Part shown: positions 1 through 64,000 of the stretch, piece after piece
Numbering within the stretch: position 1 is the first letter of the stretch
Layout: each line of letters begins with the position of its first letter
Assembly (NCBI GenBank): GCA_947172415.1
Contig: OX359191.1
Span: forward strand, 6,014,001-6,078,000
DNA from: Chondrosia reniformis
Taxonomy: Eukaryota > Porifera > Demospongiae > Chondrillida > Chondrillidae
Direction: 5' to 3'
Length of the DNA: 64,000 nucleotides
The notes under the pieces: generated by a model
What the model was told of the DNA's origin: nothing
What the model saw: only the letters and a program-made list of their open reading frames with translations
Database searches by the model: none
Program-made: the position numbers and the translations under genes

Positions 1-165
1 TCTTCAGACCTCAAGCACGAATCGAACTTGAGCATTAAATAGCCAAAGCGAATGGGTGCTGGGGGCTAGTTTTTTCCCTGTATTCACGAGGCAGGAACGT
101 GATTTGTTGAACTTGAATGTGTATCATGGAATTTATGTACTCAATCAATGAAATCACACCAATAT
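1..165. repeat. Dispersed repeat, copy 1
   Basis: The sequence shares a series of blocks, in the same order, with 50410-50640: 'gggtgctggggg', 'ttttccctgta(t/g)tcac', 'catggaattta(t/c)gta' and 'tcaatgaaatcaca'. It is a non-coding interspersed repeat of unknown class. It lies just upstream of the first exon of the exchange factor. The other copy lies upstream of the coiled-coil exon at 50874. Confidence 0.6.
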
Positions 166-252
166 CAATATGCTAATATTGTAAACAGACAACTGGACGA
201 GGTTTACATGGAAGTGTGCGCTTTCTATTTCTATTTCTCATTTAACCTTTAG

Positions 253-3200
253 TTTCAAGTCATGGGTGACCAGTCATTTGGCAGTTCATTATCAATATTT
301 GACAGAATTGAAAAGTATCGTAAAGATGTTAAAGTGAGAGGTGGCACACCGCCAGAAGCTCAGTATCCCAGAAATAGGAAGAGGCGTATTACACTTCCAA
401 GTATTGAAGTGGAGACCTCTAAGCAGGTGGCTGAGAGAGGCAGTGCTCCAACCACACCTGATTCACAGCCTCTCAAGAGCCTACTGAAGAGGTGTACACC
501 TTCCAGAAGGTAAGATTTGTTGTGTTCTATATGACAGTTTTGAATAGCTAAAGGGTACTTCTGTAATATTTTGCTTCAATTATTCTTTAGTTCTTCTCTT
601 CCAATGGAGGGAAGGAATGGGAAGGTTCTGTCAATATATTCGTGCTATGATGAGAGTTGTCCCAGTTTAGAGAAAGTGGCTGAAAGGTCTGAATATGAAA
701 GTTCTGACGATGGCTTGTCTCGTCCAGCCCTTAACCAGAAAAAGGGAACTAAAAAGTCCCTCTCAACAGAGTCTGCCTACTTGCAGTTCTCTTCAGACTC
801 CAACACACCAAATAGTCAGAGAACCTCAAAGAGTTCAGATGAACTGGATCCAACTAGTGAAAGGACACGGTTACAGGAACTAGAGAAAGAGATTCAACGT
901 CTGAAATGTGAAAACGAAGACATAAGAGAACAAATGGAAACTGTGGCTGCATCAAAACATCGACCTGCAGATAGTAGTGGATTTATCAAGGTCAGTCCAC
1001 TACTAATGTTCTAGATGGGGATTGTCTAGAATGTTCTTGTAACATTGAACACAGGGCTTCCAATAGACCATTTTACCCATTGTACAGTTGATAGGAGCCA
1101 CACATACGTACGTACATCCCACCATAGCAATGGTAGTTAGTAATGTTTGTTTACTTTTCTGCTTGAAGAATGGTCTAAAAATAATGCCCTAAAACAAACA
1201 CTTTGTGGGTCATTTTTAAAATCCATCTTCTTCTTAAGGAGTGTACGTATGTCAATAAAGTTATAACCATCTGCCTTCAAGCTGAAAAGAATGCTAAGGT
1301 ATACTAGTGCAATACAATTAGCTTGGAGTAGCTTAAGTTCTCAAATGTATTCTGTATTGTAAATCAAATGTAAATCAAATGTAATCAAATGTAATCTAAT
1401 AATGTATTTGCTGGTTAAAGGAAACTGGTAATTTAAATGAAAGTTGAAGACCACCTCTAGATCAATCTCACCCAAATATTTTTTGCATACAAGCGATTTC
1501 TATGTTTATATACATATGTAAAGAATACAGAGAAATAATCTATAGTACATATATGTATGTATAGGGCTTAGGTGGCAGGTGCACCTAATTATCGCTCCTG
1601 CATATTCATAGCTTCAGTGACCACAAATGATATTCATAGCGCAACCTGCCCGTAATAGGATCCGCGAAAATGGCGCTTTCATTGCTAGCTTCGATCTGGA
1701 AACTTCTTCTCACTACTCTAGTATAATCATGTGGGATACTCTGTAACTTGATTTTTACTGTCTTATTCCTGCATGCTTTATTTCATGTGCTTGAAAGTTT
1801 GTACGACTGTTCACTGTTACCCATGCTTTGATCACACGAGAGGAATTTCTCTATGAAGTACTGAATAATGAGAAAATGGCGACATAATGAATACTTCTAT
1901 ACAATGAGAATCTGTTTAGCCTATTTCCTGCCGTATTCCAGGAAATCCCTCTCGTATAGGCATGAAGTACTTCCTGAAAATGCAATTAGAAGCCCTGCCA
2001 GCGAAGTACAGGGGAAAATGGCTGTACTAGGCGGTAGAAATCCCTTCGCGGTTGGCTTCTTTTTCTACGGAATTCTCAAGAAGCGGTTGGCTTACAGCGT
2101 AAGAAACGTCGGTAAAGATAATGTAGATGTACAAATCCTACTGTGTATGACTATGTATAACGAATTCGTTCGATGCACAGCACGAATGGAAGCAAAGAAA
2201 TGTTTTGTTATTTTAGCGCGAAAGGTGCACCCGCCCCCTTTAATATATACTTCCAGTTATAGGTGTTGAATAAAATGGTCGTTTAATAATCAGACATAAC
2301 AAAAATAATGAACATGGAATGGGTACAAAATTACAAGAAATGACAATTGCATATTGTTTGAAATTGAAAATCTTACATCCAATGTCATGTATAAGAAAAA
2401 AGACATGTCTTATTTAAACACATATATGTATACACGTATATATACATACTAAATATGTATGTAAGTAATATATATAGACCATCAAATTATTACTGGTCTT
2501 TGTATATTGAAAAGGATGTTACACCTTTCCTGTATCTATCTATGGGCTTTGTATTTGGTGTGTAATTAAATGGTGAGTATCCTCAGTGATATGACTAATT
2601 GCGCCTTACCTATACCTACATGTAATTGGTCTGTTTAGTTAGTGGATGAGGCTGTACAAGGTGCCTAGGACACAAATATTTGCACTTTTAGCTTCAAAAG
2701 GCAGAGGGGGAAATTCTAAATTGTTTCCTGGTTACAGTCATCCTGTTTATTGTATAACATTGTGGTAATAGAATGCTTAATTAATAACCACCATAAAGTG
2801 ATACTTCATTTTTTAACTGACACAACACAGTCAGTAGAAGCTTTAAGTAGCAGCCCTAAATAGTCTTGTGTATTTTTAGAGCTGTAATTACTAGGCTTAT
2901 TTAGTTCTACTGGCTGTCTAAAGTTATGGAAGATAGTGGTATATTTCTGGAACACTTTTTGGCAGAGGTGAAGTCAGCTATTCTTCTTGATTTTCAGGTG
3001 CCAAGTATACAAAGAAGGAAGGGATCAAATGCAGTGGTACACGACCTGATTCAAGAAGTAGGTTCTATTGAGAACCCCAGGACCTATGTACAAGTAAGTT
3101 CTTAAGGTCTAACTAAACTGTGAATCATATAGACCGATAAACCATTAAACCCTAGGCAATCTTTTGTTTTAAGAGTTGAGATATTGATAGTATTCAGAAA

Positions 3201-6200
3201 TAAATTACTGAGAACTTGTACTTTGTATTGCTCTCCAAAGAGTTCCTAAGAAGAAAGGTAATTATTCCTATCTGGTAAAATCCTTGATTTCTTATAAAAT
3301 CTAAGGGCATGCAAATAATTAAGAAAAACTAATATACTGTTTCAGAATCGTTTTTCTAACTGTTTTACTTATGTAAGTTAGCTAGTAAATGTTGTATTAA
3401 GGATAATAGGAATGCCAGTTTAACCTCATCAGTCATCTGCAAACACATGCAAAGGTGCACATATGTATTGATGTCATTGGCCTTATAAGTAAAGATATGT
3501 ACACTTGAGTGTCTTGTAATCCAATAAGTCCTCATGCAATGGTTGTTTAGGGTTACTCTATAATGCCCTGAGCACCAATTGTGCTGTGTCTGCCAATCAT
3601 GGATATATCTTTAGGTGTCTACCTGTAATGCACACTACAGCCATACATGGCAATTGACCTTCTATACACAAATGAATTAGCACAATTTTCACATTTTTAA
3701 ACAAGTATTTGTTCTAATATCTCTTTTATAAAACATACTTTTCATGTATATTCATGGCAGAAATCAAGCTTCTTTTATCACAGTATACCATAAAAGTATA
3801 CTAGTAGAGGAATAAAAGCATTATTATTCACATTTTTGAAAGTGACTATGTGATTGAATAATATTTGTATCTGTAGTCTTAAAATTGCAATGTCAAAGGA
3901 TATTTCTTATATATACATTGTATGAGTGTTTTGTACGAAGCCATTTTAAAAATGAAATAAAATTCTCTGTAACTTTTTGGCTGGATTTAAGGTACTTATG
4001 AACTGGGTCACTGCACAAACAAAAAATAGTGACACGGGTCAGGTATTTGTTAAATACAATCGGAAAAATGCAATTTTGCTATAGTAAATAGATTTACTTC
4101 TGTTTTGTTTTAGGTGCTCCCACTGATAGGCCAATTACTAGCATCTAAACTACATGAGATGGTTTTTATTCCAAATTCAGTATTTTCATTCTCCAAATTA
4201 AGATCAGATTTTGAATTGGCCATCATATGCGTTGCTATGGACAACAGGAAACTTAACATACATGGTAGATATTAGATGTTCTAGGCCTAGCTCGCAGCTA
4301 ATGATTATAATACCATGCCTTGCTAATTCTATTCATAAAGCAGGCTATCTTGTGGGAACACCATTTATGTTGGCTTCTACATTCTATAGACTATATATGT
4401 ATGTATGTACGTATGTGTTATTGAATTAGAGGGTTATTTTACATAGGTGCTTGGAGCCAGTAGGATGTATACATGTACATATGCAACCATTGTATGCAGT
4501 GATACAATGGGAAACCCACAATAGTATAGATGTGTAATGTTGAGTCTTAATGAGGAAACATTGTAAGGATTTAGATATGTAAATAAGTATGAAGAAATGT
4601 GTGAGTTTGAAGACATTTCATATTTAATTAGTCAAATGATTAATTCCTGTATGGTTTAGAATTGGTTTACTGACAACAGCTACAATACTATGGACTGAGT
4701 TGTACGTACTATTGATTTATGTACATATATAGAACCATTGACCTGTTGACCACCCACCATATTTCCTCGATTAAACACCACACCTCAGAGCAGCATGAAA
4801 AAATTAACTATAAATAAAAATAATGATGTAAAGTATTTCCTTTTTGCAAACATCATCCTATGTATATACGTACATATAACACAGAACACATAATATTTAA
4901 GATGAATCTCTCAATCTACGTATGCATGTGCTACGTACATATGCTGTGTAAATAACGACACAGAAAGTAGGACACCTCGAATTAAGATCATATACTCCAT
5001 CCCTTGAGTGTCCATTATTTAACTGTATATATGTTCATACATAGGTACGTACATTTGTACATTACATACATACTGTACGTATGTACATACGTATATAGCG
5101 AACACATGGACAGACGTACATCCTCCCCTATAGGTGTTCAAGAAGTTTCTCCTCTCAGAAGGACAATACCTCAACAATCTGTTAGTGCTTGTGGAGTGCT
5201 TTGTTCAGCCTTTCAAGCTTCTGGTAGCCTACAATTCATCAGTTTTGCCTTACAACAGATACCAGTCACTCTTTCTCAACAGGTACATAACCAACACGAT
5301 GTTAAGAACAGAAACACAACAAGTATAATTTAGATAAGCTTACAACACAAATACCACACAATTGCTTGTACTGTATATGTACGTACTGTATATGTATGTT
5401 AAGCAATATCGTATATGTATGTACGTACATGCTTTTATGTAGTGAGGAGCTAATGAGGTATCACAAAATGTTTCATACATCTCTTCAAGCCCTAAGGGAA
5501 TGTCCTGAAGATGAACTAGTCTGGAAGTTTTTGGCAGTGCTGGAGGTCAATCTGCCTTATATCACTGTCTATGGGCCCTTCCTTGCCTCTCAGAGGCAAG
5601 TAAGAAGGACGGTGAGAGAAGAAGCTTGTGTTGTTGATGTATAAATTTCTTCCTTTTTTGTGTTTTCAGTTTTCCACTGTGTAGAAATGTGTTTATACAC
5701 TTGGTCCTTTTGGTTTCATTTTTTAAACACCTAAATATGTATGTACACAAGTTATTGTTTGTTTTTGTGTGTTTTTACATTTTAGCACTTCACAGAATTG
5801 TTGAAGAACAGAGAATTTTCACAAATCGTGTCATACCAAGAACACTCCACAGAAAAGTCCCTGAAAGAATTACTGGAGCTTCCCTACAAAAGAGTAATTC
5901 CCTAAATTTGTAACAATATGTCTCAACAAAATACCCTCATTCCAATGATCCACATACAGTATATGTACGTATGTGTGTACGTACGTATGTGTATACAAGT
6001 AACGTATGCCTATGTACGTACATCTGTACTTAACTTTGGTACTTTAGTTGTACACTCAAAAACTTTGGATAAGAATATATTTCTTATTTTCTTTCTTTTC
6101 TTTCTTTTCTTTACTTGACCAGTTAAGTGTTTCTAGAAATTCTTTACCTGGGACCTGCGTACATAGTCAGAGGTCTGGGTTCTCTGAAAGTCCTAACTTT

Positions 6201-9200
6201 AGATACGTATGCATGTCTATTATATGTATGTAGTACGTACATATGCATATATAAGGAAAGGTGTCTATTTATGTGTTTATTTGATCTGATGTCTATAGAT
6301 TCAGAATTACATTGAGATACTTAATATGACTAATCAGATATATGCTAAAGTTCCAGCTGTTCAAGAGAGGTTAGACAAACTGATAGAGTTTCTACAAGAA
6401 CAGGAAGAAGTAAGCCAACCACAAGTGATGCACTAATACTCCATTCCATGTTGACATGTTTTGAGTGTTGGTAGATTGTGCAATTGCTTTAGTTTTGAAA
6501 CACTGGAATGATATCCTACATAATTAATGTGTACCTCATAGTGTACATACGTATGTTTATAAGATATTCAACCTTTTAGTCTTTTAACATTTCTTACGCG
6601 AAATTGCAACACATATGCGTACAAGTGAATACATTTCTGTCCACTGAGACAGAATATGGTGTATACATGTAAGAATATATATGTATAATTAATTATTTTG
6701 GGAAAACTTCATAAACTGTAACTGTTAGCTCTATAACTCTTTAATACCATGTACACATGTAAGTACATTTAAACGCACACATACGTACGTATATACGAAG
6801 TTTGCTATTTACTTTTGATTTCAGCTAGTACAAATTCACTTAAGATTTTATGTACATAATCCATTTATGATGAAATTAACTTAATTACCTCATATTGGGT
6901 GTGCTATTCATTAAGTTGTGCTCAAACATTGTTGACAGCCAATATGGAAAGCAAGGTGAAGTAAGCAATGTTCTGTAGTCAGTCGTCTGTAACTCGTTTC
7001 CTAATAAAGGTATTAACACAAAAATATGACCATTGAAATTCATGGTAAATATCAATCATGTACCTTCCACATATTATCACGTTTAGAGTTGAATGATAAC
7101 CCAAAAAGATATCATAAGGTTTATATACTTACATCTTGCACTGCTAGTAATAGTAACAGATTTTAGGTTTTTGTGAATGTTTGTTTTTATAGATACAAAT
7201 GAGGGGTTACTTGCTTGCTTAGGCTAAATACACAAGTACATATGGAGATTTTGGTTCTGTATTCTATTGTCCACATATTTAGGACTATCAACTTTTAGGG
7301 TGTATTTATATTTAAACTGTCAGTCATCCTGTTTCTGCCACTATAAAAGATCCAACATAAGTTGACAATAAGCAAGTCTTACTATATGAGTACTGTGTTA
7401 ATAACCTTTTAATTACCTTATTGTCCTGGAGGTGAGTGGTGTAATCAACTTTCCCACCTGTGTGTATATATTACTATTTATCGGGTTATTATAGTTAAAT
7501 AGTAATTTGATTGTAGTTACCAGACACTGTAACTAGTAATACGTACGTAAATACTTTAACTGTTAGCCTGACGACCCCTTAGAGATACATATTGCAACTG
7601 GTTTTATTTTCCTATTCATCTACTCTCAATTTTGTTGAATTGTGCTAGTGTGATCATTGATTGCATAACATAGGTAGTATGTTATGCAATCAAAAGAATA
7701 TTTACAGTATTTTAACAAAACTGCACACTTTTTATATTGTAAATCCCCATTGCATACTTACGTATGTAAGAGGTACTTTTTAATCCTAAAATTGTGTTGA
7801 ATGATAGGCCGGTGGAAGTGCATTCACCCTGTATTTCTCCTCTTTAGATGCTAAAGATTGAGTCATCTGAATGGTCTGAGATGAAGAAGAAGCTAAATTT
7901 TTTGGAGAAACTAAGCTCCAATAGTATTGTACCAGTTGAACTCTTTGATCCTAAAATACAACTGAAGAGACACGGACAATTGGAGCTTAAGATTAAGGAC
8001 AAATTTGTTCCAAAGCTGTGTTTGGTGTTTTCACGCTACTTTATGTTAGCTGGAATAGAGCAGATGCCAGAAAAGATTAATTATCGCATTGATGCAGTAA
8101 GAAATGTTACAGTGTTCAAACATCTTCACTAACACCTTTTCAAGTATTTATATAGGTGATATTGTAATTAATTTCAATGTACAGTAACTCTGACATACCA
8201 AATGGCCGGAAATTTTTGGTAGAAGTATATTTGGTGGATTGCTCAATTATAACATTTGGTGGATTTTTCTTTGGCAATTTTACTGACAAGACATTTGGTT
8301 CCTACGTGCTGTTTAGTTTTGCAATCGACATATGGACGGATTCCTCTCAAAACTGCCAATCCACCAAAATAAATTCCCAGCCAAATTTACGGTCATACGG
8401 TACATATGTTAATGTTTTATACTTATACGTATATAGGTATTATACGTAAGTAAGCCCCTCACCACTCATTAAATATGCAACATCCCTAGGTTTCTAAAGT
8501 TGAGGATTAGGCCTATAAAATTTGTACTATGGTATGTACACACCATAAAATAAAGTTTAATAAAGGAGTAGAGTACGTAGTTCTTGGTGTATTAGTGTCA
8601 CCATATGATCCATAGTAACTTGTGTTCAATGACGAGCGGACAATTTTTAGTACTCATTGCAGATCAAATCCAAAAGTACCGTCCTGTAGGTCTCTAGAAT
8701 GCAATTAATGACCTGATAAAGTGTCTCCATCACATTTTAAGTTCAACATTAACACCTGAAGATTACCTGTAGGCTTATTATGCATTCAGTATCTTTAATT
8801 TTATTTCTACTTTAGCCTGGCATGATCTCGCTGTGTGGAGCCAAGGTGTATAGCTGTGTTGATATCAGTGGACAGCCCATGGCTGATGATTGGAAGACAG
8901 GTAGGAAAGCACTCTGAGACTACTGTATGACACATTGATTGTATATACATACACACGTACATACCTTTACAGTATGTTTATGTAAACTAATTCAGACATA
9001 TAAAATACCATATGCATACAAATTTTTGCGTTACGTATATTTCACGAATGCCCCTCAAGTGGGGATTTTAGCTTTTTTTCACGAAGCCCCGAGTGTGCCT
9101 GAAGATTGACTCCTTTTGTGCACGTGGTATCAACATCTGCAGCTGGAGAACTCAGACGTTGGTGACAAGTCCTTAACAAAAATGTCTACTGTCTTAAATT

Positions 9201-12200
9201 GATCGTCTTCACAGGCATTCTGCATCACACGTGAAAGGCGTATGTATGGGGAAATTTTCGCATTTTTATTTTCACGAACCCATGCTGATTTGTGAAAATC
9301 GTGAAATTTACGTCCCACGAAATTTGTACACATATGGTAGGTCTTATCATAGGCTGATCAACCAAACCTGCTCATGCAGGCTTGTAATTGTAAGTTCTTT
9401 TTACAGAATACCTAAGTCTTTTTGGTGCTATGGGTGCAACTCAGAGATGACTCTTGCATTTGTGTCTGTTTAATGGTGAATGGTGAACCAAATTAGTGAT
9501 TATCATATTATGTTACTATATTGTAATTCCTTGAATGGGACATACAATGTGCTTTAGATAATATTGGCATAGTAATTTGTACCCTGCTTCAGAACAATTC
9601 ATGTTTTTATTGTACTGAGAGACAAAACTCCTGCATATGATCATCTTGTAAGATGTGTTATATTCATCTGTAATGATTAGGTCAGACAACTGCTGAGTGA
9701 ACATGTACAAACATGTACTCTCCCAGACTGTTGATACAATTATATATGTATATATATACTGTAGCTTGATCTAATACTTAACCTTTTCTGGACTATAAAA
9801 GGTGCCCCTAGTTCCTTTGAAATGGGACTTGTGATCTGAATATAAATATCTATATGTTTGTCATGTGATACGTTCATGTGCTGACAGTCTCATTTTCAAA
9901 TGCATGCCATTTTTACAGTTTCATTAATGCACAGAAGTTTTACAAGTTTCAATTTGTAACTTTTGAATGTGTCCATACACGTCCTGCTTCACTATCACTT
10001 TCTAATGAACAACATTAAATGAAACCTCTGCAATATTATCCCACCTATTCTGAATGCAAAATTTTCCTCATAACTCTTTTTAAGTAATTCATTTGATGAA
10101 TTGACAATTATGGTTCCATCACTTAGTTATGTATTGCATTTCCTGAGAAAGCCTTCATACCCACTAATTATTGTGTGTAATGGTAAACTAGCAATAAGCA
10201 ATGGAAGCCAATGTTAGATGGTAAGACTTATATAAATAGAGGTTAGTATGGGAGTTGAGTGACTGTATATACTTGTGATGGCTGCTGCAATTAAGCTCTT
10301 CCACAGAAGTGATAAACCTAGATCTCTGCCTCTTCCAAGTACGTAAGTACCTCCTGAGTGCTGTTTGGCATTTTTGCCTCTTAGCAATTGGCTACTTTAC
10401 TGTGGTCCCGGATATATATCTTAGTCTTGGATTACTAGTTAATGTGTTACTACGTAGGAACAGATTCAGATTCACTTTATTTTAACAAAGATGTTTGTAT
10501 ACGTACATAGATGACTCATTGTATGTATATAAATCATATATTCAATCAATTTTTAACCAGAGGTCCTTTGTATAATCTGTTTCTTCTGTTATACTCCTAT
10601 ATCCTTAGAGATTAAACATGTATAGCAGCATTTTACAGTAATGTAGAGTATGTAATTATGGGCACGTTTACTTCCCACTCTCTTCCTGCAATCTCTATTG
10701 TTGAGGCTAGTCACTTGGAGATTATCTAGCCATATCACTAGGAATTTGCAGTAATTTTTCCATTTTTGTAAAACGTACCTATATCTTTTCAGTTTATTTC
10801 TCAAATTGATCTGCAATTGAAATAGTTGTGGTAATGAACAGAATGCTGCTATGTCAGATAGTACTTGTTTTCATTCTAGACCTCAATCATTTAACATTTT
10901 TAAAATTATTACAGTGTATAAACACTAAATGGAACTTAAACAATGAAGTTTTGGCACCTTTTAATATATGTAGTTAGTCTATATACACAGCAAAGAGAGT
11001 ACTCCATTACGTGATTTGTAGCTCTTCCTAATGTTGTTATTACATACGTAGGTAGATCATATACACTGTGGTATTCCCTATGTATTTCCTTACCTTACCA
11101 TCAAAAAACATCCCATTTTGTAACTGATAGTATATTTTGTCTCTATAGTACCTTCACCCATAGAAGTTCACTACCCGCTAACCAATTTAATATTCTTTTC
11201 TTTATTTCATAATTTGGTACTCTTCATTATATAATTGCCTTTATGTACATGAACATGTGTATATATATCATTAGGTCTCGAGATTGATCACGAGGCTTTT
11301 ATCATTGAGCTGTCCAATGGAAAAGAATCTTTTGTTTTGAGGGCTAACAAACCCAGAAATTGGGTAAAACTGTTTCACGAGTCCATTGAGGAAGCAGAAA
11401 GAACATGCAACTGTAAGGCCAATCGTGAATCCCAAGTTGGAATGACACCGATCTTTGGAGGAAAGGTGAGCTGTCTTCTCTATCTTATCCACTGGTTGAC
11501 CAGGAAGGATTGCTATATATGTATATACAGTACAAATATTTAGTTGAAACATGCTTTGTACCTTTTTAATCGCAATAATCACTTCACTCACATTTTAAAA
11601 TGAATCTTCCTATCCATCTAGCAGTTAAATCTACTATCATTGCAAACCAGTCCTTTGACTATTTTCTGTTTAATCTTTAGTATATGTTAAAATTGAACTA
11701 AATTTGCTATTAATTATCAGCTAGTCAGTGGTACGTACATCTATAAGTAACTTTCTCTATTTCACTGTCCTAATAAATGAGATATTTGTATGTACATGTG
11801 TTAGGTGTATTACGTAGTTAAGACTAAAGCAAGTAATATTTAGTTACATTTGTAGATCTCTCAGAGTTGTTTAAATCTGCAATCCTATAATCTACGTAAC
11901 ATTATCAGTTACTCACATTTGTATACGTACAATATTCTAGTATTCATAAGGAATGCAAATGTACAGTAGTTCCTGAAAAAGGATATCCTATCATGAAGCT
12001 TTCCATTTATAGGAAAATGTTGTACAATATTCTGAGAAGTGTTTCCATTAGGTACAGGAAATTTTATGCAATAGTTTTGTCAATTGTTTTCAGAAATATT
12101 TTGATGTCATAGTTCTGTAAAGTATGTTGTTAAACATTTACCTTATGAATGACGTCTCTACTAAAATTTACATTTTAAAGGTCTGGATGACTTAACTAAA

Positions 12201-15200
12201 TTTATAAGTTTCAGAAGTGCCATAATAACAATATTCAGCCAAAGCTTTAAAGTATTATAATAATACTTCCTTTATTTATACGTATGGTCTGGTTTGTATT
12301 ATGAGTGGTGCCATGTGATGCACAATAGTAACAATAACTCTTTTTACAGCTGACTTCTTCACATAATAGAGACTTTGAAAAATTGAAGTGATAGTCACTA
12401 ATTTTGAACATTTTCAAGGAGGAAAAACACAACCACCTGTGTTCTTCCACTGAACTACAATTGCCACAGCATACCACCCTCATGTTACCCCTCTTAGACC
12501 AACTACAATTGCCACAGCAATACCACCCTCATGTTACCCCTCTTAGACCAACTACAATTGCCACAGCAATACCACCCTCATGTTACCCCTCTTAGACCAA
12601 TACAAAGAAATTGGTTGTGATTCTCTTTATCAGAACAAGCTGATCATAATAATAATTATTATTAATTCAACTGAAGTGAGAAAAAGCATGTTTGTTAGAT
12701 TGTGTATGAAATTGCAGATAGTCACAGCTTGATCATGTGTTAAAAGATCATGAGAGGTGTGTTGGGGAATGCTTCATTATTGTGTAGGTACGTACCTATA
12801 ATGTGTTCACAGTGGTTTGGAATGTATTGTCACTAAACTTTCAAGTGTATGTTTGCATTCGCTTGTACATAATGTTTGATTCTGGCTTCTTGTTGTTAAA
12901 TTACTTGGGGTAGTTAAGAATGTAAGTCTTGCAATTGTATCAATAGATATTCTATTATATCATAGATATAGACGGTATATTAGACAATTGCTCTAATTAT
13001 TATGTTAAGCTAGTGTGTTAAACTAGACAAAAGGAGAATTAGAAGCCCTAAAAGTTGGTCCAGTTTGTAAATGTTATGTAATTAATGGTCATCTGCAGCC
13101 ATACATATTAAACTTCCACTATTTAAATGCGCAAAGGTGATTTGAAACACTTTTGTAATGGTGGTGAACTGAGTAGTTAGCCAGAGTACTTTGGTTGCAG
13201 AACTACAGTAATCAGGAAGAGCTTAGTACTCAGGACTTTATCATCTTTATACAGTGTTAGATTTTGTTCTTTTTAAGGATCTCTGATTGGTTGTTTTCAG
13301 TTTAAATTATTGGCATGAATACACTGCGTGTAAAGTTGGAACGTAGACGTTTAAAACGTCAAACCTGGATTGATGACACCTTTGTTAAAGAGAACTGCCC
13401 TAGAAGGAGTTCTAACTCTCTCCCAAGTAGAATGCGTCGTAAATGTCTTAGTCAGTCTTGGGATGGAGGTCTAGATAAATTAGACTCAGATTCCACAGTG
13501 TATCCTGATGATTCCTTTAGGGTCAAGCTTCTAGTTTTAAAGGTGGTTACATGCACAGTAGAATGTCACCTTCTATACGTAGGTCATGAATGTCAGTAGA
13601 ATGTCATTTTCCATAGGTCATCCTTTGATTAGTACCTTTTTACTATCTTTAGCTTGCAGCTGCTTCTGAAGAAAAGCTATTGGCCACTTTAGCTAATCTT
13701 CAAGAAAATGAAGAGCATTACTTGAAAATATTTTTCTCTATTTATCCTGCCTTTACCTCATCAAAGACTGTTCTACACTCATTGATTGCATCTGTTATGA
13801 AGAGAAAAAGTAGCAGTGAAGATGTGAGCATTAATTAATTCAATCTCTTATGACTTTGTGGAGTTCTTTACTAGTACTTTTTCACTTTACAGGGTGATGC
13901 AGCCAGTATATATCCAGATCCGCCAGCCACACCACATATAGCCATCTATGATCCAGACACCCATATGTCAGTGTTTGAATCTGGATCAGAATCAGGTATG
14001 TATATATTGAAATGTGTGTCCAATTACTTCCTGATATTATCAGGTGTGTAAAGAGTTGCAATTAGTATATTATGTGAATGTGCTTCAAGGACATTCGTAG
14101 GTAACTACAGTACCTCCTGTCTCCTATATGAATGGTCATCTCTATAATAGCCACCTGCTTATGACTGAATCCTTAAAATTTACACACTGATATTTTGTAT
14201 ACGTACATTTCAAAATTGGTATATTAGTCACCCATTTAATGCAGCCAGATAAAATCAGGTCCCATAGATTACCAGAACAGGCAGGTTTCATTTTACATAC
14301 AGTATGTACGTACGTACGTAGTCATTTACATACTAATATTTGAAAATTGTGTTTTAAAAATCTATTCCATACAGAACTAGGTCGACACTCTCCATATGAT
14401 AGCCTACTATACTCATCACTACCAGGACGCGGACTCTCTAATGTATCAGAGAATGAATGGAGCGAGGAGATGAGTTTGTCACCAAAGGAAGATGATGTCA
14501 CTCCCATGGTTACTCCAAAAACCTCTCAGCATTTGTTCCAAGGTGATTTGTTTGAAGGTTCCAGCTCAGAAGTGGAAGGCAGAGATGAGCTTGCTACTGT
14601 TAGTGAAGCACAGTTATTTGGCTGTAAGAATCCTCTGCAGCGAAGAAAGTCACTGTCTGTCCCAGACTTGAGTGAGATAATGAGTGAAAATAAGGCTCAA
14701 GAAATTATTTTTATTGATGGATCAGATACAAGCAGTAACCGAAGCTCCACTAACCTTTCTGGCAGTGATATTCAGTTTTCAGAATCAGATGTTACACATG
14801 ACAGTGAATCTTGTCCTTCGAATGGCCGGTCCTCCTCTCATCTGCTTAGCCCTGTCCCAAGGCTGCCCCTCTCACCGAGTCCAACTCATTTAGATGCAGC
14901 ACCACCTTCTCATTTCGCATCTCAAGGTAACCCCACTGGACCACTCTCTCCTAGCAAGTCAATGGGATTTAGAACTAAGTCGCCCACTTTTCCATCAGTC
15001 TCTGGTCAAGCCCACAATCCAGATCAGAAAGGTCATTGGAATGGCCATATAAACTCACAGCGGCCCCCTTTTAGCACAGCTACTTCACTGGACATGACAC
15101 CCCCTGCCAAGAGGAAGAACAAGTCCATTAGCAGCCAGATAAAAGGTGTGTTTAAAATCCTACGAAGATCTCCTATAAACAAAAGGAAGATGTCAGAAAA

Positions 15201-18200
15201 TGCCAAGTCTCAGCGCTTGGGCAGTATCTACTGTAGTAGTCCATGGATGCCAGGCCCCGAAGAGGAGGCTCAGGAGGTCATTCAACTTGTGCTGAGGGTG
15301 CTAAAGGTCATTGAATACTGGCTGGAGTATTACTATCAGGTATGTGGTGGTAATCACTACTAGCCGACTACAGGAGGGAAACACTTTTATCTAGGCTATT
15401 TAATTTCGTACATACAGTCAACTCCTGATATAACAAACCCCAAAATCCCAGCATAATTGTTCATTATAAAAGAAGTTCTTTATAACCAAATGTACTTTGT
15501 TTGCGGATAACAATATAAATAAACTACTCATCAGTGCAGTATGAATACTGTAAACAACTTTAGAATGTACATATGTGGAGTCTCTCCATACATGGTTTAT
15601 TATTTCTCTATGCCACTGTAGGATTTCTATAATAACATTGAATTGAAGCAACAATTAAGAGATTTTTTGTCAGAGATTTGTCAACAGCAGAGATGTTTTG
15701 CTTCATCTGAGATCTTTCAGAAGGTGTCTCTCATTGAATCGTAAGGAGAACTCAAATAGTATTCACTCATATGTTTGGGATTCGAACCATACCATTTTCA
15801 TTTTATAGGAAGTTAATCCACAAATCATCACAGATATTTGGAAGTGACATCCCGTCATTATTACATAGGACAACAAAAGTTGACGTAAGTGGAATATATA
15901 CACTTGTTACCGTGTGATAGTGTTTGAATCCCAAGACTACACATAATGTTTATATTCTTAATTTGATTTGTGTGTGTGTAGCTTGCATACGTCAAGCTGT
16001 TTCCATGGGAAGAGGATTCATCTTCAGCAGTTAGTCTAAAAACACCGAAAGTGGACATCATACAAGACCAGACACCTAAGACAGTGGCACAGCAGCTGAC
16101 CTTGTTACAGTACTCGCTGTTCTCTGCTATCACTCGAAACGAACTCTTGAACAAATCATGGAAGAAAAACAAGGCACCAAATGTTTCAAGAGCAATTAAG
16201 CAAGGAAACAAGGTTCACTTACTAGCATTATACGTAGTTGTGTGTGCAACTCGTACGTACATATGTATGTGCGTATCCTAATTTATTGAGACTCAGCAAC
16301 AATTGTATTTAAAACAAAATTGAACGTTTCATCAGCATAAACTTAGGCTGACGAAGACCTCCAGGTCGAAACATTCAATTTTAGGATTATTATAGAATTT
16401 TAGGATGAATACTTATTATGAACGCAACTAAAAACCCTTATCACTTCATATGTATGTATACGGATATGTATATCTAGGCTCAAGATAATATCTATATATG
16501 CATATTATATAAAACTTGTCTATTTATTAGTACTAATGTTCTAATCCTATCCCTAGACTGCCGCATGGGTCTGCACTGAGGTGCTGCAGAGGCAAACAGA
16601 TGCTGAGAGAGGGGCAGCTATTGAGTTCTTCATACGCGTTGCTCTGGAGTGCTTAGAACACAAGGACCTGTACAGTATGATTATGATTCAATCTGCCTTG
16701 ACCTCTTACACTCTAACCGTTCTAAAATCATCATGGAGCCACATTAACACCAGGGTAACTGTTTATACATCATAACAGCTAATTATGCTTTATAGTATGT
16801 GTCATATGATGCAGTTGAACAAATGTATTTTTAAAATATAATTCAATTTGTAAATCACTATTGATATTTTGTATTTAGCTGAAGGAGAAATTAAGAAATT
16901 TGCGTGTCTACAGTGATACAGCAGGAAAATGCAAGAGGATGAGAGAATTCGTAAAAAGGTAAGTATATAAGTATGTACGTAATACAGTTACTAAGTCCTG
17001 GGAGACAGTGTACATATATACGTACGTACCTGGAGTGATGGATATAGCATACCAATACTCAATGGTACCATTTAAACATAATAATAACAGACTATAATAA
17101 TTCAACTGTATTAAGTCTTATCTTTTGAAGGGTTCATCTTTCGATATTTTGAGCGTCTAGCATGTATACATCTTATTACACATTTATGTTTCTAGCTAGA
17201 ACAACTAATAACTTTATGAATATTTTTCTAAATTACTAGTAAAAAGCCTCCATGTCTGCCTTATATTGGAGCATACCTTGATCAAATTTGGAGTCTAGAG
17301 AGTGCTAGATCAACAAAGAGTTCTCAAGGACTCATCAACTTCTCAAAAATGAAATCGGTAAAGTTATAGATACTGTATATTTCTTTGTTACTTTGCAATC
17401 TTTCAAACCCAGAGAATTTATATTCACACATAAGCATAAAAATTTGTACTTACCCTATTTCATTTTCTTTATTTTACTTGTAGCTTCATGAAATTATAGA
17501 TTCACTTTTACACTTTCAATCAAAGCCTTACAGCTTCACTCCAAATATCAAGGTATGAATAAATGTAATACAGTTTGCAGTAGGCATATACACACACAAT
17601 GGTTCCAGGCATTAGTTCATTGTGAACCTAGGAGACATTATATACCAGCTGTCCTGGGTTCTTTGATTTTTCCTCCTTGCTTGAGACTGACCTTGATTAT
17701 TGATGTATTCACCCAGCTCTCCTGTGGTTGATGGTGGTCAGTGACCCAATGATTAAGATGACCTCTCCTACTGGAAATGGGCTGGGTCTTTTGATTATCT
17801 GCTTGTCCTGATAAGAGAGTCACCACTAATTAATGAATTGCAACTAATTACATAGTTGTAGATAGTATTATAAGGGGAACATGAGGAAAGCATTGCTGTG
17901 GCAGTTGTAACTCAGTGACTGAGCACCAGTGGTCATAACCAGCTATCCTTAGTTCAATTCCAAGTGATTGCTTCTTTTGTGTTTTCCCTCTTTGAGATTG
18001 TAATTACTTCTGGTTTGATTGATTACCTTTTATGGGTAATATTCAGAGCCGAAAGATGATGTATGAGCTCATGATCACCACATCTTAGAAAATTAAAGGA
18101 CCTAAATTGTACAGCACCATTGTTAGGCCCTTCTCGGATATTGTACTTGCGTACATGTATGAGGATACAATTATGGTAAATAATTATATAACTTTTCATA

Positions 18201-18307
18201 TGTTTTCCTTTTTCTTTCATCTCCAGTTAATTCGATACATCTACTTTGTAGACTCATACACAGATGATCAACTATATGAACTATCACTATCATTAAAGTC
18301 AAATTAA
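253..18307 (+). CDS. RASGRF: RasGRF-type Ras/Rho guanine nucleotide exchange factor (DH-PH-REM-CDC25), ~22 exons
   Basis: Exons joined by eye: 253-509, 591-990, 2998-3093, 5134-5282, 5443-5599, 5786-5893, 6299-6409, 7848-8096, 8816-8900, 11275-11465, about 13336-13542, 13653-13823, 13893-13995, 14375-15339, 15622-15740, 15809-15884, 15982-16212, 16557-16754, 16879-16958, 17240-17357, 17484-17552, 18227-18307 (stop). They sum to about 1406 codons. Domain order: Ser-rich N-terminus with a coiled coil (ELEKEIQRLKCENEDIREQ), DH (from VFKKFLLSEGQYLNNL to ELLELPYKR and IQNYIEIL), PH ending in the NWVKLFHESIEEAE helix, REM first half (FFSIYPAFTSSKTVLHSLI), a ~300-residue Ser/Pro-rich insert, REM second half (VLRVLKVIEYWLEYYY), CDC25 (VAQQLTLLQYSLFSAITRNE to the C-terminus). 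The coiled coil before DH, the absence of histone folds and the stop just after CDC25 favour RasGRF over SOS. The N-terminal PH and IQ of RasGRF were not seen and may lie upstream; ATG at 262 is a possible start. The exon 10/11 join is problematic, so two genes are possible. Confidence 0.85.
1565..2248. mobile_element. Intronic DNA transposon/MITE with imperfect terminal inverted repeats
   Basis: The left end reads GGCAGGTGCACCT near 1572. The right end, read on the other strand, is GGCGGGTGCACCT near 2233, giving an imperfect inverted repeat. The interior is GC-richer than the surrounding intron. It contains a 133-codon open frame (1868-2269) with no recognisable domain that runs past the right terminus. 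No target duplication could be fixed. It sits in intron 2 of the exchange factor. Confidence 0.5.
8197..8404. mobile_element. MITE in the intron after the first PH exon
   Basis: The left end is TACCAAATGGCCGGAAATTT. The reverse complement of the right end is TACCGTATGACCGTAAATTT. This is a 20-bp inverted repeat with four mismatches. The ~170-bp interior has no coding capacity and repeats of 'atttggtgga'. Confidence 0.65.
9006..9342. mobile_element. MITE in the intron between PH exons
   Basis: The left end TACCATATGCATACAAATTT is inverted at the right end as TACCATATGTGTACAAATTT (reverse complement of 9322-9341). Internal 'cacgaa' motifs occur near both arms. There is no coding capacity. Confidence 0.6.
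12456..12601. repeat. Three-copy tandem repeat, ~49-bp unit
   Basis: Three near-identical units carry 'ctacaattgccacagca' followed by 'taccaccctcatgttacccc' and 'tcttagacca'. The array is in the intron between the end of the PH domain and the REM exon. Confidence 0.8.
16290..16435. repeat. Intronic inverted repeat with a hammerhead-like core
   Basis: AAAATTGAACGTTTC near 16314-16330 faces GAAACATTCAATTTT at 16368-16382 as imperfect inverted arms. Between them lie CTGACGA (16348-16354), a GACC/GGTC stem with a 4-base loop, and GAAA (16368-16371). That is the arrangement of a hammerhead ribozyme core. A tail 'atgaacgcaacta' follows and recurs near 40918 and, inverted, near 63971. The repeat is in the intron before the exon at 16557. 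Confidence 0.45.
17880..18060 (+). repeat. tRNA-derived SINE-like repeat, copy 1
   Basis: An A-box-like stretch (GTAACTCAGTGACTGAGC, near 17906) is followed ~45 bp later by a B-box-like AGTTCAATTCC (near 17951). A non-tRNA body 'gattgcttcttttgtgttttccct' and a tail 'gggtaatattcaga' follow. The copy at 34243 is closer to a tRNA (TAGCTCAGTGACAGAGC and GGTTCCATTCC). It lies in the last intron of the exchange factor. Confidence 0.55.
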
Positions 18308-18996
18308 TGCAGTTGTTATTTTGTATATATTATACATTAATATTGCATAATATATTTTGTCATTATAAATTTATATAATACTATATGACATTATTACAGT
18401 TTATACCTGGTATACATACGTAATACCAGTATGCATATAGCTGCAGTATAATGTACCCAACATATAGTCACTGTAGTAATGTGTATAGTTAGTTATAATA
18501 GATCAGTCACTTAAATTTCAGTGTATTATATATGCCACTTCAAATTCTCTATAATAATAATAATAATAGATTTTTATAATTGTGACATGCCATATATATA
18601 TATACAATTTGGTTTATAAGTCACATATAAAAATGTATATATATATACAGATCCATGCAAAACAATGTCTGCAGCTGCTATATATATGAGATTAATAATT
18701 TTAGGGATACAAATTTGGTACACCGATGTAAATATGCTTCCAGTTCGTTTCACCATGCATAAAGCCATGGCCAAGCCTGCAGGGACAGTCTTACCCATGC
18801 CTAGAAAGGCTAAGTTGTTCTGCTCTTGAACAAGACATTTGTACTCCCTTTAGCATGCATGGTATAGCTGTATTCAATTGTACTAATAATTAGAGATCTA
18901 CGTATAAAGGTGGGTAAAGATTTTAGAGGGGAAATTTCCTAAGGCTTTAGCAAGTAAGTAATTATAGTTGATTTGGAGGTTGTATACAATTATCTA
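18308..18996. other. 3' flank of the exchange factor, no gene seen
   Basis: AT-rich sequence with microsatellite-like TA runs. No further exon was found. The stretch is repeated at 34660-35245 as part of the segmental duplication. Confidence 0.6.
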
Positions 18997-19350
18997 TACT
19001 CCGTTGCCGGGGCAACTGCCTGTGTTTAATTTTCGTAACCGTGATATAACAGGATTTAAGAAGCTATATTCTACACCGGCTTCTTAAATCCTGTTATATC
19101 CCTGCCCAAATAAGACGTTTCTACTTGGAGGGTGGACAATTCTCCTTACATTTAGAACAGTTAGGGTAGTCAGGGCAAGAGCATTCTATAAAGTCGTCAG
19201 CGTTTAATTAAGCAAAACCAACCAGACGCTAGATGAGCCATCCTCAAAGTCCCGCCAAAATAACGATAAGAAGCGACGGAGTACCACAACGCGCCCTCGT
19301 GACTCGTATGTATAAAATCCATATACACCTCAGCGCCGTGGTATAACTAA
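18997..19350. mobile_element. Double-hairpin DNA element, copy 1
   Basis: The element starts with CTCCGTTGCCGGGGCAAC and ends near GCGCCGTGGTAT. It carries a strong hairpin (GATATAACAGGATTTAAGAA and its inverse at 19042-19099). A ~90%-like copy lies inverted at 31312-31692. The duplicated locus at 35236 lacks it, which gives an empty-site comparison. There is no coding capacity. Confidence 0.7.
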
Positions 19351-19808
19351 TACATATATATGAATTGACCACCTTATCTACAGTATTTCTACTATATACA
19401 TATTTATCTACATCAACACATTATGTAGGAGGTTATTAGCTAATGTACTGCCTAGACCAGCTATATACATACATTCCAACAACTACATGCTAAGATAATT
19501 TTACATTCTGGGGCTCAAGGTGGCTGAGGATACTTGAGAGTCCACTGGTATATAGCTAGATAGGCTAATCTGCATGCGTTCCCTGCAGGGAAGAAAATGT
19601 TAATTTAGAATTTGGGGTGGTAGATCTGTTTGGAGGTTGAAGCCACTCCAGGGCAGCTACAAGGGCTGATGGTAGGAGAGGTGTCCGAGGAGGAGGCCTT
19701 CCACCTTGCATCCTTATATATATCTTTGAGGATTACAAAAACCGTTTGTGGAATTACATTGGAAGCAGTAGTATAGTATGCTCAACTCTAAAATTCAATA
19801 TATATGAT

Positions 19809-20903
19809 TACAAGTTAAATAAAAACATTCAAAAATGAAGTTAAAAGTAGGGATGGCACTATAACAGTGATTGGCACATCTAGAAAAAGTAACGAAACAT
19901 CATATGGTAAGGCTAACATTGCAGAAGTGGCATACTGAAACTTAACTATACACATCACTTCTATGTTTGGGCGCATCATGGATATATATACTAGAAGTAG
20001 GGATCGATGCGCCCAAACATAGAAGTGATGTGTATAGTTATGTTTCAGTATGCCACTTCTGCAATGTTAGCCTTACCATATGATCACTTTCTTGTTTCAT
20101 TACTTTTTCTAGATGTGCCAATCACTGTTATAGTGCCATCCCTACTTTTAACTTCATTTTTGAATGTTTTTATTTAACTTGTATTGCTCCTTTTTTCTTG
20201 TTAATATTTGTTTTGAAAGTTTTCTTGGCGAAAACTCGAAATAAAGTAGCAGAATAGACGATATAATAGAGAGCTCTAAATTAAAAAATGGCGTCCGAAA
20301 AGATCCCAAATTTGATAAGATGTTTTCTACCGTTCTTTAACATTCAGTTTAGGATATTAAAGGGTCCATAATCGTTAAGAATACGACTGTATATAGGCCC
20401 TGCAAAGCGACTAAGAAATTCGATCGCGGGTAACGGCAGTACCACAAATATTACTCATTCGGGTTACTTATTTTATATACAGAGAATTTGAAACTTAATT
20501 AAAAAATGGCGTTCAAAGAGGCCCTAAATTTGGCACTTTCAAAAGTAACACGCTTCGGTTGGAGCGCGTTGAAATCTAGGGTAGCCTATTCCCTAGTTCG
20601 GAAACATTCATGACGATTTAGTATTTGTATGTACCTGCGTAAGTTCGCATGTTAGCGCTAGTTCATTTGAAAAAAGAAGAAGAAGAAGAAAAAATGAGGA
20701 ATTGCAGAATTTGGCCTATTTCGGTTTAACCACTTTGCGAAGGTTGTAGAGCATCGTAACATGTTTTGGCGTTTGGAAAAGCATGCAAAAACGACTGCAA
20801 ACACACAAATGCAACCGAAAATCTGAACGTTGTTGATTTATGAGGTGTTAATTGATAATACATTGAATAGGGCGGCCATGTTTTTTTTCGGCCATCCCTA
20901 CTT
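19809..20903. mobile_element. Large foldback transposon
   Basis: Arms 19809-19980 and 20007-20187 are near-perfect inverted copies of ~175 bp around a ~25-bp spacer. AAGTAGGGATGGC at 19845 is inverted at 20891-20903 as GCCATCCCTACTT, which looks like the terminal repeat. Two 'aaaaatggcg' segments lie in the right body. Partial relatives are at 38010-38095 and 54090-54800. The whole element is missing from the duplicate locus near 35490. Confidence 0.75.
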
Positions 20904-21118
20904 ATAGAGTACTACCGTATATACTCTATATAGAGTACTACCGTATATACTCTATATAGAGTACTACCGTATATACTCTATATATACCGTATATACTCTA
21001 TATATACCGTATATACTCTATATATACCGTATATACTCTATATAGAGTACTACCGTATATACTCTATATAGAGTACAACCGTATATACTCTATGAGAGTA
21101 CTACCGTATATACTCGAT
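20904..21118. repeat. Palindromic tandem repeat (TATAGAGTACTACCGTATATACTC)n
   Basis: About eight units of 18-29 bp, each containing ACCGTATATACTCTATATAG. The units are partly self-complementary (gagtact, gtatatac, ctatatag). The array directly abuts the right end of the foldback element. Confidence 0.85.
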
Positions 21119-21741
21119 GATAACCCATAGATTATATATGGCGACTATCTGTAATAATACTTACAGTCTGCCCCACCCATTTCCAAATAAGCTAAGTCAT
21201 CCATGCATGGGGGATTCTCTGAACAAAGATTCTTTGCTGGACTTCTGCGTTTACTGAAGGTAAATGAGCATAATTCGGAATGGCGGGGAAACTTGGAACA
21301 GCAGGAAAAGCACATATGGTGCGGGTCTATCAAAGGTAAACTAATGCTCTTTCGGAGTAGCTATGCTACTTCGGCCTCTAGGTCTAGCTAAATTCGTTTT
21401 ACCTTGTATATCTAGTAGTCAATCAGTTAAATACAAGATCTTACAATCACTCTGGTTATGTTGCTATGTTCGAATTCTGCTGTCGTACTGATATCAGAAT
21501 TGTGCAGTCAACCGAAAAATTATCGCGGCTTTGTAACTATATTTATGTAGCCTACTGCAGATAATATTAAAGTCTACATAGTGACAAAACCCATAGACTT
21601 TCCTTGCTGTAGTAATGGTAATTCTGTATACTTCGGCTCAGGTGATCTATGATTTCTTTGCTTTTATTCCTCCTTTGATTTTTTTTGGCCAGCAATATTA
21701 TAGTAGTAAGCAATGTAATAGTATCTGAGTGTCAAAATTCA

Positions 21742-24700
21742 TCAGTCTAATGCATGATACACAATGACATAGCTATTAATAATTAAAGCGATTCCCATCA
21801 ATAGAATGACTAGCCAAATGGAAGCATTTTCTACTGGACGCTTTGAACCTGTATAATATAATCAAATATTTCCATGTAATAGAGTATTATTTGGCTATGT
21901 CAGCTTTAAGTATAAACTGTAATACAATAGGAGTTGAAGTTTATGCAAGTAATAAATAATTTTATTATGCATTATATTATATATAAGCAAGTTTTTACTT
22001 CAAAGGATATACCGTGAGACCTCACTTAACCGCACACATCTGTTTTGTGCAAATATCCGGATAAATTGAGGGAATTGGAGAAGTGAGGGATATATCGTTG
22101 ATACAAAATATTTCTATATACCGATCTTAATGCCCCATTCGGTCAGAAAATGCACCTTAATGCATATGGTATGTTGATTTATTAGGGTGTGCTTGTTTGT
22201 ACAGGCATATTTCTTTTTTATCTTTTCCTGCCAATACTTTCCTTGGTCTTTATGGTTGTAAACAAGCAGCCATTCCCTTTGAGGGAAATTATACGGAAAG
22301 TGAGGTTTTCGGATAAGTGCGCTAAAATAACAAACTGTATACGTAGTCTATATAATCTATGCACAGTGTAAATCTTTTACTAGCAAAAACAGCAACGGAA
22401 CATGCAGGAACCGGTTATGAGAGTTTCGGTTAAGCAAGGTCTCACATCACATTTTTAAAGAAGGAATAATTAATACAATATGCCTATTATATAAATTCAA
22501 TTTCTAGGTATTCTGCTTACCATTTTCATTGCTGTTTTTTGGAGGGAACTGAAATGGTATATCCTTCAGTTCTGTTGTTATAAGCAGAAAGGAAGCACTT
22601 TAAAAATAAGCCAATGTTAGAAAATTGTCATTGTCATTGTCATTGCTTTTTGCATACATATGAACATACATACATTATGAATTGTGAGTGCCTTATCCTA
22701 CAATGCTTACTGTGGTGGAGTTCGGTTTTCTGCTTGTAGTCATTTTCTGTCCAGATAGTGAACATGGTATCATTGTTTAATATTCGGCCTGATTGAATAT
22801 TACAAGAGATATGATTCTGTATGTTACAGCTCCATTTCTGTCCAAGGATGTCTATAGTGACCCTTTTAACTCTGAAATCCTCACAGTTATCATCCTATAT
22901 AATATTTATATATCACGTTACCAGGGCAACCGGGTGATATCTGGGGTGTTATGTACTAGTTATACCACACTCAAATGTGATACTTAGCATCACACTTGAG
23001 TGTGGTATAATTAATATATATCATGTATGACTTGAATCAATTGTAAGGTGATGATAAGTAAATATAATTACTGGTGATATAACATTTATCACTATAGTTC
23101 AAGTGTGAAATATAAGGTTTATAACACCCCAGATATCACCCGGTTGCCCCGGTAACATGATATATAAACCTTATATTTCTAGTGATAAACATTATATCAC
23201 CAGTAGACCTACTCATATTAATTATCTTTGGGATGGTACATCCTTCGACTTTTGAGCGTTTAAAAACGCAGTTTGTTTCCGTTTCTTCATCAAACCTTTC
23301 GACCCTGGGGGTCTTTTTCAGTGACTGATGAAGACCCCAAGGGTCAATGCAGTTATAAGGAATCCTTTTATCATATTTACTTATCATCACCTTACAATAC
23401 CTTATTATCACCTTTACAATTGATTCAAGTCATAAGTGGTATAACTGGTACAGTAGGAACAAGTTAATACAAGAAGTGTAATAAATCTTATTTGTTATTC
23501 AGGCATTCCTTCGTTTTTTTAACCATTTGATCCCAGACTGCCTGAATGCAATGACAATGTGGGGTATTACTTTCTGATCACCTAACTACTTCATATATAA
23601 ATTACAGTAATTGATACTTACCTTTAAACTGAAGGAAATGTACAAGTAATTTCCATTTCTAGTAGCTGTTCCATTTATTATGACTGTCATGTCTATTTAC
23701 AAATAATGCAATATATGGAAGTCAAAACCTAAATTAAGTGTTGCTAGTCATGATCAATAACCTTGTATTAATACATGTATTATAGAGATATGTATGACTG
23801 GTTACAGGTGTTGACTAGCCCCGGCCATGCTTTTATTGTAGCCATACAGGAAAATCAATATGTAATATATAAAGTTGAATAATCTGGTACAGGTGGTAAT
23901 ATTCGTTTATAAATACCTAGCTATGTAGTCCTTAGAGATATCTCCTGACTACTCTGTACAAAGTAGTGGTCAGCCACACTTTTAACTGCACCCCTTATCT
24001 GCTAATAAGGAAGCCACAAGCTTTTTTATTTTTGGGAGTACTTATTAGCAGACTAGCCACTCAATTAAGCTTCCATCAAGGATGAAACAGCTGTCTATGG
24101 CTCGACCATCTTTTTGAGTGGCTAGGGGAGACTCTGGTTCCCATCAAGCAAACTTTGGTTCCGCCCATTAGCTCATTGCACTCCTCAGGGGGCATGAGTG
24201 GGCAGGGGTAATATCCAGAGTTCAATGATTATGATGATGACAAAATACGAATGGCATGATGCATCCTAAGATACATAAAAGACTATTAAAATTACTAATG
24301 TTTGTCTTGTGGTATCTTTTAAATCCTGTTTTAATATTTTGTAATGGAGATTAATATATCAACACTTACTGTAAATACAGATAACCTTTTCTAGTGATCT
24401 ACAAGTTTGTTCAATAGTTTGCATCTGCCACTGTACAGTTTGTGATGAACCTTGAATTGACATATCTACTTGGTAGCCAAGTTTGTATTCCAATCTTCTA
24501 GTATTAGCAATTTTTGTTATACCGTTTTCCACTTCATGGTCGATGAGATTGCCATCAACTTTAAGTTGAGCTCTGAAATCATTAGTATAGACTTCTAAAA
24601 CATGTCTTTTGGAGGTGCTTTCAATGTAGATGGACAAACTGCACTCTTCTACATTTGACAAATACAATATTTAGGTAATGTCTCATAAATACATATGTAA

Positions 24701-25755
24701 TTAGTATTTCAATTAATGATGAATACATCCTTAAGTATGAAAGTACAATCCCCTAGAAATTACTTGGATACACTATAGCTAAAAAATAAGTATAGTATAT
24801 TAAAATGGTTAAAATATCATTTTCCCACTCATAAGCATAAGTCTAAACACAGTTCCTTATATCAGAATGTTTCTCTAACTTGTCTATATACGTATGGCTA
24901 ATAGAAATAGGTGTCTCAGGTATTTGTTCTATGGGTATAATTAGGGCATCGTTGAAATTATGGTTTGTAGAGGTAAAGACTAGACCTATGATTGTTCTAC
25001 TCCTTAGCATTTGAGAGGTTTCTCCTACATACTGTACACCAAGGTTACAAGTTACGTATAAGGTACACAACATTCCTATTTTGACATCCTAGGGGATCAT
25101 TATACTTTTATTAGGTCTACCAATATACTGAACAGAACTCTTAAAGATATAGGGCCAGTAACTAAATAGGGACATGTTTTATATTGCTTATTGGTACTTT
25201 TCTTACATGCCCACCTGAAAGCATCCCTTTAGGACCTACAGGCAGGGGAGAGTTAGCATCACAGGGCACTCCACCTTCAGCTAATGACCTCCCAACCAGT
25301 ATCCTATCTTTCTCATTGGAACTGATCATAGTTTGGAAAAAGGTCAAAGTTTAGACCAAGCTAATCTGCAAGGATGTAGCCTATTACATAGGTTATTTAA
25401 AGACAACAAGGGTTCAACAACCATTAGGGACTTAACCACCTATGTACTATGTCTATTCTATAGGTGAAAAAGGTCTATAGGGGACTATACCTATAGTGAG
25501 CACTTTGGAGAAGGATATAAGAGTCTTTACCTGTGGCAGCCAACTTTATGGGAATAAGTGACTCATTAGTGACCCAGAGAGTCTTTCTAAAAGTTATTTG
25601 ACACTTCTTTGAAGGTGAGTAAGATGGTGCCACAAGACAGCCTGGGATTTTTAAGCATATTAGCTACTTTTTACAGTTCAACTATTAGGTAGGTTTTACT
25701 TACCAGCAACAACGGTGGGGAGGTTTAACAAAAGGATCAATATACTAAAATACAT
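21742..25755 (-). CDS. Small single-pass surface protein (signal peptide, novel ectodomain, TM), 5 exons
   Basis: Exons on the minus strand: 25704-25755 (ATG, signal peptide MYFSILILLLNLPTVVA), 24370-24648, 23622-23692, 22521-22563 and 21742-21848 (stop). They total 552 nt and 183 residues. The ectodomain begins EECSLSIYIEST, has few Cys and two NxT sites (NMT, made at the exon junction, and NGT). It resembles no family I can name, though its strand-like pattern (VDGNLIDHEVENG) is Ig/FN3-like in style. The last exon encodes a TM helix (ASIWLVILLMGIALIINSYV) and a tail of only about seven residues, so it has no signalling motif. Skipping exon 3 with an alternative acceptor at 22571 also stays open. 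The gene meets the exchange factor tail to tail. Its two last exons are duplicated and broken at 35515-36352. Confidence 0.65.
22010..22448. mobile_element. MITE with GTGAGACCT termini
   Basis: The left end GTGAGACCTCACTTAACCG is inverted at the right end as GTGAGACCTTGCTTAACCG. Both ends have a pogo/Tigger-like style, and an internal 'atatccggataa' is present. It lies in the last intron of the surface-protein gene. The same element is in the duplicate at 35785-36205, so it was inserted before the duplication. Confidence 0.65.
22911..23165. mobile_element. Foldback element with GTTACC/GGGCAAC ends
   Basis: Outer arms are near 22911-22953 (…GGTGATATCTGGGGTGTTAT) and 23121-23163 (its inverse). 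An inner hairpin (GTTATACCACACTCAA with TTGAGTGTGGTATAA) lies between them. The duplicate locus near 36640 has only a short 'ttaccatggcaatgagc' remnant. A similar remnant is at 47819. Confidence 0.7.
23215..23350 (-). repeat. Decayed hammerhead-like inverted pair
   Basis: On the minus strand CTGAAAA, a GACCC/GGGTC stem and GAAA occupy 23297-23321. On the plus strand CTGATGA, a GACCC/GGGTC stem and then AATG start at 23325. The layout is like the repeat at 16290-16435, but each core has lost conserved bases. Confidence 0.4.
24120..24245. repeat. SINE tail fragment
   Basis: 'catgagtgggcaggggtaatatccagag' and 'gatgatga' match the tail of the SINE copy at 34385 ('catgagtgggtggggtaatattcaga'). 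An inverted copy is at 33610-33645. Confidence 0.45.
24843..25520 (-). mobile_element. Penelope-like retroelement remnant with GIY-YIG endonuclease fragment
   Basis: The frame at 24843-25073 reads LYVTCNLGVQYVGETSQMLR. This matches the 'C..C..qYVGeT...LR.R' start of GIY-YIG endonucleases encoded by Penelope-like elements. The upstream frame (25162-25347) is broken. The flank 25455-25520 belongs to a dispersed family also found at 32485, 63390 and 63690. The remnant sits in intron 1 of the surface-protein gene and is clearly non-functional. Confidence 0.5.
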
Positions 25756-26720
25756 CCTTGCAATGCCAAGTACGTAGACATTCTATAATACCATCAGCTT
25801 CTTTTCACTCAATTGCAATTGCGTAATATATTACCACCATATCCATGAATAACGTTAACTTGTGGTTTAAGATTTTTATATAGAAACTTCAGCTATATCC
25901 CTCATAAAAAGAGGTTCTTTATTTGTAATTCTTTAGCTTAACAACTATCAGTGCTAATACCTATTCGACAAAAAAGATATAGTCTAAGTAAACTTTAATC
26001 CTTTTTAGTGAATCTATATAATAGCACCCTTAGATTATATATATAAACTTACATAAGTCTATGATTACACCTACGTATTCTCTGACTTGTTGAAATAACT
26101 AAGTCTTAATAGTGAATTCTATATAAGTATACATAATGGTTATACCTAACTGTATATTGATATTACAAATCCCATATAGCTATAAGAGCCTTACCTTCTC
26201 TTAGCTTGTTTGTGAAATAGAATGATAATTATAGTATGATACAACATAGAAGTGGTAGGTTCTACTGTTAATATTATCTTAGTTTGACAGTATGTGTACC
26301 TCAATTTTAGACTCTGGTAAAGTCTAAACCCACCCCATGCCAAATCCTAGGAATCTGACTGCCTTTTCACTGAAAGTCACTGAACACCTCCACAGGTAAA
26401 CATATAAGGTGTCCGAGTGAAGATAAAAGCACTATCAATCTATTTAAACTAGGTGATTACAGAAAAGTTACTCTTTATAACATTTTTCCCACAAGCCAAA
26501 TGTCACATATGATTCAGCTTTACCAATCATGAATACAATTAGTATACATGTATCAAACTATATTCTATGCATGTCATGTACATAAGTTGTAAATAAAAGT
26601 ACTGTGACACTGTATATATAAGTTCAAACTGTCAGCTATAATTCACTAATGCCTATAGTAGACATTTAAAAAGACCCATGTATGGAGTGCCAAATGGGTC
26701 AAAATATGTAAGCAAATTTT
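25756..26720. other. Intergenic, no gene seen
   Basis: AT-rich upstream flank of the minus-strand surface protein. No open frame with a domain or clean splice sites was found. Its promoter would lie at the left edge. Confidence 0.5.
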
Positions 26721-27650
26721 AGGTACACTTATTAAGTGGAACAGGTACACTTATAAGTGGGACAGGTACACTTATTAAGTGGGACAGGTACTACACTTAT
26801 TAAGTGGGACAGGTACACTTATAAGTGGGACAGGTACACTTATTAAGTGGGACAGGTACACTATAAGTGGGACAGGTACTACACTTATTACGTGAGACAG
26901 GTACTACACTTATTAAGTGGGACAGGTACTACACTTATTAAGTGGGACAGGTACACTTATTAAGTGGGACAGGTACACTTATTAAGTGGGACAGGTACAC
27001 TTATTAAGTGGGACAGGTACACTTATTAAGTGGGACAGGTACACTATAAGTGGGACAGGTACACTATAAGTGGGACAGGTACTACACTTATTACGTGAGA
27101 CAGGTACTACACTTATTAAGTGGGACAGGTACACTTATTAAGTGGGACAGGTACACTTATTAAGTGGGACAGGTACACTTATTAAGTGGGACAGGTACAC
27201 TTATTAAGTGGGACAGGTACACTTATTAAGTGGGACAGGTACACTTATAAGTGGGACAGGTACACTATAAGTGGGACAGGTACACTATAAGTGGGACAGG
27301 TACTACACTTATTACGTGAGACAGGTACTACACTTATTAAGTGGGACAGGTACACTTATTAAGTGGGACAGGTACACTTATTAAATGGGACAGGTACACT
27401 TATTAAGTGGGACAGGTACACTTATTAAGTGGGACAGGTACTACACCTATTACGTGAGACAGGTACACTTATAAGTGGGACAGGTACTACACTTATTAAG
27501 TGGGACAGGTACTACACTTATTAAGTGGGACAGGTACTACACTTATTAAGTGGGACAGGTACTACACTTATTAAGTGGGACAGGTACACTTATAAGTGGG
27601 ACAGGTACACTTATTAAGTGGGACAGGTACTACACTTATAAGTGGGGAAT
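26721..27650. repeat. Large minisatellite, ~22-bp unit (about 40 copies)
   Basis: The unit is ACTTATTAAGTGGGACAGGT with 'ac' or 'actac' joints. Variants include ACTTATAAGTGG, ACTATAAGTGG and ACTTATTACGTGAGAC. Variants recur in blocks, which suggests higher-order repeats of several units. Two degenerate units (ACTTACAAGTGGGACG) lie ~400 bp away at 28062-28110. Confidence 0.95.
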
Positions 27651-28055
27651 ATATATTTATAAGTGGCTTTATTCATAAGTATTAATGCTTCTATATAGTC
27701 TAGAATATTCTAAATCTCAGTTTTCTGTCATGTGACCAAGATGGCGATTCTGGTAGACCTAAGCTTGACATTGACTAATTGAGTTTATTAATGGACCTTT
27801 TTTTAGTTGGGATAAAATGTCTGCACTCTTAGGTGTCTCAATACTACTTCTGTCTCAATAAGTACTTTAAAGATCTAAGTCTAAGATGATGATCTAATTG
27901 AGTTAACAGTTTGCAACAATAGCTACCAGCTATTCAAAGACGTGTATATAATGTTCCTGTTGCAAACCGCGTATATGGTGGATGGTCATTCTTTAACAAC
28001 TTCTCTGTACTCGCAAACCAAGTCCAGCTACATGGCCTTACTCTACCTACTCTAC

Positions 28056-28112
28056 CGGACGGTTACACTTACAAGTGGGACGTGTACACTTACAAGTGGG
28101 ACGGGTACACTG
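28056..28112. repeat. Outlying degenerate minisatellite units
   Basis: 'ttacacttacaagtgggacg' occurs twice in tandem, followed by 'ggtacact'. It is the same motif as the array at 26721-27650 with t-to-c changes. Confidence 0.75.
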
Positions 28113-29639
28113 ACATTTGAATATTCATTGCCTCTGCTTATTATGGATACACTGGTTTTGTACACATCAGTCACTCTCAAGATTTACGTAGTACACATGT
28201 ATACACAGACAGAGGTATTCGAAGTTTAGATACCTATACCTGCTAGTCCACTATGGATAAGCAAAAACAAAGCTGCTATAGGTAATTTCATGCCTTCCAA
28301 GCTTTCCAAGCACTTCTTAGGACGATAGTTCTCTTATACACTGCACTTGCGTATGATAAATAATCATAACGCGTTATGTAAACGTTTTGAATAGTTTGAT
28401 AAAAGGTCATAATATATTCACATTTGGCATTTATTTCCTCTAAACTAACAGTTTTATGCCTAATATCTGTACATATGGGAGCTATATAAAACTGTAAAAT
28501 ACACCCTGTGTTTATATTTTAATAATAATCTACAAGGTATGCTAAACAGATGTGCCTATTCTTATAGTTGTATAGAATTTTATCACTATCATTGGAGATT
28601 GATAATGCTTAGAGAATTTTGTATATAAAAGTTGCACTCTGTGTAAATGTATATTTATGTACTGTATGAAATAAGCTATTTATATTCATACAACTGGTAT
28701 CTTTAAGAAACCTGAGTTACAATTAAATTCTTTTTATTATTGAACAATGAGAAGTAGAGTTAACAATAGTAGTAATAACTGTGTTAGAGGTTCTAGTACA
28801 GTAAAAGTAAATTTAAATCTTACCTTTAATTCAGATACATTTCCTCAGTAGATTCCTTAAGATATATGATAGGTCTGGCCATAGGTACTGCTGGCTATAG
28901 ATACATCTCCTGGTGCTGAATGTGGATAAGAAACCATTATCAACTGTGGATAAGGTAATCTCTGGTGTCTCTCCTCTCTTTGTGGTTCATCAAAGCCCAC
29001 ACACTCACAAATGTGTCGGTAATAATATGTTAGATTACGTCATGTCATGTGACTTTAACCATGTGTAGACTATATATGAACAATTCAATATTCTTCAGCA
29101 AATTGTGGGTCCAGAGGCTCTGGACAGAACTTTTCAGAGAGCCCAGTAATATATACACATAGTCAAATTTAACTAAGTGAAGAATTATATTAACAAGTTG
29201 AATTAAATGGTACTGTAGACGAAAGGTAGTTAGTTGAAGTGGCTTTTGAAGATGTTTTTTTTTCACTTGCGAGGCTCTTCCAAAGTAGCACTTTATTTCC
29301 AAAAGACCTTGTAGGTAGAGGGGAGTGAAGACCATAATTGGCTCTCCTAGTGGCATATGAGTAGACTGCAGATTCCCAGTGAACAGATCAGTTATGCTAT
29401 TTGGCTGGTAGTTATGACAGAGTAGATTTAAAGTGTATAAATTAATTAGAAGATGATGATGCCTATGGGTTTTTAATGTAGTCATCCCATTTTGACTCTA
29501 AATTTCAGTGGCAGATGAGTAGGGAGTGTTGTGGGTGAGTTTTCTGGTAGCATAATTCTGAAGGCACTTGAGTTGTTGGGATTGACCATATGTAAGTGAG
29601 AACTGAATAGAGTCAAAGGTTGGGAGAGCACAGTTAGTA
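28113..29639. other. Intergenic, no gene supported
   Basis: A 146-codon minus-strand frame (29045-29485) has no family resemblance and no splice signals of note. The rest is AT-rich sequence. Confidence 0.4.
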
Positions 29640-29991
29640 CAGTGAACCCTCACTTATCCGGACCCAACGGGTCTGGACTATGTCCAGATAACTGAAACAA
29701 CCGGATATGTGAAGCAATAATTATTGTATTATACATACAGTACGTGTCAAAAGAAACACCGCCTTGACCGAGATTTTTAAGTGAGGAATGAGGAGTATTT
29801 CGGTTGATTTTGTTGAGTGGTTAGTTCAAATAAACTAGTTTGGTCTTTAAAGTATCACAACTACGCTTCCTTTTCAAGAAGACATTGCTACAGCTAGCCA
29901 TTGTCATAAACTCGTACACACTATTAAATGATGGACATTAATTAGAAACAGAATTTAAGACCGGATAAGCAGGGGTCCACTGTACTGACAT
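29640..29991. mobile_element. pogo/Tigger-like MITE
   Basis: The left end CAGTGAACCCTCACTTATCC is inverted at the right end as CAGTGGACCCCTGCTTATCC, each followed by GG. Both are flanked by TA, as expected for Tc1/mariner-superfamily insertion. There is no transposase in the ~350 bp. Confidence 0.75.
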
Positions 29992-30881
29992 TTGACAATT
30001 CCACCTCATTGGCTGTGGTCATGTATGCATAACGTGGCTAGTCAATGTGTAGACCTGTTAGGGTTACTATTAAATACTGCCTGCTAATGCTCCTTTATAT
30101 GCATGCTACCGGACCATTAACCTTTTTGACTGTCCCACATTGAGGAGCTTGTACAGTCCTTGCCCAGAATACTGTACATCACTCACTTTTGTATATATTG
30201 TAGTCTAAGGATGTTAGTGCTGGATTATATAATATCTGTCTCCAATTATTATAGATATATATATAATACATAGCTAGCCATATGCACATGTGTGATATAC
30301 AGTATGTGTAGGAATATAAAACTATGAAAAAATCTCATTCTTTTACCCTGTTGTACCACGGCTACCTATATATATGTTTCTAAGGTGATATATGCTATAC
30401 ATCGTATATATCACTTTCTTTCTTCTCTAGAAATAACTTACATCTGTTGTTTTTGGAGGAACTATATATTACTATACATGTTTATACTGTATACCCTTTC
30501 TGGTTTATTGTTTTGATATAATATTATGAAACTAGAGGTCTACCACCTTATTGTATTCATGACATTGTATAGATTATATTTATTAGATTATGAAACCTAA
30601 TTAAAAGAGGTCGGACATTTGTCTGGCCTGAGATGATACCATGTAAGGTTTGGATAAATGATTTAAAATCTCCCTGGCCTCTTTTCTAATTTTAATGCAC
30701 CTATAATACACAACAGGAGAGATATACAAGGAACATACAATGATAACCTATATATACTGTAGCTGTTATATGTCTATTATTGGCTATCCCATACAGTTCA
30801 TATATGTATTTTCTATATCATGTATGTATTGTTTATATTATGTTGATAGATAAAGAGTAACATACATAGATAATCAACTAA

Positions 30882-33318
30882 TTATGAAGTTTTGAAATTA
30901 ACCATTCCATAAGCAGGATTCTCTTGCAGTAATACTGATGGTTGTCCATCTTTTTGATCAGTTGATATTTTATTTCTTTGTTTTTTCTTGCTCCTTCTCC
31001 TCTTTAGAAATATGCCAGCAGGTAATATTGTAGCCATTGCTATAACAAGTAATGTTACTCCACAAACTGCTAGGGACAATGTAAATATGTTGTCTAAATG
31101 AAATAAATAAATATATATACATATATGTATGGTGAACCATTAATAAACTCTTCATACGGTTTAAACATATACTACTCTATGCTACATATTTATTTGATAT
31201 TGTTTTACACCCTCCGTTCATAATACATTATATAAAACATGTTACTGTAACATTCATCTGGCTTTATATAAAAAAGAAAACATACATATATATGTATACG
31301 TACATATGTTTCAGTTATACCATGGCGCTGAGGTGTATATGGGTTTTATACGTACGAGTCATATACGTACACCGAAGCGCCGTGGTATGAGTGATATATA
31401 CTACGTAGCTTCTTATCGTTATTTTGGCGGGACTTTCAGGATGGCTCATTTAGCGTCTGGTTAGTTTTGCTTAAATGCTGACGACTTTATAGAATGCTCT
31501 TGCCCTGACTACTCCAACTGTCCTAAATGTAAGGAGAATTGTCCACCCTCCAAGTAGAAATGTCTTAGTTTACCATATTTGGGCAGGGATATAACAGGAT
31601 TTAAGAAGCCGATGCAGTATATAGCTTCTTAAATCCTGTTATATCATGGTTACGAAATTTAAACACAGGTGGTTGCCCCGGCAACGGAGTATATATACTT
31701 TTTACACTCTCTGGTCTACATATACAAACATGAATCAGTTTGAATAGCAATTACGTATATGCAAAAGGTGGTTATGCTTATTAATCTTTACTATTATATC
31801 ATGTATAATACACACTGAGGTCCCTTGCTGTACTGTAGCATCTCAACAGTGATACATTTGTGCTTTAGTAGGCTATTCTGTATATTCAACTAACCTTTGA
31901 AATGTTGGTGGTTCACTGGCTTATTGGCTTGTTTACCATCCATCAGTACTGTACTGTATGTACTGGACTCCAATGGTATGTATAGTGACACTTGTCTTGA
32001 AGCTACACTGGTACAAACTGATTTGACAAATTCTAATATTTACGTAGGTGATCTTTGTTGAGATCATATAAATATGGTTATTTCTACTTGCCTTGTATCA
32101 CTGAAAGATTGACTGAATTACTCTTTTGGGGATTAATCGGATCATTTCCAAGATACCTGCACCAGAAGGTTGTGCCATTGAAGCTAGCAGGCACTGGTCC
32201 TACCTCTATAATGTGTGCATCCTCTGATCGAAGGACTGATCTGTAATACTTTTGGTCATTTGTATTGTCCAGGTTTATAAGGTAACGACGTTTGCTGCTG
32301 ATCCAATCTGGATCCACTGATATTGGGGAATGGTTACATGATAGCTGGACATATTGACCAACACATAGTGTTACTTCTTTTAGTCCTCCTGGTAGAAAAC
32401 TCAAATTGATTTGAAAAGAACCTAATGTATGTATGTGCATATGAATAATCTAATACACCATTTTTGAACATGGTACATGTAGTATAGAGTAAAAGGCTTA
32501 TATAGGGAACTAAACCTAGTGAGAGCTTTGGATGAGGATACAGAGTTTGTGCTGAATCTATAGAGGTCTCATATACACAAATTTGGTGACAGCAGTTGAA
32601 CTAGATGTTAACTAAGACACATGATGAAATTAAATGAATGTATACTCTAGGTGAAAGTCAAATTAAATTTTATGTATTATATATATGTATTGTGTTAGGC
32701 TATTGTAAGTAGACTGAAACTAACTGAGAAGATTGAGCTCTTTTTAACTTTATATTTCAATATTAATATTATTGATAACACAATTGTTTTTATATATGTA
32801 TGTGTTTAAAAACATTCTTGTAAAGTATACGTATATGTATATAGATAGCAAGTGGAACACATTTCTAACTGTATAAGTATGTATATACGTAGATCGGTGA
32901 TCCACTCTCCCGAAGCTACATGACACAACAAATTTCAGTGGCCATGCAAAGAGGCAATGCTGCCTCTGTGCTGGGCACCTTTGAACAGTGTACCGTTAAT
33001 GACAATTAATCTTATTATATTATATTATTCAGTTAGAGACGTAGATCTATTTATTTGTTTTAAAAAATTAGGTATTTTTAACAATACAATGATGGCAACC
33101 TTATAATAATAGTATTAAACGTGTTATTAAAAATATAATATATACCTTATATATCTTAAATTTAGACTGTTATAGTTTGTAATTCACCGGGCCAATGATT
33201 TTGATACGTCTATACAGTACATTCATTGTGTTTATATACATAATTCATACTCACCTACTTGTTGGATCAATTTTAAGTTGAGACAACTTAAAAGTAGAAT
33301 AATAGTTATTTTTATCAT
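30882..33318 (-). CDS. Ig-domain receptor with NPxY tail, complete, 4 exons
   Basis: Minus-strand exons: 33255-33318 (ATG, signal peptide starting MIKITIILLLSCLN), 32092-32421, 31895-32032 and 30882-31093 (stop). All introns are phase 1 and the total is 744 nt, or 247 residues. Exon 2 is a V-like Ig domain: Cys in YVQLSCNH, Trp in PDWISSKR, second Cys in TTFWCRYLGND, final strand SNSVNLSVIQ. Exon 3 is a ~46-residue membrane-proximal segment with one Cys. Exon 4 holds a TM helix (FTLSLAVCGVTLLVIAMATI), a basic stop-transfer (KRRRSKKKQR) and the tail ENPAYGMVNFKTS. NPxY is a PTB-domain ligand or endocytosis signal in known receptors. The exon 2 donor is GC (AAG|GCAAGT), the known minor class. 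The ligand is unknown. Confidence 0.8.
31312..31692. mobile_element. Double-hairpin DNA element, copy 2
   Basis: An inverted copy of 18997-19350. It shares 'gcttcttatcgttattttgg', the hairpin 'gatataacaggatttaagaa' with its inverse, and the terminal GTTGCCCCGGCAACGGAG. It lies in the last intron of the Ig receptor. Confidence 0.75.
32480..32560. repeat. Penelope-associated dispersed repeat fragment
   Basis: 'tatagggaactaaacctagt' plus 'gagctttggatgaggatacag' matches 63680-63740 and, more weakly, 25460-25520 and 63390-63435. Confidence 0.55.
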
Positions 33319-33647
33319 CTTATAAGCTTTTGGCTCTAAAAAGTTCTCATATGGATTTAGTACCAAATCCTCCTTAGTCTCTGAATGAGGTTAATCACCA
33401 GTACATACTTTGAAGCTTAGTATAAGCAGCTTTCTTCCTAGTTACTATTTTAATTTCCATGCCAAAATTCATTTTAAATTTTAAATCCCTATATATATAT
33501 ACATGTGACTATTAAAATCACAAGATGAAACTTTAAATGCTATATTGTATAGGTAAATTTTCAAATGTATTTACTATATTTAAGCCTCAATGTAAAGCTA
33601 TAATCATCATTAAACTCTGGATATTACCCCTGCCCACTCATGTTGAG
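33319..33647. other. Upstream flank of the Ig receptor
   Basis: No gene. Positions 33610-33645 carry an inverted SINE tail fragment ('ctctggatattacccctgcc'). Confidence 0.5.
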
Positions 33648-33779
33648 AATTCATAAAAAGGTAAGTATATGTATGTAATACAGCTACTATGTCCTGAGAG
33701 ACAGTAGTGTACATACATACCTGGAATGATGGATATAGCATACCAATACTCAATGACAACATTTTACCATATGTAATAA

Positions 33780-34659
33780 CTTCATGAAATTATAGATTCA
33801 CTTTTACACTTTCAATCAAAGCCTTACAGCTTCACTCCAAATATCAAGGTATGAATAATACATCATGTGTAATACAGTTTGCAGTAGGCATATTCACATA
33901 AATGGTTCCATCATTAGTTCATTGTGCTCCTAGGAGACATTATACGTACCAGCTGTCCTGGAGACATAGCCAAATTATCCTGGTTCAATTCCAAACTATT
34001 GCTTTTTGTTTTTTTCCCACTTTATGATGTTTCAGACTGAGTATAATTACTTGTGGTTTGAGGCCATCTTAACCCTGGATCATTGACCACCATCAACCAC
34101 AGAAGAGCTGGGTGAAGCCATGAAAAATCAAGGTGATGATCTCTCCCACTGGAAATGGGCTGGTCTTGATTATTTGCTTGTCCTGATCACCACTAATTAG
34201 TGAATTGCAACTGTAGCTCTAGATAGTGAGGGAAGCATTGCTGTGGCAGTTGTAGCTCAGTGACAGAGCACCATTGGTCATAACCAGCTCTCCTTGGTTC
34301 CATTCCCAGTGATTGCCTCTTTTGTGTTTTCCCTCTTCATGGTATTTGAGATTATGAATTGTCGTTTGCTTGATTACCTTTCATGAGTGGGTGGGGTAAT
34401 ATTCAGAAGCCGAATGATGATGTATGAGCTCATGATTGCCACATCTTAGAAAATTAAAGGACCTACATTGTACAGCACCATTGTTAGGCCCTTCTAGGAT
34501 AGTATACATACATGTACATATGGGGATACAATGATAAATATTTTTTCATATGTTTTTCCTTTTTCTTTCCATCTCCAGTTAATTCGATACATCTACTGTG
34601 TAGACTCATACACAGATGATCAACTATATGAACTATCACTATCATTAAAGTCAAATTAA
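33780..34659 (+). pseudogene. Duplicated 3' end of the RasGRF-type gene
   Basis: 33780-33848 matches the penultimate exon (17484-17552), with its donor kept. Its acceptor 'ttgtag' has become 'taataa'. 34579-34659 matches the last exon, with acceptor and stop kept and one Phe-to-Cys change (TTT to TGT). The preceding exon (17240-17357) is deleted. Only a scrap of the exon before it remains, at 33650-33660. No promoter or upstream exons exist, so it is a non-functional fragment, although the last exon could still be used as a splice target. Confidence 0.85.
34243..34400 (+). repeat. tRNA-derived SINE-like repeat, copy 2
   Basis: The A-box-like TAGCTCAGTGACAGAGC (34251) and B-box-like GGTTCCATTCC (34296) are ~45 bp apart. 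The tail ends 'ggggtaatattcaga'. A second B-box fragment, GGTTCAATTCC, lies at 33983 upstream and suggests a tandem partial unit. Confidence 0.6.
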
Positions 34660-35514
34660 TGCAGTTCTTATTTTGTATATATTATACATTAATATTGCAT
34701 AATATATTTTGTCATCATATAAATTTATAAATACTATGATATTGTTACAGTTTATGCCTGGCTTATATTTGATATACATAATACCAGTATACATATAGCT
34801 GCAGTATAATGGACCCAACATGGTAGTGATGTGTATGGTTAGTTATAATATATCAGTCACTTAAATTTCAGTGTATTATATATGCCACTTTGAATTCTGA
34901 ATGAATGTCTGCAGCTGCTATATAGATGAGACTAATATTTTAGGGATACAAATTTGGTATGCCAATGTAAATGCTTCCAATTCATTTCACCATGCATGCA
35001 GCCAAGCCTGCAGGGGCAGTCTTATCCATGCCTAGAAAGGCCCTTATTAAGTTGTTCTGCTCTTTATCTAGACATTTGTACTCCCTTAGCATACATGGTA
35101 ACTGTATATATTCATTTGTACTAATAATTAGAGATCTATATATAAAGGTGGGTAAAGATTTTAGAGAGGTAATCAAAATTTCCTAAGGCTTTAGCAAGTA
35201 AGTAATTATAGTTGATTTGGAGGTTATAATACGATTATCTATAGGAACTCTATAATAAGCTTGTGAATTGACCTTAAAGCTTATACAGTGTTTCTATTTG
35301 TCATAGTATCATCAACACATTATGTAGGAGGTTATTAGCTAATGTACTAGACCAGCTACATTCCAACAGCAACATGCTACAAGATAATCTTACATCCTGG
35401 GGAGGTACGTAGCTGAAGATATTTGAGAGTCCACTGGTAGGCTAATCCGTGTTCTCTGAAGAGAAGACAATGTTGATTTATCAATTTTGGAGTGTCAAAA
35501 TTCATCAGTCTAAT

Positions 35515-36352
35515 GCATGATACACAATGACATTGTTCCATCACTAGAATGACTATATAGCCAAATGGCAGCATTCAGTGCTATTGAAGGCTTTAAACCT
35601 ATATAATATAATCAATTATTTCCATGATTTTAATATATATATATATATATAGATAATAGAGTATTATTTGGCAATGTCAACTTCAAGTATATATGAAATA
35701 GGAGTTGAAGTTTATGCAAGTAATAAATATGCATTATATTATGTATAAGCAAGTTTTACTTCAAAGGATATACAGTACTAGTCACTTAACCGCACACATC
35801 TGTTTTATGCAAATATCCGGATAAATTGAGGGAATTGGATAAGTGAGGGATATATCGTTGATACAAAATATGTCTATATACCGATCTTAGTGCCCCATTC
35901 AGTCAGAAAATGCACCTTAATAGCATGTTGATTTAGGGTGTGTATGTTTGTACAGGCATATTTCTTTCTTATCTTTTCCTGTCATGCTTTCCTTGGTCTT
36001 TTTGGTTGTAAACAAGCAGCCATTCATTTTGAGGGAAATTATACGGAAATTGAGGTTTCCGGATATATAAGTGTGCTAAAATTACACAGCGTAGTCTTAT
36101 AATCTATGTACAGTGTAAATCTTTACTATATAGCAAATTAAAAACAGCAACGGAACGTGCAGGAACCGGTTATGAGAGTTTCGGTTGAGCGAGGTCTCAC
36201 ATCACATTTTTAAAGAAGGAATAATTAATACATTATGCCTATAATAATTAATATACATATGTATATATATATATTCAATTTCTAGGTATTCTGCTTACCA
36301 TTTTCATTGCTGTTTTTTGGAGGTGGGAACTGAAATGGTATATCCTTCAGTT
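35515..36352 (-). pseudogene. Duplicated last exons of the small surface protein
   Basis: 36299-36352 matches exon 4 of the gene at 21742-25755, including both splice sites, with a 3-base in-frame insertion (an extra Pro codon). 35515-35603 matches the TM exon but carries small insertions and an internal deletion of ~20 bp. These break the frame inside the TM helix and remove the stop context. The earlier exons are absent. Confidence 0.8.
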
Positions 36353-36735
36353 CTGTTTTTATAAGTAGAAAGGAAGGATGTTTACACTTTAAAAATAAGC
36401 CAATGTTAGAAATATTGAGGGCTCAAAATTGTTATTTCTATTTGTACAATATATTATTTTCTGATCATATATAGCTTTTTGCATACATATGTACATTATG
36501 CATTGTGAGTGCCTTATAACAGGTCGAGTTTGGTTTTCTGCCGGCAATCATTTTCTGTCCAGATTATCCAAGGATGTCTATAGTGACCATTTTAATTCTG
36601 AAATCCTCACAATTATCATCCTATATAATATTTCTATCTCATTACCATGGCAATGAGCTGATAATGGGGGGGGGGCATTATATACCATATGTATGGTGGG
36701 GGATATACGTACAGTAGGAACACGTAAATACATTA

Positions 36736-37603
36736 AACGTTATAGTGATGCTATCACCAGAACAAACTGGCACCTTTCCTGATTGATCAACACTGTTAGT
36801 AGCTAAAATACCTACAAGAGGAATATAACTGAACTAATAGAGCTGAACAAGGATTGACATCATGTGAAACTGGAGTAATTAATATTAGCAGCTTACTTAC
36901 TATAGGTAAGATGAAATAGAGCTATCATTTCTCACTCCCTTTTAACTAAGTATTGTATAATAGTATAGGGTATATATAAAAGATAAAGTGTACATAGTCC
37001 ATGGTTTTGAAAGACTAAATTATGAACTATATAGTGACACCTGTACTCAGGGTTACAATCAACACAATATAGGCTTAGACAAACAGATATAGATTTACAA
37101 CATAAGTTACTGTTTCTATTTTGTAGCTATATAAGTCTTACATACCTCCGGATCATCTTTCTAACACTTCTTGGTGAAGGAGAGTACTTCCGCTTACAAG
37201 GCAAAAGGACCACACACAAATGTCATTAGATGCAATCTCATGATCAGTTCCTGTAAATGTACAGTGTCGAGAAAAAAAATGAAAGTTCATTCCACTGCTC
37301 CCTCCCAGAGGAGGATTTATAAGTCTCTCCATAACACACTAGATAAATTCACATCAAAAGATAAAACTGACTATTTAGACAAGTGTATACATTACAGTGG
37401 CCTATAGCTAGGTACGTATCTCAACAGATTTATGGTTAGAAGGTTTATAGAACCATATTCTCGTGACCAGACTATATACTAGGATCTAATAGAGCTGCCA
37501 TTTTATACGTACTCACATGATACAGTAGTTACTGACTTTTATATCTATGTACGTAATTATACAAGGTATATATAAACTAATTATTCACAAGTTAACGTAA
37601 GTT
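36736..37603. other. Intergenic with a relic Ig-exon fragment
   Basis: 37290-37345 repeats 'ccactgctccctcccagagg' and 'agtctctccataacacact' from the Ig exon at 40542-40856, with the stretch between shortened. It is therefore a scrap of a duplicated receptor. Nothing else is recognisable. Confidence 0.6.
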
Positions 37604-40600
37604 GGTTTATCTTCACTTTGATTCATCTCAATAGGTACATAGGCAGGATTCCTCTCCATTTCATCATCATTTGTACTTTCAATATTATGAGGATGCAATG
37701 AATCTATATCATAATAGTGAAACCAAAATCTATCAAAATTCATTTGTTAATCAGAATTAAGTTATACTGGATATTTAACAATTTGAACAGATACAGTACT
37801 GCTAACCTTTTGACCTCTGTGAAGGAATCTTGTAATTTCTTCTGTACACACAAGAAGCTGCCATGCATGTAACTATGAATGTATTCAAAATAATCGCAAA
37901 AAGGGAAATAAACACAATTGAAGTGATTATCCATGAACTGCAGACTGAATTACCTGTAGATGTACACAGGGAGAGATGTGAAGAGAAAAAATGGAAAACG
38001 AAGGTTAACATATGGTAAGGCTAACATTGCAGAAGTGGCATACTGAAACTTAACTATACACATCACTTCTATGTTTGGGTGTATCATGGATTTAATGGAT
38101 GCATATATATGACTATATATACACTCTTACCCTACACTTATGTATACATTGAATATATACATACCTAGCTGATCATTTATTGTTGTTACTGATGATAATT
38201 TAATGTCACGTCTAATATTGGGATTCTCTTTACAATAAGTTCCAACTCCAATCTCATAAGATGTACCAGGAGTAAGACCTTTAATAGTGTAGGATGTTTC
38301 AGTAGTGATTGTATTCCTCAAACTAGATCCATCTCCACTCTGTTGCCATATTACCTCATACATGAAGGTACAGTTCTCAAAACACTCATCACTGTAGGAC
38401 CACATCAGGGAGATACTTGTATCAGAAGGGATGGATGTGAGTGAGGTTAGAGGAAGGGGAGACTCTGAAGGAATATTAGCTATGAGAGAATAGTATATCA
38501 GATGATAATACAATTTGTTACAGCATATATTATAATGTATGTAGGGGAGACTCTGAAGGATTATTTGCTGTCAGAGAACATATTATAGATATACGTAGAC
38601 TATGTACAACATGCATACTCACCTCTAACTCTCACAGTCACAAGTTCACTCTCCTCCATACTACCATCAACATACACAACAGCACAAGAGTAGTTAGCCT
38701 CTCCATTGAGGAAGACACTCTTTCTTGTTGTCACACTCACAACTGTCTCAATATTACTGGATACAACCATATGGTATGTATCAGGTAGATCAATCCTCTC
38801 TCCATCCTTCATCCACACTACAGAACTGGTCTGATTGAAGATGGGTCCACCTGATGTAGTATCAGTTAAATCATGATGGTGACAGGTGAGTTGGACTTGT
38901 CTGTTGTAACAGACTGGATTCTGTGAAACTTCAATTTGAATTACATCTAAGGACAAAAAAGTAATCACTTACTGAAAGACCTGCCTCCTATTGACCTACC
39001 CAATGTTGTAATCTCCACTTTCACTGTATCACTGATAATATCTGGATACTGTACACTCTGTACTGTGATCATAAAGATGTAACTTGTATTTGGTGTTAAT
39101 GACTCTACTGTGATGGTCATGTTAGTAGTTGTATATGATCTACACTGAGATGGATCAGTTACTCCATTGACAAGAAGACAGTGAGTGGTGTTAAAGAAGA
39201 CATCTTTGTAACAATTTGACATGCTGTAGTTCCATAACGTACTAATATTATTTGGTCTCAAAAGAAGATGAGCAATTAAAGGAACATTCAATGTCTCTAC
39301 AAATTTAAAGTCATTGGAAACGTTAAGAATGCTCATTAATTATATTTTTATTATATATATTATTATTATTATTCTAGTGCCCATGCATACAACAGATGTA
39401 TAAAATGCAAACCAAAGGTGGTTAAGGGGCACAGGGCTATACCTGGACACGTATAAACCATCGCCACTTAAGGCTACCAGGCCCCACTTCCCAGACAGTC
39501 ACATACACAAGCACCGAGTTCGGAGGTGGTGTATTATATTATAGTTCAAGTGAAATAAAGGATGAAGGGTGATTTACAGAGTGGGATGATGTGGGTATAT
39601 AATGTAGATAATATAGATGTATGTATACAATAAAGGTAATAAAAGAAAGCAAATTATAAGGTATCCAGGAGATATATGAAATATGAAATATATACAGGGG
39701 AGGGAGCCATGGGGTTATTATCCAACGTAGTTTCGTCTTTTCCACATTTTTAGTATTAAAAACCCCATTTTAGTACTCCTGCAAGCCTCAGTCAATGCCA
39801 CTATCAGTTTTTCACTATCTAGTTTACTATCAAATTCAGCAACCCTCTCTCTTAACTCCTCAAACAAACTACTTCTTTCATCACCGATCTTTTCACACCT
39901 AAGAATGAAGTGGTTACTGTCTTCTACTTCCTGTGATTCATAATGCTGACAAAGACGCTTGCTCCTCTCTATTCTAGACCATCTACCCTCTTCTACTCTC
40001 AGTCTAGCTGTGCCTCCTCTTATCTTAGAAATAAAGCTTCTAACTTCTCTATTTCTAATATCAGTACTATAACTAGGTTCACTAATAGACAGTAGGCCAG
40101 CTAAGTCCTGCAATTTACTGCTACTGGCTATACTTTCCTTCCATTCACTTTGTAGCTCTCTCTTAAGGCAACTGAATACTACTGTTCTAAACTCATTGCT
40201 GGATAGGCTCTTACAGTCAGTAGGGTCTCCTAGCTTCAACTTATCAAATATGCTAACAATCTTTGAGACCCAGTCAACCCTTATATTATTAGCTAAAATG
40301 TAAGCGATTACTCTTTTAACAATTACAGATTCTGGCCTGATTAACAGCTTTCTCCAGTACAACACTACTTTCATCCTAACTCTCCATCTTGCAGGAATCC
40401 AATTACTTTCTGTCTCTAAGGCTGTGATAGGGTGATGTATTCCTACCCCTAGGAAACCCCTTAGGGCCCTATTCTGTACCTTATCTATCATCCTCTCAGG
40501 TGACCTATATATTGCGTATACAGTAAACATATTAAACCTACCGACAATTAATGTAACACCATTGCTGTACTTTTGGTCACTGACATTAGTCTTGGTGGCA

Positions 40601-40856
40601 ATAGAACACTTGTAGTCTGTTCCTGGTTCATGTATTGCTTTAGTGATATTTATCTGTAGTCCAGTGACAGTAGAGTTAATATACATAATCTGCTCACTCC
40701 CTCTAGGTACAAACATTACTCCATCCCGTGACCAAAGAACAGAAGGTATATATCCACTGCTCCCTCCCAGAGGAGGATGTGTACAGTTTATCTGATAAGT
40801 CTCTCCATAACACACTTCATCAGGTAGAGCAGTCAGAGTGAGAGAGACGGCATTCA
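37604..40856 (-). CDS. Ig-FN3-Ig-FN3 transmembrane receptor with NPxY and YxNL tail (5' end not found)
   Basis: Minus-strand exons, all phase 1: 40542-40856 (Ig: YQINCTH, VLWSRDG, DYKCSIA), 39000-39296 (FN3: VESLTPNTSYIFMITV), 38623-38946 (Ig: VQLTCHH, VVWMKDG, NYSCAVV), 38165-38479 (FN3: GLTPGTSYEIGVGTYCKE), 37807-37953 (TM: IITSIVFISLFAIILNTFIV, then CVYRRNYK) and ~37604-37711 (tail with RNPAYVPIEMNQSED ending TYVNL and stop). One domain per exon with symmetric phase-1 introns is the classic shuffled-receptor layout. NPAY is a PTB ligand type, and YVN fits the Grb2 SH2 consensus YxN. The signal peptide exon should lie beyond 40856 but I could not find one. The transposon block at 41.2 kb may have separated or removed it. 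Confidence 0.75.
38010..38098. mobile_element. Partial copy of the foldback element arm
   Basis: 'acatatggtaaggctaacat' to 'catcacttctatgtttgggt' matches 19893-19983. It sits just outside the TM exon acceptor of the Ig-FN3 receptor, within the intron. Confidence 0.8.
38540..38590 (-). repeat. Relic duplicate of the FN3 exon start
   Basis: 'aggggagactctgaagga' followed by 'tatttgctgtcagagaa' repeats 38457-38490, the 5' edge of the second FN3 exon. It is a small local duplication in the intron. Confidence 0.6.
39345..40541 (-). mobile_element. 5'-truncated LINE fragment (post-RT C-terminus, 3' UTR, AAT-rich tail)
   Basis: 39718-40540 is open and reads …MIDKVQNRALRGFLGVG and LCQHYESQEVEDSNHFILRC. 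The first matches the conserved post-RT 'iQNrAlRfFLGV' region of non-LTR retrotransposons. The second is a Cys/His motif also typical of their C-termini. A 3' UTR follows, ending in an (AAT)n tail at 39345-39375. The open frame begins in the Ig exon and crosses the splice donor without a stop, so exon and LINE form one 379-codon frame. It is 5'-truncated and therefore immobile. Confidence 0.75.
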
Positions 40857-41389
40857 CTGTGGAGAAGTAACAATTAGATTACTTGGAGGTGTATTACCTA
40901 CTAGAGTAGGATTAATAATGAACGCAACTAGAACTATGCCTATCACTACGTAGTGAGAAGAAACAAGTAACAATTTATAGATTGTGTTTCCATTAAAGTA
41001 CACATCTACTTCTCTAAAATAAGCCTAAGAGACGCTAGAGAGATGCTAACCTAATTATAACTAACCACCAGAGGCCTGCGTCAGGATTAGGATAATTAAG
41101 TACATTAGAATCCTTTTTGTAATTGTCTGTTGATATTCGATCTCGTTTTAAAAACTAGTCTACACATATAAAGTCCTATCGTGAATTTGAATAGTCTCGT
41201 ACCCAGCCCCACTTCCGGCCGCCATTTTATAAGGCGCGGAAGATGGGTCTGGAGAGGGTGTTACTAAAATGCGGAACGGTACGGAACGTTCCGCAAAGAG
41301 GAAATACGCTTTTTCCCACGGAACGTATCATTACCGCATATACTCGCATAGCGTATAGACATATTATTGCGCAATTATTGGAAAGTCAG

Positions 41390-41530
41390 ATATTCGTCCT
41401 GAAGAACTCTGTCAAGTGTCTTGAAGAACTCTGTCAGGTATTCGTCTTGAAGAACTCTGTCAAGTATTCGTCTTGAAGAACTCTGTCAGGTATTCGTCTT
41501 GAAGAACTCTGTCAGGTATTCGTCCTGATG
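41390..41530. repeat. Five-copy tandem repeat, ~29-bp unit
   Basis: Units read 'cttgaagaactctgtcaggt' plus 'attcgtc'. The array is within the outer copy of the MULE left end and is absent from the inner copy at 42210. Confidence 0.9.
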
Positions 41531-42085
41531 TTCACCTTGTAAGTATTACTTTATGAAATACATTAAGTGACTCTACTAAGGTACTAAATATTTCCATAGG
41601 TTCTTTTTTGTCCTTTTTTGGGACATTTCTCATTCATATTGAATGTTTTTTTTCTAGAACTGTAGCATCATTTTTTGTTTAACCCAATATTAATCTCAGT
41701 TATTCCCACCCCATATGTTTCAGTATTTTTTCTCATTAGACTGTGTACTTATTTCTTCACTTTTTTGCCATATACTGGGTGGTTTTTGTTAGCTCAGTTG
41801 TGCATATTCCAGGTTCTGTATTTAATTAATTAATTTTAATGCTGGGTCAATAACACATCCTTCATGTTGAGAATGTCTGTTGGAATCAGCTAGTTTATTA
41901 GCATTACATGAATAATCAAACCACAAGTAATTATAATCATACGCAGGAAATGTACGTACATGTTGAGGATTGCTCTATAGTCATTTTAGTAATTAAAGAC
42001 TATCTACTAATATATAGGTATGTTCGTATACACATGACCTGCTTCTATCGGCAGTAATGTGTTGCGTTTGTGTGGTGTAACTCTG

Positions 42086-42262
42086 GGGTGTTACTAAAAT
42101 GCGAAATGGAACATTCCGCAAAGAGGAAATACTTTTCCCCACGGAACGTATCATTACCGCATATACTCGTATAGCGTATAGACATATTATTGCACAATTA
42201 TTGGAAGCAAAACCTTGTAAGTATTACTTTATGAAATATATTAAGCATCTCTACTAAGCTAC
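42086..42262. repeat. Second copy of the MULE left terminus
   Basis: The sequence starts GGGTGTTACTAAAATGCGAA and parallels 41256-41600, apart from the tandem array. Either the terminus was duplicated or the transposase gene's own end is this one and 41256 belongs to a second insertion. Confidence 0.8.
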
Positions 42263-42309
42263 TAAATATTTCCAGAATACAAATATTGTTTTTTGCAAAC
42301 TGTTCCCAT

Positions 42310-45300
42310 TCAAGTTTGCATTTGAAAGTTTTTGTAACCTTGAAGGATTTGATCTAAAATCCATAAGCGTATCTCGGGCATGTCATTCTGTAGAGATATA
42401 AAGTCTTCTTCTGAATTATTGAGTATCCACACATATAAAGTGCCTAGCTGTAGTAATATACCATTCACCTGTGTGTAGTTGTAGCTGTTTACATTCATAA
42501 TCTTATGGATTCCGTACTAAAATTATAGATTTATACAGCTGTAACATATATATAATATATATAGAAGTCTCTTTAAAATTGTGCTTTTATCAGACTGAGT
42601 ATGTCAACTTACCAAACAAGTAAAAACTCCACAATCCACTGAATTGGTTTGCAATGGAATAGTTGACTGGAGTGGAGTATATTATGTGGATGTATTTGGT
42701 TCATTAATGTATGTTAGCCTTCACTATAATATAAAGGAGACTCACAGACTTATTACTAGTGGGACAGGAATGTTTCCAACTGATGTTTCTTCCCAGTCTA
42801 CTGTTAATTTGATTCCCTACTTCTTTCATGAAGTCAGTAATAAGCTTCTTATGCATATGACTACCCAATGAATCAAACCATTCAGCAAGTTTATGTACAG
42901 CATCAAAAACCTATAAATGAACAATGATTGCTATGAGCCATTATTGCAGACATGTATATAATGGGGTTACCACAAGTGTCCAGTGGCTATTGTGGCATAT
43001 TGGGAAAAAAAACACATCATGGTGGTTCATATCCTTCTGCATGGAGAAATGATTGTGTGTTTTGATAGGTCAGTCAACTGTTCACTTAGTATGAAACAAT
43101 GGGGTTGTTGGATTGTATTTACCTTTTGATACCAAGTGCCAAAATTTCCTTGGGCCAACAGGGGAAAGAGTAATGGATTAGAAACAAAAGCTTGAGGTTT
43201 TCCTGTAGTGGACTGCATATAGTAGTTATAACTAATTTATACCCCTTTGATATTAGATTAATATAGGGAATAGCTTACCTTTATTGAATAGACTTGACAG
43301 CACACTTTAAAAAATGCATAGACTAAGTCATCACTAAACCAGCTACTTTGCAATGCTGATAGAACCCCACTGGCAGTCAATGTGCATCCATATTTAGCCA
43401 GCTTTGTTGCTTTATCTCCAGTCCCATGCTGTTGAATTGTTTGTGCTTCAAGTACAAAGTCATAAACCTGTATGGCCAGGCCCATATACTATATAACATA
43501 ACCTCTAACTGAAGGATCATGAATGCCGTCATACCTCTTTTGCATTTTCTGGTGAAAGAATCCACCACTTTGTAGTAGTTAGGTCAACAGTTGTGAACTG
43601 TGTTGATTTTGCATCTGAATGTAAGCATGGTTATTTAAGGAACATGCCGCCAAGACTATGTATCAGTAATGCATGCATATACGTACCTTCTTTAGGATCA
43701 CCAAGTTTGCAGTAAGTGTCCATTTGCATCTGATCAGGTTCAGGCTGATCTTTCACTGTGCATGAATGTTATATAGATTCAGCTTTGATAATCTTATACT
43801 ATTTGTATTGATATAGAAGCATTGCATAAATTAAACCAGTGAATATCAACGTATACCTTCCATTATCTGTTTGGTGTCACTCTCAATGACATCTATTGTA
43901 ACATTTTCTCCTGTATAATATAAGAGAGTAAGTATGTCAATGTTCATGTATAATAATATCAAATGTAGCTTTACTTTCACATGTCCTTAGCAAGCACTTC
44001 CTGTGTCTTCTGTTAGGCCCACCAAATTTAGTTTTGTCTTTACAGTTAATGCAAGAACCACAGTCTGTATATGTCAAACAGGCAGTACACAGTCCACAGG
44101 CAAATGTCCTCTTTTTAGGCAGGATAGTAACAGCTGCATTTTCCAAAAATTGTAGTTATTTCTATATAATTGTTACTTCAATATACTTGTGTGTACATTT
44201 ATGCTTACTGGGTTCTATGTAAGTGTCCTCATCATCTGGTCGAGGTCTCTTTCTGCCAGATTTCTGATAAGACTTTCCTCTTTGCTGTCTTTTTCTAAGC
44301 TGAGTAAGATTAGGGTAAATCCTATCACGGTTCAATGATACTAAGTTCATTGACAATTTCGTGGCTAGTACATGGTAACATTCCTTGATGGCATTACAGC
44401 TACATTTCTCCTTGGGGAATATGGTAACTATCCGGACATTTCCTGTATGACATTTAAAAGTCACCTGTAAATTTTGACCATGCATTTAGATTGCATGTAA
44501 CTATAACTGTTAACATACCAGTAGTTCCTTTTACGTTGAATACACCCATCTTAGCATTGAATGCAATGTCCCCATTGCTGATGATTTGTCTAGCCCTTGC
44601 CAACTGAGATTGTGGCTGATCAGTTAACCAGTTGGTTTTGTCTATGTGGTGCACGTAGTTAAGGTTTTACAAATTTACATAGTGGTAATATGTGTATGGT
44701 GTATGGATTATACCCTTAAAGATGGCCTTTTTGGTATCTTGGAAGAGCTCTTGGGATCCAGAGTCAAGTGATGTTGTTACTGCTGTCATAATTAGTAAAA
44801 ATAACTTACATGAATATTTGAATTTATCATGCATGTATATACCAGAACTAATACTGTCGCTGCTTTCATTCTGTTGGTAATCACTGCTGTTTTCCTTGTT
44901 ATCCTGAGGGGAGACTATTATAAGAATGCCATATATATCATGCTTATCATCACTTAAGTAACCAATAGATAAATATAAATACACATTACCTTCTTCAGTA
45001 GTAAGTGTCTTGTGTATTCTTTCCACAATATCATCAGGTGCCACACAGTTCATGAATGTTATATTACTTGGAGAAGTGGAAAGACTCTTGTACTCTGGTG
45101 ACAGCTGGAATCCTCCAAGGCCAGCCAAACCCCGTTGTATCTCATTGTAGTAATATGATTGCAGCTGGTAAAGGGAGAGTACCAGGCAATCTAGTGGAGT
45201 CTCTTTCCAGGCTTGGAGGTCTTTGATAACCCTGTTTAGAGATTCAGACTGGTTGTTGGTTACTCCACTAAATGGGTGGTAAATGTTTCTTTCTTCTAGG

Positions 45301-46859
45301 GTCCATCTGCTGATTTGTGGCATTACTGTGGCAATATTTTGTTGCCAGTATTGTACATATGTAGCATCCCACCTTCTTGAAAGCACTTTAAACAGTGCAT
45401 CTTGTGCATTTTTATTTGACTGGTGAAGTAACTGCCTCAGATGGTCTAAATAGATCTCTTTCTCCACACTAGGTGCACCATGGGATGAAAGCCATCTACG
45501 CACATCTCTGAGGATATGGTTCCAGCAGTAAACAGGGAACAAGGATGGAAGTTCCTTTTGGAAAGCATTTGTTATAGCCCTCTCGCGGTCCAGGACTATG
45601 GACACCTGAGAATTTTTTGTCAGCTGTGGTACTAATTTCTTTAAAATGCGTACAAACGTCACATGTGTGTCTGTGAACTTCCTCTCGTGTATCATGAACA
45701 GAGCTGGTAATATAGGCACATTTGTAAAAAATGTATGGCAAAATAAAAAAGCAGAGAGGTAGAAATCCCCCAACTGAAATGTGGTGTCATAGGATAGAAG
45801 CTGTCCCTTGCTATTGAGAGCCAATGTAGTATCAAGCTCTTGTATTATCTCCTCCATCCCAAATACTACCTCTAAATCAGGGTATGTATGAATGCTTCTA
45901 ATAAAGCCATTTAAATCATAGGCTATTTCGTGGAGATTATACAAAGCATCACTAGAAATACGAGATTTGTGCTGTGCAGCAAATCTCATATTCCTTAGTT
46001 GCTTCATATTTCTTGGTAAATTTGTTGGTGTTTGTTCTGGAGGACATGTGCAGGAACTAATGGCCTTTTTATAGAGCACATTAGAAGGAGTAAGGCCTGC
46101 ACTCTGCTCCTTCAATGATGTCATTACAGAAGGAAGGGTCCTCACATATTCCTTCTCTGTGCCTTCCTTGCTATTCCTACATTAGTGTTGATATACATAT
46201 GTATATGTATATACCGTACCGTAAATTTTGCAATATACAGTATATACACATCTTGTGTCGCCTGTATAGCATGGATTGTAGCATAAATTATACCTGTGAG
46301 GATATCCTTTAGCAACAGAGTCTTCACCAATGTACTCTATCAGATGGTATGCAGGGTTGGATAATAACTGCCAGTCTATCTTTTTAAAATTTAAATTCAA
46401 CCCTTCTGCTGTTTCTGCAACAAAATAGCATTTCTTTAAAACTGGTTTTTTTCTTGGTAGTTTCACCACACCATTGTTTCGCCATCTGTACTGATCTACT
46501 CTCCAATCATCTATGATGTATTAATCATATCATTTATGCATACTACTACTACTTCTTATTTATATATAGGACAGTAAAACACTACATCTTGGCAAGTATG
46601 TACAAGGACACAGGCTCAGAACTTAAAGAAATGTTTTATTTAATAATATATGTACTTATCTTAATATTTTTTAAAATATCAGTTTAGTGCATGTATTAAC
46701 TATACCTGTTTTTTTAGGATCATCAGAGTAAAAAAGAAATATCTCACCTCCCTTTGGTTTAGGAGGGATACAGCCTATTGATTTTTCCTTGTCTGGCTTG
46801 GATAATATGTCAATGACAGCTTCTTTCACTAGAGGATTTTGACAGACCCTGAAAGCCAT
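42310..46859 (-). CDS. MULE transposase fused with SWIM, zf-CXXC and Ulp1-like protease regions
   Basis: Minus-strand exons by eye: 46706-46859, 46294-46510, 44843-46176, 44714-44782, 44519-44641, 44209-44442, 43975-44133, 43857-43910, 43687-43755, 43535-43614, 43279-43467, 43123-43202, ~42755-42910, 42613-42666, 42469-42516, 42310-42387. Exon 2 has a FLYWCH-like WRVDQYRWRNNG. The large exon is a DDE nuclease: YDTTFQLGDF, VLDRERAITNAF then CWNH, and NNQSESLN supply Asp, Asp and Glu. A SWIM finger (CSCNAIKECYHVLA) and a zf-CXXC finger (CGLCTACL, DCGSCINCKD, KFGGPNRRHRKC) follow. A C48-like protease region ends with LQTNSVDCGVFTCL (catalytic Asp-Cys-Gly). The join 43279 to 43202 does not keep frame at the obvious sites and the catalytic His is not clear, so the protease half may be decaying. 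Confidence 0.75.
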
Positions 46860-47134
46860 GCTACCCGTATTTTGGCGCCTAATTCGACTATATTCCACCC
46901 CTTTTCATTGTCAAAAGTATTCACTTAAATGTAGAATATCAAGTTGAATGTTAATTACATAATTATGACTTATCAATTTGCCGTATATCGATACATAATA
47001 AGTATATAAATATCTTACGAAATCGCTAACGTTTTGTAACGCACCACGTGCTGCGGAACGTTCCGTTCCGTTCCGCATTTTAATAACACCCTCTGGAGAC
47101 TATCTGCATAATCCTTGGCGATGATTGCACAATA

Positions 47135-47431
47135 TCACATGATGGGCACATGCTTGCATATGGCGTCAGTTTGCTCGGTGGTTAGCGATTCGTATCCCAG
47201 GTCTCTAGCGACATCAGCGATGACTCTCTGTATGCGCAGTGGCTCGACCGTTCGCTTCATCAAAGGTAGCTCCATCTCCGCTGTTCGCACCAAAGCACGC
47301 GCATGTGATCGACATGTGATTTGCTCATTATTATTCACGTATCTGCAATCTGATTGGAGTCCGCGGATCGCCGGACTCCGCCAAGAAATATGCACATAGT
47401 CCCCAAACCCATCTTCCACGGCGTCAGCCAT
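47135..47431 (-). pseudogene. Truncated ORF, RecQ-helicase-like N-terminus
   Basis: The 98-codon frame starts MADAVEDGFGDYVH and ends with VARDLGYESLTTEQTDAICKHV. That ending resembles the 'fGyesLkpeQ.eAi..v' start of RecQ-type helicases. No Walker A follows. Translation stops at 47135 and the MULE lies beyond. GC content is higher than in neighbouring sequence. It belongs to the outer transposon. The helicase assignment is tentative. Confidence 0.35.
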
Positions 47432-47584
47432 TTTTGCGGAAGTTGGGGCTGGGTACGAGACTAGAATTTGAGCTCATTGCGCGTGAAGCAAAGTATTGCG
47501 TAAGTTTAGGATCTGATTTAAACAGACTAACATTGAAGCAGTGTGCTTCTGGCATATGTAAAAGTTTGAAAGACAAAATTACAT

Positions 47585-47636
47585 TTTATATTGACTAAAT
47601 TGTTCTTATTAAAAGAACAATTTAGTCAATATAAAA
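47585..47636. repeat. Perfect hairpin, ~21-bp arms
   Basis: TATTGACTAAATTGTTCTT and AAGAACAATTTAGTCAATA flank a 5-base 'attaa' loop. It could be the remnant of a foldback element. There is no gene around it. Confidence 0.85.
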
Positions 47637-48210
47637 AAAGGAAAAGACATTTACATTTAAATTAAATATAATATCTGTGAAAGGGTTCATAAGGCGAATA
47701 TGTATATAGGGCACAGCATCGATTTTCGGACACCATGGAAAATCAGACAGCATATCCTTCAATTCTTTTGTAACTTCTAGAATATTTTAAGCTTCTCTGC
47801 TAGTATATACATAAATCCTTACCATGGCAATGAGCCGAATATGGGGAATTATCAGTGTGAATTGCTGATTAATAGGATGCATAACATGAACAAGTTGTAC
47901 AGAAGGATTCATAAATACATTTTATATTCATTTTCTTTGCTAAACAATGACTTCTTTATGGTCAGTGAAGTAAATTTTGCACTTTTTTAGTTGTAATAAT
48001 ACAGCAGTTGCGGATTATTCAAATTTCGTGATACACACCGAATCATTAGTGATCAAAATCTTATTTGGCTGGGCCCTATTAAAAGATTGTGCAAATCTTA
48101 ATGCTATACATTAATGATTTTATAGCGCAATTTGCAGGGTTTCAACACATATACGTATATAAGTAATACGCGTATAAAAGGTTGGTACTGTAGAAACTGT
48201 AACAGCAGGA
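47637..48210. other. Intergenic, no gene seen
   Basis: AT-rich sequence. 47819-47845 carries the 'ttaccatggcaatgagc' remnant shared with 36641 and the 22911 foldback element. Confidence 0.5.
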
Positions 48211-48214
48211 GTGA

Positions 48215-48510
48215 CTAAAGTGATGGAACCAAACTGGGTTCACCAGTACTAGCTGTGGTGTTGCCAGAGGGTGTGTTATCGTTAGGAGGCGATTCTGGTA
48301 AATAAATGGAAATATTCATTGACAAAACAAAATATTATTCTTTTAAATCTGCAACATCTATCATATATACAGTCGATCATTTTTATGATGTACAGCATAT
48401 AAGGTGTTATATACACTATTATTAGTATTGACTTACCACAAGCACTTATTATTACTTCGTTTGATTTATTCCCTATTTCCTCAGGAAGACGTTGGTAGAT
48501 AAATGAGTAG
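48215..48510 (-). pseudogene. Two possible exons of an unknown minus-strand gene
   Basis: 48437-48510 (YSFIYQRLPEEIGNKSNEVI, donor GTGGTAAGT, exit phase 1) joins in frame to 48215-48294 (ESPPNDNTPSGNTTASTGEP, stop). The second is Thr/Ser/Pro-rich, like a stalk or secreted tail. A further candidate exon near 48580-48650 does not match in phase. I could not assign a family, and this may be a receptor fragment. Confidence 0.3.
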
Positions 48511-49170
48511 CTGGCATTGTTAGTTTATACATGTGTGAAAGTTACATTTTACATCATATATATAGCAGAACTGTGGATCCGGATCATACTGACAGGTAAA
48601 AAGATCATGATTACTGCATTCATTCTACATCCTGGATAGTGCATTTCCACACACTTGTCATCTAGAATTGTAGCTTAATTGTATCCCTCAAATTTCCTTG
48701 CACATGGACTTATATATGTATACGTATGCTGAAATTCATGACTTTTAAGTATTATACTATATATACCCACAACTACGTAGGTGGTGCTAGACTTGAAGGA
48801 GCCTCTAGTATTGTATATACGTACATGTTTCATGGTATCCAGGAGACCCATGATTTCATTTAAATATACGTAGCTATATAGACTGAAAGATGTGCTTGGA
48901 AACTTAGAATCCATTATTTTGTGTTACTATATAATATATACTTGGGATTTACCTTTTATATAAAAACAGCCAGCTAATGGGGGTAAAGAAATTCGAAAAT
49001 TGCAGAATATTGAAAATTATTCAATAAGGACCCATATCCGTACACATTTGAATAGTATTCAATGAAATCTATAATATTATATTGTAATTGAATAGTACTA
49101 GTAGTACTTATATACATATAGGCATATTATATTCATCACATGCATCATATTAATCACACATGTACATGGA

Positions 49171-49253
49171 TTACAGGTTAGCATAAGTTTGCAAGTTCTC
49201 ATTCTTATTCATTTCAATACACATATAAGCAGGATTTTTCTCCATTTTAATGT
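49171..49253 (-). pseudogene. Orphan receptor tail exon (NPAY … YANL)
   Basis: It reads DIKMEKNPAYMCIEMNKNE and ends TYANL, then stop, with a phase-1 acceptor. This is clearly homologous to the last exon of the receptor at 37604-37711 (NPAYVPIEMN … TYVNL). No Ig, FN3 or TM exons lie immediately upstream on the minus strand. The next sequence is the plus-strand CARD exon, so this is either an exon of a gene with a very long intron or a leftover of a duplicated receptor. Confidence 0.65.
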
Positions 49254-49464
49254 CTACAGATCCAGAGACACCGTGTACCCTAATATAAGGTTGATCTGGA
49301 GAACAGGATTTGCCAGCTGTGTAACCTCATAAAGGATAGTGTATTTAATCGAACATGGCTGAATATCGATCATTTGGTCGCGAAATAAAAAAATAAAAAC
49401 AAGTTGTTTGCATAATTGATGAAAGCTCCACCCTTTCAAGTCCGGTCCGGGGATTCGGATTTCA

Positions 49465-49957
49465 ATGACTAAGCGTGAATTTTGCCGTTCAGTCTTGCTT
49501 AAATCTTACAAAGACTTGAGCGAAGAAGCTGATTTCGCAGACATAAGTCACTATTTGGTTTCAGCAGAGCTCCTCAGCATTGAATTAAAAGAAAAAGTCT
49601 TCAAAGCATGGAAGGACGAAGGCAAAAAATTTGCTAACCAAATATTCCTAGATGACCTGCTTAAAAATTGTACCGAGGATAGCATTCGACGATTGGCTAC
49701 TGTATTAACAGAGCTGGGAGACAAACATACCCGCCATGTATTAGGTAGAATGGGGAGAAGCATTTTGAAAGAGCTCCAATCCTACGAATATACACCTAGC
49801 GAGGATTCAGGTTAGATATATGCATGCTACGTAGACACTTAGTCTATTAAGGGCATTTATCCGGGCCGGGAGAAGGTAGTATAATAATTGCCCACAGAAC
49901 ATGTAGACTGTTTATACCTCAGATTCAGAATTCGAAGAAATATTTGAAAGGTTATGA
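49465..49957 (+). CDS. CARD-like death-fold protein, short two-exon form
   Basis: Exon 1 is 49465-49810 (ATG, 115 codons plus one base). Exon 2 is 49923-49957, ending SEFEEIFERL and stop, for 126 residues in all. Exon 1 is a helical domain of CARD pattern: ISHYLVSAELLSIELKEKVF, FLDDLLKNCTEDSIRRLA and VLTELGDKHTRHVLGRMG give the spaced Leu/Ile heptads and the final helix pair seen in CARDs. Without a profile search, DED or Death remains possible. The donor at 49810 is phase 1 and also fits the acceptor at 50874, which would make a CARD-coiled-coil protein. Exon 2 then acts as an alternative terminal exon that yields a CARD-only form. Confidence 0.6.
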
Positions 49958-50409
49958 GGGCGACTACACCATATAGCAATGAGCACTAACCCGTTTCTGG
50001 TCACAATATAATGTCATTTTGTCAACTGTCATGTATACTTTGTGGGCTGTGTATGTACAGTATACATATTTAGGGGGTGTATCTTCCCAATGAAATTTTG
50101 TATATACCTAAATTGTTTTTGGAGGCAGACATACATATAATTACTCATTGGCATGTTAAAAATTGGTTACTCTTGCTTCAATATTAATGTCTATAAACTT
50201 TCAGGGTCGTAGAAACCATATAACCAGGATGGGCTTGAGCCTCCTTGGATTGAAGTGAGAGGGGGGGTGGGGCTCAGCCCCTCCTTAGAATATTAGCTAT
50301 ACAGTCTACATACTCAATTATGATCTATGCCTAGGCTAGCCACTTAGCAGATGAATTTTGGGGTCAATGTATAATGATCAGATTGATTGAACAGGGCTAC
50401 ACTCAGCTT

Positions 50410-50640
50410 AAACCTCGGACCTGAAGCACAAACTCAAGCACTCATTCAACAGCGTCTGCGGCTATATTACATAACAATAATGAATTAAATGGCCAACACA
50501 GACGGGTGCTGGGGGTTTACAAGACTAGGATTTTCCCTGTAGTCACAAAGCAGGAATGTTGTGCTTGATATATATATAATAACATGAAAGTGCATCATGG
50601 AATTTACGTAATCAGTGAAATCACAATTGGTGCTTGAAGT
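50410..50640. repeat. Dispersed repeat, copy 2
   Basis: It matches 1-165 in ordered blocks, with insertions of ~50 bp. It is intronic if the CARD exon splices to 50874. Confidence 0.6.
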
Positions 50641-50873
50641 TAATTCACCCCCCTCCTAACTTGAGCCATCTTCCTACACCACTTAATTTATCATGCATAA
50701 TAATTCAATGGATTTGCTTCAGGTTAAGTGGTCATTTAGTGTTAAGTAATTATAATCCTTGGTATATTCTATGTGAGAGGAGCCCATATGGAATTTAAAC
50801 TGCGCTACATAGTTGTTAGACTCCCTAAGGTTGGATCCTTTCTTAAGATGCATGCACTTCTTCTCTTGGTTAG

Positions 50874-53800
50874 ATTCTGTTGAGTTACCAGTCAAACATG
50901 GAAGATTGAAGAGATCGAATTCCTCAGTGTCAATTGATGTCAGAAAAATGGAGGTAAATCTTAAATGGGCCAGTAAACCTAAAAAATGGTTCAAAAAGGT
51001 TGGGAGAAAGTTTTCAGTAGGTAAAACAAAAGAAAACCAAACAAAAGTGCCATCCACCAAAAACCTAAGCCAGCAACAGGAAGGTGACGTAGAAAGCAAC
51101 AACCTGGAAGAGTCATATTATAATGAATCAGCAATATACATGCAGCTAAGCAAGGTGGATAATGAAGAAACCGATCTTAGTAGTAATCCACTAAAGAGCC
51201 TAAGTGGACAGGAAGAAGAAATAAATGAACCACTATCGCATGGCAAAGAAGACAAAATGCAGTTGATAATGAGTCAGTTAGTAGCCCAAAGTACAGACAT
51301 TAAGGAATTTAGACAAATAGTAATCAAATCATTTTGTGACTTACAGAAAGGTGTGGATGAAGTCACATTAAAAGGTAGCAATATTGAAGTCCTTCAATTG
51401 AAACAACAGCTGGCTGATGAGAAAGCAAACTTTACCCAGGAGTTACAGAAACAAGAGGAGCTACAAAGGAGTACAAATCAAGTCTCAGTTGATCTGAAAG
51501 AGAAGACAATTTTTCTTGAAGCCAAAGCCAAGGAAAAGGAGAGTGAAATCCTTCAATTGAAACAACAGCTGGCCGATGAGAAAGCAAACTTTACCCATGA
51601 GCTACAGAAAAATGAGGAGCTACAAAGGAGTACAAATCAAGTCACGGTTGATCTGAAAGAAAGGACAACTTTGTTTGAAGCAAAAGCCAAGGAAAAGGAG
51701 AGTGAAATCCTTCAATTGAAACAACAGCTGGCTGATGAGAAAGCAAACCTTACCCATGAGCTACAGAAAAATGAGGAGCTACAAAGGAGTACAAATCAAG
51801 TCACGGTTGATCTGAAAGAAAGGACAACTTTGTTTGAAGCAAAAGCCAAGGAAAAGGAAAGTGAAATCCTTCAATTGAAACAACAGCTGGCTGATGAGAA
51901 AGCAAACCTTACCCATGAGCTACAGAAAAATGAGGAGCTACAAAGGAGTACAAATCAAGTCACGGTTTATCTGAAAGAAAAGACAACTTTGTTTGAAGCA
52001 AAAGCCAAGGAAAAGGAGAGTGAAATCCTTCGATTGAAACAACAGCTGGCCGATGAGAAAGCAAACTTTACCCAGGAGTTACAGAAATATGAGGAGCTAC
52101 AATGGAGTCCGAATCAAGTCACAGTTGATCTGAAAGAGAAGACAATTTTTCTTGAAGCCAAAGTCAAGGAAAAGGAGAGTGAAATCCTTCAATTGAAACA
52201 ACAGCTGGCTGATGAGAAAGCAAACTTTACCCAGGAGTTACAGAAACAAGAGGAGCTACAAAGGAGTACAAATCAAGTCACGGTTGTTCTGAAAGAAAAG
52301 ACAACTTTGTTTGAAGCAAAAGCCAAGGAAAAGGAGAGTGAAATCCTTCAATTGAAACAACAGCTGGCTGATGAGAAAGCAAACTTTACCCATGAGTTAC
52401 AGAAAAATGAGGAGCTACAAAGGAGTGTACATGGGAATCAAGTCACGGTTGATCTGAAAGAAAAGACAACTTCACTTGAAGCAAGAACCAAGGATAAAGA
52501 GAGTGAAATCCTTCAAGATCAATTGAAGCAACAGCATGCTGCCAAGAATACAAAAACCTCTGCTAAGGCTCTGTCAGGATGCTCTTATGGAAAATGTGGA
52601 GAAAGGTTTCAAAGTAAAGCCTTGCTGCAAGCACATAAAAGAGCCTGTGATGGTGATTTGCAAGCAAGTTTTGACAGAATTGATCACAAAAGAGCTTCTA
52701 CATTACCTAAATTGTCACCAGAAGCTTCAGAGCAATCACCAGAAAATGTTGATTTAACTAATAAAGAAACAAGAAACTACCTGCCCAGAAGAGGAGCTTT
52801 TAAACAAGAGGTTGCAGAAAGTCCTAATAAAGCAGATGGACCGTTTTTCTGTGACAAGTGTGGGATGAATTTCCCAGTAAAAAGGACTTTATGGCATCAC
52901 TGGGAGTCATGCCAAAGTGGTAATCAAGCTCCTTATGACTCAACTAGCAAAGTAAAGACAACCAAAAAGGCAGTCACATTGCCTAGCTCTTCTCAGAGTG
53001 GATTCACTTTGGATCTTCAATTGAGGCAACAGCTGGCTGATGAGATAGCAAACTTCACCTCCAAGTTACAGAAAAATGAAGAGCTACAAAAAGGGAGTGT
53101 AAATCAGGTCACAGTTGACCTGCAAGAAAAGACAACTTCACTTGAAGCAAGAACCAAGGATAAAGAGAGTGAAATCCTTCAAGATCAATTGAAGCAACAG
53201 CATGCTGCCAAGAATACAAAAACCTCTGCTAAGGCCCTGTCAGGATGCTCTTGTGGAAAATGTGGAGAAAGGTTTCAAAGTAAAGCCTTGCTGCAAGCAC
53301 ATAAAAGAGCCTGTGATGGTGGTTTGCAAACAAGTTTTGACAGAATTGATTACAAAAGAGCTTCTACATTACCTAAATTGTCACCAGAAGCTTCAGAACA
53401 ATCACCAGAAAATGTTGACTTAATTAATAAAGAAACAAGAAACTGCCTGCCCAGAAGAGAAGCTTTTAAACAAGAGGTTGCAAAAAGTCCTAATAAAGCA
53501 GATGGACCGTATTTCTGTGACAAGTGTGGGATGGATTTCTTAGTAAAAAAGACTTTGTGGCATCACTGGGAGTCATGCCAAAGTGGTAAACAAGCTCCTT
53601 ATGACTCAACTAGCAAAATAAAGACAACCAAAAAGGCAGTCACATTGCCTAGGAGTGGTACAGCACAGAACCAGAGACTGGATGATAAAAGTCATGAAAA
53701 TACTGCAGAAAACCCACATTGTGAAATATGTAACAAGGAATTCACATGGGATCAGCGTCTTGAGCTTTGGGACCACAGAGAAAAATGTAAAAAGCAATAA
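50874..53800 (+). CDS. Coiled-coil/C2HC zinc-finger protein with 54-residue tandem repeats (likely 3' exon of the CARD gene)
   Basis: A single exon of 2927 nt. It is open upstream to 50813, but there is a strong acceptor (cttcttctcttggttag) at 50873, entering in phase 1, and an alternative ATG at about 50849. After a basic segment (KPKKWFKKVGRKF) come seven tandem 54-residue coiled-coil repeats (ILQLKQQLADEKANF, LQKNEELQRSTNQV, EKTTLFEAKAKEKE), 51387-52500. Two copies of a 666-bp block then each encode coiled coil, a C-x4-C…H-x4-C finger (CSYGKCGERF … HKRAC) and a C-x2-C…H-x4-C finger (CDKCGMNF … HWESC). A final finger (CEICNKEF … HREKC) ends the protein. Joined to exon 49465-49810 it gives ~1090 residues, the CARD-plus-coiled-coil layout of signalling scaffolds such as CARD9/CARD11. 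Confidence 0.75.
51387..52500 (+). repeat. Seven tandem 162-bp coding repeats
   Basis: Each unit encodes 54 residues beginning near LQLKQQLADEKAN. Units differ by only a few bases (for example FTHE/LTHE and QKQ/QKN/QKY). Such high identity implies recent unequal exchange or conversion, so copy number is probably polymorphic. The last unit has a 2-residue insertion (VHGNQ). Confidence 0.95.
52470..53655 (+). repeat. Two-copy 666-bp direct repeat in the coding exon
   Basis: 52470-52985 and 53136-53651 align at a constant 666-bp offset and encode the same zinc-finger pair and linker, with about twenty substitutions. The coiled-coil segment between them is also homologous to the 54-residue repeats. 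Confidence 0.95.
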
Positions 53801-54089
53801 AATGGCTTCTATTGAGATGCTAATGCAACCACTTATACGTATATATATACGCAGTGGATCTAGAATTGAACGCTTACATAGTTTATTACTTATAACCCTT
53901 ATATTTAATGAGATTTTTAAACAGAGTTACATGCAATGGTGAAAGTGCATGCCCATCTATTATATATCTGCATTGACAAATTAAAAATATAATAGAAAAT
54001 GGCATAAATTATGTGATGGCTTTTATATATAGCTTTTATAACATGCACATATGCAAGTAAAACAAAAATATAAATAAAGTTAGATCTGT
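53801..54089. other. 3' flank of the coiled-coil gene
   Basis: AT-rich sequence. A possible polyadenylation context 'aataaa' overlaps the stop at 53796-53802. No gene seen. Confidence 0.4.
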
Positions 54090-54805
54090 ATAGAAGTAAA
54101 GATGGCCAGTGTTGCAACAAAGAATATAGCACACATAAAGTATCACTTCTATGCATCATGCCATGGGCACACCATGGATAGCTGATCATGAAATTAAGGA
54201 TGGTTCCCTTTAATTTCCAGATGTGCTGTTCATTGTTGCATGGCCGTCCCAACTTCTGACTTGTTTTAAACTTGTATTTCTGTTAATATATTACTTTTTT
54301 GAAAGTTTTCTTGGCCAAAATAACGTTGCAGTCAACGAAAACCAAGATTTCTTATAAAATGGCGGCCGAGAAGCGCTTTCAAATTAGGGCTTAATTCCTA
54401 GATTCATAATGATTTAATGACGATTTAGAACTGTAATCTGCCGACATAAGTTTGTTATTGCTAGAGAAGGAGAAACAAGTACTTCGAGTTTAAAAAACTC
54501 GTCAGGCGCCCCCAAACTCTACTTGCTGGTTCTTAGATGTCCGGTTAACCGATTCCGATCGTCGCTTGATTGCCGTCAATTTCAAGGCCATATCTCGTAG
54601 AAAATGTTCTTGCGCAAGCTTTACGTTACATAGTAATAGTATTAGTAAAGATGGTTTCTAAATCCTTTTTGTTGGTTCAATGTTCGACACAAAGGAAGAG
54701 AAAGCTAATTTTTAAGCTAGAAAACGATTTTTTGACGTACATATGTATCTATACGAACGGTTAAAAAATGAATGCTGGAAATAGGGCGTTTACCATCCCA
54801 ACGTT
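54090..54805. mobile_element. Diverged relative of the 19.8-kb foldback transposon
   Basis: The ordered matches are 'tagatgtgcc…cactgtta'-like blocks, 'aacttgtatt', 'gaaagttttcttggc' and 'ataaaatggcg(gc)cgagaag'. The ends 'gatggcc' and 'ggccgtccc/ccatccca' resemble the terminal repeat. It is an old, degenerate copy. Confidence 0.5.
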
Positions 54806-55063
54806 GGTTTCTGTACGTAGCAACGTACATGTACCATTATTAGCTACTAATAATCAGCCTTAGCACATTTTGGCTACACGAGTAAATTCGTACATGCATA
54901 TCTATCTGTTAATCTTGATGATTGATGAACAATTTAAATTATCAATAAGTGTAATAAAAAGATTACAAGTAATTATCAACCTAGTACGTATGAGTCATGT
55001 ATATGTACTTTATAAGACACTAGCTGCTGGGAGCAGTAACAGACTAGGAATCAGGCAGCCCAA
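54806..55063. other. 3' flank of the acidic-protein gene, no other gene
   Basis: AT-rich sequence without open frames of interest. Confidence 0.4.
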
Positions 55064-55423
55064 TTAAGCTTCAGCTGTAGCCACCTCCTTTGGAGCATCA
55101 CCACCATCTTGCTCCACCTTCTTTGTAGCTACTGGTTCTGGTTCATCCTTCTCTTCCTCAGTGCTGTCACACTCTTTGGCCTTCTTCGGTGGAGTCGTCT
55201 CCTCTCTAGCTTCAGCTTCCTGGTCCTCGCTCCTGGTCCTCTTTTCTCCTACTTCTGGTTGACATTCCTTTTCCTCTGATTCATCCATATTTTCTGAAGG
55301 TTTGCTGTCATTCTGCTCCTCCACTTGTTCAGCTTGCTGTTCACTTTCTACCGTATCAGTTGTCGTGTCTTTTGTCTGAGTTTCCTCTTGAGGTTGTTCC
55401 GGTCTGTTGTCATTATCAGCCAT
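55064..55423 (-). CDS. Small acidic, intrinsically disordered protein with basic nuclear-signal-like motifs
   Basis: The 119-residue product starts MADNDNRPEQPQEE, with an AG acceptor one base before the ATG (…cccacag|A-ATG). The 5' UTR is therefore on an upstream exon, possibly ending at 58429. About a third of residues are Glu or Asp. There is no Cys and almost no hydrophobic residue. Two basic patches, EKRTRSED and PPKKAKE, look like short nuclear localisation signals. The composition recalls prothymosin/parathymosin-type chromatin or histone-binding proteins, but there is no clear homology, so the function is unassigned. Codon use is steady, which supports a real gene. Confidence 0.6.
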   Translation of the reverse strand: MADNDNRPEQPQEETQTKDTTTDTVESEQQAEQVEEQNDSKPSENMDESEEKECQPEVGEKRTRSEDQEAEAREETTPPKKAKECDSTEEEKDEPEPVATKKVEQDGGDAPKEVATAEA

Positions 55424-58400
55424 TCTGTGGGAAAGACATAATGATAGCACTTTACCATTGTTTTCAGTGTGAAACTTGCCATATATGTATCATCTACTGT
55501 TATATATTACATACTGTTATACATTGGCAATTTGCATACCTGTTTTATGCTATATGTTGGAATTTGTTAAATCCAATCTTACACTATTTGCATATCCTTG
55601 TAATTTTTACTTACACTAATAAATGATTATGGTAAAATCTGTGTATATGATTGTTTATAACTTACACTTACTGTATAGCCTAGCCACTAACCTCTACTTT
55701 GTTAAACTATGGGCAAAAAGAAGTAGGCTCTAGCAACTATTGTTAATTTCATGCCTTGCACAAATGCCAACCACAGGTAATATTAAAGATAACATATGAT
55801 GGTTGGTCGTTGGTGCAGCCTTGATGTAGTGGACAAGATGGTTCCATGGACTGAAGCAATCAAGGACCATAACTGGAATGTCCAGGGGACACTGTTCATC
55901 TCTCACACTAAATGCATCTTTAGCAACAGCTACTGTGAAATGGGGTGGGATTGATTTCATTGGCCGGCTCAAGGTATTAAATTGACAGTATTTGCTAGAC
56001 CTTTCAACTCTTATGCCCCCATATCTTTAAAGAGGAAAGGGCTATAATATAGAGATTACACTATAGATACTGACATAGCAGGTGAAGAAGATTTTATAGT
56101 TACTAGCATACAGAATAACCTTGTATGGCCTGTCAAATTGAACATTCCTAACTAGTTTTTTTGTCAATTGAGCTTAAGATCAACAAAAGGATGCTAGTAC
56201 TCCATACAATCTACACAGGTCAGTTAACATTATTGTACTTGCTCAGTTGAGGGATTCAACATTTTAATTGAGGGGAATTTTCAATATGGGAAGTTTACAC
56301 ATCTACAGTATCAGTGAAACCTGAATGGATGGTGACCACAGAAATTTCTATGAAATCTTATTAAGCAGTTTCAACATAGGAGAATTAGAAAGGGAATGAT
56401 AACAATGACATATTTCACACAAGAGACAGTATCCAAGAGGAAATGGAGCTACCAGACTTCATCACTTATTTAGTATTTAGTTAATTTGTATTTTAACACA
56501 AAATTAAAATACACACTGTGTGTAATATAACAATAATCATCATCTACATATAGTTCAATTTATGTCCAACTTGGTTTAGTACAGAATGTAACTGTTCACA
56601 GAAAACAAATAATCCTAGAGGTTGACAATTTTAAATGAACAAAACTACACATACGCATATCCAAGCTTGATTTGTACATCTAAAAACACACAACATACAG
56701 AGGTTGACTGTAGCACCTCATTAGGGAAGACAATAGCCCTTCACCAATATACAAATAGAGTGTCTGTGAACCAGTTGACAAGATAAGGCAATATACAGGT
56801 ATAAAGGTTTACACTTTGAAATTGATTTAATCCATACCTTTAAACTATCAAGTTGGGAGAGGCAGCCAATGAGAACAAAACATCCATTCTAACATTGGTG
56901 AGAACAGTATTACATAGTATCATACAGCTCAAATGAAAAAAACATGTTTTTCACTCAGTGTAACAACCTCGTCATTACCTCTTTATGTCAACTACATAAT
57001 GTTTACACATACGTGTATGTATTTGGCATGTACATGTGGTACACTGTTTCAAAACAGATTATAATATTTACAGAGAAACAAATAAGTTAGCAAATGATGA
57101 CTGGATTGATATACCATCACTTGACAGTGTACAATCGTACCATTGTTTTGAGATTGTATTTCAATTGTTTTACTACTTCAGATGAAGTACTAAAGTACAA
57201 CCCTCAGTGCAGAGTATGCTAGGATTTCTATGTAATTACATTCAATATTCAGTAGTCAGCGATTATAAAAAAGCATTATAAAAGGCATCTCTATGAGTAA
57301 TTAACATTGAAGGAAATATTTTCTTGAAAACAGTGAGTCAGAAATCTTTAGCACCAAATTGCTTACTTACTGGTACCCTTTGTGAACCTGTGCACTCACT
57401 GTATGGTAACAGACACACACACAGAGGCTGTAATGCCCCTAGCATGTAGGAACCAGCACACTAGTACTAGAGAATGGCGCAACCCACATAGCAGTTCAGT
57501 GTACAATGTAACCCATGCCTGCCTTATCATATTGATTATTAGGTTATATTCATTAATTAGGCTAATCGGACAAGTTATTAGTGACTGCCTGTTATCAGAC
57601 AGTGCATCCTTATAAATGGTGGCATGCATCAAGATTTGTCCTGATTTTGAAAATAAGGCTTCAATCACTCTTTGAAGCTTTCTTAAATATAATTTTCTGG
57701 AGAGGGAAGAGTGTGTTCTTCTCAGTAGTCCTTTGTGGTCAGAGGTGTGAATTCCAATACCCCATAACAACCACAAGTTGCTAATGATTAGGAGTATACA
57801 CAATATCTCCAGCATATCTAATGGTGTCTAAGGAGTAATTAAAAATAACTGAGGTACACCTTCTATATCTACCCTATCTATTTGACAGGTCAAAGAAAGT
57901 GGCTGTACAAGGTCTGTTGTTTTGTTAGCACAACACCTCACAAACACCTGCAGAGTACACAAGCACAACAATTTCTCTTCCCACTGTAAAACAATCTGTA
58001 TCTCTTAATACTTTAACCGTCAGAGTTACTTATCGTTAGCCAACATTCGTATATCAAATCTGTTGTAACTAGGTATGGCGAAAAGCTACTGAAAATAATT
58101 GTTTTTTTCTGAGAAAGGCGTTATCCAAACTTTAGATAAATTATGATAAATAAATCAGTTGCATTTGATGAAATATGGACAGGTAGAAATTTGAGGAGGC
58201 CCTTTAACAAAAGGCTCGTTTGCTAAAGTAATAATAAGTACTACCTCTTGAGTACTTTATTAAACTGTTGTAAGTATACCGTCATTCTTCGAACTGTGTC
58301 ACTTACATTACTTACTTCTAGATGCAGTGAACAGTTACCGCCAACTCCTTAATCTAGAAAGTTTAATTAAGAAAAGACAGTTGATAATCTCGGTAAACTT

Positions 58401-58428
58401 TTTTAACAAAACGTAGACATAATCTCAC
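55424..58428 (-). other. Probable long first intron of the acidic-protein gene
   Basis: There is an acceptor at 55425 and a good donor (AAAG|GTGAGA) at 58429. Open frames inside (55730-55972 and 57396-57815, both minus) show no known domain. No transposon ends were recognised. Confidence 0.4.
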
Positions 58429-58500
58429 CTTTAAGACGACTTTCTCAGTAGAGTTTTCAGAGAGGACTAGCACTTCTAGGAAGTTCTGCAATGTGGTCAC
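58429..58500 (-). other. Candidate 5' untranslated exon of the acidic-protein gene
   Basis: Minus-strand sequence ending …GTCTTAAAG|GTGAGATT, a strong donor. It lies in the CpG-containing region shared with the divergent kinase gene. There is no ATG in frame with the downstream exon and none is needed. Confidence 0.35.
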
Positions 58501-59092
58501 AGTAAGAAAACCGCCAGCAAAGCATGCGTTCTAAACCGGAAACACAAGAAGGAAAGTTCCGGAGCTTTAATTAAGAAATCACAACAAAATGGCGAGAACC
58601 CATGATAGTAATAGATAGGTCCAAATAAGGATTGACCATGAATATGATTAGCAAACACCACCCTATACGTACACAGGTAGACCCTGTCATTAGGATAAAA
58701 TGAGGGGCGTGCTGGAAGACCTACAGTTACCTCCCGCATTTTGTTAACCAGCGTGGAGAAGTTTTAACCAGTGCTACAACTGCAACTCTTTTTTTGTTAT
58801 TTCATCGCTCTCTACAGCTTGTCTGATCAGGTAAGTAAGGGCCTAGGTAATGTGTTTAATTTAAGTGTCAATCTCCCGGAATCAGATATTTAGAATATTT
58901 TATAGCGTAAGCCTTGTATAGCTTCTTTTCCAGTCAAGCGACCTTAAGACAGACTTTAGTTTTGGAGTAGCAGCACAGCATTTGTCTTTTACCTTCGAGG
59001 CGCCGTCCAACGCTTAATGCTGGCGTCATAAAGCGGCCCTCTACGTACTTTCGTCTCGCTAGTTAGTTGATAAGTTGGAGCCTCAAAAGAAG
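58500..59092. promoter_or_regulatory. Probable bidirectional promoter
   Basis: The region lies between the candidate 5' end of the minus-strand acidic-protein gene and the first coding exon of the plus-strand kinase. CpG and GC content are clearly higher than in the AT-rich surroundings (for example 58980-59070: 'gaggcgccgtccaacgc', 'gcggccctctacg'). No TATA box was placed. Confidence 0.45.
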
Positions 59093-59419
59093 ATGGCATT
59101 TATGTTTAAGAAATCGAAAAAAGCAGTTCCAAAGTAAGATTTTGTAAAGGCTTTACGATACCTTGCCTTTCGGAATTGAAGGAAAATTTCGTTTGTTTTT
59201 ATAGCCAATATTTAGGCGGTAGTTCTTGCGACTTAGCTGTGTTGGCGTTTGGGTTTTCTAATTGAGTGATAGTGAAAACTACCCTTACAGCATCTTACAG
59301 CACCGTTCCCTCCTTCATGTTATGTAGTGTTTCAACCCACATGGCGTCGGTGGATTCTTCTGTATCACGATGTGTTGGTCCGTATCTGTTGACGAGGACG
59401 TTAGGGAAGGGACAGACAG
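59093..59419 (+). CDS. BRSK: BRSK/SAD-family kinase, first two coding exons (partial)
   Basis: Exon 1 is 59093-59133 (MAFMFKKSKKAVPK, phase 2). Exon 2 is 59328-59419 (phase 1 exit) and reads NVSTHMASVDSSVSRC, then VGPYLLTRTLGKGQTG. The last part matches the start of the BRSK kinase domain (VGPY.L..TLGKGQTG), where GKGQTG is the glycine-rich loop characteristic of BRSK/SAD within the AMPK-related kinases. In other animals these act downstream of LKB1 in polarity and vesicle control. Exon 2 also has its own ATG at 59341, so a second start is possible. The rest of the kinase is not in the window, so the following intron exceeds 4.5 kb. It is probably driven from the promoter shared with the minus-strand gene. 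Confidence 0.75.
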
Positions 59420-59702
59420 GTAGGTGACTCGTAGCGGATGTGTTTGCTAGCGATAACGCTGCGTAGCTTGTAGTGAAACACTGTGTCCATGCACGTAGAG
59501 TGGCAAGTTATGAGTGATATTGTCGCTCGTGGTGGTCAATGGATGTCTGCACGTTATTAAGCACAAGTAATTCTGTTTGTTTGGTGCGACGACAGGCTGT
59601 CCATGTTGGTATCGTAATGAAATAGGCTTCGTACTTGGTAGCAGGCGACAGTTCAAGTATTGATTTGTTGTCAAGATACGTGTGTGATTCTAGTTAATTT
59701 AG

Positions 59703-60046
59703 GAGTGTGGACATCTCCAGTGGGCGTGGTACAGGTAGAGTGTACATCTCCAGTGGGCGTGGTACAGGTAGAGTGTACATCTCCTGTGAGCGTGGTACAG
59801 GTAGAGTGTACATCTCCAGTGGGCGTGGTACAGGTAGAGTGGACATCTCCTGTGAGCGTGGTACAGGTAGAGAGTACATCTCCAGTGGGCGTGGTACAGG
59901 TAGAGAGTACATCTCCTGTGGGCGTGGTACAGGTAGAGAGTACATCTCCAGTGGGCGTGGTACAGGTAGAGTGTACATCTCCAGTGAGCGTGGTACAGGT
60001 AGAGTGTACATCTCCAGTGGGCGTGGTACAGGTAGAGTGTATGGTC
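59703..60046. repeat. 33-bp minisatellite, ~10 copies
   Basis: The unit is GTGTACATCTCCAGTGGGCG followed by TGGTACAGGTAGA. Because 33 is a multiple of three, long open frames appear in several frames on both strands. These are artefacts. Each unit carries GGGCGTGG (or GAGCGTGG) and CAGGTAGAG, resembling a KLF/Sp-type site and a weak splice donor. It lies ~280 bp into the kinase's first long intron. Confidence 0.95.
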
Positions 60047-63000
60047 TATAGAAGCCTATTAGTGGTGGCTACTGTTCCGTAGAATATTCTGTGCTGCAAT
60101 GGGGAAGTGTACTTATTGAAGTAACAGTCGCAGGTTTCTGTGTTGGATTATGCTGGAATGAACTGCTAAATTGTGCAGTCATGTAGTAAAGAATAGTTAC
60201 AGTTGCTGACCAAGCGCCTGTTATTCAACTACCATGTGGGCACTTAGATACCAAGTACATTCCGGGATCCTCCTATATTATGTTTCACATCTCCATTAGT
60301 ACTTTGATTAATCTACGTATATCTTTGTGGACTTAAATGCAGTATTAGTGGCTCAAGTCCACTTAAGGTAATGGTTAACATGTGATCATGACTTTAGACT
60401 CTAATACTCTAAAGAGAGGAATGGTTAACTTAATTACTTTCCTAATTCAAACTTCATGTTAAATTGATTTACAGCTGTAGGAAGTCATTGTCCTATTCCC
60501 TTTAGTATGACAGTTGTAATTAGATTTATGTCAATAATAGTAGAGATAAATTGGTATATGGCTTTTGTTGGAATTATCTTAATTTGTTCCCAGTGTTTAA
60601 GTCCAGATCTCCTTTTAATTATGTTGTATACTGTACAGATGATTAGTGTAATTGTAGAGAATGTACATATATACATACATACATATGCATAGGTGAATAC
60701 ATTGAAAGGATGGGGTGAATCAATGTGAAATTAAAACTATTTTTGGTTGTTAAATTGAAGTATGAAATAGAGTATCACCACCAGCGCATTTCTGGTACCT
60801 GCCATGTACCATATACTGCCTATGTAAATATGTTCATATATACTGCCTATCCACTACCTACGTTGACTGAAATATTGTTAAAACTGCAACATCTTTCACT
60901 AAGGCAAAATCTCCTGAAATCTTTCAAAGTTCCAAATACAACAGCATTTGGTATATACATAGGTCCTATTTAATTAGCCCATGCTGTACCTAGAGTGTGT
61001 CTACCTTGCCTTTGTGAGCTGTTTTGCACATGTTATGATGTAAGGGTTGGTTACCATTCACAAACAGTACAAGGAAGTACTCCAAGGCAGGAGAGGCAGT
61101 GAACTGTATCTGACTTCCCAAGAGAAACTCTGATGCAATTGTCGTTTATGTATGTGTGTGCATGACATTTGACTTCCACTAGCCTGACTAACTTGCTTAT
61201 CAGTTTAATGTACAAAAATGGAACTTTAATAGATAATCTAACTGTATTATGATCTTAAATAGCCCTACAAGTCCCTCTGGGAAGAGGCCATATTAGTGCC
61301 TTTGGTAAGCCATAAATGCATACTATTGTATATATTTCATATGTATATATTCTTCAACAGGTCTGAATGTGTACCTAGTTCCTTTCAGTGATTGTTATCA
61401 TTGGTACAAGACCATACCTGGAAATCTCAGTTTCCAAGTCTATCTCATTAGTAATATTCTCTCTGAATAGAAACTCAGATGGTAGGGTTTTATGACATAA
61501 ATCCTTTCATGTTCTTTGAATAGACTTTAAGGGAGTGTTATCATATATCATGTGTAGCATACTTGAGATTAGACGTCATATCTGTGTGGGTACGTATGTT
61601 TGGACATGAATATCCATATTCCAGTGATACCAGCCTTCCCCTTGAGTAGGGGGTGGGGTGACATTAGGCAATATATTTAAATACATTTAAAGGTAATTAT
61701 TAGGTACCTATCTCTTCTTACACAAAAATGATTTAGAGAGAGTGTAAAGGTCTTGAGGTAGTGTACGTATGTACTGTTATTATGGGGTTGTGTTGGTAAC
61801 CCTATAGCAATACTATTATGATGTCATAGGAACTATTACCAATTTATTTTTTGGATATCTTTGGCAGTATTGGGGAGGGGAGAATAGTCTGATTATCTCT
61901 ATCTCTTTAGCCTCTTAGTAGCTATATATTCATGATTACTGTTCATTGTCACTTTAATGAATATGTAAATTAGTTTAATCTACATCTTTTCAACTAATGA
62001 GCAGACAGCTTTTCATTGAAGACATGATTTCTTCAGTTCTGTCTATTGAACAAGACAGTTATTTAGTGCACCAGTTAGGCTATGAGTGTGGACTGCCATA
62101 GTTTTAGTTGACATGGAAACTGGGAATTAGCTAGACTTGTTGGTGACATAAGCTAGTTCCAAATTCATTTTCTATTTAAAGCTCACACCTCGGCTGAACT
62201 CTCACCTAAATATAAAGCAGTTTAATCTAATTGAAAGCATTCTCCATCACATATCCAGAGCTGACTGTTTACAAACTGTCCTTGAGAAGCCATAAAGTGG
62301 ATGGGTAGCTATTGTGCATTAGCATGCTACAATGTGTAAGGATGACAACGTGAAAACTGTAATGGTGCAGTTTCCTACTTCAGGTGTTGGACCTAATCTA
62401 ATTTGATTTTTATCTAGTTCTGGTATTCCAGTGTATCTACGTATATTAAAATTGTGACAGTGAATAATTGTAGCAGTGTAGCCTCAGTGTATCTATACGT
62501 AGTATACACCTTGCTGTATATAAGTATAAATGATGGCCAATGTAAAGGAGTAACTTAATTTCCCTACTTGTATAGCTATTGGACATGCCCTGTACATAAG
62601 GTGCGTAGGTCAGTGTACGTACTTACTTCCCATTTAAAACCTACCTCCATAGCAACTGGCTTTACATGGCTTTAAAGGGATTTCTAAATTATTGAGAAAA
62701 TCTTGCTAAGGTCAAATCAGCAGGTTTTTTGGTGTCCTGTCATGTTGGCTTCTCTTTGTAGTACTATGTTAGCTAAGGTTGAATGGCACCTTAACAATAG
62801 AAGACAGAAGAAATCCATACACTGTTGTCTTAACAACCATTTTGTAGTTTTTCCTACTAATCATTTAAAACCAAATCAAAGGCTATGAAGTATACTGTAC
62901 CTGCGGGACCATGTAATCTAGGTCAATGTAGAAGGTTGAAGGTTTTACAAACTATAAACTGTAATGAGTTTTGTATCCCTTCATGGATCAAATTGTGATA

Positions 63001-63360
63001 ATTGGCACCTTAATGGATTGACTTCAAAACATTTCTGTTTCTAGATGTGGTCATTAGGTTTGTTTTTCATGTTGGAAACAAAGTACTTTTAAAGGTACAT
63101 TGTCTCTACAGAAGCATATGTATTTATATACGTACATACCATAATACCTACATAGGTACGTACATAGGTATTTATCATGTAGAAATGGTAGTTATCCTGT
63201 TTCACTTCTCATATTGGTGGCTCCAACATACACAATCAGTGCCTACAAGTACATGTGCATATGTACAGATGAAAGGCATCTACCGCTCATCTAAAAGGAA
63301 ACTTACAATGCAGTATATACGTACATACAAGAAAAATCTAATACACAATTATCCTACATG
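60047..63360 (+). other. Intron of the kinase gene, no exon recognised
   Basis: AT-rich sequence. I looked for the continuation of the kinase N-lobe (LVKLG-, VAIK-like exons) and found none. Microsatellite-like 'tacgta' runs are frequent. Confidence 0.45.
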
Positions 63361-63830
63361 CTATGTCTATTCTGTACAAGAGCTTATACGGGCACTAAAC
63401 CTGAAGAAAGCTTTGGATGAAGATACAGGAGTCTTTTCTTCCTTCTTTTCCCTTCTTTCATCTTCTTCTCCACTGGGTCAGACCGCCATTTCTGGGAATT
63501 TCACCCTTCATCAGTGATCCTGGGAGTCTTTATCTTTTTCTTTATCTTGATCTTCTGTGAATCCTTGGCATACATACAAGCACACGAAGACATTACAGCC
63601 TGTATGCAAAGCTTCACTGGAGGAGCCATGAATAATCATTTCCCTACATGCTGCCATCGTGCAATGCCTACCCTGTTCTATATTAAAGAGCCTATAGGGA
63701 ACTAAACCTGGTAAGAGCTTCGGATGCAGATACAGGAGTCTTCTCTTTCTTCTTCTGCTCCACTGGGCCAGGCAGTTGCTTCTGGGAATTCCACCCTTCA
63801 TCAGTGACCCTGAGAAACTTTTTCTTCTTC
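63361..63830. repeat. Two tandem copies of the Penelope-associated repeat
   Basis: 63385-63540 and 63670-63830 share 'actaaacctg', 'gcttyggatgmagatacagg', 'tcttcttctccactggg' (approximately) and 'cacccttcatcagtga'. They are ~300 bp apart. The same family has fragments at 25460 and 32485. Confidence 0.7.
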
Positions 63831-64000
63831 TTGTTAATGTGTGAACCCATGAGCTAGTACCGTAACCAGTTACCAGAGGCACCACCTCAGGGAACCATGC
63901 AATCTCACAGTAACTCTACAATACACTCATTACATGTATACGTATGTATGTATGTGCAATAGGGAGTAATTTTAGTTGCGTTCAGTATGATAGATAAGTT

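Follow-up and report, generated by a model that had tools for sequence, protein, structure and literature searches.

Does a single gene of an animal transposon encode both a transposase and a domain that could read unmethylated CpGs, and what would such a fusion do? The question arises at a locus of the sponge Chondrosia reniformis, in a stretch of 64,000 nucleotides of contig OX359191.1 (the window, to which all positions below refer). The first-pass annotation placed there an animal Mutator-like element (MULE) combining a DDE transposase, a SWIM finger, a CXXC finger and an Ulp1-type protease in one gene. We found an apparently intact transposon with a transposase fused to a CXXC finger and a SUMO-protease-like end. 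The four proposed parts, SWIM by its motif alone, share one predicted frame, and this frame lies inside a single element with inverted repeats at its ends and a target site duplication (TSD) around it.

Element boundaries and surroundings

The whole Mutator-like element, delimited by its inverted repeats and by the empty site that its removal restores, is 5836 bp long and lies on the minus strand (41256..47091). Its left (41256..41295) and right (47052..47091) inverted repeats are 40 nt long and identical at 38 of 40 positions, and they are flanked by a perfect 8-bp TSD, TCTGGAGA, present at 41248..41255 and 47092..47099. Between 193 and 232 bp separate the positions of the right repeat from the start codon of the predicted gene, which lies downstream of it. 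The MULE is inserted in the left arm of a small element that spans 41192-47463, has inverted repeats of its own and is flanked by GAATTTGAA and GAATTTGAG. When the MULE and one TSD are removed, the left arm of this outer element continues in homology with its right arm. The arms align with a score of 47 when unjoined and 74 when joined exactly; moving the boundary (seven shifts, -6 to +8) gives 48 to 69. Because the join restores the outer arm, and does so best at the exact boundary, it shows that the MULE did insert here and that 8 bp of the target were duplicated. The element thus has a MULE domain, a TSD of 8 bp (the range for Mutator-like elements is 8-11 bp) and inverted repeats around a DDE gene; the 4-bp duplication that characterizes Ginger1 is not what is seen here.

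A decayed second copy of the MULE left end lies inside the element on the plus strand (42086..42274); it matches 41256-41383 at 89.8% identity and 41534-41596 at 92.1%. The start of this copy, where CTCTGG may form a 6-bp repeat, was rejected as an alternative left end (42086), as the ends at 41256 and 47091, which the join test covered, have both the 8-bp TSD and the restoration of the outer arm. A minisatellite (41385-41528, 26-bp unit, 5.7 copies) is located just within the left end. The outer inverted-repeat element (41192-41255 and 47100-47463) is CpG-rich and has the ends TAGTCTCGTACCCAGCCCC. Its right arm holds a 112-aa frame (47138-47473) that has no Pfam match and presumably resembles a helicase N-terminus.

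No second copy of the element was found in the 64-kb window by tblastn of the gene model, which gave a weak match at 57528-57734 (E 0.055, 30% over 69 residues); blastn of the element returned two short matches elsewhere in the window (24 and 26 nt). Protein scans of viral contigs yielded one pattern match for the transposase exon and 12 for the CXXC exon, and those of genome contigs 14 for the transposase exon, none of which was confirmed. A 22-base tip pattern had no match in the genome contigs, and none of the four matches of a 17-base tip pattern in the viral contigs extends into tip sequence. Because these collections are viral and prokaryotic, the scans say little about relatives of the element.

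Among ten other open reading frames of the window, six have no Pfam match at 0.01. Ig_2 matches below the cut-off were obtained for two minus-strand frames (38603-38968 and 39721-40878), and the end of the latter is similar to what we take to be a non-LTR reverse transcriptase tail. These weak Ig_2 matches near the element fit an animal host. A 995-aa open frame (50813-53797) carries a zf-C2H2 match just over the cut-off (29.6 vs 25.2 bits) along with two weaker C2H2 models, and another frame matches Shugoshin_N and NXF_NTF2, both under their cut-offs. A repetitive stretch (59642-60079) is open in several frames on both strands and encodes a short repeated peptide.

Gene model and domains of the predicted protein

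The gene model runs on the minus strand from an ATG at 46859 to a stop codon that ends at 42310, and the interval proposed in the first-pass annotation is exactly this coding span. In the joined exons (42310..46859), 17 predicted exons and 16 GT-AG introns (60-195 bp) give one frame of 1041 codons plus a stop, with no internal stops. The GC content is 0.30 in the introns and 0.40 in the exons. The model is predicted from genomic sequence, and several acceptor and donor sites had alternatives, of which the frame-keeping ones were picked; the continuity of the frame is therefore partly by construction. Every motif that had been named beforehand (YDTTF, LDRE, NQSESLN, KFGG and NSVDCGVF) is present. 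When the translated exons were searched with Pfam, MULE, zf-CXXC and Peptidase_C48 scored above their cut-offs and SWIM had no match. Further matches of the joined protein are below the cut-offs (Peptidase_C57, 0.00085; DDE_Tnp_IS66, 0.04), as are those of Peptidase_C57 to the protease part alone (3.5e-5) and of AEP-TOTE to the SWIM part alone (0.19). An AlphaFold model of exon 3 from the single sequence had a mean pLDDT of 38.4 and was discarded. The order of the protein as predicted from sequence is a CG-1-like domain, the DDE transposase core, a SWIM-like finger, the CXXC finger and the Ulp1-type protease.

The CG-1-like part was overlooked earlier and is tentatively added to the domain set. 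It covers residues about 10-112, encoded by exons 1-2 (46329..46832, minus strand), and was recognized by Pfam and by alignment to CAMTA proteins. The first 129 residues alone match CG-1 at 21.3 bits (E 2.4e-4, residues 10-64), below the curated cut-off of 23.5 that defines membership in this CAMTA family, and on the joined protein the match is weak (0.002). Alignment to two CAMTA CG-1 domains, both recognized by Pfam as CG-1, extends to about residue 110-117, and the scores are reached by 1 and 0 of 1000 shuffles, respectively. Support is weaker for the second half of the stretch alone (3 and 32 of 1000 shuffles). With the Arabidopsis CG-1 domain as query no CG-1 structure was found in the PDB set, and among PDB sequences the N-terminus of the element's protein had four weak unrelated matches (best E 0.13). 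The N-terminal stretch thus aligns over much of the CAMTA CG-1 domain but scores below the Pfam cut-off, and the protein differs from CAMTA in having no other scored CAMTA-type domain.

The transposase core matches the MULE family at residues 251-346 (45510..45797, minus strand). The joined protein scores 28.0 bits (3.1e-6), a margin of 0.4 bits over the cut-off of 27.6, and the unspliced transposase exon, one of ten unspliced pieces scanned, scores 29 bits (1.5e-6). The candidate DDE residues, which we take to be catalytic, are D254 and D320 within the match and E435 beyond it (codon at 45243-45245, minus strand). Downstream, the sequence CSCNAIKECYH (residues 623-633, 44372..44404, minus strand) has the form CxCx5CxH and fits the SWIM motif CxCx(n)CxH. 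Pfam gives no SWIM match on the unspliced pieces or on the joined protein, and some CxCx3-12CxH motif also occurs in 35 of 5000 shuffled proteins; a SWIM finger is therefore plausible, not proven.

The CXXC finger (residues 695-739, with KFGG at 723; 43979..44113, minus strand) is located by Pfam and alignments. It scores 47.1 bits on the joined protein (2.4e-12; cut-off 26.5) and 2e-14 on its unspliced exon alone, another of the ten pieces. Since MULE and zf-CXXC both score on single unspliced exons, these two matches are independent of the gene model. The finger has the eight cysteines of the family and matches fingers of solved structure (22 distinct sequences), including those of KMT2B, CFP1 and MBD1. 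With these type-1 fingers it shares the eight cysteines, the KFGG mark of type-1 CpG readers and a clear sequence match, but it belongs to a transposase rather than to a host chromatin protein, and its reading dipeptide is HR where theirs is KQ or RQ. According to a passage of PMC3685328, the dipeptide of CpG-reading type-1 CXXC fingers is KQ or RQ, and that of the type-3 finger of TET3 is HQ. The earlier description of a textbook CXXC finger thus holds for the type-1 scaffold and not for the dipeptide. Because the dipeptide is HR and not KQ or RQ, CpG reading by this finger is plausible, not assured.

The Ulp1/SENP-like protease region occupies residues 782-1041 (42310..43614, minus strand), as supported by Pfam and by a match to SENP2 (chain 1tgz_A, E 1.4e-13). 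The joined protein scores 44.1 bits for Peptidase_C48 (2.9e-11, cut-off 20.7, residues 896-1023), and the unspliced piece around the catalytic cysteine stays under the cut-off (0.02), so this match needs the joined exons. In addition to the motifs named beforehand, the candidate protease residues H919, D936, Q984 and C990 are present, and from the alignment with SENP2 we assume that they are catalytic. The catalytic regions of SENP2 and SENP1 align with the element and have the HW, FDS/LDS-type and QxNxxDCG motifs in common with it, whereas in the element the protease-like part is fused to a transposase. By this similarity, the protease would remove SUMO or a related tag.

CpG distribution in the element and its insertion site

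The observed/expected ratio of CpG is 0.40 in the whole window, 0.18 in the gene span (27 CpGs in 4550 bp) and 0.146 in the coding sequence, which contains two NCG codons and 93 NCA codons. The ends of the element are different: the left terminal 128 bp contain 12 CpGs (ratio 2.04) and the right terminal 93 bp contain 10 (ratio 2.58). Overall, 22 of the 71 CpGs of the element are within its terminal 220 bp, a number reached by none of 100,000 uniform placements that ignore base composition; the GpC control has 13 of 196 dinucleotides in the same terminal 220 bp. Each inverted repeat carries five CpGs at offsets 16, 21, 26, 31 and 36, i.e., in exact 5-bp steps. Those of the left repeat are at 41272, 41277, 41282, 41287 and 41292, and those of the right repeat, at the same offsets, fall within 47054-47075. 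Five CpGs at 5-bp steps occur in two places in the 64 kb, both of them MULE tips, and no run of at least three CpGs at 5-bp steps was found outside the tips in the window. In the decayed copy at 42086, three of the five phased CpGs are gone: the sequence is TG or CA at two of these positions, and the third lies in a gap. This ladder in the ends fits a CpG reader. Because a CXXC-type finger is fused to the transposase and the tips carry evenly spaced CpGs in a CpG-poor element, the element may sense DNA methylation; the CpG-rich tips could also simply be an unmethylated promoter.

The arms of the outer element are CpG-rich as well (ratios 0.94 and 1.07). At least nine CpGs in 92 bp are found in seven regions of the window, three of which correspond to the MULE tips and the arms of the outer element. 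The four others (19215-19355, 31338-31442, 54484-54633 and 58967-59087) are possibly promoters or repeat ends. With flanks of 50, 100, 200 and 400 bp, 4.7%, 2.3%, 0.21% and 0.20% of same-size window stretches, respectively, are at least as dense in CpGs as the surroundings of the insertion site, figures that describe a single insertion event. Because the arms of the outer element are CpG-rich, the CpG-rich landing site is largely that element itself. The landing site, the phased CpGs of the two tips and the ends of the element were, like the CG-1-like part, absent from the first-pass annotation.

Proposed mechanism, alternatives and known systems

We give about an even chance to the reading of the locus as an autonomous Mutator-like DNA transposon with CXXC-gated cut-and-paste transposition and a fused protease. 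The boundaries and the TSD are observed, and the DDE core would excise the element and insert it elsewhere with an 8-bp duplication. Binding to the CpG-bearing inverted repeats, in their unmethylated state, would fall to the CXXC finger, with the CG-1-like and SWIM parts probably contributing. If the tips are bound only when unmethylated, transposition would be gated by host DNA methylation, and the same finger may bias insertion toward CpG-rich DNA. The SENP-like sequence and candidate catalytic residues suggest that the protease would strip a tag, SUMO or a relative of it, and that its substrate would be either the transposase itself or silencing proteins located at the ends. The best reading of the sequence is that CXXC, and perhaps CG-1, may read unmethylated CpGs in the element's own tips, in the target or in both. 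A fuller version, in which the CXXC and CG-1-like parts read the five-CpG ladder, only unmethylated copies move, new insertions go to CpG-rich DNA free of methylation, and the deSUMOylase counters silencing of the ends, is possible although we hold it to be doubtful.

A finger used for targeting only, which directs new copies to CpG-rich DNA that is unmethylated and leaves recognition of the ends to the SWIM-like and CG-1-like parts, would suit an element that lies in DNA as rich in CpGs as only 0.21% of same-size window stretches (200-bp flanks). This would be based on one insertion and by itself leaves the 5-bp-phased CpGs of both tips unexplained, and we regard it as rather unlikely. The same CpGs bear on the alternative that the tips are unmethylated promoters kept CpG-rich through promoter use, the CXXC fusion having no role in tip reading. 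The right repeat does lie just upstream of the start codon, at the distance given above, the neighbouring outer element is CpG-rich too, and HR is not the dipeptide of the known type-1 CpG readers. However, CpG richness extends to the left tip, which lies downstream of the gene, and a promoter is not expected to need exact 5-bp spacing at identical offsets; we judge this explanation unlikely.

Two further alternatives concern the gene itself. The model could be misjoined, the element holding a transposase gene and a separate CXXC-protease gene, or could be an artefact of splice choice: it is a predicted model, several splice sites were picked to keep the frame, and shifting the boundary of exon 14 by one base breaks it. 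Against this, all 17 exons are on the same strand, the GT-AG introns between them are short and the frame has no internal stops; a single exon is enough for the CXXC match and likewise for the MULE match, and everything lies within one inverted-repeat pair, which makes a misjoined model very unlikely. Domestication of a MULE as a host gene would agree with the long intact frame, the CpG-depleted codons (ratio 0.146) and the absence of a second copy from the window, but the 38/40 inverted repeats, the perfect 8-bp TSD and the recognisable empty site in another repeat make it the most improbable of these explanations.

Zisupton was considered as what we presumed to be a candidate kind for the element, and a literature search for Zisupton with Ulp1 matched no papers. 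The first-pass annotation had described MULEs with Ulp1 as known from plants. A section of PMC2836005 reports Ulp1 in Mutators of several plants but also of hydra and lancelet, and in Ginger1. The Mutators of these organisms share with the element the MULE transposase and the C48 protease. Ginger1 is likewise an animal transposase with Ulp1 at the C-terminus, in one case accompanied by a PHD finger, and differs in its Gypsy-integrase-like core and 4-bp target; CXXC is unmentioned in that paper (PMC2836005). The 8-bp TSD of the element falls within the 8-11 bp given for MULEs in part of PMC6446971. Table 1 of that paper, which lists for each MULE group the type of zinc finger and any additional motifs, has no row with CXXC, CG-1 or Ulp1, and 'CXXC' and 'CG-1' do not occur in the main text. 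The CXXC and CG-1-like parts set the element apart from the MULE groups of that table, a comparison in which Repbase entries are not included. In the accessible text of PMC10027918, on MULE-derived FHY3 genes in animals, CXXC and CG-1 have no occurrences, and the 'CXXC domain' in a passage of PMC12460157 refers to host methylation genes.

No CXXC or CG-1 transposase was found in literature titles and abstract openings, among the matches listed (Repbase reports and most subscription journals lie outside this coverage). The suggestion that the combination may be undescribed thus stands for these two domains within the literature searched, and not for Ulp1, which an excerpt of PMC2836005 already places in animal Mutators. 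CXXC, and perhaps CG-1, may be Mutator accessories for which we found no report, and the combination may have been described in literature beyond this coverage.

If the proposed mechanism is true, the transposase would carry its own reader of host DNA methylation, and the CpG-bearing ends of the element would match that reader. CXXC, and tentatively CG-1, would join the domains taken up by DNA transposons, and the long-standing question of how transposons sense and escape methylation in animals would become testable with one protein and one 40-nt DNA.
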